Shown: one piece after another, positions 1 to 64,000 of the stretch
Position numbering within the stretch: position 1 is the first letter of the stretch
Layout: each line of letters begins with the position of its first letter
NCBI RefSeq assembly: GCF_015710575.1
Contig: NZ_CP065373.1
Span: 5,518,001-5,582,000 of the forward strand
Direction: 5' to 3'
Source: Mycolicibacterium mengxianglii
Lineage (GTDB): Bacteria > Actinomycetota > Actinomycetes > Mycobacteriales > Mycobacteriaceae
Length of the DNA stretch: 64,000 nucleotides
Notes under the pieces: generated by a model
What the model saw: only the letters and a program-made list of their open reading frames with translations
Told to the model about the DNA's origin: nothing
The model's database searches: none
Translations under genes and position numbers: made by a program

Positions 1-534
1 ACGCGGGTAGTCGCAGTGCGCCAGCACCTGGAAAATGTCAGACCGTTCGACGAGGTTCAGCAGTTCGGCGAAGTAGTCCCGGACGATGTCACCGGCGGGT
101 CGATCGCCGAACACCCGGTCGGTGTAGACCAGTCGGCCGTCGTGCACGATGGAGTGCAACGATCCGAGCACCCGGTCGAACTGCGCCTGCCGCAGCACCG
201 CGGCGACACTGCCGGCGAAGTGGTGCGGCTCACCGGCTTCGATGCCGGTGAGGATCCGCAGTTCGGGGAAGCGGTCGCGACACTCCTGCACACTGGCCAG
301 GTAGCCGTCGATGTCGACCGGGAGAACTCTTTCGCGCCAAGCTATTTCAGCGTGCCCATGGTCATGTGGAGCGGGATTGTCGCCGGCACCCCATTCGGTG
401 AAATCGACGTGTTCGGTGAACGCGACCGACGGCAGCCCCACCTGCACCGCGCGACGGCAGGTCTGTTCCATCGAGGCGTTGACTCCGGTATCCCAGGAGA
501 ACTGCGAGTGGACGTGGTTGTCGGCAGGGAGCAC
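1..534 (-). CDS. PHP-domain histidinol-phosphatase-like hydrolase (3' end outside window)
   Basis: The minus strand reads open from a GTG at 534 to the window edge (178 codons visible). An AGGA-type ribosome site lies 8 bases before the GTG. The N-terminus reads LPADNHVHSQFSWD, the first metal motif (HxH) of the polymerase-and-histidinol-phosphatase (PHP) superfamily. FTEHVDF, GIEAGEP, GSLHSIVHDG and HCDYPR follow, which are the expected later His/Asp/Glu metal ligands in order. The family hydrolyses phosphate monoesters such as histidinol phosphate at a di- or trinuclear metal centre. It is divergent from menC, 54 bases away. The true substrate cannot be told from sequence; it could be a general phosphoesterase rather than the histidine enzyme. 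Confidence 0.85.
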   Translation of the reverse strand, partial: MLPADNHVHSQFSWDTGVNASMEQTCRRAVQVGLPSVAFTEHVDFTEWGAGDNPAPHDHGHAEIAWRERVLPVDIDGYLASVQECRDRFPELRILTGIEAGEPHHFAGSVAAVLRQAQFDRVLGSLHSIVHDGRLVYTDRVFGDRPAGDIVRDYFAELLNLVERSDIFQVLAHCDYPR

Positions 535-588
535 GTTCGTGATCCTCGCACGTCGCGGCCGCTGCCCACCGGCTAGCGTGGGGCGCTA

Positions 589-1530
589 GTGAAAACGCTG
601 ATCGACTTCGACAACGCCGTCGTGGTGGCCATCCCGGTGCGGGCCGGGTTCGGCGAACCCGGCCGTCGTGAGTGCATGCTGCTCGAAGGCCCGCAGGGTT
701 GGGGCGAGTTCAGCCCACCTCCGGACATCGACGATCACCTGGCGGCCCGCTGGCTCACCGCAGCCGTGGAGCCCGGCACTGTCGGCTGGCCCGACGCGGT
801 GCGGGGCCGGGTCCCGGTCGCGGTCGAGGTTCCCGCGCTCGACCCCGAACAGGCGCACCAGCTGGTCGCGGCCGCGGGCTGTCGTACCGCCGAGGTCCGC
901 GTCACCGGGGTCGGCGACACCGCCCGGGTGGCGGCGGTGCGCGACGCCCTGGGCCCGCGGGGACGGCTGCGCTGTGTTGCGGACGGGACGTGGGACGTCG
1001 AAACCGCGGCCGCCGCCGTCGCTGCCCTGGCCCGGGCTGCCGGTGACCTCGAATACGTCGAGCAGCCCTGCAGGACAGCCGAAGAGTTGGCCACCCTGCG
1101 CCGCAATGTCGACGTCCGGATCGCCGTGCGGGCGGTGCCGGGCATGTCGGTGGGTGAAGTCGCCGATGTGGTGGTGCTGGAGTGCGCGTCGTTGGGCGGT
1201 GTCCGTCGATCGCTGCGCATCGCCGAGACGACCGGGCTGCCGGCCGTGGTCCGGGCGGGCCGCCAGACCAGCATCGGCATCGCCGGAGCCGTGGCACTCG
1301 CCGGTGCCCTGCCCGAGTTGCCGTTCGATTGCGCCGTCGGCCGTCCGTCCTGGGTGAGCGCCGATGTGGCCAGCACATCGCGGGCCCTGGTGGCTGCAGA
1401 CGGATATGTACCGGTGGCGCCGATGCCCCCGGCCCCGGAGTCCGCCCTGCTGCAGGAGTACGCGATCGACGATGCGGACCGGCTCACATGGTGGCGCGGA
1501 CGGCTTGCGCGGGCGCGCGGCGCGCTGTGA
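589..1530 (+). CDS. menC: o-succinylbenzoate synthase MenC
   Basis: A 313-residue protein of the enolase superfamily, expected to dehydrate SHCHC to o-succinylbenzoate in menaquinone synthesis. It starts with GTG at 589. The barrel shows the short actinobacterial MenC pattern: a KxK-equivalent region around residues 100-110 (TAEVRVTGVGD), CVADGTWD near 130 and EYVEQPC near 155 as metal ligands, then VVLECASLGGV and the late lysine/glycine region. Actinobacterial MenC is about 310-330 residues, so the length fits. The last 47 bases overlap the 3' end of the convergent DUF302 gene. No other men gene is in the window. Confidence 0.88.
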   Translation: MKTLIDFDNAVVVAIPVRAGFGEPGRRECMLLEGPQGWGEFSPPPDIDDHLAARWLTAAVEPGTVGWPDAVRGRVPVAVEVPALDPEQAHQLVAAAGCRTAEVRVTGVGDTARVAAVRDALGPRGRLRCVADGTWDVETAAAAVAALARAAGDLEYVEQPCRTAEELATLRRNVDVRIAVRAVPGMSVGEVADVVVLECASLGGVRRSLRIAETTGLPAVVRAGRQTSIGIAGAVALAGALPELPFDCAVGRPSWVSADVASTSRALVAADGYVPVAPMPPAPESALLQEYAIDDADRLTWWRGRLARARGAL

Positions 1531-2071
1531 GCGTCCCTAGCCGCGGTGGAGCGGCGCGGGGCTGCAACAGTGCGGGAACCTCGGCGCCCAGTAATGCGAG
1601 GAGGCGGGCCAGCAGCTCGTCGAGGTACTGGCCGACGACGGTGATGGCGTCGATTCCGTAACTGGCGAACAGCGTGCTCGGCTGGTCCACCGCAAACCGG
1701 GTGTCGCCCTCGGAGTCGGTGTAGATCAGGGTCCGCAACGGCGCATGCAGCATCACCGCCGGGTCGTGGCGGAACATCCGCTCGGCGATGACGTGGTTTC
1801 CCATCAGATATTGGGTGGCGTTCCACGGTGCGGACGAGCCACGCATCACCGCGCTGACATCTCCGCGGTAGTAGCGCATGAACCCGTACGGTGCACTGTC
1901 CTCGGCGGCCATCAGCGCTTCGTCCCAGGAGTGCGCCGCGGCGAAGGCGACGTAATCCACGACCGGCACCAACAGCTCATACCGGGTCCGCACGTCGTCA
2001 TACGAGCCGGGTACCACCACGGTGAGCCGGCGCGCCAGGTGCTCGACAGTGGTTGCGGCGTTGTCCGCCAT
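1484..2071 (-). CDS. DUF302 domain protein
   Basis: A 195-residue protein with a DUF302-type domain (roughly residues 60-160, including DPAVMLHAPLRTLIYTDSEG and TRFAVDQPSTLF). DUF302 proteins have no settled function; some are thought to bind small ligands or metals. A strong ribosome site (AGGAGGAACCCC) sits directly before the ATG at 2071. The C-terminus is Ala/Arg/Pro-rich and overlaps menC by 47 bases on the opposite strand. No signal peptide or membrane segment is visible. Confidence 0.7.
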   Translation of the reverse strand: MADNAATTVEHLARRLTVVVPGSYDDVRTRYELLVPVVDYVAFAAAHSWDEALMAAEDSAPYGFMRYYRGDVSAVMRGSSAPWNATQYLMGNHVIAERMFRHDPAVMLHAPLRTLIYTDSEGDTRFAVDQPSTLFASYGIDAITVVGQYLDELLARLLALLGAEVPALLQPRAAPPRLGTLTARRAPAQAVRATM

Positions 2072-2134
2072 GGGGTTCCTCCTGCGTTGGCTCCCGGTCT
2101 CATCTCTGTGATCGACTCTGACTCAACGGCGGTG

Positions 2135-2154
2135 CGGCAGCCACCTCGCTGCCG
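2135..2154 (-). terminator. weak hairpin after the MerR gene
   Basis: An inverted repeat with 7-base arms (CGGCAGC / GCTGCCG) and a 6-base loop lies just downstream of the MerR gene, in the 100-base gap before the DUF302 gene. There is no T-rich tail, so termination is only a possibility. Confidence 0.25.
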
Positions 2155-2171
2155 GTAATCCGGCGGTAGTG

Positions 2172-2576
2172 CTAGCCCCCATTCCGGTATCGGGCCAATT
2201 GGTCGGTGAGTTCTCGCGCGTAGGTCAGCTGTTTGGTCAGCTGCGCGCAGGCTTGGAGGGCACGGGTGTGGCAGTCCGCCAGATACGCAGCTGCCGCGGC
2301 CCGCTGCGCCGCGCTGGTTGCGGGGGTGTTCAAAACGTCGAGGGCGGCGAGCAATTCACCCATTTCGTCCAGGGTGAATCCCAGCGGCTTCATCCGGCGG
2401 ATCGCCAGCAGGCGACTCACATCGTCGGCGGTGTACAGCCGGAAGCCGCCGGCCGAGCGTGCTGACGGCGTGACGAGTCCCACGTCGTCGTAATGCCGAA
2501 TTGTCTTGATGGACAGTTCGGTTCGCGAGGCCACCTCGCCGATCTGCAGATGCTCGTATTCGGTGTCGCCGCCCAT
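2172..2576 (-). CDS. MerR-family transcriptional regulator
   Basis: A 134-residue regulator. The N-terminal winged HTH is clear (LQIGEVASRTELSIKTIRHY, then DDVGLVTPSAR and GGFRLYTADD), followed by the MerR dimerisation helix (MKPLGFTLDEMGELL). No cysteine cluster typical of metal sensors is seen; the C-terminus is Ala-rich with one Cys (CHTRALQ, CAQLT), so the effector is unknown. GGAG lies 7 bases before the ATG. It follows the SulP transporter by 12 bases on the same strand, suggesting co-transcription and possible control of the transporter. Confidence 0.88.
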   Translation of the reverse strand: MGGDTEYEHLQIGEVASRTELSIKTIRHYDDVGLVTPSARSAGGFRLYTADDVSRLLAIRRMKPLGFTLDEMGELLAALDVLNTPATSAAQRAAAAAYLADCHTRALQACAQLTKQLTYARELTDQLARYRNGG

Positions 2577-2588
2577 CGCTGACTCCGG

Positions 2589-4085
2589 CTACTGCGCGCC
2601 GGCGACCTGGCCGCTGAGGCGGCGGTGCCGCTCGGCGCTGCTGTCATCCATACCGACGATGGTGACGGTTTTGCCCTTGGCGGCGTACTTGGTGGTGATC
2701 GCGTCGAGGGTGGCGACCGTCGAGGCGTCCCAGATGTGGGCTTCCCTCATGTCGATGACGACGTTGTCGGGATCGCCGGCGTAGTCGAACTGGTACACGA
2801 GGTCATTACTGGAGGCGAAGAACAGTTCACCTTTGACGGCGTACACCCGGGTGTCGTCGTCGGGAGATGCTACGTCGACCACCTCGGTGAGGTGGGCGAC
2901 CCTGCGCGCGAACAACACCATGGCGGTCAGCGTGCCGACCACAACGCCATAGGCGAGGTTGTGGGTGGCAACGGTGACGGCGACCGTCGCCAGCATGACG
3001 GTGGTCTCGCTTTTGGGCATGCGCCGCAACGTTTTCGGGTTGATGCTGCGCCAGTCCAGGGTGCCGACCGAAACCATGATCATCACCGCGACCAGAGCCG
3101 CCATCGGGATCTGGGCCACGATGTCGCCGAGTCCGACGATCAGGCCGAGCAGAAATGCCCCTGCCAGAAAGGTCGAGATCCGGGTGCGGGCGCCGCAGGC
3201 CTTCACGTTGATCATGGTCTGGCCGATCATGGCGCAGCCACCCATCCCGCCGAAGAAGCCGGTGACGATGTTCGCGACGCCCTGCCCCAGAGATTCCCGT
3301 GTCTTGTTCGAGTGGGTGTCGGTGATGTCATCGACCAGCTTGGCTGTCATCAGGGATTCCAGCAGCCCGACAACAGCCATGGTGAGCGCGTAGGGCGCAA
3401 TGACGGCGAGGGTCTCGACATTGAAGGGCACATCGGGGATCAGCAATGCGGGCAGGCTGGAGGGCAACTCGCCTTCATCTCCGACATTGGGGACCGCCCA
3501 GTGCAATCCGACGCACACCGCGGTCAGCACCACGATCGCCACCAACGGCGCCGGGATCACCGATGTCAGTTTCGGCAGCAGCACGATCACGGCAATGCCC
3601 ACCGCCACAAGCGGATACACCAGCCAGGGCACCCCCAGCAGGTGGGGCAACTGGGACAAGAAGATCAGGATGGCCAATGCGTTGACGAAGCCGACCATCA
3701 CGCTTCGCGGTACGAACCGCATGAGTCTCGCGACGCCGAGGCCACCGAGGATCAGTTGCAGCAGCCCGGCGAGGACCACCGCGGCGATCAGGTAATCGAC
3801 ACCGTGACTGCGCACCAGCGGGGCGACCACCAGTGCCACCGCACCGGTAGCGGCGGAGATCATCGCCGGCCTGCCACCGACGATGGCGATCGTGACTGCC
3901 ATGGTGAACGAGGCGAACAGCCCCAGTCGCGGATCCACCCCGGCGATGATCGAGAACGAGATCGCCTCGGGGATGAGTGCGAGCGCCACCACCAGACCGG
4001 CGAGGACCTCGGTGCGCAGGCGCCGCGGCGACCGAAGTGCGTGCAACACCGACTGTTCTTCACGCGGCGTCAGCACCGCAGCCAT
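2589..4085 (-). CDS. SulP-family anion transporter with STAS domain
   Basis: An inner-membrane SulP/SLC26 transporter of about 498 residues from the preferred ATG at 4085 (an in-frame ATG at 4127 would add 14 residues). The SulP signature appears near the N-terminus (LVVALALIPEAISFSIIAGV), followed by about 10-12 hydrophobic segments, the conserved GGMGGCAMIGQTMINV region, and a C-terminal STAS domain (from about VYAVKGELFFASS to the end, with VVIDMREAHIWDAS). SulP proteins carry sulfate, bicarbonate or other anions with H+ or Na+; the substrate cannot be assigned. A MerR gene follows 12 bases downstream. The 207-base gap upstream should hold its promoter; I see no clear motif there. Confidence 0.9.
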   Translation of the reverse strand: MAAVLTPREEQSVLHALRSPRRLRTEVLAGLVVALALIPEAISFSIIAGVDPRLGLFASFTMAVTIAIVGGRPAMISAATGAVALVVAPLVRSHGVDYLIAAVVLAGLLQLILGGLGVARLMRFVPRSVMVGFVNALAILIFLSQLPHLLGVPWLVYPLVAVGIAVIVLLPKLTSVIPAPLVAIVVLTAVCVGLHWAVPNVGDEGELPSSLPALLIPDVPFNVETLAVIAPYALTMAVVGLLESLMTAKLVDDITDTHSNKTRESLGQGVANIVTGFFGGMGGCAMIGQTMINVKACGARTRISTFLAGAFLLGLIVGLGDIVAQIPMAALVAVMIMVSVGTLDWRSINPKTLRRMPKSETTVMLATVAVTVATHNLAYGVVVGTLTAMVLFARRVAHLTEVVDVASPDDDTRVYAVKGELFFASSNDLVYQFDYAGDPDNVVIDMREAHIWDASTVATLDAITTKYAAKGKTVTIVGMDDSSAERHRRLSGQVAGAQ

Positions 4086-4292
4086 GGTCACCACACAACT
4101 CCATTTCGCCGCTCGATGGATCTGCACACGTCGAGCGCACCGTTGCGCGAAATACGTTGTTCAGAACGGGCATTCATCCGGGTCGAGGCAGGCACCGGAG
4201 CCGTCGCAACTCTACCCGCACTGGAGGGTTGATCACTAAATCAGGCGGCGGCCTGTGGCCAAGCGCACAGCACGACCGCGGCCCCTTTGGTG

Positions 4293-4955
4293 TCAGCCGC
4301 CCAACTCTCCCGTGATGCCACGTTCGATCTCTGCCCGAGTCCGCTCGGGCAGGACGACCAGCCCGTCGAGTTCCCTGCCTGCGAGTTGATATGCGCGTTC
4401 ACGCTCCTGCGGCGTGGCCCCGGAATCGGCTGCCACCCGCAACAGGCTCTGGCCGCGAACGATCCGCTGCTGATCCCCTTGCGACAGGTAACTGCGTCGC
4501 CGCCGCGCGGCCTCGGCCTCGGCGACGTTGAATGCCATCGCATAATCCGCCACAGCCTCCCGGTACTCGAGATCGGCTTCGCGGTCGTCGAGAAGCGTGG
4601 CGGCCTCCGCCGGTCGGAGCAGATCGGCACGCAGTTTCGCCCGATGGAAGCGCTCCGTGACGGGCTCCCGCATATCCGTCATCACCGGAAAATCGAGCAA
4701 CTTCACGACGTCGAGTTCGTAGTCCAGCCACTTGGTGTCTGTCCGGTCGTGCTCCTGGACAGTGCGCTGAATGGCCCGCCAGCGCGCCACCCGGTTGTTC
4801 TCGGCTGTCCCCGCGGAGACGGCAGGCCCGTCCTCAGCGTCGATTCGGTCCTGCCGCCGGCGAGCGGCCGACACGGCCTTCATTCCCCCGAAGATCACGC
4901 CGGCCACCGGAACCAGCAGGATCAGCAGTTCGATCAGTCGGAAGACAAGGCCCAC
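4293..4955 (-). CDS. hypothetical membrane-anchored protein
   Basis: About 220 residues starting at GTG 4955 (TTG 4958 is an alternative). One N-terminal membrane helix (LIELLILLVPVAGVIFGG) is followed by a charged, largely helical cytoplasmic part with many Arg/Glu/Asp. I do not recognise a domain with a known function; the architecture resembles conserved mycobacterial proteins of unknown role. It is 22 bases downstream of the DUF5313 gene on the same strand, so it is probably the last gene of the OhrR/MarR-led operon. Confidence 0.6.
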   Translation of the reverse strand: MGLVFRLIELLILLVPVAGVIFGGMKAVSAARRRQDRIDAEDGPAVSAGTAENNRVARWRAIQRTVQEHDRTDTKWLDYELDVVKLLDFPVMTDMREPVTERFHRAKLRADLLRPAEAATLLDDREADLEYREAVADYAMAFNVAEAEAARRRRSYLSQGDQQRIVRGQSLLRVAADSGATPQERERAYQLAGRELDGLVVLPERTRAEIERGITGELGG

Positions 4956-4980
4956 CAAGCCAGGATGCCACTGGCACGCG

Positions 4981-5412
4981 TCAGAACGGACTGCTGTTGG
5001 ATTGCCGCTTGGCGTCTTCGGGGCGCGGGCCGAATCGGCGCACGTAGTCCTCGTGGATGTGGGCGTCCCGTTTGCGCTTGATCACGTCGACGAGGTTGGG
5101 GTCGAGACCGTGTTGTGCCAACCGGTGGCGGCGCCACACCTTGTTCAGTGCCAGTGCCATCAGCAGTGCCCAGATGTAGATGGGTGCGGTCATCTCCAGC
5201 CGCACGTACACCGACGCCGGTAGCAGCCACACCGGGGCCAGGACCAGCAGCGGCGGGATGGCGAACCGGATCATGTGCCGGCGGACGGCGCCTTGGCCGG
5301 CCAGGTCCTCGGCGACCCAACGTCGCATGGAGTCGGGCAACCGTCGCCCGTAGGAGAAGGCGATGTACTGCCAGAAGTTCGGTTTTTCGGGGGCCATCAT
5401 GCTCCTGTTCAC
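4981..5412 (-). CDS. DUF5313-like membrane protein
   Basis: A 143-residue protein matching the mycobacterial DUF5313 pattern: an N-terminal RRLPDSMRRWVAEDLAGQGA segment, then two hydrophobic segments (FAIPPLLVLAPVWLL and IYIWALLMALAL) and a basic/acidic tail. Function is unknown. Its GTG overlaps the TGA of the upstream MarR gene (GTGA), so translation is likely coupled. An in-frame ATG at codon 6, close after AGGAG, is an alternative start. Confidence 0.65.
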   Translation of the reverse strand: MNRSMMAPEKPNFWQYIAFSYGRRLPDSMRRWVAEDLAGQGAVRRHMIRFAIPPLLVLAPVWLLPASVYVRLEMTAPIYIWALLMALALNKVWRRHRLAQHGLDPNLVDVIKRKRDAHIHEDYVRRFGPRPEDAKRQSNSSPF

Positions 5413-5891
5413 GTCTCCAGTGCACCGGCCGCCAGTGCGGCGGCGTTGACGCGGGTCAATACCCGGTGCAGTTCTTCGAGCTCGGCGATGTCGCCCCCGA
5501 GCCGAGCCACCACAGCAGGCGGGATGTCGAGCGCGCGCTCACGCAGCGCCACGCCCGCTGCGGTGAGTTCGACGGCCGTGGAACGTTCGTCACTGGCGCT
5601 ACGCGTACGGGTGACGAATCCGAGAGCTTCCAGCCGCTTGAGCATCGGCGACAGCGTCGCAGAGTCCAACTGCAGTGCGGTGGCTATTTGTTTCACCGAC
5701 ATCGGCTGGGTTTGGTGCTTCCGGTGATCCCACAGGGCCAGCATCACCAGGTATTGGGGATGTGTGAGGCCCAACGGTTCCAGAAGGGGCCGATAGACAG
5801 CCAGAACTGCGCGGTTGGTCACTGCCAGCGCGAAGCACACCTGATGTTCGAGCGCCAACGGGTCGACGTCATAGGCGGGTTCCGTCAACAC
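5409..5891 (-). CDS. OhrR-type MarR-family peroxide-sensing repressor
   Basis: A 160-residue winged-helix regulator. The N-terminus QVCFALAVTNRA followed by YRPLLEPLGLTHPQYLVML is the OhrR signature; Cys19 is at the position of the reactive cysteine that senses organic hydroperoxides in OhrR. The wHTH core (VKQIATALQLDSATLSPMLK) and the wing (RTRSASDERSTAVELT) are intact. Starts with GTG at 5891. No ohr peroxidase gene is adjacent; two membrane-protein genes follow instead. A pair of TTAG...CTAA inverted repeats lies directly upstream and may be its own operator. Confidence 0.87.
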   Translation of the reverse strand: MLTEPAYDVDPLALEHQVCFALAVTNRAVLAVYRPLLEPLGLTHPQYLVMLALWDHRKHQTQPMSVKQIATALQLDSATLSPMLKRLEALGFVTRTRSASDERSTAVELTAAGVALRERALDIPPAVVARLGGDIAELEELHRVLTRVNAAALAAGALET

Positions 5892-5894
5892 AAT

Positions 5895-5925
5895 TTAGAT
5901 CGTACCCTAATAGTTAGTGCCCTAA
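5895..5925 (-). promoter_or_regulatory. candidate OhrR/MarR operator (two TTAG/CTAA repeats)
   Basis: Two inverted repeats sit just before the GTG of the MarR gene: TTAG-N8-CTAA at 5895-5910 and TTAG-N4-CTAA at 5914-5925. They are AT-rich islands in GC-rich DNA, as MarR/OhrR operators usually are. Autoregulation is an inference from position. Confidence 0.45.
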
Positions 5926-5970
5926 CCAAGGTTCGCGCGCGTGCCACCAGGGCTGACCCCTGACCGCCGC

Positions 5971-6345
5971 TCAGGGCAGATCGCGCAGCGCGTCCTCGAG
6001 TGTCGGCCGCACCGACAGGAGGTCGTCGAGTCCCACCAGCGTGAGCGGCCTGCTGGTCGCCGGGCCGTCAGCCACGACCGCGAACGCGTCGCCGACCTGC
6101 TCTTTCGCCTTCACCAGCACCGTCATCCCGGCCGAGGAGAAGAAGGTGACGTCGCTCAGATCGACGATCAGCCCGCGTGGCGACCCGGCCAACACCGCAG
6201 CAATCGCTTCGCTCAACAGCGGAGCGGTGAGCATGTCCACCTCACGGTTCGGCGCCACCACGGCAACACCGTCGATCACGTGGTGGTTCACGGTGAATCC
6301 GTCGCGCACCGCGTCCGATGGCTCGTCGTTGGGCCTTTCGGCCAT
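5971..6345 (-). CDS. STAS-domain anti-sigma factor antagonist (RsbV-like)
   Basis: A 124-residue single STAS domain. The motif VDLSDVTFFSSAGMTVLV contains the phosphorylatable serine (Ser71, in SSAGM) of anti-anti-sigma factors. Such proteins, when dephosphorylated, bind an anti-sigma kinase and free its sigma factor. The ATG at 6345 is preferred because GGGGAG lies about 7 bases before it; an upstream in-frame ATG at 6378 is possible. It is divergent from an RsbQ/RsbP-like pair, whose PP2C phosphatase is a natural candidate to dephosphorylate it. No anti-sigma kinase gene is in the window. Confidence 0.85.
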   Translation of the reverse strand: MAERPNDEPSDAVRDGFTVNHHVIDGVAVVAPNREVDMLTAPLLSEAIAAVLAGSPRGLIVDLSDVTFFSSAGMTVLVKAKEQVGDAFAVVADGPATSRPLTLVGLDDLLSVRPTLEDALRDLP

Positions 6346-6414
6346 GGCCTCTCCCCGGGTCGACTCGCAGGTGGTCATATCTCAACACACCGGTCCGGAT
6401 GCAAGGATGGCGAC

Positions 6415-7215
6415 ATGGACGTCCGGGCCCGCAACAACGTGCGGGTCGTCGGCTCTGCAGACGGCCCGACCCTCATGCTCGCCCACGGCTTCGGCTGCGA
6501 CCAGAATCTGTGGCGCCTGGTGGTTCCGCTGCTCGAAGCGAGATTCCGCATCGTGCTGTTCGATCACGTCGGCGCAGGATCGTCGCATCCGGACGCCTGG
6601 GACAACGCCCGGTACTCGACGTTGCAGCAGTACGCCGACGACGTACTGGACATCGTCAGGGAACTCGAGCTGGCCGACGTGGTGTTCGTCGGGCACTCGG
6701 TCGCCTCGATGATCGGTGTCCTGGCCGCTGCCGCCGATCCCGGGGCGTTTCGCGGGCTCGTCCTGCTGACCCCCTCGCCGCGCTACATCGATGACGGCGA
6801 TTACCGCGGCGGCTTCTCCCGCCACGACATCGACGAGCTCCTGGAATCGATGGAGAGCAATTACCTCGGCTGGGCGAGTGCGATGGCGCCGACAATCATG
6901 GGCACGCCGGATCGTCCGGAACTCGGAGATGAGCTCACCGACAGCTTCTGCCGCACCGAACCGACCCGCGCCCTGGCGTTCGCCCGCACCACCTTCCTGT
7001 CCGACAACCGCGCCGACCTGGCCCGGGTGACGGTGCCGACACTGGTCATCGAGTGCTCTGAAGACACCCTGGCGCCCCGCGAAGTGGGCGCCTACGTCCA
7101 CGACCAGATCGCGGGCAGCGAACTGGTCACGTTGGAGGCGACGGGGCACTGCCCACACCTCAGTGTTCCCGAACCGACGGCCACGGCGATCGCCGGATTC
7201 GCCGATCGCGTGTGA
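6415..7215 (+). CDS. RsbQ-type alpha/beta hydrolase
   Basis: A 266-residue alpha/beta hydrolase very close in length and motif positions to Bacillus RsbQ (269 residues). The triad is Ser95 (GHSVAS), Asp217 (ECSEDTLAP) and His245 (TGHCPHLS). LAHGFGCDQNLWR near residues 22-34 and FDHVGAGSSH near 49-58 are typical of the RsbQ/DAD2/KAI2 signalling family. RsbQ is required for RsbP activation in the energy-stress branch of Bacillus SigB control, probably by handling a small ligand. The downstream RsbP-like gene overlaps its stop (TGATG). The ATG at 6415 was chosen because the reading frame upstream runs through the divergent STAS gene. Confidence 0.88.
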   Translation: MDVRARNNVRVVGSADGPTLMLAHGFGCDQNLWRLVVPLLEARFRIVLFDHVGAGSSHPDAWDNARYSTLQQYADDVLDIVRELELADVVFVGHSVASMIGVLAAAADPGAFRGLVLLTPSPRYIDDGDYRGGFSRHDIDELLESMESNYLGWASAMAPTIMGTPDRPELGDELTDSFCRTEPTRALAFARTTFLSDNRADLARVTVPTLVIECSEDTLAPREVGAYVHDQIAGSELVTLEATGHCPHLSVPEPTATAIAGFADRV

Positions 7216-8381
7216 TGTCCAGCTTCGCGCACGCGGACGCCGACGACTTCTTCACCCACGCCCCGTGCGGATTGGCCCTGGCCGGCCTGGACAGTCGCCT
7301 CACCGAAGTGAACGAAACCCTGCTGCGCTGGCTGGGTTACCCCCGAGAGCAATTGTTGGGCAAGCGGTTTCCCGACATCCTCAATGCCGGGGGACGGATT
7401 CACTACGAAACACATTTCTCTCCGCTGCTACAGATGCACGGCGAGCTCAGCGGTATCACCGTCGACCTGGTCGCCGCCGACGACTCGCGCATCCCGGTGT
7501 TCGTGACGGCGAACGCCAAGCGGGACTCCGACGGAAATCCCGTCGCCCTGCGCATCACCGCCCAGGACGCCCGCGACCGGCGCTCCTACGAACGGGAACT
7601 CCTTCAGGCACGACGCAACGCCGAGGCCGAACGCGAACGGGCACAGGTCTTTGCGGCCACATTGCAACGCTCGCTGGTGCCACCCCGGCTGGTCCCACCC
7701 GAGGGGCTGGCCGCGGCCGCCCACTATCACACGTCGTCCGTACACGAGGTCGGCGGCGATTTCTACGACCTGTTCCCGTTGAGTCGCCACAGGTGGGGAT
7801 TCTTCCTCGGCGACGTCTCCGGCAAGGGCGCCGGAGCTGCCGCGGTCACCTCACTGACGCGCTACACCCTGCGCGCGGCCGCGGTCTACAACGACGACCC
7901 GGTGACGGTGCTGCAGAATCTGAACACGGTGCTGCGGACCGAGTTTCAAAGCGACGACCCGCGGTACTGCACCGTGATCGCCGGAATGATCACCACCGCC
8001 GAAACCGGCTTCGATGTCGAACTCGCCTCCGGCGGCCATCCCCCGGCCCTGCTGCTGACCAACGACGGCGAAGCCCGCTACATCGAGACCACCGGCGGTC
8101 AGGCTGTCGGGCTGTTGGCCGAACCTCGTTTCGTATCAAGGCAATTCCACTTTGCGCCCGGCGACACCCTGGTGTTGTACACCGACGGGCTCACCGAGGC
8201 GAGGGTGGACCGGACCAAACGCTTCGACGACGACAACGCGTTGCTGGAGTTCGCGCGCACCCAGGCACGGGCCACCCCGACGGAGTTCATCACCGCGGTG
8301 CGCACCCTGCTGCGGGGTTTCGGGGCCGGGCTCGAAGACGACACCGCCGTACTGGCTCTCGGAGTCCCACGGCAAAGATGA
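7215..8381 (+). CDS. PAS-PP2C serine phosphatase (RsbP-like)
   Basis: A 388-residue protein with an N-terminal PAS domain (about residues 8-120: ALAGLDSRLTEVNETLLRWL ... LRITAQDARDR), a short coiled-coil linker (YERELLQARRNAEAERERAQ) and a C-terminal PP2C/SpoIIE phosphatase domain (about 150-388). Metal motifs are VGGDFYD, FFLGDVSGKGAGAA, LASGGHPPALL and LYTDGLTEARVD, ending with GLEDDTAVLAL. This is the domain order of Bacillus RsbP, which dephosphorylates RsbV. The ATG overlaps the RsbQ stop by one base, implying coupled translation of hydrolase and phosphatase. The likely substrate is a phosphorylated STAS protein such as that encoded at 5971-6345 (inference). Confidence 0.9.
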   Translation: MSSFAHADADDFFTHAPCGLALAGLDSRLTEVNETLLRWLGYPREQLLGKRFPDILNAGGRIHYETHFSPLLQMHGELSGITVDLVAADDSRIPVFVTANAKRDSDGNPVALRITAQDARDRRSYERELLQARRNAEAERERAQVFAATLQRSLVPPRLVPPEGLAAAAHYHTSSVHEVGGDFYDLFPLSRHRWGFFLGDVSGKGAGAAAVTSLTRYTLRAAAVYNDDPVTVLQNLNTVLRTEFQSDDPRYCTVIAGMITTAETGFDVELASGGHPPALLLTNDGEARYIETTGGQAVGLLAEPRFVSRQFHFAPGDTLVLYTDGLTEARVDRTKRFDDDNALLEFARTQARATPTEFITAVRTLLRGFGAGLEDDTAVLALGVPRQR

Positions 8382-8414
8382 CCCCGGGACCCGGCGGTCA
8401 TGCACAATCGAGGC

Positions 8415-9521
8415 ATGGCCGCCGTGCACCCGTTCCACATTGCTGTTTCCGACGCCCAACTCGCTGACCTGTCCACCCGACTGGCGAACACCCGGTGGCC
8501 GGACGCCGAGCCTGTCGACGACTGGAGCCAGGGCATTCCGTTGGCATACATGCGCGAGCTGGCCGACTACTGGGCCGATGGCTACGACTGGCGCGCCCGC
8601 GAGTCGGCGCTCAACCGCTTTGCTCATTTCACCACTGACATCGACGGCCTCGACATCCACTTCATCCATCAGCGGTCGTCACGCAGCGACGCCTTTCCGC
8701 TGCTGTTCACCCACGGCTGGCCCGGCTCGATCGTGGAGTTCCACAAGGTGATCGAACCGCTGAACGACGCCGGGTTCGACGTGGTGTGTCCGTCACTGCC
8801 GGGCTACGGATTCTCTGCCAAGCCGTCGCGCACCGGGTGGGGTGTGGAACGGATCGCGCAGGCCTGGGACACCTTGATGGTGCGGCTGGGTTATTCGCGT
8901 TACGGGGCGCAGGGCGGCGACTGGGGTGCGGCGGTGACCCGTCAGATCGGTCTCGACGCCGGCCACTGCGTCGCGATCCACACCAACATGCCGATCGGCT
9001 CACCGCCCCCGGGGGTGCTGGACAATCCGACCGACGAGGAAAAGCGGGCGCTGGAACGCATCGACTATTACCGCAAGTGGGATTCGGGCTATTCCAAGCA
9101 ACAGTCGACCCGGCCTCAGACCCTCGGCTACGGATTGGTCGATTCGCCGGTGGGGCAGCTGGCATGGATCGTGGAGAAGTTCTGGTCGTGGATGGACTGC
9201 GACGGCCACCCGGAGAACGTGCTCACTCGCGACGAGTTGCTCGACAACGTGATGCTCTACTGGCTCAACGCCTCTGGCGCGTCATCGGCACGCCTCTACT
9301 GGGAGAGTTTCGGCCGCTCCGGCGACAGCCGGCCGGTCACGCTGCCCACCGGGGTGGCCGCGTTTCCCAAGGAGATCTTGCAGGTGCCCCGGTCGTGGTG
9401 CGAGACCAACTACAACATCACGCACTGGACCACGATGCCGCGCGGCGGCCACTTCGCGGCCTTCGAACAGCCCGAACTGTTCATCGACGACGTGCGGGCG
9501 TTTTTCGACACGGTGCGCTGA
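8415..9521 (+). CDS. epoxide hydrolase with N-terminal EHN domain
   Basis: About 368 residues from ATG 8415 (ATG 8400 adds five). The first 100 residues form the epoxide-hydrolase N-terminal lid domain (FHIAVSDAQLADLSTRLANT and RWP). The hydrolase core has the oxyanion motif THGWPGS, the nucleophile Asp in GAQGGDWGAA (about residue 169) and the catalytic His in PRGGHFAAFEQP (about 346). Such microsomal-type enzymes open epoxides to diols; mycobacteria carry several for lipid metabolism and detoxification. It starts 33 bases after the RsbP-like gene but shows no functional link to it. Confidence 0.88.
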   Translation: MAAVHPFHIAVSDAQLADLSTRLANTRWPDAEPVDDWSQGIPLAYMRELADYWADGYDWRARESALNRFAHFTTDIDGLDIHFIHQRSSRSDAFPLLFTHGWPGSIVEFHKVIEPLNDAGFDVVCPSLPGYGFSAKPSRTGWGVERIAQAWDTLMVRLGYSRYGAQGGDWGAAVTRQIGLDAGHCVAIHTNMPIGSPPPGVLDNPTDEEKRALERIDYYRKWDSGYSKQQSTRPQTLGYGLVDSPVGQLAWIVEKFWSWMDCDGHPENVLTRDELLDNVMLYWLNASGASSARLYWESFGRSGDSRPVTLPTGVAAFPKEILQVPRSWCETNYNITHWTTMPRGGHFAAFEQPELFIDDVRAFFDTVR

Positions 9522-9534
9522 GCGCCGGACGTTT

Positions 9535-10668
9535 TCAGACGGCGACGGGCCGGGCCTGCAGGTGACGTTGCCGCACGTCGGTGAGGAAGCGCGCCGTTTC
9601 GACCGCGCATCGCCTGGCGTGTGAGGTGTCCACGAGGTCGAAGGCGTGCCCGGCACGCGGAATTTCGCGGTATTGCACCGCATTACGTGATACCGCCGCC
9701 AGGGCGTCGCGGAATGCCCGCGCCTCGTTGACCGGGATGATCGCGTCCTGGTCGCCGTGGATCAACAGGAACGGCGGGGCGTCGCGGTGGATGCGCGCCA
9801 TCGGCGAAGCGGCCCGGTAGATCTCCGGATGCTGAGCCTGGCTGCGCCGCACCACAACTCGTTCGAGGAAGCCCTGGAAGTTGCGGCGCGCGGCGGTGGA
9901 GCGGTCCTGCCAGTCGTAGCGGCCGTAGATTCCGACGACGGCATCAACCGAGGTGTCCGCGTGCTCGACGAGTTCACCGCGGAATGCCGGGTCGCCGGGG
10001 GTCAGACCGGCCAGTGCCGCCAGATGCCCACCGGCCGAACAACCGGCCACGGCGACGAATTCGCGGTCGCCGCCGAAGCGGTCGATGTTGGCACGGGCCC
10101 ACGCGATCGCGGCGTTGACGTCGGCGATGTGCCGAGGCCACCGGTGCACCGGCGACACCCGGTAATCCATGGTCAAACACACCCAGCCCTGCTTGACCAG
10201 GTGGTGCAGCATGGTGTGGCCCTGCAACATCCGGGTGCCCTGCACCCATGCGCCGCCCGGGACGAACAACAGCACCGGGGCGGGACCCGGGGGAAGTTCC
10301 GGCAGCCGCCAGACGTCGAGCAGCTGAGACGGGTGATCGCCGTAGCGCACCGAGCTGCGGTACAGACTCCGGCGCTTCTGCGCGCTGGCCCGGACAAACG
10401 GCGGTATTCGGCTGGGACGGATCTGCGCGGCGACGTCAGCGGCCGTTTCGACGATCGCTGCCGGGTCATCCGACGGCGCGGCGGCTGCCCCACCGGTGCG
10501 GCGGCTGATCGCGGAGCGCACTGCAGCAGGTGCGTAGTGACCGCTCCACAGGGCCATCGCGGTCAGACCTGCAAACGGTTCGAGATGTTTCCCCACCACG
10601 GGTAGGGATGAATAAAACCTGGTCGAGGCCAGTACGACATCGACGGGATGAAGAGAAGGGAGCGCCAT
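9535..10668 (-). CDS. alpha/beta hydrolase fold-3 esterase (Lip family)
   Basis: A 377-residue hormone-sensitive-lipase-type esterase. The oxyanion motif is FVPGGAWVQG (a PGGAW variant of HGG), the nucleophile Ser211 in GCSAGG, Asp308 in HGDQDAIIP and His341 in RAGHAFD. An N-terminal extension of about 100 residues precedes the hydrolase core, as in several mycobacterial Lip proteins. The likely reaction is hydrolysis of short acyl esters; the substrate is unknown. It is convergent with the epoxide hydrolase and divergent from the aldo/keto reductase. Confidence 0.85.
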   Translation of the reverse strand: MALPSLHPVDVVLASTRFYSSLPVVGKHLEPFAGLTAMALWSGHYAPAAVRSAISRRTGGAAAAPSDDPAAIVETAADVAAQIRPSRIPPFVRASAQKRRSLYRSSVRYGDHPSQLLDVWRLPELPPGPAPVLLFVPGGAWVQGTRMLQGHTMLHHLVKQGWVCLTMDYRVSPVHRWPRHIADVNAAIAWARANIDRFGGDREFVAVAGCSAGGHLAALAGLTPGDPAFRGELVEHADTSVDAVVGIYGRYDWQDRSTAARRNFQGFLERVVVRRSQAQHPEIYRAASPMARIHRDAPPFLLIHGDQDAIIPVNEARAFRDALAAVSRNAVQYREIPRAGHAFDLVDTSHARRCAVETARFLTDVRQRHLQARPVAV

Positions 10669-10794
10669 GGGCTATGCCTCCAAGTGCGGCGGACAAGCTC
10701 GCGCCGGCTGGCTGTAGCGCTGGTCCTGACTACCCGTTGTGACCGGCTCCAAACCGGGCCACTTGTCAGTACCGCTTTCAGTACCGTGGGTGCC

Positions 10795-11763
10795 ATGCGT
10801 CATATCGATGTCGAAGGAATCGGTCGGGTCAGCCGAATCGGGCTGGGAACCTGGCAATTCGGCGCTCGCGAGTGGGGGTACGGGGACAGCTACGCCTCCG
10901 GTGCCGCCCGCGACATCGTGCAGCGTGCCCTGGCCCTGGGGGTGACGCTGTTCGACACCGCAGAGGTGTACGGCTTCGGCAAGAGCGAACGCATCCTCGG
11001 CGAGGCACTCGGTGCGGCCCGGTCCGATGTGGTGGTGGCCAGCAAGATCATGCCGGTGGCCCCCTTCCCGGCCGTGATCAAGCAGCGCGAAAAGGCCAGC
11101 GCGCAGCGGCTGGGCCTGACCCGGATCCCGCTCTACCAGGTGCACCAGTCCAATCCCGTGGTCCCGGACACGGTGATCATGCCGGGCATGCGCCAACTGC
11201 TCGACAGTGGTGCCATCGGCGCGGTCGGCGTCTCGAATTACTCGTTGGCGCGCTGGCAGAAGGCCGACGCCGCGCTCGGGCGGCCCGTCATCTCCAATCA
11301 GGTGCACTTCTCCTTGGCCCATCCGGATGCGCTGGAAGATCTGGTGCCGTTCGCCGAGCGGGAGAATCGCATCGTCATCGCCTACAGCCCGCTCGCGCAG
11401 GGGCTGCTGGGCGGCAAGTACGGACCCGACAATCGGCCCGGCGGTGTCCGGGCGATGAACCGGCTGTTCGGCACCGAGAACCTCAAGCGGATCGAGCCGT
11501 TGCTGGACACCCTGCGCCGGGTCGCCGCCGAGGTGAACGCCCAGCCGGCGCAGGTGGCCTTGGCATGGTTGATCCAGCTGCCCGGGGTGGTCGCGATTCC
11601 CGGCGCCTCCAGCGTCGAGCAGCTCGAGTTCAATGTGGCCGCCGCCGACATCGAGCTGCCCCCGGAAAGCCGTGACGCGCTCACCGCCGCGGCGCGGGCG
11701 TTCCGTCCGGTCTCGGCGGGCCGGTTCCTGACCGACCTGGCGCGCGAGAAGATCGGGCGCTGA
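10795..11763 (+). CDS. aldo/keto reductase
   Basis: A 322-residue NADPH-dependent oxidoreductase with the AKR tetrad at Asp54, Tyr59 (FDTAEVYG), Lys84 (VASKIM) and His117 (YQVHQSN), plus the cofactor-binding C-terminal motif IPGASSVEQLEFN. It reduces aldehydes or ketones; the physiological substrate is unknown. The ATG at 10795 fits the family N-terminus (MRHIDVEGIGRVSRIGLGTW); the frame is open upstream into the esterase promoter but without similarity. It is transcribed divergently from the esterase. Confidence 0.88.
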   Translation: MRHIDVEGIGRVSRIGLGTWQFGAREWGYGDSYASGAARDIVQRALALGVTLFDTAEVYGFGKSERILGEALGAARSDVVVASKIMPVAPFPAVIKQREKASAQRLGLTRIPLYQVHQSNPVVPDTVIMPGMRQLLDSGAIGAVGVSNYSLARWQKADAALGRPVISNQVHFSLAHPDALEDLVPFAERENRIVIAYSPLAQGLLGGKYGPDNRPGGVRAMNRLFGTENLKRIEPLLDTLRRVAAEVNAQPAQVALAWLIQLPGVVAIPGASSVEQLEFNVAAADIELPPESRDALTAAARAFRPVSAGRFLTDLAREKIGR

Positions 11764-11822
11764 CGAAACAAGCCCTTTACCGGCTGTAACTGCGTGGTGA
11801 CGGCCGCGCAACGGGACCAGAA

Positions 11823-12419
11823 ATGGTCCACCGAGATCGTCACAGGGTGGACTACACCTCAGTGGCGGGACTCATGTCGCCCGTGCCGGAACAACGTGGT
11901 CAAGCGCTGCTCGAGCTGCTGCACAACGCGACCGCGGTCGGCGTCGGCCACTTCACCGCCTTGGACGCCCGCGGCCGGCACGTCGTGGTGGCCAGGCTGG
12001 AGCGCGCACCCCGGCCGGTGGCCCCGGCCGGCAGCGGCACCGTCATCTGGTTGCTGTCCCCATCGGGTGGGCAGCGGGTCGGTGCGCTGCACCTGCCGAC
12101 CGGATCCCACCACGTCGAGGCCCTGATCCCGCACTTCGCCGCCGTGGCCGACGTGGTGAGCCGCCGCCTCCGGCTGGGGCTGACCAGCAGGGAACGCGAC
12201 ATCTTGTGCGCGCTGGCGCAGGGGCACACCAACGCCGACATCTCCGCGCGCGAATGTGTGTCGGTGCGTACGGTCACCACCCACGTCGAGGCGATCTTCC
12301 GCAAGCTCGGCGTGACGAACCGGGTACAGGCCGCCCGCATCGCCTTCGACTGCGCGATGGTGGCGCCCCAGCATCACAGCGCGGGTTTGGCATCTGCCCA
12401 GGGACGGGCCGCCTCGTAG
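11823..12419 (+). CDS. LuxR-family HTH regulator
   Basis: About 198 residues from ATG 11823; starts at GTG 11847 or ATG 11874 are also possible. The C-terminal third is a clear LuxR/FixJ DNA-binding domain (LTSRERDILCALAQGHTNAD, SVRTVTTHVEAIFRKLGVTN). The N-terminal 100 residues have no receiver or GAF motif I can name. Its last 46 bases overlap the 3' end of the convergent amidase. Confidence 0.8.
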   Translation: MVHRDRHRVDYTSVAGLMSPVPEQRGQALLELLHNATAVGVGHFTALDARGRHVVVARLERAPRPVAPAGSGTVIWLLSPSGGQRVGALHLPTGSHHVEALIPHFAAVADVVSRRLRLGLTSRERDILCALAQGHTNADISARECVSVRTVTTHVEAIFRKLGVTNRVQAARIAFDCAMVAPQHHSAGLASAQGRAAS

Positions 12420-13792
12420 CCGGCCGCAGCCCGTAGAACTGCGGCGTCCGCGCGGTGCCTGCCGGCGATCTGCAGGCCGACCGGGCGGCCGTCGGCAGTG
12501 AAACCTGCCGGTACCGACACCGCCGGCGTGGTGGTCATGTTGAACGGGTAGGTGAGCAGCCAGCCGAGCAGCTGCCGCTGCAGCGACTCCCCTTCGAGCC
12601 ATTCCGGGGCGAAGCGATCGAGCGGGAACGATGCGGTGGCCAGCGTCGGGCTCACCAGGATGTCGTAGTCGCGCATGAACGCGCTGAACGTGTCCCACAT
12701 CCGGCCCCGGAATGCTTCTGCCCGACCGATTTCCGTCGCGGTGAGGGTTTCGGCCTGGGCGAAGATCTCGATCAGGTTGTCATCTACCTGCCCGGCCATC
12801 GACTTCCAGTCCAGCACGTCGTACTCACAGGAGTAACCCGGTACCCACAACGCCTTCCACATCGCCTCTTCGGGATTGCCCCAGGCGGGGGTGGCCTCTT
12901 CCACGATCGCGCCGAGGGATTCGAAGGTGCGCACCGCTTCTGCGCAGACGGCGGCGACTTCCGGGTCGACGTAACCGAGCCCGAGATCCGGTGACCACGC
13001 CACCTTCCAACCTTCGATACCGCCCGCCGCGGCCGCCGCGTAATCGACGCCGTCCGCGGGCACGCTCATCGGATCGCTATCTGCGGCACCGGCCATGACG
13101 GAGAACATCAGTGCGGCATCGGCCACGGTTCGGGTGATCGGCCCGTGGAAGACGTGGGTGTAGTGGCGGCCGTCGAGCAGGGTGTGCGGGATGCGGCCCA
13201 GTGACGGCTTGAACCCGACGACACCGCACATCGCGGCAGGGATGCGCACCGATCCGGCGCCATCAGCACCCTCTGCCAGCGGTCCGAGGCCCGCCGCCAC
13301 CGAGGCCGCCGCGCCGCCGCTGGACCCGCCGGCGGTGTGGCCCGGGGTCCACGGGTTCTGGGTGGGGCCGTACAGGTGGCTGTCGGTGCCACCGTAGTAG
13401 CCGAATTCCGGTGCGTTGGTCTTGCCGAGGAACAGCCCACCGGCCTCTTTGAGCCGGGCCACCACCGTCGCGTCGCGCAGACCGACGGTGCCGGCCAGCG
13501 GTTTGAGCGAAGAATCCAGCGGCAGACCCGCCATCGCGGTCAAGCCCTTGATGGAGAACGGCACCCCGTGCAGTGGCCCGCGGGGGGTGCCGTCAGCCAG
13601 CTCGGCCTGCAGTTGCGCGGCGTCGGCGAGCACCTGTTCACGGTCGAAATGGATGTAGGCGTTGAGTTTTGGGTTGACCGCCTCGATCCGGTCGGCGAAC
13701 TCCGTCGCGACTTCCGTCGGAGTGACCGAACCGGAGCGGATCTCGTCGGCGAGTACGGTGGCGGGAGTCCAACACAGGTCGCTATCGGGCAT
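12374..13792 (-). CDS. amidase-signature hydrolase
   Basis: A 472-residue amidase-signature enzyme with the full Ser-cisSer-Lys triad: Lys82 (PFSIKGL), Ser157 (AGGSSGG) and nucleophile Ser181 (GADGAGSVRIPA). The 24-residue Ser-Ser spacing matches FAAH and PAM. It hydrolyses carboxamides of unknown identity. No signal peptide is visible, so it is cytosolic. It is divergent from sdaA. Confidence 0.88.
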   Translation of the reverse strand: MPDSDLCWTPATVLADEIRSGSVTPTEVATEFADRIEAVNPKLNAYIHFDREQVLADAAQLQAELADGTPRGPLHGVPFSIKGLTAMAGLPLDSSLKPLAGTVGLRDATVVARLKEAGGLFLGKTNAPEFGYYGGTDSHLYGPTQNPWTPGHTAGGSSGGAAASVAAGLGPLAEGADGAGSVRIPAAMCGVVGFKPSLGRIPHTLLDGRHYTHVFHGPITRTVADAALMFSVMAGAADSDPMSVPADGVDYAAAAAGGIEGWKVAWSPDLGLGYVDPEVAAVCAEAVRTFESLGAIVEEATPAWGNPEEAMWKALWVPGYSCEYDVLDWKSMAGQVDDNLIEIFAQAETLTATEIGRAEAFRGRMWDTFSAFMRDYDILVSPTLATASFPLDRFAPEWLEGESLQRQLLGWLLTYPFNMTTTPAVSVPAGFTADGRPVGLQIAGRHRADAAVLRAAAGYEAARPWADAKPAL

Positions 13793-13967
13793 CCGGCCAG
13801 CCTAGGAAGCACCACACACCCGCCGCACCGGCGAAATTACGTAGATCCGGCGTGGGAAGGAATTACTGCACCGCCAGATCTGTTGCCGCCGTGTTTGACG
13901 GGCCCCGGCGCGGGGGCGACGATGGACAGCGGCACATGCCCCGGGGCGGCCGAGAGAGGGCTCCACC

Positions 13968-15332
13968 GTGATCAGCGTCTTCGAACTCTTCAAAGTCGGC
14001 ATCGGGCCGTCGAGTTCGCACACCGTCGGACCCATGCGCGCGGCCCGCAGGTTCGTGGCGTGGTTGGCCGACCGCGATCTGCTGCAGCAGACCGCCGGAC
14101 TTCGTGTTGAACTCTTCGGCTCCTTGGGCGCCACCGGCCGCGGACACGGAACCGTCGGCGCCGTGGTGCTCGGCCTGCTGGGTGAACATCCCGAAACCGT
14201 CGACCCGGACGCGGTGCCTGAGCTGCTGGCCGCCGTCGCCGCTGACGCCACGCTGCTCCTGGCCGGCCGGCACGCGGTGACGTTCAACCCGGACCAGGAC
14301 ATCGTGTTGTATGTCGGTCCCCGGCTGGCCCAGCACAGCAACGGTATGCGGTTCACCGCGCTGGACGCATCCGGGCAGAGCATCCTTCGCCGCGAATACT
14401 TTTCTGTCGGTGGCGGTTTTGTGCTCGACGAAGACGAGATCGGCGGCGGACAACCGCACGTCACGACGGTACCGCTGCCGTTCCGGTCGGCAGCCGAGCT
14501 GCTGGCGCTCACGGAAGAAAAGGGCCTGCGGATCAGCGATCTCATGCTGGCCAACGAGACCAGCCTGCGGACTGCCGACGAGGTGCGTGACGAGCTGCTG
14601 GCCGTCTGGACGGTCATGCAGGAATGTGTGGACCGCGGCCTGCTGGCTACCGGGGTGCTACCGGGTCCCCTGCGGGTGCGGCGCCGGGCGGCGGCCCTGC
14701 ATGTGAAGCTCGCTGCCGAACCCGCCGACACCGACCCCCTACAGGTGATGGATTGGGTTGCGCTGTACGCGCTTTCGGTCAACGAGGAGAACGCCGCCGG
14801 TGGCCGGGTGGTGACGGCACCGACCAACGGCGCGGCGGGCGTGGTGCCTGCGGTGCTGCACTACTGCCGAGATTTCGTGCCCGGTTTCGACGACGACGCG
14901 GTGGTCCGGTTCTTGTTGACGGCCGGAGCCGTCGGCATCCTGTGTAAAACGAACGCGTCCATCTCGGGTGCGGAGGTGGGCTGCCAGGGCGAAGTCGGCT
15001 CGGCCTGCGCGATGGCCGCCGCCGGCCTGACCGAAGTGCTCGGCGGTACCCCGTCGCAGGTGGAGAACGCCGCCGAGATCGGCATCGAGCACAACCTCGG
15101 GTTGACGTGCGACCCGGTGGGCGGCCTGGTGCAGATCCCGTGTATCGAGCGCAACGCCGTCGCCTCGGTCAAGGCCATCGTCGCCGCCCGGATGGCGCTG
15201 CGCGGCGACGGTACCCATCACGTCGGACTGGATACCGCCATCAAGACGATGCGCGACACCGGTGCCGACATGGCGGACAAATACAAGGAGACGGCCCTGG
15301 GCGGTCTCGCCCTCAACGTCGTCGAGTGCTGA
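13968..15332 (+). CDS. sdaA: L-serine ammonia-lyase (iron-sulfur, single chain)
   Basis: A 454-residue L-serine dehydratase converting L-serine to pyruvate and ammonia. The N-terminal half begins [20 protein letters not shown], the alpha half holds the [4Fe-4S] ligands Cys339, Cys381 and Cys392, and the last residue is Cys454. Spacings (42, 11 and 62 residues) equal those of the Legionella enzyme, in which the C-terminal cysteine acts as the fourth cluster ligand in the resting state. Starts with GTG at 13968. Its last 20 bases overlap a small zinc-ribbon gene on the other strand. The 175-base upstream gap shows no riboswitch that I recognise. Confidence 0.93.
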
Positions 15333-15432
15333 CCGCGCGGGTGGTCAGGTCTTCGCCGCGGTTGTCGCAGGACGCGCAGTTCGCGTCGTCGAAACCAAAC
15401 GAGCCGCACGACGGACAGATGAAATCAAGCAT
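15313..15432 (-). CDS. 39-residue zinc-ribbon mini-protein
   Basis: A 40-codon frame starting with ATG at 15432. It encodes two CxxC pairs: ICPSCG at residues 5-10 and CASC at 19-22, the spacing of a zinc ribbon, followed by a basic tail ([10 protein letters not shown]). The regular Cys spacing and coding-like third-base composition argue for a real gene despite the small size. No strong ribosome site is seen. It overlaps the 3' end of sdaA by 20 bases in opposite orientation. Function unknown; possibly a nucleic-acid- or protein-binding adaptor. Confidence 0.55.
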
Positions 15433-15566
15433 GACGACCCGCCTACTCCAGAGCTGGAACACAACGCCGACTTGTCGCGGCGCCTCTTGCCTTTACCCCT
15501 CGATTCTGGCGGCGAAACCCATGAGCCACCACCGAGCGCACTGGGAGCCTGCTGTGCGGGGGTGAC

Positions 15567-16442
15567 TCAGCGCGGCACGTCAGGCGGCGTGATCGAGCGC
15601 GGCGAGAGTCCGAGTGTTCGAACGTGTTCGGCGATGCTGGCGAGGTTCGTCACCCATACGTCGTCGTGGTCGAGGACATAACGCATCAGGTCGTCGAGTT
15701 CGGCGGCCCGTGACGTGCGACCCGACAGGAAGGGGTGGTTGGTCAGCACCCAGCAGCCGCCGACGCGGCGCAATCCGTCGAACTCGAGCTGCCAGAGTTC
15801 GCGCGCTTTGCGCGGGCTCTCGATCAACCCGCTGCCACTGATGTCGGGCAGAAAGCAGTACTGCTCCCAGTCGTCGAGCGCCCACTGGATCGGGATCTCG
15901 ACCAGGGACTGGTCCGCGCCTGGGGTGACCGCCAGCTCGTAGGGATGATCGGCGTCCATCAGGCTGGAGTCGTAGAGGAAGCCACGCTCGGCCAGCAGCG
16001 CCGGCGTGCGCCACGACAGATCCCACATCGGCGCGCGGTATCCCGTAGGCCGCACTCCTGCCACCTCGGCCAGGGCTGCCAGACCGCGGTCGATGACATC
16101 GATCTCCTGCTCCAGGGTCAGCGCGGTCGGCTGTTCGTGCAGGTACCCGTGATGGGCGATCTCATGGCCGGCAGCGACGATGCTGCGGACCGCCTCCGGG
16201 TAGCGGTCGGCGGTATGCCCGGGCACGAAGAACGTGGAGGCGATCTGATGGCGCTCCAGCAGCTCGAGGATGCGCGGGATGCCGACCAGCGGGCCGTAGG
16301 CCTGATGGCTCATCACACTCATCCGCGCACCCACGGCCTCCAGAGTCCCGGAGGGGCCCCACAGCACCGCTGACTCCGCGTCCACGTCGAACGTGAACGC
16401 CGCTGCGGCGGTCTTGCCTGCGGGCCAGGGAAATTGGCTCAC
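15567..16442 (-). CDS. polysaccharide-deacetylase (NodB)-family hydrolase
   Basis: A 291-residue NodB-fold hydrolase with no signal peptide. Motifs are FTFDVDAES (catalytic/metal Asp), HEIAHHGYLH (metal HxxxH), GYRAPMWDLS (Arg/Pro motif 3), and late DADHPYELA and LTNHPF. Cytosolic members of this family include allantoinase PuuE and cyclic-imide hydrolases, which cleave cyclic amides rather than sugars. It is the last gene of a coupled operon with an agmatinase-family enzyme (ATGA overlap), two SDRs and a permease under a PucR regulator. That context favours a small nitrogen compound as substrate over cell-wall polysaccharide (inference). Confidence 0.85.
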   Translation of the reverse strand: MSQFPWPAGKTAAAAFTFDVDAESAVLWGPSGTLEAVGARMSVMSHQAYGPLVGIPRILELLERHQIASTFFVPGHTADRYPEAVRSIVAAGHEIAHHGYLHEQPTALTLEQEIDVIDRGLAALAEVAGVRPTGYRAPMWDLSWRTPALLAERGFLYDSSLMDADHPYELAVTPGADQSLVEIPIQWALDDWEQYCFLPDISGSGLIESPRKARELWQLEFDGLRRVGGCWVLTNHPFLSGRTSRAAELDDLMRYVLDHDDVWVTNLASIAEHVRTLGLSPRSITPPDVPR

Positions 16443-17425
16443 TGGTCGACCATCAGCGAGATCAGTTCGTAGGCGATGTTGGCGCCGGCGACGGCGGTGA
16501 CCTCGGCGTGGTCGTAGGCCGGTGCCACCTCCACCACGTCGGCGCCGACGATGTTGAGCCCGCGCATCGCCCGCAGCACCGCCACCAGTTCCCGGCTGGT
16601 CATTCCGCCGATCTCGGGTGTTCCGGTTCCGGGGGCGAACGCCGGGTCCATGACGTCGATGTCGATGGAGACGTACACCGGGTGGTCACCTACCCGTTGG
16701 AGCACCCGTTCGATCACGCCGTCGATGCCGATGCGGTCGATATCGCGGCAGTGCACCACGGTGAAGCCGAGTTCGGCGTCCTCGAGGAGGTCGGCCCGGT
16801 CATACAGCGAGCCGCGAATACCGACATGCGCGGAGTGGTCCTTGACCAGCAGTCCCTGCTCGGACGCCCGCCGGAACGGAGTGCCGTGGGTGCACGGGGC
16901 CCCGAAGTAGGTGTCCCAGGTGTCGAGGTGGGCGTCGAAGTGCACCAGTGCCACCGGCCCGTGCACCTCGTTGACCGCCTGCAGTGCCGGCAGCGCGATC
17001 GTGTGATCGCCGCCCAACAGCACGAACCGCTGTTCGGGGCGGTTCACAAGGCCCAGTACGCCGGCCCGGATCTGGTCGACAGCGGCGTCGATGTCGAACG
17101 GGTTGGCGGCGATGTCGCCGGCGTCGACCACTTGCGCTGCGGCGAACGGCGATACATCGAGTGCGGGGTTGTACGGCTTCAGCAGCCGCGACGCCTGGCG
17201 GATCGCCGCCGGACCGAACCGGGCGCCCGGCCGGTAGGTGACCCCGCTGTCGAACGGCACCCCCGCCACCGCGATGTCGTAGCTGTCGACCTCATGCCGC
17301 TGTGGTAGCCGGGCGAAGGTCGCCAGCCCCGCATAACGCGGCACCTCGCGAGCGTCGACCTGGCCGATCTTTCCGGATTCCGTCTTGACGTACGGCTGTG
17401 CCTGCACCACTTCCCCTTTGGTCAT
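16439..17425 (-). CDS. agmatinase/ureohydrolase-family enzyme
   Basis: A 328-residue arginase-superfamily protein. Mn2+ ligands are visible in LLGGDHTIALP, VHFDAHLDTWD and VSIDIDVMDPAFAPGTG. The C-terminal GADVVEVAPAYDH is typical of SpeB-like agmatinases and guanidinobutyrases, which release urea from guanidino compounds. Substrate (agmatine, guanidinobutyrate, guanidinopropionate or guanidine) cannot be fixed from sequence. The start overlaps the upstream SDR stop, and its own stop overlaps the deacetylase start (ATGA), so the operon is translationally coupled. Confidence 0.9.
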   Translation of the reverse strand: MTKGEVVQAQPYVKTESGKIGQVDAREVPRYAGLATFARLPQRHEVDSYDIAVAGVPFDSGVTYRPGARFGPAAIRQASRLLKPYNPALDVSPFAAAQVVDAGDIAANPFDIDAAVDQIRAGVLGLVNRPEQRFVLLGGDHTIALPALQAVNEVHGPVALVHFDAHLDTWDTYFGAPCTHGTPFRRASEQGLLVKDHSAHVGIRGSLYDRADLLEDAELGFTVVHCRDIDRIGIDGVIERVLQRVGDHPVYVSIDIDVMDPAFAPGTGTPEIGGMTSRELVAVLRAMRGLNIVGADVVEVAPAYDHAEVTAVAGANIAYELISLMVDQ

Positions 17426-18186
17426 GCCCGCGCCCGGGTCGATCCACCGTTACACGAAATCACCTGTCCAACAACTGCTTCCAGCTGGAAATCGCTGAGC
17501 AATTCGACTGCAGCGGCGACCTCTTCAGCAGATCCTATGCGCCCCAACGGAATATCGGAGGCGTAGCGCTGATGGATCGCTTCGAGCCCCACGCCGGCAG
17601 CCTCGGCGTCGACCATCAGCTGCGGAGTGTCGATCACCCCGGGGGCCACCGCGTTGACGATGATGTGCTCCGGTGCCAGCTCCCGCCCCAGGGTCTTCAC
17701 CAGCGAGACCAGCCCGGATTTGGCCGCCGCGTAGGCGGTGGCCTCGGGCCACCCGGTCACCCCCCATTCACTGCTGATGACCACGATCCGTCCCGCGCCG
17801 AGGTCGCGCATATAAGGCAGCACGGCCTGAACCAGGAAGAACGTCCCGCCCAGGTTGGTGTCGACCACCTTCCACCAGTCGGCGTCGTCGTGCTCGAGTA
17901 GTGGCGCCATGGTCATATACGCGTGATTGGCGACGAGGATGTCGAGCCGGCCCGCCGTGTCTGCGACTTCGCCTGCGATGCGCAGGCATTCGACTGCATC
18001 GGAGACGTCACCGGGGGCGGTGAGGCCGCCGATCTCCTCGGCCAGGGCGGCCAGTTCCACGCTCGGGCGAATGTCGTTGACGGCCACGGTGGCTCCCGCA
18101 GCCGCAAGCCGCCGGGCGTGGGCTGCTCCCATGCCTTGCGCTGCGCCGGTCACCAGAGCGACCCGGCCGTGCAGATCGGTGCTCAT
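17422..18186 (-). CDS. SDR-family oxidoreductase
   Basis: A 254-residue classical short-chain dehydrogenase: GAAQGMGAAHA cofactor motif near residue 15, NHAY in place of NNAG near residue 90, catalytic Ser in VISSEWG and YxxxK in AYAAAKSG. ATG at 18186 overlaps the stop of the upstream SDR (ATGA). It is NAD(P)-dependent; the substrate probably comes from the pathway encoded by the operon. Confidence 0.87.
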   Translation of the reverse strand: MSTDLHGRVALVTGAAQGMGAAHARRLAAAGATVAVNDIRPSVELAALAEEIGGLTAPGDVSDAVECLRIAGEVADTAGRLDILVANHAYMTMAPLLEHDDADWWKVVDTNLGGTFFLVQAVLPYMRDLGAGRIVVISSEWGVTGWPEATAYAAAKSGLVSLVKTLGRELAPEHIIVNAVAPGVIDTPQLMVDAEAAGVGLEAIHQRYASDIPLGRIGSAEEVAAAVELLSDFQLEAVVGQVISCNGGSTRARA

Positions 18187-18875
18187 ATCACCGCTCCCGA
18201 GTTGACGTTGACGACGTCGCCGACACTGAAGGTCGCGTCGCAGGTCAGGTACTCCACGCACCGCGCCACCTCCGGTGGCAGCGTCAGTCTCCGCAGTGGC
18301 AGGGTCTGCAGGTAATCGTCCGCCCGCCAGGGTGAATCGGGTGCCAGCAGGGGCGTGTCAGTCGGCCCGGGGGCCACACAGTTGATCCGCACCCCACGAT
18401 CGGCCACCTCGGCGGCCAGGCTGCGCACGGCGCCGATGATCGCGCCCTTGGCGGCCGCGTAGTGCGCGTCGTACTCGCCGCCGCCTACCGCAAGCTCACT
18501 TGCCACCGCGACGAGACTGCCCCGGCTCTCGATGAGGTCCGGCAGCGTCGCGCGGGCCACGTTGACCAAGCCCCCGAGGTGCACGCGCAGCATCCGGCGC
18601 CACGCTTCGGCACTGATCTCGGCGATCGGAGCCATCTCGTAGTAGCCCGCGCAGGTGACGACCGCGCTGATGGGTCCGAGCTGCGCGCGCAGCCGGGCAA
18701 CCCCCTCGGCTACCGCTTCGGCGTCCGAGACGTCCACCGCGATCGTGTTCTCGGCGCCGTCGGCGTTGAGATCCAGGCAGCCGACGGTGAACCCGCGTCC
18801 GGACAGTGCCGTGACCACTGCCGCACCGATACCGCTGGCGCCACCGGTGACCAGCGCAACCCGGGCCTCACTCAT
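18183..18875 (-). CDS. SDR-family oxidoreductase
   Basis: About 230 residues from ATG 18875, which overlaps the permease stop by 8 bases. TGGASGIGAAVV cofactor motif, CAGYY near residue 78 replacing NNAG, YAAAKGA (catalytic YxxxK) and a C-terminal substrate lid (PGPTDTPLLAP). It is similar in size to but clearly distinct from the following SDR; the pair may act in successive steps. Confidence 0.85.
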   Translation of the reverse strand: MSEARVALVTGGASGIGAAVVTALSGRGFTVGCLDLNADGAENTIAVDVSDAEAVAEGVARLRAQLGPISAVVTCAGYYEMAPIAEISAEAWRRMLRVHLGGLVNVARATLPDLIESRGSLVAVASELAVGGGEYDAHYAAAKGAIIGAVRSLAAEVADRGVRINCVAPGPTDTPLLAPDSPWRADDYLQTLPLRRLTLPPEVARCVEYLTCDATFSVGDVVNVNSGAVI

Positions 18876-20313
18876 CGTGGTCGGCAACGTCGGCGGCGGG
18901 GGCGGTGATCCGGCTCCGCACGGTGGCCAGCATCAGCGTGCCGATCACGGCCAGGACCGCCACCCCGATCCACACCGACCAGTCCAGGTATCGCTGCTCG
19001 AAAGCGACCCGCGGCCAGGCGATATTGACGAACTGCAGCGCCGCCCACACCACGGCCACCAGTGCCACCGGCAGGGTCGCGCGGCCCAGCGAGAACTTTG
19101 CCGGTGTCCAGGTACGCCGCAGCAGCACCACCAGGAACCCGACGAGCGGGAACAGGAACGCCAGGTAGAACCCGCCCGCGGTGAAGTTCACCATCAGCGA
19201 GTAGACGTCACCGGCGACGATGCTGAGCAGGAACAGTCCCGCGCCGACCACGGTGGTGACGAGGATCGGGACGGTCGGGATGCGGGCCTGACCGCGCAGC
19301 TTGCTCAGGGCACCGGAGGCGGGCAGCGCGCCGTCGCGGGCATAGGCCCAGATCACCCGCGATGCCGAGGTCTGCAGCGCCAGGAAGCTGGCCAGGAAGC
19401 CGATCACGAACAGCACCATGACGGGCTTGGCGATACCGGCGCCCAGCGCGGCGGTCAGGGTGTCGTACACCGGGTCGGCCACCACGCCTTCGGCCACCGC
19501 GCCCAGGTCGGGGATCGCCAGGATGATCGCCAGGCTGGAGTAGGCCACCACCAGGGCGATGAAAGCCAGTGAGAACAGCACCGCTTTGGGCAGGTCCCGG
19601 CGCGGTTCGTGCACTTCTTCGGCGATGGAACCGGCGCTTTCGAAACCGACGAACGACCAGCCGATGAAGGCGACCGCGAGCATGAACGGCCCGGTCAGGT
19701 AGGCCAGGGTGTCGGTGTCATGGCCGCCACCTTCGAAGAGCACCGAAAGCGAGTTCTGCCGGTGGAACAGCAGCAGCCAGGTACCCAGACCCACCGAGCC
19801 GATCACCTCGGCGATGATGCTGCCGATCATGAAGAACTTCAGCGCGCCCCGGCCGACGAGGTTGACCCCGGTGCCGGCCAGCAGGATCACTAGCGCGATC
19901 AGGGCGGTCGTGCCGTTCGAGGGCTCCTCCATCCCGGCGATGTTGGCGATGAAGCCCGCGGCACCGAGGGCCACGGTGGCCATTGCGATCACCATCGTCC
20001 ACATGTAGACCCAGCCGGCGAACCAGCCGTAGGTGGTGCCGAGCAGTCGGCGGGACCACTGGTAGATCGACCCCTCCAGCGGCCACCGCGACACCAGGGT
20101 GGCGAACACCAGCGCGACCAGGAACTGGCCTGCGAACACCAGCAGGAAACCCCACCAGAAGCTGGGTCCGGCTGCGGACAGGGCCAGGCCGAAGATGCCG
20201 TACAGGGCGACGATCGGAGAGATGAAGGCGAACGCGAACGCGAACGCCGACCACAACGAGAACTCCCGGCGCAGTGACTGCGACTGCTCCGAGGGGATGA
20301 CCGATGACGACAT
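18868..20313 (-). CDS. APC-family amino acid/amine permease
   Basis: A 481-residue inner-membrane transporter with about 12 hydrophobic segments. It opens with a short polar N-terminus then SAFAFAFAFISPIVALYGIF, and has the APC-type loop GFESAGSIAEEVHEPRRDLP near residue 240. It is the first gene of the operon and likely imports the compound processed by the ureohydrolase and deacetylase-family enzyme. A longer upstream frame runs antisense through pucR and was discarded. Confidence 0.9.
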   Translation of the reverse strand: MSSSVIPSEQSQSLRREFSLWSAFAFAFAFISPIVALYGIFGLALSAAGPSFWWGFLLVFAGQFLVALVFATLVSRWPLEGSIYQWSRRLLGTTYGWFAGWVYMWTMVIAMATVALGAAGFIANIAGMEEPSNGTTALIALVILLAGTGVNLVGRGALKFFMIGSIIAEVIGSVGLGTWLLLFHRQNSLSVLFEGGGHDTDTLAYLTGPFMLAVAFIGWSFVGFESAGSIAEEVHEPRRDLPKAVLFSLAFIALVVAYSSLAIILAIPDLGAVAEGVVADPVYDTLTAALGAGIAKPVMVLFVIGFLASFLALQTSASRVIWAYARDGALPASGALSKLRGQARIPTVPILVTTVVGAGLFLLSIVAGDVYSLMVNFTAGGFYLAFLFPLVGFLVVLLRRTWTPAKFSLGRATLPVALVAVVWAALQFVNIAWPRVAFEQRYLDWSVWIGVAVLAVIGTLMLATVRSRITAPAADVADHDE

Positions 20314-20395
20314 GGCAGAACTATCACGTGGTGGGGGCCGCGTTGCCAACCGGTAGGGCGAAGACGCAAAGATCACACCATCGAGGTGGGTCGGC

Positions 20396-20413
20396 GTTGC
20401 ACGATCGCACAAC
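20396..20413. promoter_or_regulatory. imperfect palindrome between permease operon and pucR
   Basis: An 18-base imperfect inverted repeat (GTTG...CGATCG...CAAC, 7 of 9 pairs match) lies in the 141-base divergent region. It is a candidate operator for the PucR-type regulator; position is the only support. Confidence 0.3.
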
Positions 20414-20454
20414 GGTACCGACTGACGATGTGACGGCCGCGTTACGCTCCTGGG

Positions 20455-21828
20455 ATGTCCGACGCCGTCGCGCCGACCCTGCGCGACCTGATGGACGAGC
20501 CGCGACTGGGCCTGTCGGTCCCCGACGGCATCACCGAGGATCTGGACCGGCCCGTCAGTTGGGTGCACACCACCGAGATGCGCGATCCGTCCCGGTATCT
20601 GCGCGGCGGGGAACTCGTCTGCACCGTCGGAATCAGCCTGCAGACCCCACAGGACTGCCAGACCTTCGCCGATTCGCTGGCGCGCGCCGAGACTGCGGGG
20701 GTCTGTTTCGGGGTCGGCGACGGCCACGACGTGGTCCCCGAGGCCTTACTGGCCCAGTGCCAGCTGCGCCGGTTACCTGTGCTCATCGCGCCGCCCACCA
20801 CCCCGTTCAGCGAGGTGAGCCGCTTCGTCGCCGACCATTGGCTGGGCGCTGAGATCGCGGTCGCGCGGGCCACCAATGCGCTTGTCCCGGAACTGTTGTC
20901 GTCATTGCGGCGGCACGAGTCGGTACGCCAGCTCCTGGATGGCGCCGGGCAGATCCTCGGCTGCTATTTCTTCTTGGAGCCCAGCGGGACCGCCGGCGAC
21001 CCCGGCAGCGGCGACTCGACGGCGATGACAGCGCCGGTGCCCGGTCTCGGGTCGCTGGTGTGGGTCGGCCGGGGTGAACGCCCGGAACCGGCGCTGCTGG
21101 ACCTGATCGCCCGCTTCGTCCGGGCCGCCCAGGGTGAACGCGACATCGAGTCGGCGCTCGCCCGCGAACGTGTCGGCCAGCTGTTGTCCTTGGTCGAACG
21201 CCGGATGCTGCTGCCCGACGCGCTGAGCCAACTGTTGACCTGGCCGGGGTTTGCAGCCCGCGAGCTCACATGCTCAGCGTGGCCGACCGGGGCCGGCGCG
21301 CTGCTGTCGATGGCGATGCCCGACGCCTTGATCGGGGAAACCCCCGACCTCTGTCTGATGTTGACCGCTGACGCGGTCGAACCGACCGAGGAACTCTCAC
21401 TGCCGTCGGGGCACTCGGCTCCGGTGCCGCTGACCGACATCGGGCCGGCCATCGCTCAGGCCCGCATCGCCTTGGAGTTGGCCCAGCATCGCGGCGGCCG
21501 GGTGGGCCCCGATCAACTGAGCACGTTGCAGAGTCTGTTGGAGCAGTTGCCCGTCGCACAGCTGGCACCGTTCAAAAGCCAGTTGATCGACCCGCTGGCC
21601 GAGCTGGACCGCCTGCGCGGTACCCAGCACGTCCGGACCCTGCGCGTTTTCCTGGCCGCCAACGGGTCACTCAGTGAGACCGCTCGGGAGCTCTACCTCC
21701 ACACCAACACCGTCCGGCACCGGCTGGCCCGGATTCAGGAGATCACCGGCCGGGACCCGTTCCATCACAACGATCAAACGGCCTTCGTGATCGCCTTGTG
21801 GGCAGCAGACCGCTACGCCTCGACGTAA
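20455..21828 (+). CDS. PucR-family transcriptional regulator
   Basis: A 457-residue regulator with the PucR N-terminal domain (TLRDLMDEPRLGLSVPDG ... WVHTTEMRDPSRYLRGGELV) and a C-terminal PucR-type HTH (VFLAANGSLSETARELYLHT, NTVRHRLARIQEITGRD). The family controls catabolism of nitrogen compounds such as purines, amino acids and amines. It is divergent from the permease-SDR-SDR-ureohydrolase-deacetylase operon and is the obvious candidate regulator. Confidence 0.9.
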   Translation: MSDAVAPTLRDLMDEPRLGLSVPDGITEDLDRPVSWVHTTEMRDPSRYLRGGELVCTVGISLQTPQDCQTFADSLARAETAGVCFGVGDGHDVVPEALLAQCQLRRLPVLIAPPTTPFSEVSRFVADHWLGAEIAVARATNALVPELLSSLRRHESVRQLLDGAGQILGCYFFLEPSGTAGDPGSGDSTAMTAPVPGLGSLVWVGRGERPEPALLDLIARFVRAAQGERDIESALARERVGQLLSLVERRMLLPDALSQLLTWPGFAARELTCSAWPTGAGALLSMAMPDALIGETPDLCLMLTADAVEPTEELSLPSGHSAPVPLTDIGPAIAQARIALELAQHRGGRVGPDQLSTLQSLLEQLPVAQLAPFKSQLIDPLAELDRLRGTQHVRTLRVFLAANGSLSETARELYLHTNTVRHRLARIQEITGRDPFHHNDQTAFVIALWAADRYAST

Positions 21829-21915
21829 AGCGCTCAGTTCGCCAACACTGGGTATACGGAGGTCCACCGGGGGATGATCGATAAACCGTAGGTATATCCG
21901 TAGGCAGGAGCGGCG

Positions 21916-22452
21916 ATGAGTCCGATTTCAACGGCCTTTCGAGGCGTGACGAAGGCGGCCGACGCCGCTACCGCGACAGCCGGAGCAATCGGCGGCGCGG
22001 CAATCAACGGAGTTGTCGGCGGACTCCAGGGAGCGGCAAAGGGAGTCCGGTCCGGCCTGGACAGCGGGAGCCGCTCGCCGGCCGCTGCCGCACTGACCAT
22101 CGGCGCGATCGGCGCGGCGGGGCTGGTGGAATGGCCGCTGCTGTTGACTGTCGGCGCCGCCGCCCTGGTAGCGCGTCAACTCGGTCTGCGAGGACCCGAT
22201 ATCCCCGCACCGCGCTCCACTCCCGTACCGGCCGCCGCCGCACCGGCCTCCGCTCCTGCGAAGGCCTCCGCGCCCGCAAAGGCCTCCGCTCCTGCAAAGG
22301 CCTCAGCTCCTGCAAAGGCCTCAGCTCCTGCAAAGGCCTCGGCATCGGCTACACCCCGGAAGGCCCCCGCCCGCAAAGCGGCAAGTGCTGCCACCAAGTC
22401 GGCGAACGCGGCCCGTAAAACGACAGCGTCGCGCCGTAGCGCCGCTAAGTGA
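21916..22452 (+). CDS. small membrane protein with Ala/Lys repeat tail
   Basis: A 178-residue protein in three parts. An N-terminal Ala/Gly-rich amphipathic segment (about 1-50) precedes one hydrophobic hairpin around residues 58-90 containing GLVEWPLLLTVGAAALV. The C-terminal tail is basic, with hexapeptide repeats (APAKAS), resembling DNA-binding Ala/Lys tails. AGGAG lies 5 bases before the ATG. Its stop overlaps the GTG of ctpI (GTGA). The EWP-containing hydrophobic segment recurs in the gene just after ctpI, suggesting the two flank the ATPase as partner subunits (inference). Confidence 0.7.
   Translation: MSPISTAFRGVTKAADAATATAGAIGGAAINGVVGGLQGAAKGVRSGLDSGSRSPAAAALTIGAIGAAGLVEWPLLLTVGAAALVARQLGLRGPDIPAPRSTPVPAAAAPASAPAKASAPAKASAPAKASAPAKASAPAKASASATPRKAPARKAASAATKSANAARKTTASRRSAAK
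22246..22335 (+). repeat. five tandem 18-base repeats (APAKAS codons)
   Basis: Five in-frame copies of an 18-base unit (GCCTCMGCTCCTGCAAAG type) encode the Lys/Ala hexapeptide tail of the protein before ctpI. The last two copies are identical, so copy number may vary between strains. Confidence 0.9.
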
Positions 22453-25400
22453 GGGCTCTGCTCGGCCACCTCGTCGCCACCGCGGCAAAGGCAGCCAGCG
22501 CACCGGTGGTGCTGACGGCCGCCTGTGCCAGCACCGGACTGCACCTCGGTGTCACGGCCACAGCATCAACAGCTCGGGGACTCACCGCCGCGCTGGCCCC
22601 GTCGGATGTGCGGTCGGGTGTGCGCGCTGCGGTCAGTGAGCTCGTCGGTGGCGCACCCCGACGCCGCTGGCGAAGCGGCGGGCATTGCTGGATCGAAGTC
22701 CGCGGTTTGGACGCCCGCAATGGGCCCGCGCTCGCCGACGCCCTGACCGAAGCGGTGCGGGTAGTGCCCGGGGTCTCCTCGGTACAGCTCAACCACGCCG
22801 TATCGCGGCTTGTGGTCACCCTGGATGAATCCGGCCCCTCCATGGAGGAGCTCTGCGGTGTCGTCTCGGAGGTCGAATCCCGGGTTGCCGCCGACGCCGG
22901 CCGGCCCACCGATCTGCCCGGAGACGGGGTGGTGCTGGGGGGACGTGTGCTCGCCGCCGCTGCCAACGGGATCGGTTTCTGTGCCGCGACAGCGGGCCGG
23001 CTGTCGTTGTTACCCGCTGCGCCCGCCAGCCTTTCCGCGGTCGTGACCGCGATCGACTACCAGCCGCGCCTTCGCGCAGCCGTGGAGCAGTGGCTCGGTG
23101 ACACCGCCGCCGACACCGCGTTCGGCCTTGCCACGGCAGTCACCCACACGGTCACCCAAGCCCCGGTCTCCCTGGCCGTCGATTTCCTCCGGCACCTCAC
23201 CCAGTCCGCGGAACTGGCCGCCGGGGCACGGGCGTGGGAACGGTCCGAGCCCGAGTTGCGCGAGAACGCATCCGAAGCCGGCATCGGGCCCGTACCTCCG
23301 CGCCCCCGGCCGATGGCGCCGGGGCCGCTCGAACGCCATGCCGAGCGCAGCGGTGTGGCGCAGGGCTTCGCGGCCGCCTCCATCGGGTTGGTCACCGCCG
23401 ATTTCGGCGCCGCCACCACCGCGGCCGAGGTCACCGCGCCCAAAGCGGCCCGCAGCGCGCGAGAAGCGTTCGCCGCGACGCTGGGCCGTGGTCTGGCCGA
23501 CCGCCACGGTGTGGTGCCCCTGCGCCCCGATGCGCTGCGCAGGCTCGACCGCATCGACGCCGTGGTGGTCGACCCTCGGGTGCTGCTCACCGATGACCTG
23601 CAGGTGAGCGGGTTACGTGGGGTTCCCGACAGTGCCCGGGCTCAGGTGTGGCAATGGGCGCGGGAACAGCTGCAGCGGGGTGCGCTGGACGCCGGCTGGC
23701 ATCCCACCCCCGCCCGCAACGGTAATGGTCAGACAACGGGTGAGGTGTTCATCCGCCACGCTCATCACCCGTTGGCGGCGCGCATGGTCGCCGAGATCCG
23801 CGGTGCGGACGTCGAGGTGATATCGGTGGCCACCGAGGAGCTCGATGACCTCCGTTCGTCGTTCGATGAGCTGCATCCGGCGGACGGCACCACCGATGCC
23901 ACCCTTCTGGGGACAGTCCGGGCGCTGCAGACCGAGGGCCGCACCGTTGCGGTGGTGTCTACCCTTGCCGCGCAGGCACTTTCGGCGGCAGATCTGTCGA
24001 TAGGGGTGCTCGTCACCGGTGCGCCGCCGCCGTGGCGAGCTGATCTGCTGGCACCGGATCTGACCGCGACATGGCGGATCATGCGCGCCATCCCGGCCGC
24101 GCGGCAGGCAAGCCGTCGCGGTGTCGAACTGGCAACCAGCGCCTCCGCGCTCGGTGCCCTGTTGATGCTGCCGGGTGTTCGCGGCCGGGGCCCGGAGCCG
24201 GTGACTGCCGGGGCCGGGGCCGGGCTGCTCAGCGGTGGCTGGTTGGCCCGCGGGGTCCTCAGCGCACCGGCACCAGTGCCGGTACCCATCCAGGACTGGC
24301 ATGCGATGTCGGCAGACCAAGTGCGGCAAGCGCTTCCGACTCCCGAGCGCAGGCGGCCACAAGAGCGGTCGCGGTTGGCCGCGTCGGCCGGGCTGGCCGG
24401 ACGCATCACCGCACCGGCGCGCGGCCTGGCCGCGGAACTGGGCACCGCTGTGCGTGCCGAACTCTCGGACCCGCTGACCCCGGTTCTTGCCGTCGGCTCG
24501 GCGGCCAGCGCGTTACTGGGCTCCCCGATCGACGCGGTCCTGGTCGGCTCCGTGCTGACCGGCAATGCCCTACTGGCCGCCACCCAGCAGGTACGCGCGG
24601 AACGACTGTTGCGGCGGCTGCTCGCGGTCCAGGATCCGCCCGCACGGCTGTGCACCGAGGACGGCTACGTCAGCGCGGCCGCCAGTGCGCTGCAGCCTGG
24701 TGATCTGATCGAAATTCGGGCCGGCGAGGTCATTCCCGCCGACTGCCGCATCGTGGAGGCCGACGATGTCGAGGTCGACGAATCCGCCCTGACCGGCGAG
24801 TCCTTACCGGTGGACAAGCAGGAGGCTGCCACCCCCGGCGCGCCCGTCGCCGAACGCAGCTGCATGCTTTTCGGGTCCACCACCATGGTCAGCGGGACCG
24901 CGGTGGGGGTGGTCACCACGGTCGGTGCCCAAACCCAGGCACGGCGGGCCGCCGACATCACGCCGTCGCAGGGTTCGGCGGTCGGTTTGCAAACCCAGCT
25001 TCGGGAGCTGACCAACCGCGCGCTGCCCTTCAGCCTGGCGGGCGGCGCTCTGGTCAGCGGACTGGGATTGCTGCGGATGACACCGCTGCGGCAGGCCGTG
25101 GCCGGTGGGGTCGCAGTCGCCGTGGCGGCGGTGCCCGAGGGCCTGCCCCTGGTGGCGACCCTGGCGCAGCAGGCCTCCGCGCGGCGGCTGACGCGGGCAG
25201 GCGCGTTGGTGCGCACCCCGAAAGCGGTGGAAGCGCTCGGGCGCGTCGACGTGGTGTGTTTCGACAAGACCGGCACGTTGAGCGAGAACCGCCTGCGGGT
25301 GTCCCAGGTGCACGCCGCCCCGGGTTTGACCGACGACCAGGTGCTCACCATCGCGGCACAAGCCACGCAGCTCGCCACCGACGGTCGCCACGAGCACGCC

Positions 25401-26912
25401 ACCGACGCCGCCGTGATCGACGCCGCGCGCACCGGCTACACCGGCGCACCCGACGAGGCGGCGCATCTCCCCTTCCGATCCGGTCGGCCGTTCTCGGCGA
25501 CGCTGACCGGATCGGAGATCCTGCTCAAGGGCGCGCCGGAAGTGCTGCTGGCCGCCTGTCCACGGGCGGACGCGGGCCTCGAGAAGGCCGTGCACCAGAT
25601 GGCCGAGACCGGGCTCCGCGTCATTGCGGTGGCCCGGCGCGGCGTCACGGCCGCGGAGGCGCGCGCAGCACGCCGCGACGATGACGCGTTCGCCGACCTG
25701 TGCCGCACCGATCTGGAGCTCACCGGCCTGCTGGGGCTGTCCGACACGCCGCGGGAGGCGTCGACAGGGCTGCTGTCGGCCCTTCGGGAGCAGGGCATCG
25801 GCGTCCGGTTGATCACGGGCGACCACCCGGTCACGGCGTCGGCGATCGCCGGCGAGCTGGGCATGCCGGTGACCACCGAGCAGGTCATCAGCGGTACTCA
25901 GTGGGAAGCCCTGCCCCGCCGGGGCCAGGAGACGGCGGTGCGCGACGCCGTGGTCTTCGCGAGGATGACACCCGAACACAAAGTTCAGGTGGTGCAGACG
26001 CTGGAGCGGATCGGCATGGTGTGCGCGATGGTCGGTGACGGGGCCAACGACGCCGCCGCCATCCGCTCGGCCACGGTCGGAATCGGCGTGGCGTCTCATG
26101 GTAGTGATCCCGCACGCACGGCCGCCGATGTCATGCTGCTGGACGGCCGGATCGGCGCCCTGCTCGACGCGCTCGAGGAGGGCCGCCAGTTGTGGCAGCG
26201 GGTGCAGGCCGCGGTGGCGGTTCTGCTCGGCGGCAATGCCGGTGAGGTGGCGTTTTCCGTCATCGGGTCGGCGCTCACCGGGCGCTCGCCGCTCAACACC
26301 CGCCAGTTGCTGCTGGTGAACATGATGACCGATGCGCTGCCGGCTGCCGCACTGGCGGTCAGCCCGACGATCGGTGACAGTGGCCGACGCGGTGGGCCGG
26401 ACCAGTCAGCGCTGTGGCGGACGGTCGCGATTCGCGGAACCACCACCGCGGCTGCGGCGACGACCGCCTGGCTGTGGGGCGGCTTCCCCGTGGCGCCGCG
26501 GCGGGCATCGACATTGGCGCTGGTTGCCCTGGTCTCCACTCAACTGGGGCAGACGCTCATCGACTCGCAGAGTCCCCTGGTGATCACGACAGCTGTGGGA
26601 TCGCTGGCCACGTTGGGCGTGCTGATCAGCACACCCGGGGTGAGCCAGCTGTTGGGCTGCACGCCGCTGGACCCGCTGGGCTGGGCGCAGGCGCTGGGCG
26701 TGGCGGGTGTGGCGACGACCGCCGCCTGGGTGACGCCCCGGCTGGTGTCGCGGGTTCAGTCGTCGATGTCGACGACACCCAGCCGCCACAACAGTGCGTA
26801 CAACTCACGCAACGGTATTTCGATGACGTGGGCGACGACCGAGACCGGGTCCGCGGAACCGGCGCCTACAGGGGTGGACACACCTTCCACAATCCGGATG
26901 GCGGGCGTCTGA
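22449..26912 (+). CDS. ctpI: CtpI-type cation-transporting P-type ATPase
   Basis: A 1487-residue P-type ATPase. It has a long N-terminal extension (about 600 residues) with a metal-binding-like domain near 80-150 that lacks CxxC, then a canonical pump core. The core shows TGES (ALTGESLPVDKQE), PEGLP in M4 (VPEGLPLVAT), the phosphorylated Asp939 in DKTGTLSENR, and the hinge VGDGANDAAAI. PEGLP is shared with P2-type Ca2+-ATPases, so the cargo is probably a divalent or alkali cation. The size and N-terminal extension match mycobacterial CtpI. Starts with GTG overlapping the upstream stop. The last ~48 residues are Ser/Thr-rich and not membrane-like; a coding-like frame runs antisense there. Confidence 0.9.
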   Translation: MRALLGHLVATAAKAASAPVVLTAACASTGLHLGVTATASTARGLTAALAPSDVRSGVRAAVSELVGGAPRRRWRSGGHCWIEVRGLDARNGPALADALTEAVRVVPGVSSVQLNHAVSRLVVTLDESGPSMEELCGVVSEVESRVAADAGRPTDLPGDGVVLGGRVLAAAANGIGFCAATAGRLSLLPAAPASLSAVVTAIDYQPRLRAAVEQWLGDTAADTAFGLATAVTHTVTQAPVSLAVDFLRHLTQSAELAAGARAWERSEPELRENASEAGIGPVPPRPRPMAPGPLERHAERSGVAQGFAAASIGLVTADFGAATTAAEVTAPKAARSAREAFAATLGRGLADRHGVVPLRPDALRRLDRIDAVVVDPRVLLTDDLQVSGLRGVPDSARAQVWQWAREQLQRGALDAGWHPTPARNGNGQTTGEVFIRHAHHPLAARMVAEIRGADVEVISVATEELDDLRSSFDELHPADGTTDATLLGTVRALQTEGRTVAVVSTLAAQALSAADLSIGVLVTGAPPPWRADLLAPDLTATWRIMRAIPAARQASRRGVELATSASALGALLMLPGVRGRGPEPVTAGAGAGLLSGGWLARGVLSAPAPVPVPIQDWHAMSADQVRQALPTPERRRPQERSRLAASAGLAGRITAPARGLAAELGTAVRAELSDPLTPVLAVGSAASALLGSPIDAVLVGSVLTGNALLAATQQVRAERLLRRLLAVQDPPARLCTEDGYVSAAASALQPGDLIEIRAGEVIPADCRIVEADDVEVDESALTGESLPVDKQEAATPGAPVAERSCMLFGSTTMVSGTAVGVVTTVGAQTQARRAADITPSQGSAVGLQTQLRELTNRALPFSLAGGALVSGLGLLRMTPLRQAVAGGVAVAVAAVPEGLPLVATLAQQASARRLTRAGALVRTPKAVEALGRVDVVCFDKTGTLSENRLRVSQVHAAPGLTDDQVLTIAAQATQLATDGRHEHATDAAVIDAARTGYTGAPDEAAHLPFRSGRPFSATLTGSEILLKGAPEVLLAACPRADAGLEKAVHQMAETGLRVIAVARRGVTAAEARAARRDDDAFADLCRTDLELTGLLGLSDTPREASTGLLSALREQGIGVRLITGDHPVTASAIAGELGMPVTTEQVISGTQWEALPRRGQETAVRDAVVFARMTPEHKVQVVQTLERIGMVCAMVGDGANDAAAIRSATVGIGVASHGSDPARTAADVMLLDGRIGALLDALEEGRQLWQRVQAAVAVLLGGNAGEVAFSVIGSALTGRSPLNTRQLLLVNMMTDALPAAALAVSPTIGDSGRRGGPDQSALWRTVAIRGTTTAAAATTAWLWGGFPVAPRRASTLALVALVSTQLGQTLIDSQSPLVITTAVGSLATLGVLISTPGVSQLLGCTPLDPLGWAQALGVAGVATTAAWVTPRLVSRVQSSMSTTPSRHNSAYNSRNGISMTWATTETGSAEPAPTGVDTPSTIRMAGV

Positions 26913-26944
26913 ACGCCCAACTCGCCATGACCGAAAGGCAACAA

Positions 26945-27223
26945 ATGGCCGAACCCTTGCCGAAGTCCAGGAACTCCTCTCGCCGAGAAGCCGTTCAACG
27001 GGTCCGCAACGCCCAGTCCTTCGCCGTCCAGCTACCCATCTTCGGCCGGGTGCGCTTACCGCGGCCGGAGCAGTTGGCGTTCTACGGAGCGCTCGGTGTC
27101 ATGGCCGCGGCGGAGATCATCGAATGGCCGGTGGCGCTGGTACTGGCGACCGGCCACCTGCTGCTCCAAGACGAGCACAACCGGGTGGCGCAGGAGATCG
27201 GTGCGGCGCTCGAAGAGGCCTGA
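26945..27223 (+). CDS. small membrane protein downstream of ctpI
   Basis: A 92-residue protein from ATG 26945 (AAAGG seven bases before it; ATG 26927 also in frame). A basic N-terminus is followed by a hydrophobic hairpin (YGALGVMAAAEIIEWPVALV) and a short charged tail. The segment GALGxxxxxEIIEWPVAL closely resembles GAIGAAGLVEWPLLL of the protein encoded before ctpI. It lies 32 bases after ctpI on the same strand, so it is likely co-transcribed and a candidate accessory subunit. Confidence 0.7.
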   Translation: MAEPLPKSRNSSRREAVQRVRNAQSFAVQLPIFGRVRLPRPEQLAFYGALGVMAAAEIIEWPVALVLATGHLLLQDEHNRVAQEIGAALEEA

Positions 27224-27240
27224 ACACCCGGGTCAGCGGT

Positions 27241-27681
27241 TCACCAGGTCCAGACGGTGGGGTCGCTGGGTGGGTAGTTCATGCAGACGTCGGTGCCGTG
27301 GGCGGTGACGCCTTTGTTGTTGAAGAACAGTTTCGCCCAGTTGGGCCAGTTCCAGGCCAGGGTCTCGTAGAAGGCGTTGGTGGCCGTCTCTTCGGAGTAG
27401 GCACGCCGGCCGGTGTAGTCCATGGACCAGAACCAGTAGATCCGGTCGCGGGCCCACTTCTGCACGTCGGGGGTCTTGTTCTTGTAGTCGGTCATGTAGC
27501 GCTCGTAGTACACCGGGTCGGTGTCACGGACGGCGGCCATGTACTGGTCGACAGTGCAGGTGGTTTTCAGGATCCGGCTGGGGATGGGGTACTCGTCGGT
27601 GGCATCGGCGCCCGCAGGGGCAGCGAGGGTGACCGCGGCCAGCGGAGCCAGGACCGCGGCGAGAAAACGCTTGCGGGACAT
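27241..27681 (-). CDS. secreted DUF5078-like protein
   Basis: A 146-residue protein with a Sec signal peptide (residues 1-26, FLAAVLAPLAAVTLAAPAGA, cleavage near GADA). The mature part has two cysteines (TTCTVDQY and DVCMNY) that could form a disulfide and aromatic-rich segments (WARDRIYWFWSMDYTGRRAY), matching the mycobacterial DUF5078 type. Its ATG overlaps the DUF732 stop (TGATG), so it is the last gene of the mmpS-mmpL operon. Function unknown; envelope location inferred. Confidence 0.75.
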   Translation of the reverse strand: MSRKRFLAAVLAPLAAVTLAAPAGADATDEYPIPSRILKTTCTVDQYMAAVRDTDPVYYERYMTDYKNKTPDVQKWARDRIYWFWSMDYTGRRAYSEETATNAFYETLAWNWPNWAKLFFNNKGVTAHGTDVCMNYPPSDPTVWTW

Positions 27682-28034
27682 CAGTTTCCCCTTCCCTGAT
27701 CGGCAGCGCGTTGCAGGACCGGCATCTGCTCGGGGCAGTACACCGGGATGGCTGCGCCGACGAACTGCCAGGCCTGGTCGGTGGTGGACCCCCTCTGCAG
27801 CTGGCCGCTGACGAATTCCGCGGAAGCGAAGGCGTCGGGGTCGTGACCGTTGCGCAGCCGCTTGCAGGTCAGCTTGCCGATCCAGGCGTTGAAGTCCTTC
27901 TGCCCGTAGATGCCGTAGGTGTGCAACTGATCGGCGAACGCCTCATCGGGGTCGGCGTGAGCCGCCGGAGCCAGCGACAGCGCCAGCACCGCAGTCACGA
28001 ACAGCGTTGACAGCCAACGAAATCGAGCGCTCAT
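27681..28034 (-). CDS. secreted DUF732 protein
   Basis: A 117-residue protein with a signal peptide (about residues 1-27, ending PAAHA). The mature part has the DUF732 pattern: FADQLHTYGIY, two Cys (LTCKRL and VYCPEQ) and a C-terminal AxxxYCP motif. DUF732 proteins are common small exported mycobacterial proteins of unknown role. It begins one base after the mmpL stop and overlaps the next gene by one base. Confidence 0.82.
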   Translation of the reverse strand: MSARFRWLSTLFVTAVLALSLAPAAHADPDEAFADQLHTYGIYGQKDFNAWIGKLTCKRLRNGHDPDAFASAEFVSGQLQRGSTTDQAWQFVGAAIPVYCPEQMPVLQRAADQGRGN

Positions 28035-28035
28035 G

Positions 28036-30939
28036 TCAGGATCCCAACGTCTCTTGCGGATACCGCTGAATACGGCTTGCCGGCCAGGCTTGCGGCCGGG
28101 GATGGCGCCGCATCCTTTGCGGCCACCAGAACCAGCGGCCGAGCAGCATGGCGATGGCCGGTGTCATGAATGACCGGATCACCAGGGTGTCGAACAACAG
28201 GCCCAACCCGATGGTGGTGCCCACCTGGCCCATGATGGTCAGGTCGCTGACGGCCATGGTCATCATGGTGAACGCGAACACCATGCCGGCGGCGGTCACC
28301 ACCGATCCACTGCCGCCCATGGTGCGGATCATGCCGGTGGCCAACCCGGCATGGACCTCTTCTTTGAGTCTGGCCACCACGAGGAGGTTGTAGTCGGCAC
28401 CGACCGCCAGCAGGATGATCACCGCCATCGGTAACACCATCCAGTGCAATTCGATGCCAAGCAGGTGCTGCCACAACAGAACTGACACACCGAACGACGC
28501 GCCCAGCGACAGGACCACGGTGCCCACGATCACTGCTGCGGCCACCACCGCCCGCGTGAGGATCAGCATGATGATGAAAATCAGGCAGATTGCCGCAATT
28601 CCGGCGATCAGCAGGTCGTACTGGGTGCCGTCGGCCATGTCTTTGAAGGTGGCCGCGGTACCACCGAGGAAGATCGTCGACCCCTCGAGTGGAGTGCCCT
28701 TGATGGCTTCCTTGGCCGCGGTCTTGATCTTGTCGATCTTGGCGATACCTTCGGCGGTCATCGGGTCACCCTCATGGGCGATGATGAACCGCACGGCGTT
28801 CCCGTTGGGTGAGATGAACTGCTCCAGGCCCTTTTTGAAGTCCGGGTTCTCCATGGCTTCCTGCGGCAGGTAGAACGAGTCGTCGTTCTTGGCGGCGTTG
28901 AACGCGTCACCCATCTCGGTGCCGTTCTCCTGCATGATGCGCTGCTGTTCCTGCATACCGGCCTGGGTCTGCTGCTGCGTGAGCATCATGGTCTTCATCG
29001 ACTTCATCGTCTCGATCATCGACGGCATCAACGCCACCATCTGGGGCATGAGCGTGTCCAGACGTTCCATCTGGGGCATCAACCGCTCGATGTCGTCGGT
29101 CATGATCTGGATACCGTCGATGGTGTCGAAGATCGAGCGCAACGCCCAGCAGATCGGGATGTCGTAGCAGTGCGGTTCCCAATAAAAGTAGTTGCGCATC
29201 GGCCGGAAGAAGTCATCGAATTCCGCGATGTTGTCGCGCAACTCCCCGATGTCGACGACCATGCCCTTCATCTGGGTGACCATCTGGTGCGTGGTGTCGG
29301 CCATCTCGGTGGTGATGGCCGACATCTTCTCCATGTTGTTGATGGTGGTCTGCATGTCCTCGGCCTGCTTGAGCATGTCGTCCATGCGGTCGGCGTTGTA
29401 CTTCTGGTTCAGCGTCGACAACACCCCCTGCTGGCTCATCTGGAACGGGATCGACGTGTTCTCGATCGGGGTGCCTTCGGGACGCGTGATCGTCTGTACA
29501 CGTCCGATTCCCTCAACCTGGAACACCGCTTTGGCGATCTTCTCGATCACCAGGAAGTCGGCCGGGTTCCGCAGATCGCGTTCGGTTTCGATCATCAGCA
29601 TCTCGGGGTTCAGGCGCGCGGTCGAGAAGTGCCGTTCGGCCGCGGCGTAACCGAGATTGGAGCCGATGTCCTCGGGTAGGTACTTGCGGTCGTTGTAGCT
29701 GGTTTGGTAGCCCGGCAGGGCGAGAAGTCCGACCAGCGACGCCGCGACGGCGGCGATCAGGATAGGACCGGGCCACCGGACCACTGCGGCGCCGATCTTG
29801 CGCCAACCCCGCACGCGCATCGAACGTTTGGGCTCCAGCAGGCCGAACCGGCTGGCCACTGTGACCACCGCCGGCCCGAACGTCATGGCGGTGACGATCA
29901 GCACCAGCATGCCCACCGCCAGCGGAACACCGAGGGTCTGGAAGTACGGCAGTCGGGTGAAGCTCAGGCAGAACGTCGCACCGGCGATCGTCAGACCCGA
30001 ACCCACGATCACGTGGGCCGTGCCGCCGAACATCGTGTAGTAGGACGACTCTGCGTCTTCCCCGGTGCCGCGGCCCTCCTGATAGCGGCCGATGAGGAAG
30101 ATCGCGTAGTCGACCGCGATGGCTATCGCCAGGGTGTTGAGCAGACCCGTCGCGAACGTCGACAGGCCGATCACGTCGTAGAAGCCGAGGGCAGCGACGG
30201 TTCCTCGCACCATCAGCAGGCTGACCACCACCATCACCAAGATCAGCACTGTGGTGATCACGGAGCGGAAGATCAGCAACAACATGATGATGATGACGGC
30301 GAACGTCAACATCTCCACGGTGCGCAGGCTGGTGTGGCTGGCTTCCATCTGCTCAGCCGACAGCGCCGCGGCCCCGGTGATATGTGCGGTGACGCCGTCC
30401 GGCGCCGGGGTGGTGGCCAGGATGTCACGCACGGCGGCCACCGACTCGTTGGCCAACGCCTCACCCTGGTTGCCCGCCAGGTTCACCTGAACCTGGACGG
30501 CCTTGCCGTCCCCACTCTGGACGCCCGCCGCGGTGAGCGGGTCACTCCACAGATCTTGGACGTGTTCGACGTGGGTGGTGTCCGCCCGCAGCTTCTCGAT
30601 CAGCTCGGAGTAGTAGCGGCGGGAGTCGTCGCGGAGCTGCTCCTGGCCTTCCAGCACGATCATCACCGAGCTGTTGGACTTGAATTCGTCGAAGACCGTA
30701 CCGATGCGCTGCATCGCGATGACCGCAGGGGCGTCCTCGGGGCTCATCGACACCGACCGCTGCTCCCCCACCGCCTCCAGCTGCGGTACCGCGACGTTCA
30801 GCAGTCCGGCGAGGACAACCCAGGCCAGGATGAAGGGCACCGACAGCGTGCGAATCAGCCGCGCGGGGCCGGCGAAGTGGGTGTGCCGGGTCTCAGAGAC
30901 TTTGATCGGCCCGGTCGGCGCCTGACTGTGCGCGCTCAC
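28036..30939 (-). CDS. MmpL-family RND transporter
   Basis: A 967-residue inner-membrane RND transporter with two halves. Each has about six membrane segments and a large periplasmic loop. The first membrane helix follows a short cytoplasmic N-terminus ([23 protein letters not shown]), and the second periplasmic region (about residues 480-680) is rich in Met/Gln/Asp coiled coil, a hallmark of MmpL4/5-type proteins. MmpLs export lipids, siderophores or drugs with an MmpS partner. The gene overlaps mmpS by 4 bases. The cargo cannot be assigned; MmpL4/5-like siderophore or drug export is a reasonable guess. Confidence 0.92.
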
Positions 30940-31361
30940 GCGGACTTCTCGATGCAGTAGGTCTGGGCGCTCACGCCGTCAACGGTCCTTTCCTCACGCA
31001 GTTCCCCGTCGACGAGAATCCTGCAGGTCAACACGCTGCCGGTGCCCTGTGCCACCACCTGGGCCAGCGCCGAGGGTTCCGTCGTCTCCAACCGGATGCT
31101 CCAGGGCAGTGATACTCCGTCCACCCGCTGCGGCTTGCCTTCGAGATCCAGGTAGTTGACGTCCACGGTTCCGCCGTCCCCGGACACCTCGTATTCGACG
31201 ACCTTCGGGTCGAATGGCTCCGGATCGTCGGCGAAATTGACCGGGGTGACAAGCGGTGGTTCCGAGGCGAAGAATCCGCGCACCCGGTGAACAGTGAATC
31301 CCGCTACCAGCACCACGACGACGATGAGCAGTGGCAGCCATGCCCGTCTGACCGCCCGCAT
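30936..31361 (-). CDS. MmpS-family accessory protein
   Basis: A 141-residue MmpS protein: one N-terminal membrane anchor ([19 protein letters not shown]) and a periplasmic beta-rich domain ([20 protein letters not shown] ... [10 protein letters not shown] ... TYCIEKSA) with two cysteines. MmpS partners stabilise and assist MmpL transporters. First gene of the operon, divergent from a TetR regulator. Confidence 0.92.
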
Positions 31362-31422
31362 ACCCGAACTCCTCTTGGTGGTGGTGTCAGCAGCGCAGCA
31401 CTCCTCGACACAGAATCTTGAT

Positions 31423-31439
31423 GTTTAGCGCGGCTAAAC
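31423..31439. promoter_or_regulatory. 17-base perfect palindrome, candidate TetR operator
   Basis: GTTTAGC-GCG-GCTAAAC, a perfect inverted repeat with 7-base arms, in the 202-base region between mmpS and the TetR gene. Size and symmetry fit a TetR operator; binding is inferred. Confidence 0.6.
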
Positions 31440-31465
31440 GCTATCCGCACGGCTGTTGATAAACA

Positions 31466-31477
31466 AGCCGATCGGCT
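31466..31477. promoter_or_regulatory. 12-base palindrome, second operator candidate
   Basis: AGCCGATCGGCT, a perfect 12-base palindrome 26 bases from the first operator candidate and closer to the TetR gene. It could be a second half of a composite operator or chance in GC-rich DNA. Confidence 0.35.
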
Positions 31478-31563
31478 AAGTGGTCGTCGTCACACCGGTT
31501 GCGGGGTACAGTCGCGCAAATTTAGTTCTGCAGCGGCGCGTGACGGCAGCAGGGAGGGCTCGC

Positions 31564-32190
31564 ATGGCCAACACGTCGGCCAGACCATCGGCCACCAGAG
31601 GATTCGCCCGCGAACGCGTCCTCGATGCCGCGCTCGAATTGTTCGCCAAACACGGTGTGCACGGCACCTCGCTCCAGATGATCGCCGACCGGCTCGGCGT
31701 CGGTAAGGGTGCGGTCTACTACCAGTTCCAGTGCAAGGACGAGATCGCGCTCGCCGTGGTGCGCCCGGTCTTCGAAGACATCGAGCGCCTCACCCGCATC
31801 GCCGAACCGCTGCCCTCAGCCGAGGCGCAACGCGACGTCGGGATCAGCGGGCTGGTGGAACTCGCCATCCGGCATCGGCGTATCTCCTCGCTGTTCTACG
31901 GCGACCCGACCATCCACCAGCTGGTCGAGGAGCACGAAGAATTCGATGTCATCGTCAACCGGTTCTCCGAGCTGCTGCTGGGCCCGGAGCCCGATACGGC
32001 GAGCCGAGTGGCGATCTCCATGACGACTGCCGGAATTTATGCCTGCGCGACCGACCCGGCCCTTGCCGACATCGGGGATACCGAACTGCGGCACATCCTC
32101 CTGGAATGTTCCAAGCGGTGTGCGGCAACAGCGGTCAGCTCAGGCCGAAGCCGGGCTGAGTCCGGCAGCTACAGTCGGCCCACGGCGTAG
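31564..32190 (+). CDS. TetR-family repressor of the mmpS-mmpL operon
   Basis: A 208-residue regulator. The HTH lies in residues 11-58 (RERVLDAALELFAKHGVHGT, SLQMIADRLGVGKGAVYYQF), followed by an all-helical ligand domain. ATG 31564 is chosen because GGGAGGG lies about 8 bases upstream. Divergent position and the palindromes between the genes suggest repression of mmpS-mmpL; TetR-controlled MmpS/MmpL efflux pairs are known in other mycobacteria. Its last 22 bases overlap the convergent cutinase gene. Confidence 0.9.
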   Translation: MANTSARPSATRGFARERVLDAALELFAKHGVHGTSLQMIADRLGVGKGAVYYQFQCKDEIALAVVRPVFEDIERLTRIAEPLPSAEAQRDVGISGLVELAIRHRRISSLFYGDPTIHQLVEEHEEFDVIVNRFSELLLGPEPDTASRVAISMTTAGIYACATDPALADIGDTELRHILLECSKRCAATAVSSGRSRAESGSYSRPTA

Positions 32191-32867
32191 GCCGCACCCT
32201 GCCCGACCATGCCATTGACCGGGTACAGGGCGTGGGCCAGCGTCGGGCCGCCACCGAAGACACCTTCACAGATCGTGTCGCCCTGGGCGCACAGTTCGAG
32301 CGTCTTGTCCGCGTAAGCAGGCCCGATGGTGATCTGCGGGGCGCTGTACCGGGACAGGAACTCCCCCGACGGGGTGCCGAACAGCACCACGGCCGCCACC
32401 TTGTCGGCGACGTCGGCGGGCAGGGGCGCGGGCACCAGGTCGGCCGGCACGCCGGCCGGCGCCGTCGCGGATGTAACGAAGCCGGTGACCGCGGCGCCCT
32501 GCGAGTAGCCACCCAGGATGAGCCGGGTGTTAGGGCAGTTGGCCGCCATCGACTCGACGTGCGCCCCTTCATCACGGACGCCCTCGGCGACGGTGCGGGC
32601 GATCTCCATCCGGTCGGAGAAATTGCCGCTGGCGGGGTAGTTGACCGGATACACCCCGACCGACTTCGCGCCGGCCTGGGCGCGCACCGCGTCGACGAAG
32701 GCCTGCCCGACTCCGCCGACCCCCGGGGCTTCGCCGGTCCCGCGCGCGAACACCACCTCGACATCGGGACACTGCGGCTCGGCTGCGGCAACTGGTGCGC
32801 CCACACCCATGCTCGAAATGCCCACGGCTGCAACACCGATCGTGCGAGCCAACCGCCGATTCTTCAT
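32169..32867 (-). CDS. secreted cutinase-family esterase
   Basis: A 232-residue protein from ATG 32867 (AGGAG 8 bases upstream). Signal peptide about residues 1-29 ([10 protein letters not shown]). The mature enzyme shows [10 protein letters not shown], the nucleophile Ser122 in GGYSQGA, Asp197 in GDTIC and His212, with four cysteines forming the usual two disulfides (Cys33/111, Cys193/200). Mycobacterial cutinase-like proteins are exported esterases or phospholipases. Divergent from RNase Z. Confidence 0.9.
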
Positions 32868-32961
32868 GCCGGAACTCCTCTGTGTCACACACCTGGACGC
32901 GGCAGCTGCCGCTCCGGCTCAGTACCCGGTTGTGCCACCGCCAAACGATAATGTCGTCCAG

Positions 32962-33900
32962 GTGGCCGCCCGTGAGCTGATCGTGCTCGGCACCGCCAGT
33001 CAGGTGCCCACCCGGCACCGCAACCACAACGGGTACCTGTTGCTCTGGGACGGCGAGGGGTTGCTGTTCGATCCGGGCGAAGGCACCCAACGACAGTTTC
33101 TGCTGGCCGGTGTGCCGATGAGCCGGGTGAACCGGCTGTGCCTGACCCACTTCCACGGCGACCACTGCCTCGGCGTCCCGGGCGTGGTGCAGCGACTGTC
33201 CCTGGACGGGGTAGCGCATCCGGTGCCGGCGCACTTTCCGGCTTCCGGGCAGGAGTTTTTCACCCGGTTACGCCACGCCAGCCTGTTCCACGACGTCGCC
33301 GACGTGCCCGAGGTCCCGGTCGTCACCGACGGCCCGGTGGCGTCGGGCCCCTTCGGGGTCCTCGAAGCCCGGGCACTCGACCACTCCGTTGATGCGGTCG
33401 GTTACCGGCTGGTGGAGCCCGACGGCCGCCGGTTCGTCCCGGAGTTGCTCACCCGGTACGGCATCGCGGGGCCGGCCGTCGGGCAACTGCAGCGGGACGG
33501 GGCGATCGACGTCGGCGGCCGGCACGTGCGGTTGTCGCAGGTCAGCGAACCACGACCGGGACAGCGGTTCGCTTTCGTCATGGACACCCGGTTGTGTGAC
33601 GCCGTATACGCGCTGGCCGATCAGGCTGATCTGCTGGTGATCGAGGCAACCTTCCTGCACGAGGACGCCGACCTGGCCCGGAGCTACGGGCATCTGACCG
33701 CGCGCCAGGCCGCACAGGTCGCGGCCGAGTCCGGCGTCCGGCGGCTGGTGCTGACCCATTTCTCCCAGCGCTACCGGGACAGCGCGCGTTTCCGCGATGA
33801 AGCGGCGGAGGTGTTCGACGGCGATATCGTGGTGGCTGAGGACTTGGCACGGATCCCGGTACCTGAACGCCGGTCGACTCAGCCTCCTCAGGCCAGGTGA
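32962..33900 (+). CDS. rnz: ribonuclease Z
   Basis: A 312-residue metallo-beta-lactamase-fold nuclease that matures tRNA 3' ends. The zinc motif is [11 protein letters not shown], with later metal ligands in [10 protein letters not shown] and [10 protein letters not shown]. Short form typical of bacterial RNase Z (about 300 residues). GTG 32962 places the N-terminus at [20 protein letters not shown], where the family begins; the frame is open far upstream through the divergent cutinase. Confidence 0.9.
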
Positions 33901-33906
33901 CAACCC

Positions 33907-33925
33907 CGGATTTGCGGCAGGGCCG
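33907..33925 (+). promoter_or_regulatory. rifamycin-associated-element-like sequence upstream of helD/helR
   Basis: The sequence CGGATTTGCGGCAGGGCCG matches 13 of 19 positions of the palindromic rifamycin-associated element as I recall it (GGGGCTTGCGGCAAGCCCC), including its whole core TTGCGGCA. It is nested in a larger inverted repeat (CCCCGG at 33904-33909, CCGGGG at 33923-33928) and ends 43 bases before the GTG. It could also be part of the rnz transcription end. Confidence 0.4.
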
Positions 33926-33968
33926 GGGTGGTGATGCAAACTCGCTGCTCTAGGTGTGGAGGAGCCAC

Positions 33969-36188
33969 GTGTCGGCATCAGGGTATGAAGCAGAACTGCA
34001 GTCCGAGCAGGAGTACGTGAACGGGCTCTACTCACGGCTGGACGCCGAGCGTGCGCGCGTCCAGGACCGGTACCGCGCGGCGCTGCGCGGGCCGGTGGAC
34101 AAAAGTGACGGCTCGACGTTCGTCGACCGTGATGTCGAGGTGCGGGCACTGGCAAAACAGCAACAGCGGCTCGACGTGGCAGATCACGGGCTGTGCTTCG
34201 GCCGGCTCGACTCCGAGACCGGTGAGCGCAGTTACATCGGCCGGATCGGTATTTCCGACGAGAACAGGGAGTCATTACTGCTGGACTGGCGCGCCCCGGC
34301 GGCGCGCGCGTTCTACGTCGCCACCGCCGCCAACCCTGAAGGCATGCGCCGCCGCCGGCAGTTCCATTCGCGCGGCCGGCAGCTTCTCGACTTCACCGAC
34401 GAGGTGCTGGGCCGGCCCGACGGCGATGATCCTGCCGGGGAGAACGCCGACAGTGACGCGGCGCTGCTCGCGGCCGTCAACGCACCGCGCGGCGACGGCA
34501 TGCGCGACATCGTGGCCACGATCCAGGCCGAGCAGGACCGGATCATCCGGTTGGACCACCCCGGTGTGGTGGTGATCGAAGGCGGACCCGGTACCGGAAA
34601 GACTGTCGTGGCGCTACACCGCGTCGCGTACCTGCTCTACACCCAGCGGGCCCGGTTCGAACGGCACGGCGTGTTGGTGGTCGGTCCCAACCAGGCGTTC
34701 CTGAACCACATCGACCGCGTGCTGCCGTCCCTGGGTGAGTCCGATGTGGTGTTCATCACCACCGGCGACGCGGTGCCCGGTTTGCGGGTCACCGCCGAGG
34801 ACGGACCGGATGCCGCGCGCTTCAAGGGCTCGCTGCAGATCTTGGATGTGCTGGCGGCCGCCGTCGCCGATCGTCAACAGGTCCCGGACGAACCGCTGCA
34901 CATCAGGCTGGCCGACGTCACCGTACGGATCGATACCGAGACCGCGCAGTGGGCCCGGGAAGAGGCCCGCGCCAGCGGGCTCCCGCACAACAAGGCGCGC
35001 GCCGTCTTCGCTGACGTCATCACCTGGGTGCTCACCGAGCGGGCGATCCCGCGGATCGGCAAGGGCTGGCTGACCCGCGAGGACAAACCAGCCTGGGAGC
35101 ACCTGCGCGCCGAGCTCCTCGATGAGCTCGACGACCACCAGGGCTTCGCCGCCGCGCTCGACCAGCTCTGGCCGATGCTGACACCGGAATCCCTGCTGGC
35201 CTCGCTGTACACCTCCCCGGAGCGCCTGCGGGCGGCCGGCGCCGACGAGTCGCTGTTGCGTACCCAGGGCGACGCGTGGACGGTCTCGGATGTACCGCTG
35301 CTCGACGAGCTGGTCGACCTCCTGGGCCGCGACGAGTCCGGTGACCGGGCCGCCGAGCAGGAACGCAAGGAGGAGGAAGCGTACGCCGCCGGTGTGTTGG
35401 ACCTGATGATCAACCGTGAAGACCTGATGGACGACGAAGACCATCTGTTGGCCCAGGACGTCATCGGCGCCGAGGAGTTGGCGGACCGCTTCGTCGAACG
35501 CGACAATCGTGACCTGGCAGAGCGTGCCGCCGCGGACCGGGACTGGACCTATCGGCACGTGGTGGTCGACGAGGCGCAGGAACTGTCCGAGATGGACTGG
35601 CGGGTGTTGATGCGGCGCTGCCCGAGCCGGTCTTTCACCGTCGTCGGCGACCTCGCTCAGCGCCGGTCCGCCGCCGGTGCGACGTCCTGGGCGGCGATGC
35701 TGGACAAGTATGTCCCGGGCCGTTGGATCTACCGGTCGCTGTCGGTGAACTACCGCACGCCGGCGGAGATCATGGCTGTTGCCGCGGCGGTTCTGGCCGA
35801 GTTCGCGCCGGGGGTCCAGCCCCCGGAATCGGTGCGTTCCTGCGGCGTCGCACCCTGGTCACGACAGGTCACCGACGACGAATTGCCTGCTGCGATCGCC
35901 GAGTTCGTCGACGACGAGGCCGGGCGTGTCGGTACCAGCGTGGTGATCGGACCGCCCGGTATGCCGGGGACGGTGGCGCCGTCGGAGACGAAGGGTCTGG
36001 AGTTCGACGCCGTGCTGGTGGTGGAGCCGCAAGCCATTCTGGCGGCGGGTCCCCGCGGCGCGGCCGAGCTCTACGTCGCGCTGACCCGCGCCACCCAACG
36101 GCTCGGGGTTCTGCACCGGGACCCGCTGCCGCAGGCATTGCGCGGACTTGCTACTTCCACGCGAACACCGGCTGCTCCAACTCGCTGA
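33969..36188 (+). CDS. HelD/HelR-type RNA polymerase-associated helicase-like ATPase
   Basis: A 739-residue SF1 helicase-like motor. An N-terminal coiled-coil arm (ELQSEQEYVNGLYSRLDAER) is followed by Walker A GGPGTGKT at about residues 205-212 and Walker B VVDEAQELSEMDW. A long acidic insert follows helicase domain 1A (EQERKEEEAYAAGVLDLMIN, then EDLMDDEDHLL), and the later motifs NYRTPAEIM and YVALTRATQ are intact. This layout is that of mycobacterial HelD/Streptomyces HelR, which enters the RNA polymerase channels, releases stalled polymerase and can displace rifamycins. Start is GTG 33969 with GGAGGAG just upstream. It converges with the NUDIX gene, overlapping by 38 bases. Confidence 0.88.
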   Translation: MSASGYEAELQSEQEYVNGLYSRLDAERARVQDRYRAALRGPVDKSDGSTFVDRDVEVRALAKQQQRLDVADHGLCFGRLDSETGERSYIGRIGISDENRESLLLDWRAPAARAFYVATAANPEGMRRRRQFHSRGRQLLDFTDEVLGRPDGDDPAGENADSDAALLAAVNAPRGDGMRDIVATIQAEQDRIIRLDHPGVVVIEGGPGTGKTVVALHRVAYLLYTQRARFERHGVLVVGPNQAFLNHIDRVLPSLGESDVVFITTGDAVPGLRVTAEDGPDAARFKGSLQILDVLAAAVADRQQVPDEPLHIRLADVTVRIDTETAQWAREEARASGLPHNKARAVFADVITWVLTERAIPRIGKGWLTREDKPAWEHLRAELLDELDDHQGFAAALDQLWPMLTPESLLASLYTSPERLRAAGADESLLRTQGDAWTVSDVPLLDELVDLLGRDESGDRAAEQERKEEEAYAAGVLDLMINREDLMDDEDHLLAQDVIGAEELADRFVERDNRDLAERAAADRDWTYRHVVVDEAQELSEMDWRVLMRRCPSRSFTVVGDLAQRRSAAGATSWAAMLDKYVPGRWIYRSLSVNYRTPAEIMAVAAAVLAEFAPGVQPPESVRSCGVAPWSRQVTDDELPAAIAEFVDDEAGRVGTSVVIGPPGMPGTVAPSETKGLEFDAVLVVEPQAILAAGPRGAAELYVALTRATQRLGVLHRDPLPQALRGLATSTRTPAAPTR

Positions 36189-36870
36189 CCGGATCGTGGC
36201 GTCCCTCCAGACCGAGCCACCGCACCTGCAGCAGCACCGCACCCGTCGGCGCGTGGATGAGGTCACCGCCCAGGGGGATCTGCACCACCGGGCGGGGGCT
36301 TTCCGGAATGTCGATGAACCGCGGTGAATCGTCGCGGATGAGCTGATGCAAGCCGACCCGATACACCGCCACCACCTCATCGGGCGCCGGCTGCGGGTCC
36401 AGCCGACCGCCGCCCCAGATCACCACCGGGGTGATCACATAGCCGGAGCGGGTCGGGTAGTCGTCGAGCAGTCCGAGCACGCTGGACTCGGGCAGCTCGA
36501 TACCGACCTCCTCGTGCAGTTCGCGCAGCGCGGCTTCGGTCACGGTTTCACCGGGATCGAGGCGTCCGCCCGGCAGGGCCCACTGCGCGGGATGCGCGCT
36601 CAGACGAGTGGCTCTGCGGCACAACAGAAATGCCGCACCGCCCGACACATCGACCATGCGGCCGTCGAGGCCGGGGTCCGGCATCGGCCGCCCCGCTATC
36701 CAGTCGTCGACCGGCGCGGGATCCACCCGGTCCTCACCGACCTCGGAGTCCACCAGCACGACTGCGACGGCCGCATGCCGTTTTGTCGGGTCGGTCACCG
36801 CCCGGCGTTGGTGTCCCGCGAGATGGGTCCGGAACCGTTCCCGCAAGGCGTCGTCATAGGCGATCGTCAC
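36151..36870 (-). CDS. NUDIX hydrolase
   Basis: A 239-residue protein with an intact NUDIX box (GGRLDPGETVTEAALRELHE, then EVGIEL), flanked by FLLCRRATRLSAHPAQWALP upstream as in CoA-pyrophosphatase-like family members. It hydrolyses a nucleoside diphosphate linked to another moiety; the substrate is unknown. GTG 36870 is preferred; the frame stays open upstream into the divergent helicase promoter without family similarity. Confidence 0.85.
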   Translation of the reverse strand: MTIAYDDALRERFRTHLAGHQRRAVTDPTKRHAAVAVVLVDSEVGEDRVDPAPVDDWIAGRPMPDPGLDGRMVDVSGGAAFLLCRRATRLSAHPAQWALPGGRLDPGETVTEAALRELHEEVGIELPESSVLGLLDDYPTRSGYVITPVVIWGGGRLDPQPAPDEVVAVYRVGLHQLIRDDSPRFIDIPESPRPVVQIPLGGDLIHAPTGAVLLQVRWLGLEGRHDPVSELEQPVFAWK

Positions 36871-37024
36871 CTCTCGACCATAGGCAGGCCCGGCTCGGCG
36901 GTTGCGCCGGCGTCGGGAACCGTCAGCGGCCGGGTGCGCGCTGGGTGATTTCCTGGAGCCCCCAGCCGCGCACCTGCCCCGATGCGGATGCCGTCGACGG
37001 TCATCAGGCACGCTGGACCTCACA

Positions 37025-39541
37025 ATGTCGTCCCTTCCCGCGCCCCTGCCCCCCGCCACCGACGCCGATCCCGACGAGCTGTTCGCGTCCTTCGCCGCCT
37101 GGGCCGAGGCCAACGGCACCACGCTGTACCCCGCTCAGGAAGAGGCGCTGATCGAACTGGTCAGTGGCGCCAACGTCATCCTGGCCACCCCGACCGGGTC
37201 GGGGAAGTCGTTGGTGGCCACCGGGGCGCTGTACGCGGCGGTGGCGGGCGGGCGGCGCAGCTACTACACGGCGCCGATCAAGGCGCTGGTCAGTGAGAAG
37301 TTCTTCGCGCTGTGCGACGTGTTCGGCGCAGCCAACGTCGGCATGCTGACCGGCGACGCCGCGGTCAACGCCGATGCGCCGATCATCGCCTGCACCGCAG
37401 AGGTGCTGGCCAATATCGCCCTGCGCGAGGGCGCCGAGGCCGATATCGGCCTGGTGGTGATGGACGAGTTCCACTTCTACGGCGACCCCGACCGGGGCTG
37501 GGCCTGGCAGGTGCCGCTGCTGGAGTTGCCGCACGCCCAGTTCCTGCTGATGTCGGCCACCCTGGGTGATGTCACGGCGTTGCGCGAAGATCTCACCCGC
37601 CGCACCGACCGACCGACCGCGCTGGTTGCCGGTGCCGAGCGCCCGGTGCCGCTGTTCTACAACTACGCCACCACCCCGATGCACGAAACCATCAGCGAGC
37701 TGCTCGACACCAAACAGGCACCGATCTACGTCGTGCACTTCACGCAGGCCTCCGCGCTGGAGCGGGCCCAGGCGTTGATGAGCGTCAATGTGAGCACCAA
37801 GGACGAGAAGGCGGCGATCGCCGATCTGATCGGCGGGTTCCGTTTTTCGACGGCGTTCGGCGCCACCCTGTCGCGGTTGGTCCGACACGGGATCGGCGTA
37901 CACCACGCCGGAATGCTGCCCAAGTACCGGCGGCTGGTGGAGCAGTTGGCGCAGGCGGGTCTGCTCAAGGTGATCTGCGGAACCGACACTCTCGGGGTCG
38001 GCATCAACGTCCCGATCCGGACCGTGGTGTTCTCGGCACTGTCGAAATACGACGGCACCCGCACCCGGCTGCTCAACGCGCGGGAATTCCATCAGATCGC
38101 CGGGCGGGCCGGGCGGGCGGGTTATGACACCGTCGGCAACGTCGTGGTCCAGGCCCCCGAACATGAGGTGGAGAATCTCAAGCAGTTCGCCAAGGTGGCC
38201 GACGATCCGAAGAAACGCCGGAAGTTGGTGCGGCGCAAGGTACCTGAAGGAATGGTGCCGTGGAGCGAGAAGACCATGACCCGGCTGGTGGACGCCACCC
38301 CGGAGCCGTTGACCAGCAACATGCGGGTGTCGACAGCGATGATCCTCGACGTGGTGGCCCGCCCCGGTGATCCGTTCGTCGCCATGCGGCGGTTGCTCAC
38401 CGAGAACCATGAACCGCGCAAGCGGCAGCTGCGCCACATTCGTGAGGCCGTCGGTATCGCCCGCTCGCTGCTGCAGGCCGGTGTGCTGGAACGCCTCGAC
38501 CAACCCGAGGCCGACGGCCGGCGCTATCGGCTGACGGTCGATCTACCACCGGACTTTGCGCTCAATCAGCCACTTTCGACGTTCGCGCTGGCAGCGGTCG
38601 ACGTCCTCGACCCGACGTCGGCAACCTATGCCCTGGATGTGGTCTCGGTGATCGAAGCGACACTGGAGGATCCGCGCCAGATTCTGGCGGCGCAGCTGAA
38701 CAAGGCCCGCGGCGAAGCCGTCGCGCAGATGAAGGCCGAAGGCATCGAGTACGACGAGCGGATCGAACTGCTCGACGACATCACCTATCCCAAGCCGCTC
38801 GAGGAAGTGCTGCAGCACACCTTCGAGCTGTACCTACAGACCAACCCGTGGGCGGCGGACGCCCGGTTGTCACCGAAATCCGTTGTGCGCGAGATGTGGG
38901 AGCGGGTCTTCACGTTCCGGGAGTTCGTCAGCGTGTACGGCCTCACCCGCTCCGAGGGAGCGGTGCTGCGCTACCTCTCCGACGCGTTCAAGGCGCTACG
39001 GTCCGGGGTGCCGGCCGACGCGCGGACCGAGGAGGTCACCGACATCGTGGAGTGGCTGGGCGAGCTGGTACGCCAGGTCGACTCCAGCCTCCTCGACGAG
39101 TGGGAGCAGCTGACCAGCCCCGACCAGCCACACGATGTTCCGGTGGCGGTGCCGGCCCGACCGCGGCCGCTCACCGGCAACGAACGGGCCTTCACCGCGA
39201 TGGTCCGCAATGCGCTGTTCCGACGGGTGGAACTGTTCGCCCGGCGCCGGTGGCACGATCTCGGTGAGCTGGATTCTGGTTCCGGCTGGACCGCCGAGCG
39301 TTGGGCGGATGTCGTCGACGACTACTTCTCCGAACACGACGACGTGGGCACCGGGGCTGACGCCCGCGGGCCGGCGCTGCTGCTGATCGACCGCCGGCCC
39401 GGGATGTGGCGGGTGCGGCAGATCCTCGACGATCCGGCCGGCGACCACGACTGGGGTTTCGAGGTCGAGGTCGACCTCGAAGCCTCCGACGAAGCGGGTG
39501 AGGCCGTTATCCGGCTGACCGATGCCGGGCGACTCGATTAA
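37025..39541 (+). CDS. Ski2-like DEAD/DEAH-box RNA helicase with DUF3516
   Basis: An 838-residue superfamily 2 helicase. Motif I TPTGSGKS (residues 55-62), motif II DEFH (147-150), motif III SATLGD and motif VI QIAGRAGRAGYD are intact. The C-terminal ~350 residues match DUF3516 found in actinobacterial helicases of this type. It probably unwinds or remodels RNA; role not established. ATG 37025 gives the natural N-terminus; in-frame sequence before it lies in the NUDIX promoter. Confidence 0.9.
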   Translation: MSSLPAPLPPATDADPDELFASFAAWAEANGTTLYPAQEEALIELVSGANVILATPTGSGKSLVATGALYAAVAGGRRSYYTAPIKALVSEKFFALCDVFGAANVGMLTGDAAVNADAPIIACTAEVLANIALREGAEADIGLVVMDEFHFYGDPDRGWAWQVPLLELPHAQFLLMSATLGDVTALREDLTRRTDRPTALVAGAERPVPLFYNYATTPMHETISELLDTKQAPIYVVHFTQASALERAQALMSVNVSTKDEKAAIADLIGGFRFSTAFGATLSRLVRHGIGVHHAGMLPKYRRLVEQLAQAGLLKVICGTDTLGVGINVPIRTVVFSALSKYDGTRTRLLNAREFHQIAGRAGRAGYDTVGNVVVQAPEHEVENLKQFAKVADDPKKRRKLVRRKVPEGMVPWSEKTMTRLVDATPEPLTSNMRVSTAMILDVVARPGDPFVAMRRLLTENHEPRKRQLRHIREAVGIARSLLQAGVLERLDQPEADGRRYRLTVDLPPDFALNQPLSTFALAAVDVLDPTSATYALDVVSVIEATLEDPRQILAAQLNKARGEAVAQMKAEGIEYDERIELLDDITYPKPLEEVLQHTFELYLQTNPWAADARLSPKSVVREMWERVFTFREFVSVYGLTRSEGAVLRYLSDAFKALRSGVPADARTEEVTDIVEWLGELVRQVDSSLLDEWEQLTSPDQPHDVPVAVPARPRPLTGNERAFTAMVRNALFRRVELFARRRWHDLGELDSGSGWTAERWADVVDDYFSEHDDVGTGADARGPALLLIDRRPGMWRVRQILDDPAGDHDWGFEVEVDLEASDEAGEAVIRLTDAGRLD

Positions 39542-39637
39542 ATCGAATTCTATTTGTTTTCAAGCACATTGACCTGATCGGGGAAGTCAACCGCGGCGGA
39601 CTGTCGTAGTGTGCTGCCATGAGCCTTGCGGCCGGTC

Positions 39638-40033
39638 TCAGCCCTTGCGGCTGATCTTGAATGACAGGACCATCATCACGATCTGCAGCGGCAATCGGGC
39701 CATGGCCGCCAGCAATAGCGGCCGACCATGGCCGCCAGCCAATCGCACGCTGTTGGCAACTGCGGGAAAAATGAGGACGAAGAAGACCAGCGCGGCCAGG
39801 CCACCGCACCGGCGGGTTCGTCTGATCAGCAGAAAGACGCCGATGACGACCTCGACAATTCCGGAGCCATACGTGTAGAAACGCGCTTTACCAGGCAGTT
39901 CTTTCGGCATCGCGGCATCAAACCGCTCGGGTGCGGCAAAATGTCCGATGCCGGAGGAGATCAGTGCTGCCGCCACCCCGTAGGCGGGTACCGCACTGGC
40001 CTGGGGCCGCACCATCGCTTGAGTCTGAGTCAC
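39638..40033 (-). CDS. DoxX-like membrane protein
   Basis: About 131 residues from GTG 40033 (ATG 40015 and a far upstream ATG at 40162 are alternatives). Four hydrophobic segments with the DoxX-type pattern: GHFAAPERFDAAMPKELPGK, YTYGSGIVEVVIGVFLLI, GLAALVFFVLIFPAVANSV and LPLQIVMMVLSF. DoxX proteins are small membrane proteins linked to redox or thiol stress; exact role unknown. The 178 bases upstream hold no clear gene. Confidence 0.75.
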   Translation of the reverse strand: MTQTQAMVRPQASAVPAYGVAAALISSGIGHFAAPERFDAAMPKELPGKARFYTYGSGIVEVVIGVFLLIRRTRRCGGLAALVFFVLIFPAVANSVRLAGGHGRPLLLAAMARLPLQIVMMVLSFKISRKG

Positions 40034-40211
40034 CCAGGCATTGTCACTCACCCCCGCCGAGCGCAGGCGGCAATGTGACCCGGCTGACGTCGCCGGCAGG
40101 CACAGCCGCAGGCGCAGCGTCACTCCACGGTCCGAAAACGGTTCCTTTGATACGGGATGCATTCATTTTCGCGTAGAAGTCTTATTTGCCTAGGGACGTC
40201 CGGCCGCCGGG

Positions 40212-41720
40212 CTACTGCCTGCGGTCCCACTCCGACTCCGCGAGCCGGACAACCCAGCGCTGCAGGCTCCGAGCCATGGAATGCGGCACGCCGTCGGGAT
40301 CCATCAGGTCGTTCTCGGCCAGCAGGCCGGCCTCCTCGGCCACGGTGTCCTCGGTGAACCGTCGCAGTGTCCGGCCGGGCCCCCGGAGCGCCTCGACCGC
40401 CTTCAGAAATGAGCCCTCCCGTTGCACCGTCGCCGCGAACTCCTTGGCCGGCACGCCGAGATGCTCACCGATCAGCTCATCCCGGATCGCGGTGATCGCC
40501 GTTCGAACGTCGTCCCCGTCCCGGGCCTGCGGGCCCCGTTCCACTGCGGCGTCTTCCACTGCGGCGTCTTCCACTGCCACGTCGCACTCGCTGTCGAATC
40601 CCATCGACCTGTTGTTGAGGTTCGAGGACCCGATGCGCAGCAACCTGTCGTCGGCCACGAGCACTTTGGCGTGGACATAGATAGGTGCACCGCCATCGGT
40701 CACCGGCCAGTACACCCCCAGCCGATCGTGTTCGTCTGCGGCCCAGAGCATTCGGAGCAAACGATGGCGTGCGCTGTCCATCGCTTCCTCTTCGAGGCGG
40801 CTCTCCGAGTTGCGGGGCATCACCAGGACGACCTCGGGCCCGTCCGGCTCGCGCAACCGGTCGGCCAGGGCGTCGGCAAGCGTGCGCGACGCCAGGTACT
40901 GGTTCTCCAGGTAGATGGTGTGTCGCGCTGCCGCGATCGCCGCGAGGTTCAGGGCTTCGACCTCGCGCACCTCATCACCGCCGTCGTGCGCCGGAAGGGT
41001 ACGCGCGATTCCCACATCGACGTTGCGCAGGATCGGCTCCAGACCGCGCGGCCAGACCACATGCGCGCCCTCGACAGGGGCCAACCGCTGCCCCGTCGCA
41101 TTGTGCCAGCGGTCACGGGCCTGCTCGCCGAGGGCGCGCGCAGCGGGGCCGTCCACCGCCACCGCCACCTCATGCCGGGGCCCGTAATTTCGCCCGAGTG
41201 CCCGCCGAAACGGGTTGTCGTCCAGGTGTTCTCGAGTGTCCCAGCGGTCGATGGTGAAGTCGATACCCCCACACAGCGCCAGCGCGTCATCAACAACCGC
41301 GATCTTCTGGTGGGGCACAGCGCCAATGGGGTGGGCGCCATCGATGGCGAACCGCAGCCGTTCGCTGTTGAGCCAGTTCAGTAGCGCCACCGGCGTCACC
41401 CGTCCCCAGAGGCCCTCAAAAGCCGGAAGCAGCCTCACATTGGAACGCAGGAGATAGATCTCGAGTTCAGGCCGGGCCCGCACCAGCCAGCGCAGGAAGG
41501 TCCCCATCTGATTGGGGCCGGCCAGCGTTTTACCGCCGCGCTCGAACAGAATTCGGGTGTCGAAGTCCCAGCCGATCAAGATGATGCGGTGCTGCGCCCG
41601 CAACATCGCGGCCTTGGCGTACCGGAAGTAGTCCGCCCCGTCGATCAGGCACGCGAACTGCTCAGCGCGTTCCACACGCCAACAGGTCTGGCCGGGGATC
41701 AGCAATCGACCCTCGCTCAT
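40212..41720 (-). CDS. phospholipase D-like protein with two HKD motifs
   Basis: About 502 residues from ATG 41720 (GTG 41759 adds 13). Two catalytic HKD motifs: HQKIAVVDD (His137, Lys139, Asp144) and HAKVLVADDRLLRIGSSN (His350, Lys352, Asp357). NLNNRSMGFDSE after the second motif is typical of the family. It should hydrolyse phospholipids or act as a transphosphatidylase, acting on membranes; no signal peptide is seen. A 15-base exact tandem duplication near the C-terminal third repeats five residues in frame. Confidence 0.88.
   Translation of the reverse strand: MSEGRLLIPGQTCWRVERAEQFACLIDGADYFRYAKAAMLRAQHRIILIGWDFDTRILFERGGKTLAGPNQMGTFLRWLVRARPELEIYLLRSNVRLLPAFEGLWGRVTPVALLNWLNSERLRFAIDGAHPIGAVPHQKIAVVDDALALCGGIDFTIDRWDTREHLDDNPFRRALGRNYGPRHEVAVAVDGPAARALGEQARDRWHNATGQRLAPVEGAHVVWPRGLEPILRNVDVGIARTLPAHDGGDEVREVEALNLAAIAAARHTIYLENQYLASRTLADALADRLREPDGPEVVLVMPRNSESRLEEEAMDSARHRLLRMLWAADEHDRLGVYWPVTDGGAPIYVHAKVLVADDRLLRIGSSNLNNRSMGFDSECDVAVEDAAVEDAAVERGPQARDGDDVRTAITAIRDELIGEHLGVPAKEFAATVQREGSFLKAVEALRGPGRTLRRFTEDTVAEEAGLLAENDLMDPDGVPHSMARSLQRWVVRLAESEWDRRQ
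40542..40571 (-). repeat. exact 15-base tandem duplication in the phospholipase D-like gene
   Basis: Two identical adjacent 15-base copies add one extra five-residue unit (AVEDA) right after the second HKD domain. It preserves the frame and looks recent. Confidence 0.85.
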
Positions 41721-41764
41721 GGTCGCTGTGTCTATCACACCGCCGTCGGCCCCAGACACAACAC

Positions 41765-41796
41765 GAGCACCGCAGAGCCGAAGCTCTGCGGTGCTC
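41765..41796 (-). terminator. strong hairpin terminator with UUCG loop
   Basis: A perfect 14-base stem (GAGCACCGCAGAGC and its complement). Read on the minus strand the loop is UUCG closed by C-G, the unusually stable tetraloop. It lies 15 bases after the stop of the small secreted peptide gene, in the right orientation, followed by a weak T-containing tail. Confidence 0.8.
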
Positions 41797-41811
41797 GGAC
41801 CGCGAAATGGT

Positions 41812-42021
41812 TCAGTAGGTGGGAACGACGATGCCGTTGATCCAGACGCCCCAGTGCTGCCGACCCTGGTCCCACACCTGCGGGGTGCTCGGACTCGCGG
41901 CGGCAGGCCGTGCCGGCGGCGGTGACCCTTCAGCGCTTGCTGTCGCTGCGCTCAGGCCCATCGCACCGGCAGCCAAGCCGCCGACGATCGCGACGCTGGC
42001 AACGGTGTTCCGGAACCTCAT
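41812..42021 (-). CDS. short secreted peptide
   Basis: A 69-residue protein: Sec signal peptide (about 1-30, ending ATASAEG), then a Pro/Ala-rich linker and a short C-terminal motif (QVWDQGRQHWGVWINGIVVP). After cleavage about 39 residues remain. No domain is recognised; small exported peptides of this build are common in mycobacteria. Monocistronic, followed by a strong terminator. Confidence 0.7.
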   Translation of the reverse strand: MRFRNTVASVAIVGGLAAGAMGLSAATASAEGSPPPARPAAASPSTPQVWDQGRQHWGVWINGIVVPTY

Positions 42022-42165
42022 GGGTCATGCCTCCCATCTGCTGTTGGCAGGAGCTTTTCGCACGCTTGCGGACCGTGGTCTAGCCGCTCGGCGGGCGGGG
42101 TAAACATTTGATTCCACAAATTCTTGATCGCGCGGCCACCTGCGGTGAGGTGCGACACTGCGGGG

Positions 42166-43401
42166 GTGACCCCGCCCGAGGCCTCCGGTACCACGGCACC
42201 TGTGCTCGATGTCGCAGCAGTACGCGGCCACTTTCCAGCTCTGCGCGACGGCACCGCCTTCTTCGACGGCCCGGGAGGCTCCCAGACGCCCGTCGTCGTC
42301 GCCGAGGCGATCCGCGACGCCCTTCTCAGTCCGCTGTCCAACCGCGGCACCCTCACCCTCGCCGCGCGCAACGCCGAGGCAATCGTCGGGCGCTGTCGCA
42401 GCGCGCTCGGCGACCTGCTCGACACCGACCCCGGCGGCGTGATCTTCGGCCGGAGCATGACCGCGCTGACCTTCGACATCTCCAGGGCGTTGGCGGCGCG
42501 CTGGCGACCCGGCGACGAGATCGTCGTGACCCGCCTCGACCATGACGCCAACGTGCGCCCGTGGGTACTGGCGGCAGCAAAGGCGGGCGCCTCGGTGCGG
42601 TGGGTCGACTTCGATCCGGCCACCGGCGAGCTACCGGTGCAGAACTTGGAAGCGGAACTCAGCTCACGCACCCGGCTTGTGGCGGTGACCGCTGCGTCCA
42701 ACCTGATCGGCACCATGCCCGATATCGGCGCGTTCGCCGAACGTGCCCACGCAGTCGGGGCCTACCTGTACGTCGACGGAGTGCACTACACCGCCCACCG
42801 CGCGGTCGACCTGCCTGCGCTCGGCGCCGACTTCTACGCCTGCTCACCCTACAAATTCTTCGGGCCCCACTGCGGCGTGGTGGCGGGGAGCCCCGACATT
42901 CTCGCCGAGCTGCACCCCGACAAGCTGGTGCCCGCCCCGGACGGGGTGCCCGAGCGATTCGAGCACGGAACCCTGCCCTACGAGCTGATGGCCGGTACCG
43001 CCGCCGCGGTCGACTTCCTGGCGGGGATCACCGCCGCTACCGGCACCCGCCGCGAGCGTCTCCTCGCCGCCATGACGGCCGTCGACGATCACGAGAACGC
43101 GCTGCGCAGCCGAATCGAGTCGGGCTTGCAACACCTGCCCGGGGTCACGGTTCACTCCCGGGCGGCACACCGCACACCCACGTTGTTGCTCACCTTCGAC
43201 CACGTCGAGGCGGCGACGGTCAGTGCCGCGCTCGCCCAGCAGGACATCAACGCGCCCTCCGGCTCCTTCTATGCCTACGAAACGGCCGGTCACCTCGGGT
43301 TGGGTCAGGCGGGAGGTCTGCGAATAGGGTTGGCGCCCTACAACACTGCCGCGGAGGTCGACCGGCTCCTCAGTGCGCTCACCGGCGCCCTCACCGGATG
43401 A
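42166..43401 (+). CDS. class V aminotransferase, cysteine desulfurase-like family
   Basis: A 411-residue PLP enzyme of fold type I. Lys230 in SPYKFFGPHCG binds PLP, and Asp204 in YVDGVHY pairs with the pyridine nitrogen. GPGGSQTP near the N-terminus and the C-terminal GGLRIGLAPYNT fit the cysteine-desulfurase-like subfamily. It may use cysteine or another amino acid; no sulfur-acceptor gene is nearby. Starts at GTG 42166. Its 3' end overlaps the convergent GH5-like gene by 11 bases. Confidence 0.82.
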   Translation: MTPPEASGTTAPVLDVAAVRGHFPALRDGTAFFDGPGGSQTPVVVAEAIRDALLSPLSNRGTLTLAARNAEAIVGRCRSALGDLLDTDPGGVIFGRSMTALTFDISRALAARWRPGDEIVVTRLDHDANVRPWVLAAAKAGASVRWVDFDPATGELPVQNLEAELSSRTRLVAVTAASNLIGTMPDIGAFAERAHAVGAYLYVDGVHYTAHRAVDLPALGADFYACSPYKFFGPHCGVVAGSPDILAELHPDKLVPAPDGVPERFEHGTLPYELMAGTAAAVDFLAGITAATGTRRERLLAAMTAVDDHENALRSRIESGLQHLPGVTVHSRAAHRTPTLLLTFDHVEAATVSAALAQQDINAPSGSFYAYETAGHLGLGQAGGLRIGLAPYNTAAEVDRLLSALTGALTG

Positions 43402-44602
43402 CCACCCTGCCGCGCCGCAGCCGCCAGTCGACGCCGGTGTGCCCGCGCGACGGTGAACCCTCGGTGCCCGTCAACTGCCGAAGAGCGCGCACCTCGGTGC
43501 CCCGGTACGGCCGTCCGCCCGGGTGCAGAAGATCGTGGAACCATTCATCCGGTGGCGCCGGGTTCGGGTGATCCCAGGAATCCCACGGCAGATATGTCTG
43601 GGTTTTGCCCGCCACCAGACCCCAGGTGTACGCGCCGACGTTGTGCCGCAGGCTGATCGGAAGAATCCCCTCGACTGTGCTGCCCAGTGTCCGCGCCATG
43701 AACTCCGTGCACAGCAACGGCCTGCCCCAGGGCAGGAGTTCCCTGACCCGGGCCTCGAAGCCGGCCGGGTCAGCGTAACTGTGGAAGGAGATCACATCGG
43801 AGTTGTCCAGCTGGATTCCGGCGATCACGCTGCGGCGCCCGGGGTCGGCCCACTCTCCGTCCCACACGCCACTTGTCAACGGCTGCACAGCATTCACTGA
43901 CCTCGCCCACCGGAACACCTCGGGAAGCAGCGCAGCTACCAAGTCCAGCTTGTCTTTTCGCTCCACGTTGCGGTAGGCGTCGGCCGGATTGTCCGGCTCG
44001 TTCCACAGGTCCCAACCCAAAACCCTTTTATCACGCCGAAATTGGTTCATCACACCTACGACGTATTCCTGGAGGACACGGCGGTACCCCAGGTCTCCCA
44101 GGCGCTCGGCACCCGGACTCTGCACCCATCCGGAGTTGTGCACGCCGGGCCGCGGGGGGTGCTGCGGGCCCAGCTTGGGAAATGGATCCCAGCACGAGTC
44201 GAAGAAAACGAACAGCGGCTTGATGCGGTGCCGCGCCGCGATGGCGACGAACAGTGCGAGTCGGCGCCGGAAGCCCTCCCGGTCTTGGACCCACAGCTGG
44301 TCGTGGAGGAACACCCGTACGGTGTTGAGCCCGATCAACCGGGCCAGCCGCAACTCTTCGTTGATGCGTAGCGGGTCGAAAGTCTCCCGTGCGAACATCT
44401 CGAGCTGATTGATGGCGTTCGACGGGATGAAGTTGGCCCCGACCAACCAGCCCTGCCCCTGGTACCAGCGGTGGGCCTGATCGGCCGACCACCGCCCCGG
44501 TTCAGCGGTAGCGACAGGCGGGAGCGACAGCACAGCAGCCGCCGGTGCCAGAAACGGCAGTTTCAGCAGCGTCCGCCGATCGATGACGCGCTCACCCGCC
44601 AA
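43391..44602 (-). CDS. secreted glycoside hydrolase family 5-like protein
   Basis: A 403-residue protein with a twin-arginine-type signal (VIDRRTLLKLPFLAPAAAVL, cleavage near ATAEP). The TIM-barrel core shows WNEPDNP (acid/base Glu202) and LLCTEFMAR (nucleophile Glu300), the paired glutamates of clan GH-A. It probably hydrolyses a beta-glycan outside the cytoplasm; substrate unknown. Start is TTG 44602 with AAGGAG 6 bases before it. The 281 bases upstream to the SDR hold no clear gene. Confidence 0.85.
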   Translation of the reverse strand: MAGERVIDRRTLLKLPFLAPAAAVLSLPPVATAEPGRWSADQAHRWYQGQGWLVGANFIPSNAINQLEMFARETFDPLRINEELRLARLIGLNTVRVFLHDQLWVQDREGFRRRLALFVAIAARHRIKPLFVFFDSCWDPFPKLGPQHPPRPGVHNSGWVQSPGAERLGDLGYRRVLQEYVVGVMNQFRRDKRVLGWDLWNEPDNPADAYRNVERKDKLDLVAALLPEVFRWARSVNAVQPLTSGVWDGEWADPGRRSVIAGIQLDNSDVISFHSYADPAGFEARVRELLPWGRPLLCTEFMARTLGSTVEGILPISLRHNVGAYTWGLVAGKTQTYLPWDSWDHPNPAPPDEWFHDLLHPGGRPYRGTEVRALRQLTGTEGSPSRGHTGVDWRLRRGRVVIR

Positions 44603-44883
44603 CGTGCACTCCTTCGTGACCTTCGAACGTCGTCACTACGGACACCGCGCACCCCCGCGGTGCAGCGCACAAGAACCTGCATTCCGAGCAGGTCGCGGCG
44701 AGGTCGTCGTACCGAAACCGCCACCCTTACCTTCGCCGCGCGACTTCCTCCACTGTGCCCTGCCGCGCGTCAGTTCGCCAACGCCCAGCCAGGCCACCGG
44801 CCGTCGACCACGCCTTCGCCGGGACGGTCGTGGCATTATTCACAATTTCGTGAAACTGGCAACGCTGAAACGTGATTGGATGG

Positions 44884-45723
44884 CTAGTCGTTCTCAGCGG
44901 CGATCCTGGCTCGCTCCTTCATCGAAGCGATCACGCCGCCGTCACTGAGGATGTCGGTGCCTGTCAGGTATCCAGCCGCTGTGCTGGCGCAGAACGCGAG
45001 TAGCGCAGCCATCTCCTCCGGTTTACCCCAGCGCGGAACTGCGGCATCGGCGACCATCGCTCCGGCACCCGCCTGCTCCTCCAACCGGCCCATCTCCGTG
45101 TCGATAGAGCCCGGAGACACCGAGACGATGCGCAACCCCCGGCCGTTGAACCGTTCAGCCTGCGACGTGCTGTACCACTTGACGAAGCTCTTGCTCAAGG
45201 CGTAGGCCAACCCGGACCGGGCTTCCTCGGGGGCGATGCTGCAGGCCGATGCCATCTCGGCAAGGAAAGCGTTCTCGTCCTTGAGTGCCAGCGGGAACTG
45301 CGCGGTGGGGATCATCTCCTCCGGCAGCATGTGCGCCGCCATGGAGGCGACGTTGACAATCGCGGCACCCGCACCGGCGGTCTCGTAGAAGACTTCGTTG
45401 ACGTTGACCGTGCCGCAGGCGTTGGTCCTCATCACGTAGTCGGCATCGCCCATGCTGGGACTCACCCCCGCGGTGTGGATCACCGATGCCAGCGTCCCCA
45501 GTTCGGTGGCGGCGGCGAACAGCCCGGAGACGGCCTGTCGATCGGTGACGTCACAATTGACGGCGGCGGCAGTGATTCCGGCTCCGGCCAGCGTGGCTGT
45601 CGCGGCGGCGAGCCGCTCCTGCCTCACATCGCACAGCACCAGCGTGTGATCGCGGCCGATTATCTTTGCCGTGGCCAGACCCATGCCCCCTGCGCCGCCC
45701 GTGATCACGGCCACCTGACTCAT
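44884..45723 (-). CDS. SDR-family oxidoreductase
   Basis: A 279-residue NAD(P)-dependent dehydrogenase: TGGAGGMGLATA cofactor motif near residue 8, a long insert around residues 130-165 before the catalytic YALSKSF (YxxxK) and PGSIDTEMGRLEE substrate loop. Substrate unknown. It lies between the GH5-like gene and an XRE regulator on the same strand. Confidence 0.85.
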   Translation of the reverse strand: MSQVAVITGGAGGMGLATAKIIGRDHTLVLCDVRQERLAAATATLAGAGITAAAVNCDVTDRQAVSGLFAAATELGTLASVIHTAGVSPSMGDADYVMRTNACGTVNVNEVFYETAGAGAAIVNVASMAAHMLPEEMIPTAQFPLALKDENAFLAEMASACSIAPEEARSGLAYALSKSFVKWYSTSQAERFNGRGLRIVSVSPGSIDTEMGRLEEQAGAGAMVADAAVPRWGKPEEMAALLAFCASTAAGYLTGTDILSDGGVIASMKERARIAAEND

Positions 45724-45775
45724 ACCTGGACCGTATACGGCGTCACGGCCGGGGACCGGCCTTTCGTGCGGGTGC

Positions 45776-46666
45776 TCAGCTATCCAGCTGCGCCACCTGC
45801 GCCGCGGTGTTTACCGTCGACAGTGACCAGCTGCAGAGCAGGTCCATCGCTTCGCGGGAGGCAGTCCCGGCTTCGGTGGTGAACACGAACATCGTCTGAT
45901 CCGGATCTCCAGGCATGATGAAAGTCTCGTAGTCAACCGTGAATTCACCGACCACTGGATGGCGCAGCCGTTTGGATCCGTGCGTGCGTTGGTAGACACG
46001 GTGCTCGGCCCACCACGTCCGGAACTCCTCGCTGTCGGCGGCAAGCTCGTCGACAAGGGCAAGCGTGCTCGGGTCGCCGGGATGATTCCCGAGTTCCAGG
46101 CGCAGGTTCTCCACCACGGTGCGGGCCTGAACGTCCCAGTCCACGAACAGCTCGCGGGCTTGCGGACTCAGGAACATCCAGCGGGCATAGTTGCGCTCTC
46201 GTGGGCGCATTGCCTCGAAATCAGCCAGCAGTACCCGGGCAAGGCGATTGGTGGCCAGCACGTCGGCATACCGACCCAGGATCATCGCCGGTGTGCTGGG
46301 CAGCGCCTCGAGCAGTTGATAGAGGCCGGGCCGGACGCGTTGCACCAGGGGCGCCTTGCGGCGGGCCAGCGGCGCCCCCACGAGGTGTCCGAGATGAGCG
46401 CGGCCAGTGGAATCCAGGTCCAGCGCCCGGCCGATGGCGTCGAGCACCCCGGTTGACGGGGTGATCCGGCGACCCTGCTCCAGTCTGGTGTAGTAGTCGG
46501 TCGACACACCCGCAAGCAGGGCGACCTCTTCACGGCGCAGGCCGGGCACCCGGCGGACCCGGCCATCTGCCGGCAGTCCCGCCCGTGCCGGGTCTACCGC
46601 GCTGCGGGCGCGGCGCAAGAAATCGGCGAGTTCACGATTGAGATCGGCCACTCCAGGAATTGTCAC
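45776..46666 (-). CDS. XRE-family regulator with MmyB-like ligand domain
   Basis: About 296 residues from GTG 46666 (GTG 46651 is an alternative). N-terminal HTH (RVRRVPGLRREEVALLAGVS, TDYYTRLEQGRRITPSTGVL) followed by an MmyB-type PAS-like domain (LEALPSTPAMILGRYADVLA ... RNYARWMFL ... VGEFTVDYETFIMPGDPDQT). Members of this family usually regulate a divergent oxidoreductase; here an SDR starts 156 bases away in the opposite direction. Confidence 0.87.
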   Translation of the reverse strand: MTIPGVADLNRELADFLRRARSAVDPARAGLPADGRVRRVPGLRREEVALLAGVSTDYYTRLEQGRRITPSTGVLDAIGRALDLDSTGRAHLGHLVGAPLARRKAPLVQRVRPGLYQLLEALPSTPAMILGRYADVLATNRLARVLLADFEAMRPRERNYARWMFLSPQARELFVDWDVQARTVVENLRLELGNHPGDPSTLALVDELAADSEEFRTWWAEHRVYQRTHGSKRLRHPVVGEFTVDYETFIMPGDPDQTMFVFTTEAGTASREAMDLLCSWSLSTVNTAAQVAQLDS

Positions 46667-46821
46667 ACCCGCTCGCGGCCCGCGCCTGGTTCTACGCGTC
46701 CTAGGTTGCACCGTCCTGGGTCGATCAGGGCAGGTTATGGCCCTTTTCCGGCAACCGTCTCCGCCGAGACTGGACACGTCGGCAGCACCCGCCGGCACCC
46801 ACGACATCCCTGGAGAGTCTC

Positions 46822-47673
46822 ATGGCCTACCCCACCAGCACCCCCGCCACCTGGTTCGTCACCGGCGCCTCCCGCGGTCTCGGTCAGGAACTGGTGCGGC
46901 AACTACTCGAACGCGGCGACAATGTGGCCGCCACCAGCCGGTCCGCGGAACGACTGCGCAAGAACCTGGACGGGGTTCGTGCCGATCAGCTGCTGCCGCT
47001 GACCGTCGACCTCGTAGACGGATCTGCGGTCGAAGCCGCTGTGGCACAGGCGGTCCAGCGTTTCGGCCGCCTCGATGTCGTGGTCAACAATGCCGGCTAC
47101 GGCTACCTGGGATCGATCGAGGAGACCAGCGATGCCGATATCCGTCAGATGCTCGACGTGCAAGTGGTCGGCGCGTGGAACGTTCTGCGGGCGGCGATCC
47201 CGCATCTGCGGTCAGCGCGCAGCGGTCACGTCGTCAACGTCTCCTCGGTCCTCGGACTGACCACCGTCCCCGGCTGGGGGCTCTACAGCGCGGGCAAGTT
47301 CGCGCTCAACGGGATCAGCGAGGCGCTGGCCGGCGAGATGGCTGAATTCGGGGTCAAAGTCACCATCGTCGAACCCGGCTACTTCCGCACCAGCTTCCTG
47401 ACTCCCGACGCTCTGGCGCTCCCCGCCGACACCACCGATGCCTACCCCGCGATCCGCGCCATGACGCAGAGCCACCTCGAATTGCAGGGGCAGCAGCTCG
47501 GCGATCCCGTCAAAGGGGCTGCGGCGATGATCCGCATCGCCGTGTCGGGCAACGGTCCCCGCAATCAACTACTCGGTTCGGACTCCTACGACTACGCGAC
47601 GGCCCGGATCGCAGCCCTGACCGCGGACGTCGAAGCCGGACGGGAGCTGGCGCTGACCACCGATCACGACTGA
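46822..47673 (+). CDS. SDR-family oxidoreductase, target of divergent XRE regulator
   Basis: A 283-residue dehydrogenase: GASRGLGQELV, NNAGYGYLGSIE, VSSVLGLTTVPGWGLYSAGK (Ser, Tyr and Lys of the catalytic set) and PGYFRTSFLTPDA. The ATG follows TGGAG. The divergent XRE/MmyB-type gene is a standard partner arrangement in actinobacteria, often for detoxification of an electrophile or ketone; the substrate is unknown. Confidence 0.87.
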   Translation: MAYPTSTPATWFVTGASRGLGQELVRQLLERGDNVAATSRSAERLRKNLDGVRADQLLPLTVDLVDGSAVEAAVAQAVQRFGRLDVVVNNAGYGYLGSIEETSDADIRQMLDVQVVGAWNVLRAAIPHLRSARSGHVVNVSSVLGLTTVPGWGLYSAGKFALNGISEALAGEMAEFGVKVTIVEPGYFRTSFLTPDALALPADTTDAYPAIRAMTQSHLELQGQQLGDPVKGAAAMIRIAVSGNGPRNQLLGSDSYDYATARIAALTADVEAGRELALTTDHD

Positions 47674-47804
47674 GCGATCCCCTTCCTCGCACACGGCCGC
47701 GCCTTCCCCGGCAGGCACTTCCGCCGTCCCGCGTGGCCGGATCCTGATGAATGCTGGCCATCGAGCCACTGGTGGTGAGGGATCCCCTTCGGCACTGTGG
47801 CGGA

Positions 47805-48509
47805 ATGAGCAATCAGCAACAGGACACCATCACTGACGACACCCGCGATCCGGGGCGATGGGGCATGCCGGATTCCGACATCTGTTCAGCGGCCTGGCGC
47901 CTGATGTTCGAGGTTTCTCCGGAGCTCATCGCCAACCACAACGTCCGCAGTTACCTCTTCGCACGCGAACTCGCCGCGGCCAAGGGACTGCGCGCGGACG
48001 TCGATTACGACGATGAGGTCGTGTTCCTCAGTTGCCTCCTGCATGATCTCGGCATCACCGAGTACGGCAGTGGCGATCAGCGTTTCGAGGTCGACGGCGC
48101 CGACGCCGCGGCGCGCTTTCTGCGCGAACACGACATCGCCGACGACCGGATCACCCGGGTGTGGCAATCGATCGCGTTGCACACCAGCCTCGGTCTGGCC
48201 GACCGGTTCGGTGCCGAGCAGTCCGTCACGTTCTTCGGCATCTCCCTGGATATCGACGGAAGCGAGAAGGGCCGCCTTTCAGCTGGTTTCGCGGACCGGG
48301 TGCACACTGCCTGGCCGCGCCACGATCTCGGCTACGGCATCGCCGAGCTCATCGCCGCCGACGCCGCAGCCAACCCGATGAAGGCTCCCCCCTTCACCTT
48401 TCCCGCCCACGTCCATCAGCTCATCAACGGAGGATCGATGACGTTCTTCGATGTGGTGGACAACGCCGGCTGGGGCGACCAACCGCGAAGGGATGGTCTG
48501 AGCTCATAG
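47805..48509 (+). CDS. HD-domain hydrolase, cyanamide hydratase-like
   Basis: A 234-residue HD-superfamily protein. Metal motif LLHDLGITE near residue 80, with paired His residues upstream (NHNVRSYLFARELA) and HTSLGLADRF downstream, matching the layout of cyanamide-hydratase-like HD proteins. It could hydrate a nitrile/cyanamide or act as a phosphohydrolase. ATG 47805 is preferred over an in-frame GTG/ATG at 47751. The 3' end overlaps the convergent SDR by 6 bases. Confidence 0.75.
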   Translation: MSNQQQDTITDDTRDPGRWGMPDSDICSAAWRLMFEVSPELIANHNVRSYLFARELAAAKGLRADVDYDDEVVFLSCLLHDLGITEYGSGDQRFEVDGADAAARFLREHDIADDRITRVWQSIALHTSLGLADRFGAEQSVTFFGISLDIDGSEKGRLSAGFADRVHTAWPRHDLGYGIAELIAADAAANPMKAPPFTFPAHVHQLINGGSMTFFDVVDNAGWGDQPRRDGLSS

Positions 48510-49247
48510 CTGGGAGGCGCCGCCGTCCACCGCCAACTCCGACCCGGTGGTGTAGGTGGCGTCGAATGCCAGGAAGGCAACCGCTTTGGCGACCTCGGTC
48601 GTCTCGCCGAAACGCGACATCGGGTTCTGCTCCTTCAACTGTGCCTTGATCTCCTCGGCCGCCTCGGCCGGCATCGACCTGTCGAGGATCCCGGTGTCGA
48701 CCGGCCCGGGGCTCACTGCGTTCACCCGTACGCCGTTGGCGAGCAACTCGCGCGCCAGGCTGCGAGTCAACGAGCGCAGTGCAGCCTTGCTGGCCGCGTA
48801 GGCGCTCATTCCTGCCATCCCCATCACGTTGACCACCGAGGTGGTCAGCACCACGCCGCTGCCCTCGTTCAGCAGCGGTGCCAGTTTCTGCACGGTGAAG
48901 TACGGGCCCTTCGTATTGACCGTGAGCACCTCGTCGTACATCTCTTCGGTCAGCTCCTCGAACGGCGCGGCCCTCGTGATGCCGGCATTGACGAAAAGTG
49001 CGTCCACCGAGCCGAATTCCGCCTTCACGCGCTCGGCCAGCTGCGTGATGTCCGACAGAGAGGCCGCATCGCTGCGGACGGCCACCGCACTTCCGCCGAG
49101 CTTTTTGGCAGCTGTGTCGAGGCTGTCCTGGTTGCGTCCGGTGATCAGGACGCGGGCTCCCTCATCGAGCAGCAGTTCCGCCGTCGCGAATCCGAGCCCC
49201 GTGCTGCCTCCGATGATCACGACCTTCTTGTCGTCATACCTGCCCAT
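48504..49247 (-). CDS. SDR-family oxidoreductase
   Basis: A 247-residue dehydrogenase: GGSTGLGFATA cofactor motif, NAGITRAAPFE, TTSVVNVMGMAGMSAYAASK (catalytic Ser/Tyr/Lys) and PGPVDTGILDR. ATG 49247 is chosen because AAGGGA lies about 8 bases upstream. It is divergent from a LysR regulator that probably controls it. Confidence 0.88.
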   Translation of the reverse strand: MGRYDDKKVVIIGGSTGLGFATAELLLDEGARVLITGRNQDSLDTAAKKLGGSAVAVRSDAASLSDITQLAERVKAEFGSVDALFVNAGITRAAPFEELTEEMYDEVLTVNTKGPYFTVQKLAPLLNEGSGVVLTTSVVNVMGMAGMSAYAASKAALRSLTRSLARELLANGVRVNAVSPGPVDTGILDRSMPAEAAEEIKAQLKEQNPMSRFGETTEVAKAVAFLAFDATYTTGSELAVDGGASQL

Positions 49248-49328
49248 GCGGACGTCCCTTCTGCTTTCGTAGACCTGCACTTGCAGTCAAGAGCGGTTCG
49301 CCACCGGTGTCCAAGACCTGTTTCGCAG

Positions 49329-49355
49329 CCCGTCATGCCACGCAAGCATGACGGG
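49329..49355. promoter_or_regulatory. 27-base inverted repeat, LysR operator candidate
   Basis: Perfect 10-base arms (CCCGTCATGC and GCATGACGGG) around a 7-base spacer between the divergent SDR and LysR genes. The central TGC-N7-GCA contains the LysR T-N11-A pattern. It ends 12 bases before the lysR ATG, so it may also block lysR translation or transcription (autoregulation). Confidence 0.6.
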
Positions 49356-49367
49356 TACGTTGGGAGG

Positions 49368-50300
49368 ATGTCCGATGTAGCCGCAGTGCCGGTGGAGTTC
49401 GACCTCAACACCGACCTCGATCTGCGCTTGGTCCGTTACTTCACGGTGGTGGCCGAGCACCTGAACTTCGGCCGGGCCGCCGCCGCGCTCCATGTGGCTC
49501 AGCCGGCGTTGAGTCGCCAGATCCAGAGACTGGAGCGGCATCTGGACGTTCAGCTGTTCACCCGCACCCCGCAGGGCAGTCATCTCACCGAAGCCGGTGA
49601 AGCCTTCCTGCCGCAGGCACGAGCACTGCTCCACGATGCCCGCCGAGCCACCCTCACCGCACGCGCGGCCACGGCACAGAATGCGATCACTGTCGGGTTT
49701 GTCGAGGATCTGGTGATCACTCCCGCGGTACGGGAGCTGCGCCGGCGGCACCCGGGTGCCGAGGTTCACCACCGTCATCTGAGCTGCGCCGAGGCGGGAA
49801 GCGCCCTCATCGAGCACCGGGTTGATGCCGTCGTCGCCCGGATGCCGTTCCCGTTTCCCACTGAGCAGATGCAGATCACGGAGCTCTACGAGGAGCCACG
49901 GATGCTGGTGGTGCCGGCCACCCATCGCCTCGCGGGACGGCAGTCCGTCACCGTCGAAGACTTCGCCCACGATGACCTGGTCCCCTGCCCCGTTTCCGGA
50001 CCGGGCGCCTGGAGCGAGTTCTGGCGTCTGCCGCCCCACCGGAGCGGCTACCCGACGCCGGCCCAACCCATGACTGTGCACACGTTCGAAGACAAGCTCG
50101 AACTCGTTGCCGACGGCCGGGCGGTGGTGATTCTGCCGGCCGGAGACCGGAGATTCACACTGCGCCCGGGCGTCGCCGCGGTCCCCATTACCGGGCTGGA
50201 CCCGTTCCAGGTCGTGGTTCTCACTCGCGCTCAGGAACGCAACGACCTCGTGGCGGACTTCCGGGCGGCTGCGCGATCTCAGCTCACCGGCGCCTCGTAG
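49368..50300 (+). CDS. LysR-family regulator
   Basis: A 310-residue regulator. The N-terminal wHTH spans residues 15-75 (LVRYFTVVAEHLNFGRAAAA, LHVAQPALSRQIQRLERHLD), followed by a periplasmic-binding-protein-like effector domain (from ITVGFVEDLVITPAVREL). ATG 49368 sits directly after GGGAGG, an unusually short spacing; an in-frame GTG 18 bases on is possible. Divergent from the SDR. Confidence 0.88.
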   Translation: MSDVAAVPVEFDLNTDLDLRLVRYFTVVAEHLNFGRAAAALHVAQPALSRQIQRLERHLDVQLFTRTPQGSHLTEAGEAFLPQARALLHDARRATLTARAATAQNAITVGFVEDLVITPAVRELRRRHPGAEVHHRHLSCAEAGSALIEHRVDAVVARMPFPFPTEQMQITELYEEPRMLVVPATHRLAGRQSVTVEDFAHDDLVPCPVSGPGAWSEFWRLPPHRSGYPTPAQPMTVHTFEDKLELVADGRAVVILPAGDRRFTLRPGVAAVPITGLDPFQVVVLTRAQERNDLVADFRAAARSQLTGAS

Positions 50301-50320
50301 CGGACTGCGCCGTCAACGAA

Positions 50321-50352
50321 AACCGGCCCCCTCCTGGTGGAGGGGGCCGGTT
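50321..50352. terminator. bidirectional hairpin terminator
   Basis: A perfect 14-base stem (AACCGGCCCCCTCC and complement) with a 4-base loop, between two convergent genes. On the minus strand it is followed by TTTTCGTT, so termination is better supported for the repeat-rich gene; on the plus strand it may also end the lysR transcript. Confidence 0.8.
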
Positions 50353-50364
50353 CGTCAGGCGGTA

Positions 50365-51828
50365 TCAGGCGTCCGAGCCCTTGTCAGAGCCCTTGTCGGA
50401 ACCCTTGTCGGAACCCTTGTCAGCGGCTTTCTCAGAACCCTTGTCGGAGCCCTTCTCCGCAGCCTTGTCAGCGGCCTTGTCAGAACCCTTGTCAGCGGCC
50501 TTGTCATCAGCCTCGCTGCCACCGGCAGCCTTGTCAGAGGCCTTGTCAGTGTCATCCGCGTCCGCGGAATCGGTGCCGTCGGCGACATCAGCGTCGTCGG
50601 CAACGGGGGTGGTCTCGGCGTCCTCGCCGACGGGGGCGGTTGCAGCGTCCTCGTCCACCACGACGGTGCTGTCATCCACCGGGGTGACCTCGGTTGCGTC
50701 CTCGCCGACGGGAGCGGTCTCGGCGTCCTCGTCCACGACGACAGTGCTGTCGGCCACCGGGGTGACCTCGAGGCCGGACCCGGCTTCAGGGGCCGTCTCT
50801 TCGAGGGCCGCGCCCTTGTCGGCACCCGGGACATCCAGCGTCACGAGCGTGGGAGCGGACTTCGCCGCTGCAGCCACGACCACCGGGGGTGCCAGCGCGT
50901 CGGCGATCGCCTGCGGAATCTTGACCAGGAACTGGTCGATGCTGCCGATCGGGGAGAACAGGCCCTGGAATGTCTCGGGGCTGTAGATCGGCTCGCCGGC
51001 CTCGTCGTAGCCGAAGAACGGCTTGTAGCCGTTGAGGAAGGCACCCAGGACCACACCGGGCGCGTTGACCAGTGCGGTCACGGCGTCTTCGGCCGCACCG
51101 GTCTTCAAGGAGGAGACGATGGTGTCAGCGACGTTCGTGAGCGCGAACGTGGCGGTGATGAACGGGACCAGCAACCCGCGGGTGACGCCGGAAGCGGTAC
51201 CGCGGGTGATCAGGGAGTCGTACACCCGTACCAGGTTGGTCACCATGTCCGCGGGGATGCCGGCAATCGGCAGAAGCGGCTGGCCGATGTTCTCCAGGGC
51301 GACCAGGAACCAGGTGTTGATCTCGACGAACGCTTCGGTGAACTGACCTGCGGCGAGGAACTCGGCAGCGGCCTGGAGCCGTACCGGGAGGTTGTTGATG
51401 GTCTTTTCCAGGCCCTCGACGGAACCGACGATGCCCGTCCCGCGACGCTGACCCTCGGCGGCCTTGGCACCGACGATCACCTTGAGGAAGGCCTGCTGGT
51501 TCTCGACCACCTGGCTCAGGATGGGGAACGGCCTGGCGGCAATGTCGGAGATGAGCGTGCCGACCTGCGCAGACGTGTTGGTGAAGATGTTCTCCCACAC
51601 CAGCAACGGGTTCTCGAGAACGGGGTTGGCCGCCGCAGTGAGCTGGACCGCCCGCTGCTGGATTTCGATGCTCGACAGGGGCGAGACCGGCGAGACCGGG
51701 CTGACAGCCATGGCACCCGCGCACAGCATCGCGGCACTCGCCACCCGCACCTTGTTGGCACGCGACGCGGCGTGGGCCGGACCGGACTTGACCTCTGCGC
51801 CGAACGCGGCGGGAACTGCTTGTTGCAC
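50365..51828 (-). CDS. 487-residue repeat-rich exported-looking protein under iron-box promoter
   Basis: Starts at GTG 51828 with AGAGGAG six bases upstream. Residues about 28-50 form a hydrophobic signal-like segment (VRVASAAMLCAGAMAVSPVS). Residues 60-340 are a helical domain I do not recognise (e.g. PVLENPLLVWENIFTNTSAQ and FFGYDEAGEPIYSPETFQGL). Two tandem acidic 26-residue repeats (EVTPV-DSTVVVDEDA-TAPVGEDA) follow, and the end is a Lys/Gly/Ser/Asp repeat tail (KGSDKGSDKGSDKGSDA). Switching from acidic to basic repeats is unusual. The promoter carries two IdeR-like boxes, so iron control is likely (inference). Location is probably cell envelope; function unknown. Confidence 0.75.
   Translation of the reverse strand: MQQAVPAAFGAEVKSGPAHAASRANKVRVASAAMLCAGAMAVSPVSPVSPLSSIEIQQRAVQLTAAANPVLENPLLVWENIFTNTSAQVGTLISDIAARPFPILSQVVENQQAFLKVIVGAKAAEGQRRGTGIVGSVEGLEKTINNLPVRLQAAAEFLAAGQFTEAFVEINTWFLVALENIGQPLLPIAGIPADMVTNLVRVYDSLITRGTASGVTRGLLVPFITATFALTNVADTIVSSLKTGAAEDAVTALVNAPGVVLGAFLNGYKPFFGYDEAGEPIYSPETFQGLFSPIGSIDQFLVKIPQAIADALAPPVVVAAAAKSAPTLVTLDVPGADKGAALEETAPEAGSGLEVTPVADSTVVVDEDAETAPVGEDATEVTPVDDSTVVVDEDAATAPVGEDAETTPVADDADVADGTDSADADDTDKASDKAAGGSEADDKAADKGSDKAADKAAEKGSDKGSEKAADKGSDKGSDKGSDKGSDA
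50614..50769 (-). repeat. 78-base tandem duplication (two 26-residue acidic repeats)
   Basis: Two adjacent in-frame copies (50692-50769 and 50614-50691) encode nearly identical acidic 26-residue units that differ at a few positions, plus a third partial copy after them. They precede a Lys/Gly/Ser/Asp repeat region that continues to the stop codon. Confidence 0.85.
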
Positions 51829-51872
51829 GGAATCTCCTCTAGGAATGGTCATCGCGCCTGTGCGCCAGCTGG

Positions 51873-51901
51873 ACATTAGCTGAGGTTTACCTAAGTAGCA
51901 A
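51873..51901 (-). promoter_or_regulatory. promoter of the repeat-rich gene (-35/-10)
   Basis: On the minus strand TTGCTA (-35-like, 51896-51901) and TAATGT (-10-like, 51873-51878) are separated by exactly 17 bases, about 45-75 bases before the GTG. An IdeR-like box fills the spacer and overlaps the -10, which would let a repressor block RNA polymerase. Confidence 0.5.
51876..51894. promoter_or_regulatory. IdeR-like iron box 1
   Basis: TTAGCTGAGGTTTACCTAA matches the mycobacterial IdeR consensus TTAGGTTAGGCTAACCTAA at 15 of 19 positions, with both outer TTAG/CTAA half sites intact. It overlaps the predicted promoter. Confidence 0.6.
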
Positions 51902-51919
51902 TAGGTTTGGCTACCCTCA
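51901..51919. promoter_or_regulatory. IdeR-like iron box 2
   Basis: ATAGGTTTGGCTACCCTCA matches the same consensus at 15 of 19 positions. It starts 25 bases after box 1 and abuts the predicted -35, so both could be occupied on related faces of the DNA. Confidence 0.55.
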
Positions 51920-52083
51920 CTTAGCCCAGCTTTACAGCATTTGTTGCTGAAAGGTCCCGAGAGCGGGCAAATCCCGCGATAGAACTGGGGGCACTGGGTG
52001 CCGCTAAATTGCCTCAGAGTCAATTCGCCGGGGGGTACGCGCCTCAGGAGCCAATATCGTTCCGGAAGGCATACCGTCAGGCG

Positions 52084-53553
52084 GTGCACTTCGAGGACTA
52101 TCGCCGATACGACGCCACCGGACTGGCAAAGCTGGTCGCCGACAAGGAGGTGAGCCCGGCAGAGCTACTGGCCATCGCGCAGGCGCGAGCCACGGCGGTC
52201 AACCCACGGATCAACGCCATCGTCAACGACGTACCGGCCTCGCCCACTGCCACCGTCGACGGCCCCTTCGCCGGGGTCCCGTTCCTGATCAAGGATCTGG
52301 CACAGGACTATGCCGGCCTGCCGAGTTCCCGTGGCTCCCGCGCCCTGATGTCGACGCCGGCCGCCGAACACGCGACCGTCGTCCGTCGCTGGATCGACGC
52401 GGGACTGGTCATCTTCGGCAAGACCAACACCCCCGAGTTCGGCACCAAGGGCATCACCGAACCCGACGTCTGGGGACCGGCGCGCAATCCATGGGACCTC
52501 AGCCGCACACCTGGCGGGTCGTCGGGCGGATCAGCCGCCGCGGTGGCAGCGGGCATCGTGCCGTGCGCGGGAGCCAACGACGGCGGCGGATCCATCCGGA
52601 TCCCGGCGGCCTGCTGCGGATTGGTCGGGCTCAAGCCAGGGCGGGGGCTCACGCCTCTGGGTCCGACAACGGGCGAGTCCATGCACGGCGCGGCGGTACA
52701 GGGTGTCGTGTCACGAACAGTGCGCGACACCGCGGCCATGCTGGACGCCATCAGCGGTGGCGAACCCGGCGGGCCATACCAACCAGCAAGTCCCGCCTCC
52801 CCTTTCGCGTCGAATGTCGGGGTGGACCCCGGGAGGCTGCGCATCGGCGTGCGGGTTCCGACCGGGATCAACCCGGCCCCACATCCCGAGGCATTCGCGG
52901 CCGTCGAAGCGGCAGTTCAGGCGTTGACCGAACTCGGGCACCATGTCGAAGAACTGCCGCAGGCCCCGTTCGACGACGCCGCGCTGGCTCGGGAGTTCCT
53001 GCTCACCTGGTTCGTGTACACCGCATGGGAATTGGCCGACGCCAAGCGTCTCACCGGAGCCGGCGACGAGGCGTTCGAGCGGGACACCCTGGTCCTGGCC
53101 GCACTCGGCCGCGCCACCAGCAGTGTCGACTACGTCGACGCCATCCAGCGCCGCCACGAACACACCCGTCGATTGACCGCGTACTTCCAGAACTATGACC
53201 TGCTCCTGACACCGACATTGGCGACTCCGCCGCCGAGGATCGGCGAGTTCGACCTCCCGGTCATGTTGGCCCACGGCGCGGACGTACTTCTCAAGACGCG
53301 CACTGCCGGACTGCTGCGCTACACCAAGATCGTCGACGACATGGTGGACAAGAACCTCGCCTGGGTGCCGTACACGCAGCTGGCGAATATCACTGGGCGA
53401 CCGGCACTTTCGCTCCCACTGCACTGGACCGCGGACGGGTTGCCGCTCGGCGTCCAGTTCGTCGCGCCGCTGACAGGCGAGGCATTGCTCATCCGGTTGG
53501 CTGCTCAACTGGAGGAGGCCGTGCCGTGGGCCGATCGCGTGGCGCCGGTGTAA
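52084..53553 (+). CDS. amidase-signature hydrolase
   Basis: About 489 residues from GTG 52084 (TTG 52009 adds 25). Complete triad: Lys70 (PFLIKDL), Ser146 (PGGSSGG) and Ser170 (GGGSIRIPA), spaced as in other amidase-signature enzymes. N-terminal [20 protein letters not shown] is a typical family start. It is unrelated in sequence detail to the amidase at 12374-13792 beyond the shared fold. Substrate unknown. It is divergent from the iron-box gene but 165 bases from the boxes. Confidence 0.87.
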
Positions 53554-53566
53554 CAGCCGGTTCAGC

Positions 53567-53707
53567 TCAGTCGGGGTGCGCCTCGGCCGCCACCGCGGCG
53601 AGCATGCCGTCGAAATCCTCACCGCACGGCACACAGGCGTGCAGGTGGACCAACACCCCGATATCGGCCGGGTCGGTACTGAGGAACCAGTTCACCTGAT
53701 CGGTCAT
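53567..53707 (-). CDS. 46-residue small protein with His-x3/Cys-x2-Cys motif
   Basis: A 47-codon gene with a good ribosome site (GGAGGGGCC before ATG 53707). It contains LVHLHACVPCGEDFDG: two His and a CxxC in a tight cluster that could bind a metal, and the ends are acidic. Clear ribosome site and coding-like composition support a real gene. It is 58 bases after the RpiR gene on the same strand, so probably the last gene of the amidotransferase-RpiR transcript. Function unknown. Confidence 0.65.
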   Translation of the reverse strand: MTDQVNWFLSTDPADIGVLVHLHACVPCGEDFDGMLAAVAAEAHPD

Positions 53708-53765
53708 GGCCCCTCCAATGCCACTGTGGACGCGAGAAACTCGTGGGCTACCAGGTGGCCGCGGA

Positions 53766-54671
53766 TCACCCGAGCAGCTCGGCGCTGCGCTGATCCTCCC
53801 ACAGCGCCATCCGGGTGCGGGCCGGTTCGCCGAGTGCGTCCATCACCAGAGGAATGAGCAGTTCGGTCAGGAGGAACCCTGCTGCCATGCTCTGGTATGT
53901 GGTGCCGACCGTGCTGGACGCGGCCAGGACGACTTCGGCCTCGGGTGCCACCGGACAGGCCAGATCATCGGTGATCAGCAGCACCGTTCCACCGGCCCTA
54001 TGTACCCGCGCCGCGAAATCGGCTGCGCTGCGCTGATACCGGTGGTAGTCGAACAGCACGACCACGTCCCTGCGGGTCAGCTCGATCATCGCGCCCAGAT
54101 CGCGTCCAGCGGGATCGGCGATCGCCCGCACTCCCGGACGCAGTTGCTCGAGGTGCGCACCCAGGTGCTCCGCCAGCAGATGCGAGAACCGGCCGCCGTG
54201 CAGGTACAGCGGGCGGCTGGTGTCCGACAGCAGAGCCACGGCGGTTTCGACAGCGGAGACCGGCAACTGGGCGAGCGTCTCGACGGCCCGTTGATTCTGT
54301 GCCTGGGCCTGCTGGAGTAATCGGTCGAGCAGACTGTCGGCCGCGGGCGCACGCGGCAGGCGGGTGATCGGACCGTTGGACCGTGCGGTCAGCTCCGCTC
54401 GCAGTGCCACCTGCAGATCGGTGAACCCTTCGTAGCCAAGGGATTGCGCGAATCTCAGCACAGTCGGGGGGCTTACCTCGGCGCGCTCGGCGAGCCGGGC
54501 GGCACTGGCGAGCCCGGCACTGGGATAGTCGGCGAGCAGTGCCCGCCCCACCCGTCGTTCAGCGCGGCTGAGAGTCGGCAGAGCGGCGCCGGTCCGCGCA
54601 GCCACTGTCGACGCCCCGGCCTCCGTCGCCGTTTCGGCCGGTACTTCCACTGCGTCGCTGGCCACGGCCAT
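53766..54671 (-). CDS. MurR/RpiR-family regulator
   Basis: A 301-residue regulator: N-terminal HTH_6 (ARLAERAEVSPPTVLRFAQS near residues 60-80) and a C-terminal SIS domain (about 150-285, PLYLHGGRFSHLLAEHLGAH ... VVLFDYHRYQRSAADFAARV). SIS domains in this family bind phosphosugars or other small effectors. ATG overlaps the amidotransferase stop by one base (TGATG). It is the likely regulator of the divergent amine-utilisation genes. Confidence 0.88.
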   Translation of the reverse strand: MAVASDAVEVPAETATEAGASTVAARTGAALPTLSRAERRVGRALLADYPSAGLASAARLAERAEVSPPTVLRFAQSLGYEGFTDLQVALRAELTARSNGPITRLPRAPAADSLLDRLLQQAQAQNQRAVETLAQLPVSAVETAVALLSDTSRPLYLHGGRFSHLLAEHLGAHLEQLRPGVRAIADPAGRDLGAMIELTRRDVVVLFDYHRYQRSAADFAARVHRAGGTVLLITDDLACPVAPEAEVVLAASSTVGTTYQSMAAGFLLTELLIPLVMDALGEPARTRMALWEDQRSAELLG

Positions 54672-55468
54672 CAATCTGCCACAAGCGGCAACTGTTCCAC
54701 GGTCAGGTCATGCATCGAGATCGCCGTCACAGACTCCGCTGCCAGCGGTTCCCACCCGAGGTCGCCGAATCCGGTGGAGGCCACCACCACGACGCCGTCG
54801 GCCGGCCGGGCGATCCGCAGTGCGAAGTAGTCCTCCAGATGCTCGGCAGGCAGATCGGTCCCGTTGATCTCCTCGATGTCCTCATCCAGAAGGCGGCTGT
54901 GGGCGTGGGCGTCGACGACGATCAACGTGCCCTCACCGAGGATCAGCGCGTTGAGGCTGGCGTCGGGATAGATCTGCCGAAGCTGCACGACCGCGCGCCG
55001 GACGGCTTCGGCCAGGTTCGGCGCAGTGCGCCGATGTTGGCGGATGACGGCGAAATACCGCTCACTGTCGGTGGTTCCGCGCAGTGCGGCCGCTACTGCC
55101 GGCTCCAACAGGTCATCCAGTGGCGCCATCGGCTTGATGGAACCGTTGTGCGCCATTGCCACGCCGTCGGCCAGGAACGGATGGGAGTTCTGCGGCTCCA
55201 CAGCGAGCCCGTTCGTCGCCCACCGCAGGTGAACCAGAGCGGCCGAAAAGCGCCGGTCGTGGGTCGCGGCATCGAACTCCGGATCACCGAGCGCGCAACC
55301 GGCCGATACCTGGATGTGCGGGGTGTCGCCGAGATGGCCCACGCCCGCCACGCCCCAACCGTCACCGTGAATCTTGGTCAAGGCGACGAAATCCCTGAGC
55401 ACGGAGTCCCCGACGGCGTCGGCAATCGAAATCGGGTTGACAGACACCACACCCAGAAGCCGACACAT
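54671..55468 (-). CDS. class II glutamine amidotransferase (stand-alone Ntn hydrolase)
   Basis: A 265-residue protein that begins MCRLLGVVS, exposing the catalytic Cys2 after Met removal, which fixes ATG 55468 as start (GGAGG 9 bases upstream). Further class II motifs: HLRWATNG, AMAHNGSIKP and GTTDSERYF. Stand-alone members such as YafJ and EgtC cleave gamma-glutamyl or glutamine amide bonds. Its divergent partner is a glutamine synthetase-like ligase, which suggests that it hydrolyses gamma-glutamyl conjugates made by that ligase (inference). Confidence 0.87.
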   Translation of the reverse strand: MCRLLGVVSVNPISIADAVGDSVLRDFVALTKIHGDGWGVAGVGHLGDTPHIQVSAGCALGDPEFDAATHDRRFSAALVHLRWATNGLAVEPQNSHPFLADGVAMAHNGSIKPMAPLDDLLEPAVAAALRGTTDSERYFAVIRQHRRTAPNLAEAVRRAVVQLRQIYPDASLNALILGEGTLIVVDAHAHSRLLDEDIEEINGTDLPAEHLEDYFALRIARPADGVVVVASTGFGDLGWEPLAAESVTAISMHDLTVEQLPLVAD

Positions 55469-55579
55469 GCGAGCAATCCTCCGTTCCACGATCTTATGAA
55501 TCAACCATAGTCAGCCGAAATTGATGATCCTGAAACATTCATGACATAGATTCCTCCCAGACTCTTCGAAGGAGGTTTC

Positions 55580-56905
55580 ATGCCGATGTCGAACGACGAT
55601 CGCATCGACGAGCTGCGCGCCGAAGGTGTTGAGCTCGTGGCGGGTTCGGTGACCGACCCAGCCGGGGTCACCAGGGCCAAATACGTGCCGTTACGTCGAC
55701 TCGGCGATTTCCAGCGCTCCGGGATGGGTGTCTCACCCTCCTGGAGCGTTTTTTGTGTGGACAGCGGCATCGCCTTCACCCCGACCATCGGTGTCGACGG
55801 TGACCTGCGCATCCGGATCGACCCCGCCGACACGCGAATCATCGACACCGGCGTCGCCTGGGCCCCTGGCAACCTCACCGACCAGGCCGGTGATGTCGTG
55901 CCGCTGTGCCTGCGCTCACTGCTCGCCAAGTCCGAACAGGCCGCCGCCGGGCGGGGACTGACGGTGCAGGTCGGCGCCGAACTCGAGTGCACGATGCTCG
56001 CACCTGACGGCGGCCCGGCGTCGGTCGAACCGTGGTCGCCCTACGGTATTCGCACGTCACTGGACCGATCGGCACTCCTGGTCGATCTCGCTGCCACGGC
56101 CGAGCGTGCCGGGCTGATGATCGAACAGATCCACACCGAGTACGGCCACGACCAGCTCGAGGTCTCCCTGGCGCCGACCACCCCGGTGGCCGCGGCCGAC
56201 GCGGTGATCCTGGCCCGGATCGTGCTGGGCCGGGTGGCAGCACGCCACGGCCTGCGAATCTCGTTCGCCCCGGTGCCATTTGAGGGCGCCGCCGGTAATG
56301 GTGCCCACCTGCATCTGTCGTTGACCGACAAGCAGGGCCCCCTGTTCTCCGGCGGTGAGGGGCCCCACGGCATCCGGCCCGCCGGTGGATCCGCGATCGC
56401 GGGGGTCATCGACACCCTGCCCGACCTCATCGGGGTGTACGCGGGTTCCGCGTTGTCCGCGCTGCGACTCAAGCCGGGTAACTGGGCGGGCGCCGCGGCC
56501 TGCTGGGGTCTGGAGAACCGGGAAGCCGCAGTGCGTTTCATCGCGGCCACTCCCGGCAGCCCGCATGGCGCCAACGTCGAACTGAAGTTGATCGATCCCA
56601 GCGCCAACCCGTACCTGGCCGCGGCGGCATTTCTGAGCAGTGCCCTGCGGGGCATCGACCGCGAACTCGAGCTGCCCGCCGAGATTCCCCAGAACCCCGC
56701 GCAGTCCGCGACGGTCCCGCCGCCGCTGCCCACGGGACAACGTGCCGCCCTGGATGCCATCGAGAGCTCCACCGTGGCGGCGGAGTTGTTGACACCCGAG
56801 GTCGTCGAAGCCCTTCTGGCCGTGCGCCGTTACGAGCTGGACACCTACGGTGACCGTCCGCCCGCCGAAACCACCCAGGCACTGCGCCTGGCGTGGAGTT
56901 GTTGA
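55580..56905 (+). CDS. glutamine synthetase-like gamma-glutamyl-amine ligase
   Basis: A 441-residue glutamine synthetase-fold ligase with the barrel motifs GAELECTML, EYGHDQLEVS, NGAHLHLSL and ENREAAVRF. The N-terminal beta-grasp (LVAGSVTDPAGVTRAKYVPL) is of the type found in FluG/PuuA-like ligases rather than nitrogen-assimilating GlnA, which is about 470-480 residues in mycobacteria and ends with the adenylylation loop, absent here. It probably joins glutamate to an amine with ATP. GGAGG lies 5 bases before ATG 55580. First gene of a five-gene operon. Confidence 0.87.
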   Translation: MPMSNDDRIDELRAEGVELVAGSVTDPAGVTRAKYVPLRRLGDFQRSGMGVSPSWSVFCVDSGIAFTPTIGVDGDLRIRIDPADTRIIDTGVAWAPGNLTDQAGDVVPLCLRSLLAKSEQAAAGRGLTVQVGAELECTMLAPDGGPASVEPWSPYGIRTSLDRSALLVDLAATAERAGLMIEQIHTEYGHDQLEVSLAPTTPVAAADAVILARIVLGRVAARHGLRISFAPVPFEGAAGNGAHLHLSLTDKQGPLFSGGEGPHGIRPAGGSAIAGVIDTLPDLIGVYAGSALSALRLKPGNWAGAAACWGLENREAAVRFIAATPGSPHGANVELKLIDPSANPYLAAAAFLSSALRGIDRELELPAEIPQNPAQSATVPPPLPTGQRAALDAIESSTVAAELLTPEVVEALLAVRRYELDTYGDRPPAETTQALRLAWSC

Positions 56906-56945
56906 TTCACCACCACGCCACGCGCACGACGAAAGGAAGACATCG

Positions 56946-58448
56946 ATGAGCACAAGCACGTCGTCGGCCAGCCCGTCTGAAGGAACCGACCAGATTCCCC
57001 ACCGCAGGCTGCCGTTCTGGGTGGCGTTGGCCATGTCGGTTGCCCTGGTCGGGCCGACACTGGCGATGTCCGGAAACGGTCAGGGCCTGATCGGCACCGT
57101 GGGCAAGGCCATCCCCCTGGTGTTCGTCATCGGCCTGATCGGAGTCTCGCTGGTCGGCTACAGCTTCGTCCGACTGACCCGCCACCTCAATCACGCCGGC
57201 TCGGCGTACGGGCTGGTAGGTGGCACCATCGGTCCCCGGGCCGGATTCTTCTCCGGTTTCGCGATGCTGGGTGCCTACGTGGGTTTCTCGATCGGCACCC
57301 TGGCGCTGACCGCGGCGTTCACCAACGCGTTCATCGCCCAGATGCAGCCGAACGCCGAAAACCCTTACCAGGTGCCGTGGTTGGCGGTGGTCGTGGTGGG
57401 CGCGGTCATCTCGTTCCTGCTCGCCGGCCGCGACATCCGCTTACTGGCCAAGATCCTGCTCGGCATCGAGGGCATCGGCATCCTGGCCATGTTGGTGTTG
57501 GTGGTGGCGATCTTCGCCAAAGGCGGTGCGCCGACCACCGGTATCGACTTCAGCGTGTTCACCTTCGACGGGGTTTCGAGCTCCGCGGTGCTCAGCGGTG
57601 TGGTGGCAGCCTTCCTGTCCTGGGCGGGTTTCGAAGCGTGCGCGTCGATGGGCGAGGAGACCGACAACCCCGGCCGCAACATCCCCCGCGCACTGGCCGG
57701 CACGTTGCTGCTGACCGGCGTGCTGTTCGTCGTGGTGATGTTCGCCCAGATGGTCGGCTTCGGTACTGACGCCGCCGGTCTGGACGCCTTCCAGAACTCC
57801 GGAAACACGCTGGGAGACTTGGGCAGCAGCTACATCGGGCAGTGGTTCTCCCTGCTGATCATCTTCACCGCCACGGTCGCGGCGTTCGGCTGTCACCTGG
57901 CCACCTCGGCGACCTCGGGTCGGATGCTCTACGCCTTCGGGCGCGACGGCTTCGGCCCCAAAGCCCTGGCGCACATTCACGAAGGCACCGGCGGGCCGCG
58001 CCGCGCCACCTGGTTGGTGGTCGGCGTCGCGCTCGTGGTGGATTTGATCTGCGGTGCAGTCGGGTGGCCCGACATGGGCACGGGCGACCCCGCGATCAAT
58101 ACCTACTTCCTGTTCGCGGTGGCGGGTTCGGTGTGCCTGATGGTCTGCTACCTGCTGGTCGAGCTGGCGGCGGCGTGGTTCGTGGGTGCACCCAAGTTCG
58201 TGAGCGTGCACGGCGGCACCGGCAAGGTCCTCGGTTTGGCGCTGCCGCTGCTGGGCGCCGTGGTGATCGCCGTCGTGCTGTGGTTCAACGTCAAGGACGC
58301 CGAAACATGGTCGGCTGCTCCGCTGCTCGGCTTGTATTGGTGTGTCATCGGTTTGGTGATCGCCGTGGCCGCATCACGGATCGCCAAACGCGTCGGTGAG
58401 TCCTTGACCCTGGAGTTGAACTCGACGCCGCCGGTGAGCACCGAGTGA
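56946..58448 (+). CDS. APC-family amino acid/amine permease
   Basis: A 500-residue inner-membrane transporter with about 12 hydrophobic segments. Key motif FEACASMGEETDNPGRNIPR near residue 240 is the APC consensus loop. AAAGGAAG lies 6 bases before ATG 56946. Its stop overlaps the aminotransferase GTG (GTGA). Likely imports the amine substrate of the downstream enzymes. Confidence 0.9.
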   Translation: MSTSTSSASPSEGTDQIPHRRLPFWVALAMSVALVGPTLAMSGNGQGLIGTVGKAIPLVFVIGLIGVSLVGYSFVRLTRHLNHAGSAYGLVGGTIGPRAGFFSGFAMLGAYVGFSIGTLALTAAFTNAFIAQMQPNAENPYQVPWLAVVVVGAVISFLLAGRDIRLLAKILLGIEGIGILAMLVLVVAIFAKGGAPTTGIDFSVFTFDGVSSSAVLSGVVAAFLSWAGFEACASMGEETDNPGRNIPRALAGTLLLTGVLFVVVMFAQMVGFGTDAAGLDAFQNSGNTLGDLGSSYIGQWFSLLIIFTATVAAFGCHLATSATSGRMLYAFGRDGFGPKALAHIHEGTGGPRRATWLVVGVALVVDLICGAVGWPDMGTGDPAINTYFLFAVAGSVCLMVCYLLVELAAAWFVGAPKFVSVHGGTGKVLGLALPLLGAVVIAVVLWFNVKDAETWSAAPLLGLYWCVIGLVIAVAASRIAKRVGESLTLELNSTPPVSTE

Positions 58449-59752
58449 GCACGCTCTACCAGCGTGACGAGGCGGTGATCGCGGGCATCGAGAAACTGCG
58501 GTTCTTCCCCCTGGAAGTTGTCTCCGGTCACGGCTCGACGCTGGTCACCCCGGACGGTCGCGAGCTGCTGGACCTGTCGGCGACGTGGACAGCCAGCGGG
58601 TTGGGCCACGGCCACCCCGCGGTCGCCGACGCGGTCAGCCGGGCCGTCCTCGATGCTCCGGGATCCGGCGGCCTGTCCGCAGCGCACCCCGCGTCGGTGG
58701 GCCTGGCGGAGGATCTCCTGGCCCTGGTTCCCGGCGATGGGGAGCGCCGGGTGTACCTCGGACACGCCGGCTCGGATGCCAATGACGTGGCGCTTCGCGC
58801 CTGTCGGCACGCCACCGGCCGGCGCACCGTTCTGACCTTCGAACACAGTTACCACGGCGGCGTCGGCGTCGCGATGGGCGTCTCCGGCGTGCACGTCGAC
58901 GCGGGGGTACCGGCAGACCCGGATGCGGTATTCCTGCCCTACCCCAACCCTTTCCGGCCGTCCTCCGACGGTGTCGAGGCAGACGTGACGGCGTGCCTGG
59001 AGCTTGCCGAACACCACTTGGCCGGTGACTCCATCGCCTGCCTGATCGTGGAGCCGATCTTGTCCGACGGCGGCCTGGTCGTGCCGCCGGACGGATTCCT
59101 GGCCCGGCTGCAGGAACTGTGCCGCCGCCACGGGGTGCCGCTGATCTGCGACGAAGTCAAGATGGGCCTCGGCAGACCCGGCACCCTGCATGCCTTCGAT
59201 CACGACGGCATCACCCCCGACATCGTCACGTTCGGCAAGGTGCTCGGCGGGGGCCTGCCGCTGTCAGCGGCGGTGGGCCCGGCCGCGATTCTGGACAACC
59301 CGCCGGCCGCTGCCCTGCTGACCACCGCCGGGAATCCGGTCTGCGCCGCAGCGGGCCGCGCGGTATTGGCGACGATCGTCGACGACCATCTGCCCGAACG
59401 GGCGGCGAAAATCGGTGCGCTGCTGGCCGATGGGCTGCGTGCACTGTCCGGCTCACCGGGTTCCGAACGCATTGGCGATGTCCGCGGCCGTGGTCTGGCG
59501 ATCGGGCTGGAACTTGTCGATCCGCAGACCGGGGAGCGTGATCCCCGCCTTGCCGCGCAGGTGGTCTACCGTGCTTGGGAGCTGGGAGCGGTGGTCTACT
59601 ACGTCGGCGGCAACGTCCTGGAGATCACGCCACCGCTGGTGCTGACCGAGGCCGAGGCCGGCCGTGCGGTCGAGATCCTCGGTGCAGCCATCGCCGATGC
59701 CGCCGCTGGAAATGTGAATGCCGAGGAGGTCGCCCGATATGCCGGCTGGTGA
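58445..59752 (+). CDS. class III (omega) aminotransferase
   Basis: A 435-residue PLP enzyme with SATWTASGLGHGHPAVADAV, ICDEVKMGLGRPG and PLP-lysine Lys265 in TFGKVLGGGLP. Class III enzymes transaminate terminal amines (GABA, putrescine, ornithine, other omega-amino compounds). GTG 58445 overlaps the permease stop. In this operon it is a good candidate to remove the amino group from a gamma-glutamyl-diamine or related compound. Confidence 0.9.
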   Translation: MSTLYQRDEAVIAGIEKLRFFPLEVVSGHGSTLVTPDGRELLDLSATWTASGLGHGHPAVADAVSRAVLDAPGSGGLSAAHPASVGLAEDLLALVPGDGERRVYLGHAGSDANDVALRACRHATGRRTVLTFEHSYHGGVGVAMGVSGVHVDAGVPADPDAVFLPYPNPFRPSSDGVEADVTACLELAEHHLAGDSIACLIVEPILSDGGLVVPPDGFLARLQELCRRHGVPLICDEVKMGLGRPGTLHAFDHDGITPDIVTFGKVLGGGLPLSAAVGPAAILDNPPAAALLTTAGNPVCAAAGRAVLATIVDDHLPERAAKIGALLADGLRALSGSPGSERIGDVRGRGLAIGLELVDPQTGERDPRLAAQVVYRAWELGAVVYYVGGNVLEITPPLVLTEAEAGRAVEILGAAIADAAAGNVNAEEVARYAGW

Positions 59753-60929
59753 GTTGCCTGTGGGGGAATTGCCTGATGTCTTCGCCGGGGTCAGCGATCA
59801 GGTGCCCGACGCGCTGGCCGATCACCTGCGCGCACTGGCGCTGATCGACCACCACGTGCACGGCACCTTCAATGAGCCGGTTGACCGTGGCACATTCGAA
59901 GAGGCCATCAACGAGGGGTCCACCGATCCCATCCCGAGTTTCATGACCCAATTCGACTCGCCGCTGGGCCTTTCCATACGTCGCTGGTGCGCACCGCTGC
60001 TCGGTCTCGATGCCTTGGCGGGCGCCGATGAATACTGGGCACGGCGCAGCCAGTTCTCCGCCGACGAGCTCGCCCGCGCCATGTTGCCCGCCGCGCGCGT
60101 CGGGCGCTGGATCGTCGACACCGGGTTCAAGGGTGATCTGATCACCACACCCGAGGAGCTCACCAAACTCAGCGACGTCCCGTCCTCGGAGATCCTTCGG
60201 TTGGAGCGGCTCGCCGAGGACCTCTTGGAGAGCGGCACCTCACCCGACGAGTTCCCCGACGCATTCCGCGCCGCGCTGCGCGGCGCCGTGGACAACCCGG
60301 ACGTGGTGGGCACCAAGACAATCTGCGCGTACCGCTGCGGGTTCGACATCGACTGGTCCCGACCCGACGACGCCGACGTGACAATCGAGGCGCGCGAACT
60401 CGCCGACCGGCCCAGACCACTTCGTCTCGACAGTCCGGTGCTGATCGCGTTCGCCGTGCACGAGGCGGCCGCGCACGGGCTGCCCATCCAGGTACACGTC
60501 GGCTTCGGCGACCGCGATCTCGATCTGCACCGCACCGACCCGCTGCTGTTGTTGCCCTTGCTACGCTCGATGCCGCCGGTGCCCGTCCTGCTGCTGCACT
60601 GTTATCCGTTCCAACGACAGGCCGGCTATCTGGCTCAGGCGTTCGACCACGTGAATTTCGATGTGGGCCTGGCGATCAACTATCTGGGCGCCCGATCCAC
60701 CGGCCTGGTCGCCGAGGCTCTGGAAACAGCACCGTTCGCCAAGCAGCTGTTCTCCTCTGACGCGTTCGGCCCACCGGAGCTGCATGTGCTGGGCTCGGTG
60801 TTGTGGCGCCGTGCGATGGGCCTGGTGCTGGGTGCGTGGGTGCGCACCGGCGACTGCACCGCGCAGGACGCAATCCGGATCGTCGACATGATCGGCGTCC
60901 ACAACGCTACCCGGGTGTACGCGCTCTGA
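59739..60929 (+). CDS. amidohydrolase, FluG N-terminal type
   Basis: A 396-residue metal-dependent hydrolase. The HxH metal motif is LIDHHVHGTFNEP near the start; later metal and catalytic residues appear in VHVGFGDRDLDLH, LLLHCYPF and FSSDAFGPPELHVLG. In eukaryotic FluG this type of domain is fused to a glutamine synthetase-like domain; here it is a separate gene in the same operon. GAGGAGG lies 10 bases before ATG 59739, which overlaps the aminotransferase stop by 14 bases. Substrate probably an amide or gamma-glutamyl product (inference). Confidence 0.85.
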   Translation: MPAGELPVGELPDVFAGVSDQVPDALADHLRALALIDHHVHGTFNEPVDRGTFEEAINEGSTDPIPSFMTQFDSPLGLSIRRWCAPLLGLDALAGADEYWARRSQFSADELARAMLPAARVGRWIVDTGFKGDLITTPEELTKLSDVPSSEILRLERLAEDLLESGTSPDEFPDAFRAALRGAVDNPDVVGTKTICAYRCGFDIDWSRPDDADVTIEARELADRPRPLRLDSPVLIAFAVHEAAAHGLPIQVHVGFGDRDLDLHRTDPLLLLPLLRSMPPVPVLLLHCYPFQRQAGYLAQAFDHVNFDVGLAINYLGARSTGLVAEALETAPFAKQLFSSDAFGPPELHVLGSVLWRRAMGLVLGAWVRTGDCTAQDAIRIVDMIGVHNATRVYAL

Positions 60930-62374
60930 TGCACTCTGCAGCACCGCTTTTCGATTCACTGCGGCAATTCGTCGAGCGGGATCAGGCACCGTTCTACAGC
61001 CCCGGCCACAAGGGTGGCCGGACGCTGGACCCATGGTTCCGCGAGCACATCGCCGAACTGGATCTGAACAACCTGCCCGACACCGACACTTTGCACTGCC
61101 CCGAGGGTCCGATCCTGGAGGCTGAGCGGCTGATCGCCGACGCCTGGGCTGTCGGGCAGAGCTTCATGCTGGTGCAAGGTTCGACAAGCGGCAACATAGC
61201 CGTCGCCCTGTCAGCGCTACGTCCGGACGAGCCGGTGCTGGTGGCACGCAACGCTCACAAGTCCGTGCTCGCCGGTCTGGTGCAGGTGGGTGCCCGGCCG
61301 ATTTGGCTGGAACCCCGGTGGGACAACGACTTCGGCGTCGCACACGGACTCGATGCCGCGGTTGTCGAACGCGCCTTGGCCGACAGTGGGGCCAAGGCTC
61401 TGTGGGTGCTGCATCCCACCTACTACGGCACCACCGGCGACATCGCCGCGCTGGCTCAGCTGTGCCGTAGCCACGACGCCACTCTCCTTGTCGACGGCGC
61501 ACATTCGCCGCACTTCGCCTTCCATCCCGAATTACCGGTCGCCGCAGAGAGTGCCGGGGCGGCAGCAACAGTGCAGTCGGTGCACAAGATCCTGTCCGGG
61601 CTCAGCCAGGCCGCGGTACTGCACATCGACCCCACTGTGCTCGATCCGGCGTTGGTGCGGCGCGGGCTGCAACTCATCCAGACGACCAGTCCCCACTTCG
61701 CCATCATGGCCTCGACCGACCTGGCGCGCCGGCAGATGATGCTGCACGGCCGGGACCTGCTCGACGCCACCCTGGACCGGGCGCGGCGCACTGCGGCTCG
61801 GCTGGCTGCCATCCCTGGGCTGACCGTGCTGCGACCTGAGCACCTCGCCGGTGCGGGTACCGGGTTACATCAGCTCGACGAGACCAAGCTGCTGGTCGGC
61901 ACTTCGGGTCTGGCAGCAGACGGCCGCGATGTGGTCGCCCGGCTCAACCGCGTCCACGGGGTGCAGCCGGAACTGGGCGGCGCCGGCCACGTCCTGTGCA
62001 TCACGACGATCGGAAACACCGAGTCCGACATGGACCGACTCGTCGCGGGCTTCGCCGAAGTCGCCGGGTACGCGGGCCGGCGTCCCGATGGTGCGCGCAG
62101 CGACTTGATCACCGATCTGCTCGCCGTCCGGCCGCAAACCGTGCTCACACCGCGGGAGGCGTTCTTCGCCGCCGAGGTGTCGGTGCCACTGGCGCAGGCA
62201 TCGGGACGGATTGCCGCTGAGGCGATCACGCCCTATCCCCCGGGCATCCCGTTGGTGATGCCCGGTGAGCGGCTCAGTGACGACGTGATCGGGCTGTTAG
62301 GGGCCCTGCGTTCCGCCGGGAACCCCATCAGTTCCTCGGATCCGACGATGAACTTCGTCAAGGTGGTCAGCTGA
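60929..62374 (+). CDS. Orn/Lys/Arg decarboxylase-family enzyme
   Basis: A 481-residue fold-type I PLP decarboxylase of the short Gram-positive type. The N-terminal QAPFYSPGHKGGRTLDPWF and Lys220 in SVHKILSGLSQ (PLP) are diagnostic; GPILEAERLIADAWAVGQSF and LVQGSTSGN are conserved. It should make an amine (putrescine, cadaverine or agmatine) from the amino acid; the specificity is unknown. ATG overlaps the amidohydrolase stop (TGATG). Its presence with the ligase and aminotransferase points to polyamine-type chemistry. Confidence 0.88.
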   Translation: MHSAAPLFDSLRQFVERDQAPFYSPGHKGGRTLDPWFREHIAELDLNNLPDTDTLHCPEGPILEAERLIADAWAVGQSFMLVQGSTSGNIAVALSALRPDEPVLVARNAHKSVLAGLVQVGARPIWLEPRWDNDFGVAHGLDAAVVERALADSGAKALWVLHPTYYGTTGDIAALAQLCRSHDATLLVDGAHSPHFAFHPELPVAAESAGAAATVQSVHKILSGLSQAAVLHIDPTVLDPALVRRGLQLIQTTSPHFAIMASTDLARRQMMLHGRDLLDATLDRARRTAARLAAIPGLTVLRPEHLAGAGTGLHQLDETKLLVGTSGLAADGRDVVARLNRVHGVQPELGGAGHVLCITTIGNTESDMDRLVAGFAEVAGYAGRRPDGARSDLITDLLAVRPQTVLTPREAFFAAEVSVPLAQASGRIAAEAITPYPPGIPLVMPGERLSDDVIGLLGALRSAGNPISSSDPTMNFVKVVS

Positions 62375-62536
62375 GGACCGCGCGTCCGCCCTCGCGAGCC
62401 ACCGGGTGATGCAGAACACGCCGGCGACCGGAATAGTCCACTGCTCGGACGGGTTTTCGAGCAGCGTGTCTTGTCCCGCTTTGCCGCGTCGCCGGCCGCA
62501 GTGTCCAGGAACCGACGCCGAGATCGGTCACGGTTG

Positions 62537-64000
62537 ATGCGCCAGGGTCCGCTCGCGGGACGCTATCCCGCCGTGGCCGCGATGGTCACCCTCGCACTGA
62601 TCCCCTATTTGGCCCTGTCGTCGGCGATCGACCCGCTGGTACCGATCATTTCCGAACAGTTGCACATGAGCGCGCAGGCGATGACGCTCACTTCGGGACT
62701 GGGCAACGCCGCCTACGCCATCGGCACCGTGCTGGCCGTGCAGTTCGCCCAGCACCTGCCGCAACGGCGGATGCTGCTGCTCTACGCGGTACTGCTGGTG
62801 GTGGGGTCCGTCGCGGCGGCTGCAGCGCCGAACGCCGCCTTCTTCATCGGCGGCCACATCGTTCAAGGGTTGTCGACCAGCATGTTGTTGATCGCCGCCG
62901 CACCCCCGCTCACCATCGGATTTCCGCGCAGCAAGCTCCGCAACACGGCCGTCATCATGAACATGTGCGTGTTCGGGGCGGTCGCCCTGGGCCCGTTCGT
63001 CGGCGGCGTCCAAGCCGAAGCCAACGCATGGCGGCCGCTGTTCTGGATCGTCGCTGCAATCGCGCTGCTCGCACTGATATTGGCCGCACTGACATTCGAC
63101 GACGCACCCCCGGCTGACCTGGACGCGCCCCGCGACCTGCGGGCGATCGCCTTGGCCGCCGTCGGCTGTACGGCCGCGTTCGTCGGCGCGGCGCAGCTCA
63201 CCAGCCACGGGTTCTCCGACTTCGCCGTCACCGGCCCGATGTTCGGTGGCCTCATCCTGATCGTCGTCCTGATCGTCTACCAGTTCCGGGCCCGCCGACC
63301 GCTTCTCACGGTTCGCACGATGCTGACGAGCGCAATCCCGGTTGCCGGCGTCGGTGTCGCCCTGTTCGCAGCTGCGGCGTCGGTGGCGGCAACGGTGCTG
63401 ACGGCAGCGGTTTTCCTGGAGACGTACAGTCCCGCGCACGTCGGGCTGCTGTATCTACCCGAACTCGCCGGTGCGGTCGTCATGGCAGTGGTGTTCGGGA
63501 TCGTGATCTCCCGACGCGCGATGCACTATCTGCCGTTGGTCGGCATGGCGTTGTTGGCCGCCGGGATCGCGGTTTTCCGGTTCGCCCTTCCGGCGAACCA
63601 GCCTCTGGCGGTGCTCGGGTCGACGCTGACAGGCCTGGCCCTGGGCGCCACTGTCGCCCCCGCACTTTTTGTCGCCGGGTTCTCTCTGAAGTCCAACAGT
63701 CTCCAGCGCGTATTCGCGATCATCGAACTGCTGCGGGCTGTCGCAGCGTTCATGGTGGCTCCGATTTTCGTCTACTTCGCCACGCACGTCACCGGCGATC
63801 TGGTCGAAGGCACCGGAATCGCACTGTGGATCGGGTTCGGGTTGGCAATAGCGGGTGCCGTTTTCGGCGTCGCGGTATACGTGCTCAGCGGCGCCCGCCC
63901 ACAAGTGCCCGACCTCGACGAATTCCTCGACGGCGACTCACCTGCCTGGTATTCACCGCCGCTGCTGGCGCGCCTGCGGTCGGACCTCCCGTCATCGGTT
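62537..64000 (+). CDS. MFS transporter (3' end outside window)
   Basis: An open frame of at least 488 codons to the window edge, encoding about 12 or more membrane segments of a major facilitator protein. It begins YPAVAAMVTLALIPYLALSS and IDPLVPIISEQLHMSAQAMT, and the segment around residues 105-140 (HIVQGLSTSMLLIAAAPPLT) resembles DHA2-like drug exporters. Start is ATG 62537; GTG 62501 is in frame upstream. The 162 bases before it hold no clear gene. Cargo unknown. Confidence 0.82.
   Translation, partial: MRQGPLAGRYPAVAAMVTLALIPYLALSSAIDPLVPIISEQLHMSAQAMTLTSGLGNAAYAIGTVLAVQFAQHLPQRRMLLLYAVLLVVGSVAAAAAPNAAFFIGGHIVQGLSTSMLLIAAAPPLTIGFPRSKLRNTAVIMNMCVFGAVALGPFVGGVQAEANAWRPLFWIVAAIALLALILAALTFDDAPPADLDAPRDLRAIALAAVGCTAAFVGAAQLTSHGFSDFAVTGPMFGGLILIVVLIVYQFRARRPLLTVRTMLTSAIPVAGVGVALFAAAASVAATVLTAAVFLETYSPAHVGLLYLPELAGAVVMAVVFGIVISRRAMHYLPLVGMALLAAGIAVFRFALPANQPLAVLGSTLTGLALGATVAPALFVAGFSLKSNSLQRVFAIIELLRAVAAFMVAPIFVYFATHVTGDLVEGTGIALWIGFGLAIAGAVFGVAVYVLSGARPQVPDLDEFLDGDSPAWYSPPLLARLRSDLPSSV

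Follow-up and report, generated by a model that had tools for sequence, protein, structure and literature searches.

The gene cluster in Table 1, located in a 64,000-nt window of the Mycolicibacterium mengxianglii genome that was annotated from 43 kb onward, raises the question of which compound a glutamine synthetase (GS)-like ligase, a permease, a PLP enzyme, two hydrolases and a decarboxylase act on. A preliminary description had proposed a diamine that is made by the decarboxylase, glutamylated, oxidised by transamination and deglutamylated. All seven genes named there were recovered at the same places and strands, including the divergent arrangement of the class II amidotransferase (GATII) and ligase genes across 111 nt.

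Table 1. Features of the cluster, in window coordinates.
Feature	Position	Strand	Basis
RpiR/MurR-family regulator (HTH_6 + SIS)	53766..54674	-	Pfam HTH_6 49.6 bits, SIS 35.3 bits
Stand-alone class II (Ntn) amidotransferase GATII, Cys2, EgtC-like fold; proposed gamma-glutamyl hydrolase (deglutamylase)	54671..55468	-	
Putative divergent promoter/operator region common to both arms	55469..55579		includes TGAAACATTCATGACATAG
GS-like ligase, predicted gamma-glutamyl-amine type	55580..56905	+	Gln-synt_C 222 bits
APC-superfamily amine/amino-acid permease	56946..58448	+	AA_permease_2 118.5 bits; start ATG 56946
Class III-fold PLP enzyme, alpha-amino-epsilon-caprolactam (ACL)/amino-acid-amide racemase family	58445..59752	+	structure matches 2zuk/3dxw/6gio/5m4x
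FluG-N-terminal-type binuclear amidohydrolase AH (Amidohydro_2)	59718..60929	+	PF04909 46.5 bits
Short Orn/Lys/Arg (fold I) decarboxylase OKR, accessory, absent from some clusters	60929..62374	+	OKR_DC_1 194.7 bits, C-terminal domain 48.3 bits

The translational coupling previously claimed for the ligase arm holds for most of it: the APC and PLP-enzyme genes overlap by 4 nt, the PLP-enzyme and AH genes also overlap, and the A of a TGATG is common to the AH stop and the OKR start, but the GS-like and APC genes are separated by 40 nt. The regulator gene lies beside the cluster in all 34 full-flank mycobacterial loci and in 22 of 29 full-flank loci from elsewhere, and TGAAACATT is found exactly in 35 of 41 GATII-GS intergenic regions (40 loci and the window). 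This region may act as an operator from which RpiR would control both arms. A Pfam scan of 16 flanking ORFs found short-chain dehydrogenases, an aldo/keto reductase, a transporter, an alpha/beta hydrolase, an HD-domain protein and regulators, two ORFs without a match, and neither an amine oxidase nor an aldehyde dehydrogenase. A 46-residue Cys/His ORF (53567-53707), formerly counted as part of the cluster, was dropped, as a search of 69 loci at E up to 10 gave no relative (best E 0.88) and neither Pfam nor NCBIfam gave a match. The amidase at 52009-53553 was also set aside; no homologue lies beside 27 same-genus orthologous loci, and weak matches occur only in a GlnA3-type locus (L052, 27 %) and in L185 (37 %).

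The closest solved structure to the ligase is 4HPP (160 bits). The metal, ATP and glutamate residues are kept (E134, E136, E187, E194, H243, H245, R296, R314, R319 and E334), while Ser52 and Trp302 occupy the positions of the GS ammonium-binding Asp and the Glu-flap Glu. This supports an active site of the gamma-glutamyl-amine ligase type (4HPP/GlnA3/FluG-C), predicted to glutamylate rather than to use ammonia, as had been suggested before, and glutamine synthesis was rejected on the same residues. The ligase is 46-51 % identical to a second GS homologue of this type present in many mycobacteria, which we take to be GlnA3. The source genome has no second homologue of GlnA3 type; its best other matches reach 30-33 % identity over part of the protein.

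The PLP enzyme had been labelled a class III aminotransferase. Its best matches are the ACL-racemase structures listed in Table 1, with 408-414 bits over the full length of 433 residues, compared to 240 bits for other amino-acid racemases and 224 bits for GABA transaminase. W48, Y136, D208, K239 and the PLP lysine K265 are kept. D208 and K239, presumably equivalent to the catalytic D210 and K241 of ACL racemase, occur in 86 of 86 family members, a count from which the second PLP gene of L146 was dropped for coverage under 0.75. The four other class III proteins in the loci have N/Q or T/I at these positions, and 5m4b and 5m4d have Ala. The conservation of W48 partly reflects the search itself, since one scan pattern contains this residue; neither pattern contains D208 or K239. 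On these residues and scores the protein belongs to the ACL/amino-acid-amide racemase family and is a predicted racemase. Oxidation by transamination is therefore unsupported. According to the accessible text of two papers, ACL racemases accept alpha-amino lactams and amino-acid amides as substrates (PMC7431475, PMC11391342).

GATII is a stand-alone class II Ntn protein with a Cys at the mature N-terminus, whose model has EgtC as the closest fold and which retains residues that presumably bind glutamine in class II amidotransferases. EgtC, the Ntn gamma-glutamyl hydrolase of ergothioneine synthesis, removes gamma-glutamate from an amino-acid-type amide. However, GATII is not EgtC itself: it scores 58.0 bits against the NCBIfam equivalog TIGR03442 (cut-off 218.65), and the EgtC of the source genome lies elsewhere (289.3 bits). 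The model and the gene's neighbours support placing GATII in what looks like a deglutamylase slot, in agreement with the preliminary description. No M20 or FGase gene accompanies GATII within 8 kb of the racemase in any of 85 loci, and a candidate deglutamylase is present in 75 of these. In the 45 non-mycobacterial loci, exactly one of GATII, M20 and FGase occurs in 38, none in seven and two in none, and the same numbers hold for exactly one, neither or both of AH and an isochorismatase-type enzyme. FGase is paired with isochorismatase in 12 of 12 cases and GATII or M20 with AH in 24 of 26.

Several features of the survey bear on these counts. The 80 loci are the best 80 of 112 relatives, five plasmid loci were chosen from 86 records, and the 40 mycobacterial loci overlap partly with the 27 same-genus loci. 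The loci had already been inspected when the queries for M20, FGase, isochorismatase and glutaminase were chosen. Fisher tests, which ignore shared ancestry, gave p = 3e-4 over all 85 loci and p = 3e-7 for M20 in full-flank actinobacterial loci (0/46 with GATII, 6/7 without). The deglutamylase label changes seven times and the OKR label five times on a quick racemase tree that has several long branches and leaves four forks open, from which 36 of 40 mycobacterial rows were omitted and whose unlabelled rows were left out of the counts. The FGase/isochorismatase exclusion is confounded with phylum because all such loci are proteobacterial. M20 and FGase enzymes hydrolyse N-acyl-amino-acid-type amides, as a gamma-glutamyl hydrolase would, and AH and isochorismatase-fold enzymes include amide hydrolases. 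We infer that the mutually excluding genes do the same job. Class II Ntn, M20 and FGase proteins would then be candidate gamma-glutamyl hydrolases from three unrelated families, unlinked by automatic annotation.

The decarboxylase has the major and C-terminal domains of the Orn/Lys/Arg family and K220 in SVHK, which fits the PLP-lysine motif SxHK. It is the sole PF01276 match in the source genome, and an OKR match of any kind occurs in 72 of 197 class genomes. OKR is found in 19 of the 27 other same-genus loci, in 29 of 34 full-flank mycobacterial loci and in 7 of 29 full-flank loci from elsewhere. It lies at the 3' end in mycobacteria and downstream in Microbacterium, whereas in Nocardioides, Acidimicrobiaceae and neighbouring MAGs it is located past RpiR, on the opposite strand. 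AH matches 2QPX with 107.9 bits and has H46, H48, K200, Y205, H260, H294 and D348, the seven metal and substrate residues of 2QPX/FluG listed in the accessible part of PMC6478659.

The cluster is patchy, being present in 28 of 198 genus genomes. The search for the gene order in other mycobacteria, suggested earlier as a check, bore out the grouping: GATII adjoins GS in all 27 other same-genus loci, and RpiR, GATII, GS, APC, PLP enzyme and AH occur together in 23. Contig ends truncate two of the remaining four, the PLP enzyme is missing from one (L046), and one retains only GATII and GS (L047). The gene grouping is thus more than chance. Versions also occur in Microbacteriaceae, Nocardioides, Acidimicrobiaceae, Alphaproteobacteria and on Klebsiella plasmids. 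Gene presence was scored by tblastn with few queries; because divergent genes escape such a search, an absence carries less weight than a presence.

From direct observations of families, catalytic residues, gene order, conservation and the mutual exclusion of the hydrolase genes and their counterparts, we propose, with a probability of roughly 0.4, that the genes serve to salvage a chiral alpha-amino amide or alpha-amino lactam by way of gamma-glutamyl tagging. The substrate would probably derive from a basic amino acid, as a free or N-modified lysine or ornithine lactam. The permease would import the cationic compound, the racemase would interconvert its D and L forms, and the ligase would use ATP to join the gamma-carboxyl of glutamate to its amine. 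AH would then open the amide or lactam, GATII would take off the glutamate to give the free L-amino acid, and OKR, where present, would decarboxylate it. The order of steps and the direction, use rather than synthesis, are part of the proposal. The racemase family and catalytic pair, the glutamylating ligase site, the EgtC-like GATII, the hydrolase exclusion and OKR in varied positions speak for the lactam reading. Opening the ring of ACL yields lysine, which is among the substrates of OKR enzymes (Lys, Orn or Arg). The source could perhaps be hydroxamate-lactam siderophores, capuramycin-like natural products or amidated peptides. Given the taxonomic range of the cluster, the idea that the sole substrate is a mycobactin-type lactam was set aside, as we know of no mycobactin producers in Microbacteriaceae, Nocardioides, Acidimicrobiaceae or Alphaproteobacteria.

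Other observations count against lactam salvage. L046 and L047 lack the racemase or most of the cluster, and five of the 45 non-mycobacterial loci have a racemase but no hydrolase (L144 and L158 with full flanks; L171, L172 and L174 cut). One locus (L222) combines OKR with RpiR, GS, APC, AH and M20 without a racemase. Among 40 AH loci, hand-picked and non-random from 106 genomes with AH and several cut by contig ends, GS occurs in 28 and a racemase in three, so GS-AH is common without it. The core substrates therefore need not be chiral lactams. The proposal also gives no reason for glutamylation ahead of hydrolysis. According to the accessible text of PMC5403932, polyamines induce SCO6961, an amidohydrolase encoded next to glnA3 in Streptomyces coelicolor and predicted to be the hydrolase of a polyamine pathway; on that model the deglutamylase would be AH and not GATII.

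That same induction of glnA3 and SCO6961 speaks for polyamine detoxification or homeostasis, in which ligase and class II hydrolase would toggle polyamines between glutamylated and free forms, AH would cleave an acylated polyamine and the racemase would serve another substrate of the same niche. OKR fits this reading, as do genes for ABC transporters, including an SBP_bac_8 binding protein, that adjoin several alphaproteobacterial versions and that we take to resemble polyamine uptake systems. Polyamines, however, are achiral, yet the racemase stands among these genes in two phyla (in a sample drawn by racemase), and the pairwise exclusion of hydrolases is left unexplained. This reading is unlikely. 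The original diamine route, a variant of the E. coli Puu pathway, is less likely still. OKR can make a diamine, a Klebsiella plasmid version is annotated with the putrescine importer PuuP, and the ligase resembles the presumed GlnA3. The GlnA3 enzymes of S. coelicolor and M. tuberculosis glutamylate polyamines in vitro, according to the accessible part of PMC11841054. Against it stand the racemase Asp/Lys pair and the missing oxidation genes; a diamine substrate is not required because transamination is unsupported and the flanks hold neither amine oxidase nor aldehyde dehydrogenase.

Two further readings are distinctly improbable. Reactive alpha-amino lactones or thiolactones (homoserine lactone, homocysteine thiolactone) might be racemised, capped with gamma-glutamate and hydrolysed; homocysteine thiolactone is a substrate of the Achromobacter ACL racemase (accessible text of PMC11391342), and ring opening could fall to AH and isochorismatase-fold enzymes. 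This leaves no place for OKR, which acts on basic amino acids, and the FluG amidohydrolase is likened to cyclic amidohydrolases in the available portion of PMC6478659. Alternatively, the cluster might be biosynthetic and yield a gamma-glutamyl signal or a capped metabolite. Such a role has been proposed for FluG, which unites AH and gamma-glutamyl ligase in a pathway with a gamma-glutamylated intermediate (same source). The permease, the RpiR-type control and the patchy presence look like catabolism instead, and a candidate deglutamylase accompanies most racemase loci.

If lactam salvage is correct, it would provide a physiological role for ACL racemase and would represent the FluG reaction pair in bacteria, in a form that can be separated genetically. 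The labels 'aminotransferase' and 'glutamine synthetase' on these genes would mislead metabolic models of mycobacteria and Klebsiella plasmids. Among the papers listed in a literature search, mostly outside subscription journals, there was no description of a GS-like ligase with racemase and partners, and no paper on glutamine synthetase together with caprolactam racemase. That an undescribed gamma-glutamylation pathway for alpha-amino lactams or amides of the lysine/ornithine lactam type exists in Actinomycetota, Alphaproteobacteria and on Klebsiella plasmids is a more tentative proposal.

Compared to known systems, the cluster shares with E. coli Puu a GS-like gamma-glutamyl ligase, an APC-type importer and a separate deglutamylating hydrolase. 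It differs in its EgtC-like class II hydrolase where Puu has a class I (C26) enzyme, in the absence of PuuB and PuuC from the cluster and the 16 flanking ORFs, and in the added racemase, FluG-type amidohydrolase and decarboxylase. Class I amidotransferase families have no match among the cluster proteins. PF07722 has six matches in the genome, all of them outside the cluster and the best at 3.458 Mb beside another GS; the class II enzyme thus stands in for PuuD in the cluster, as previously described, but not in the genome, because of this PuuD-type C26 hydrolase. The substrate given earlier for PuuD needed correction, since the E. coli enzyme cleaves gamma-glutamyl-GABA, not gamma-glutamyl-putrescine. 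As in the GlnA3 polyamine systems of Streptomyces (glnA3-SCO6961) and mycobacteria (presumably Rv1878, with Rv1879 as the likely AH partner), a GS-like ligase adjoins an Amidohydro_2 protein, and in L048-L050 an AH of 46-47 % identity adjoins the second GS homologue; in contrast, GATII, APC and racemase were not recognised in L048-L052. The catalytic Asp and Lys, PLP Lys, Trp and Tyr are those of ACL racemase (EC 5.1.1.15), to our knowledge known chiefly from industrial use, whereas the enzyme here, known from sequence, lies among gamma-glutamylation genes, and its conserved partners offer the family a testable physiological context. Aspergillus FluG has the same 2QPX-type amidohydrolase and 4HPP-type ligase with the same catalytic residues, a two-enzyme architecture whose substrate is given as not known in the accessible text of PMC6478659. 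In the present cluster the two activities are divided between two genes whose neighbours, a racemase, a class II hydrolase, a permease and a regulator, are informative.

The gene content claimed for the cluster was confirmed in the 5.96 Mb genome of Mycolicibacterium mengxianglii. An RpiR regulator and a stand-alone class II amidotransferase (GATII) lie on the reverse strand, and a glutamine synthetase-like (GS-like) ligase, an APC permease, a class III PLP enzyme, a FluG-type amidohydrolase (AH) and an Orn/Lys/Arg decarboxylase (OKR) on the forward strand. GATII and the ligase start divergently with 111 nt between them. The translational coupling proposed in the preliminary description holds for the permease and PLP enzyme genes, which overlap by 4 nt, for the overlapping PLP enzyme and AH genes, and for AH and OKR, which share TGATG, but not for the ligase and permease, which are 40 nt apart. 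A 46-residue Cys/His protein had also been counted as a member. Since its ORF matched no family in Pfam or NCBIfam and had no relative in the 69 loci searched (best E-value 0.88), it was excluded from the cluster.

Coordinates of the features discussed (G-numbers are genomes, C-numbers contigs; G000:C1 is NZ_CP065373.1)
Feature	Location	Reference
Cluster as first described	53567-62374	window
ORF of 46 residues	53567-53707	window
Divergent region between GATII and ligase	55469-55579	window
PuuD-type C26 hydrolase and GS-family gene	3457999-3459673	G000:C1
Split GS catalytic domain	3864036-3865093	G000:C1
L047, locus with GATII and ligase only	67500-86500	G018:C5
L222, locus with OKR and no racemase	12000-25500	G534:C99

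The PLP enzyme had been assigned an oxidation by transamination. Among its NCBIfam matches listed, whose class III names include transaminase and racemase, each falls below its cut-off. The top seven solved structures (408-414 bits over 433 residues) comprise racemases of alpha-amino-epsilon-caprolactam (ACL), one amino-acid-amide racemase and four 5m4x entries labelled only as class III aminotransferase, which we take to be ACL racemase. The next scores are those of broad-specificity amino-acid racemases and isoleucine epimerases (237-240 bits) and of GABA transaminase (224 bits). In two of the 5m4x entries, Ala aligns with D208 and with K239, a pattern that catalytic mutants would show. The Asp and the Lys are present in all 86 racemase-family sequences, including the one studied here, and are absent from four more distant class III proteins in the same loci (N/Q in three, T/I in one). 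The transamination step is therefore without support. Known ACL racemases accept alpha-amino lactams and amides of amino acids as substrates (PMC7431475), and also homocysteine thiolactone (PMC11391342).

The closest solved structure to the ligase is 4HPP (160 bits), that of PA5508 of P. aeruginosa. One study describes PA5506-PA5509, including PA5508, as over-expressed in plasmid-bearing strains and terms them glutamine synthesis (PMC6246594). Compared with the residue tables of PMC6478659, the ligase retains the metal, ATP and glutamate residues, has Ser52 at the position of the ammonium-deprotonating Asp of glutamine synthetase (Ser481 in FluG), and replaces the flap Glu with Trp302. Judged by these residues, the active site has the pattern of a gamma-glutamyl-amine ligase. 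Many mycobacteria carry a second homologue, 46-51 % identical, which is followed by AH in three loci (L048-L050). We take this pair to be GlnA3 (Rv1878) and Rv1879. The GlnA3 enzyme of M. tuberculosis attaches glutamate to spermine in vitro (PMC11841054). No such GlnA3-like homologue was found in the M. mengxianglii genome, where the next match covers part of the protein at 30 % identity. Two further GS-family regions lie outside the window. In one, a PuuD-type C26 hydrolase adjoins the GS gene, so that this genome also has a gamma-glutamylation pair of more canonical type. In the other, two neighbouring stretches read in different frames cover profile positions 2-94 and 97-344 of a single catalytic domain, and either a frameshift in this copy or an error in sequencing may be the cause.

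Of 198 genomes of the genus, 28, M. mengxianglii among them, carry a ligase orthologue (67-100 % identity) and 148 have some match at E <= 1e-60; the next class lies near 50 % identity. GATII adjoins the ligase in all 27 other orthologous loci, and RpiR, GATII, ligase, permease, PLP enzyme and AH occur together in 23 of them; OKR is present in 19. Of the four incomplete loci, L062 and L063 end at a contig edge, the PLP enzyme is missing from L046, and L047 retains only GATII and the ligase (65 % and 67 % identical). That just these two remain in L047 suggests that they can work together without the other cluster genes.

A racemase profile scan of genome contigs yielded 112 relatives. The best 80 loci, which were kept, come from mycobacteria, Microbacteriaceae, Micrococcaceae, Nocardioides, Geodermatophilaceae, Acidimicrobiaceae, Pseudonocardiaceae, Alphaproteobacteria and others. 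Planctomonas deserti and Nocardioides are non-pathogenic soil actinobacteria with the cluster. Within the order, the racemase occurs at E <= 1e-90 in 4 of 298 sampled genomes, own genome counted. The racemase also has matches in 86 plasmid records, Klebsiella accounting for 45. The one Klebsiella record that was read, the Klebsiella pneumoniae plasmid locus L181 (OW969657.1), is a proteobacterial version of the cluster. Genes for RpiR, a RutB-like hydrolase and a protein resembling FGase share one strand; the other strand carries GS, a permease annotated as PuuP and a racemase homologue (~63 % identical) with the annotation 2-aminohexano-6-lactam racemase. Arsenic genes lie nearby.

The hydrolases were compared in the best 80 loci plus five plasmid loci, up to a distance of 8 kb from the racemase. 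Pfam matches of examples served to identify the M20, FGase, isochorismatase and glutaminase families. GATII is present in 37 of 40 mycobacterial loci (34/34 with full flanks), and M20 and FGase in none of the 40. The 45 other loci have GATII alone (19), FGase alone (12), M20 alone (7) or none (7), and never two. Likewise, they have AH (26), an isochorismatase-fold hydrolase (12) or neither (7), and never both. Isochorismatase accompanies FGase in 12/12 loci and AH accompanies GATII or M20 in 24/26, the remaining two having neither AH nor isochorismatase. Two of the 29 full-flank non-mycobacterial loci, L144 and L158, lack all of these hydrolases. Among actinobacterial loci with full flanks, M20 occurs in 0/46 with GATII versus 6/7 without, a statistic that ignores shared ancestry. 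A quick tree of 50 racemases gave seven changes of deglutamylase label and five of OKR. Since FGase and isochorismatase are confined to proteobacteria in this sample, repeated exchange within one phylum is seen for GATII and M20 only. In L150, L154 and L162, a glutaminase-family gene (PF04960) stands beside FGase, isochorismatase, GS and racemase, and is possibly a further gamma-glutamyl amide hydrolase.

The seven metal and substrate positions of 2QPX and of the N-terminal half of FluG are all conserved in AH. PMC5403932 describes the Streptomyces coelicolor amidohydrolase SCO6961 as likely co-transcribed with glnA3, polyamine-induced and the predicted hydrolase of that pathway, which speaks for AH as an alternative deglutamylase. 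Of 40 further AH loci, selected from 106 genomes with AH, 28 have GS; M20 occurs in 10, one match being weak and distant, and GATII in one. No locus has both M20 and GATII, and 29 have neither.

OKR is found in 29/34 full-flank mycobacterial and 7/29 other full-flank loci, at varying positions, and just 72 of 197 genomes of the class have any PF01276 match. In a single case, L222, OKR stands with RpiR, GS, permease, AH and M20 without a racemase. Across the divergent region and 40 related loci, a strongly kept block surrounds the 9-mer TGAAACATT, which 35 of the 41 regions contain without mismatch; this block is likely the RpiR operator.

Families, residues, gene order and exclusions are direct observations, from which we infer a substrate, an order of steps and a direction. 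The cluster would provide import, a racemase, a ligase, one amide or lactam hydrolase, one deglutamylase and an optional decarboxylase for a basic amino acid. The simplest substrate calling for all of these functions would be lysine or ornithine as an alpha-amino lactam or as an amide. The main rival is that the ligase and hydrolases act on an achiral polyamine and the racemase on something else. No description of the combination, the racemase identity within it or the three-way deglutamylase exclusion was found in the literature searched, which mostly excluded subscription journals, and each part of the cluster has a known relative.
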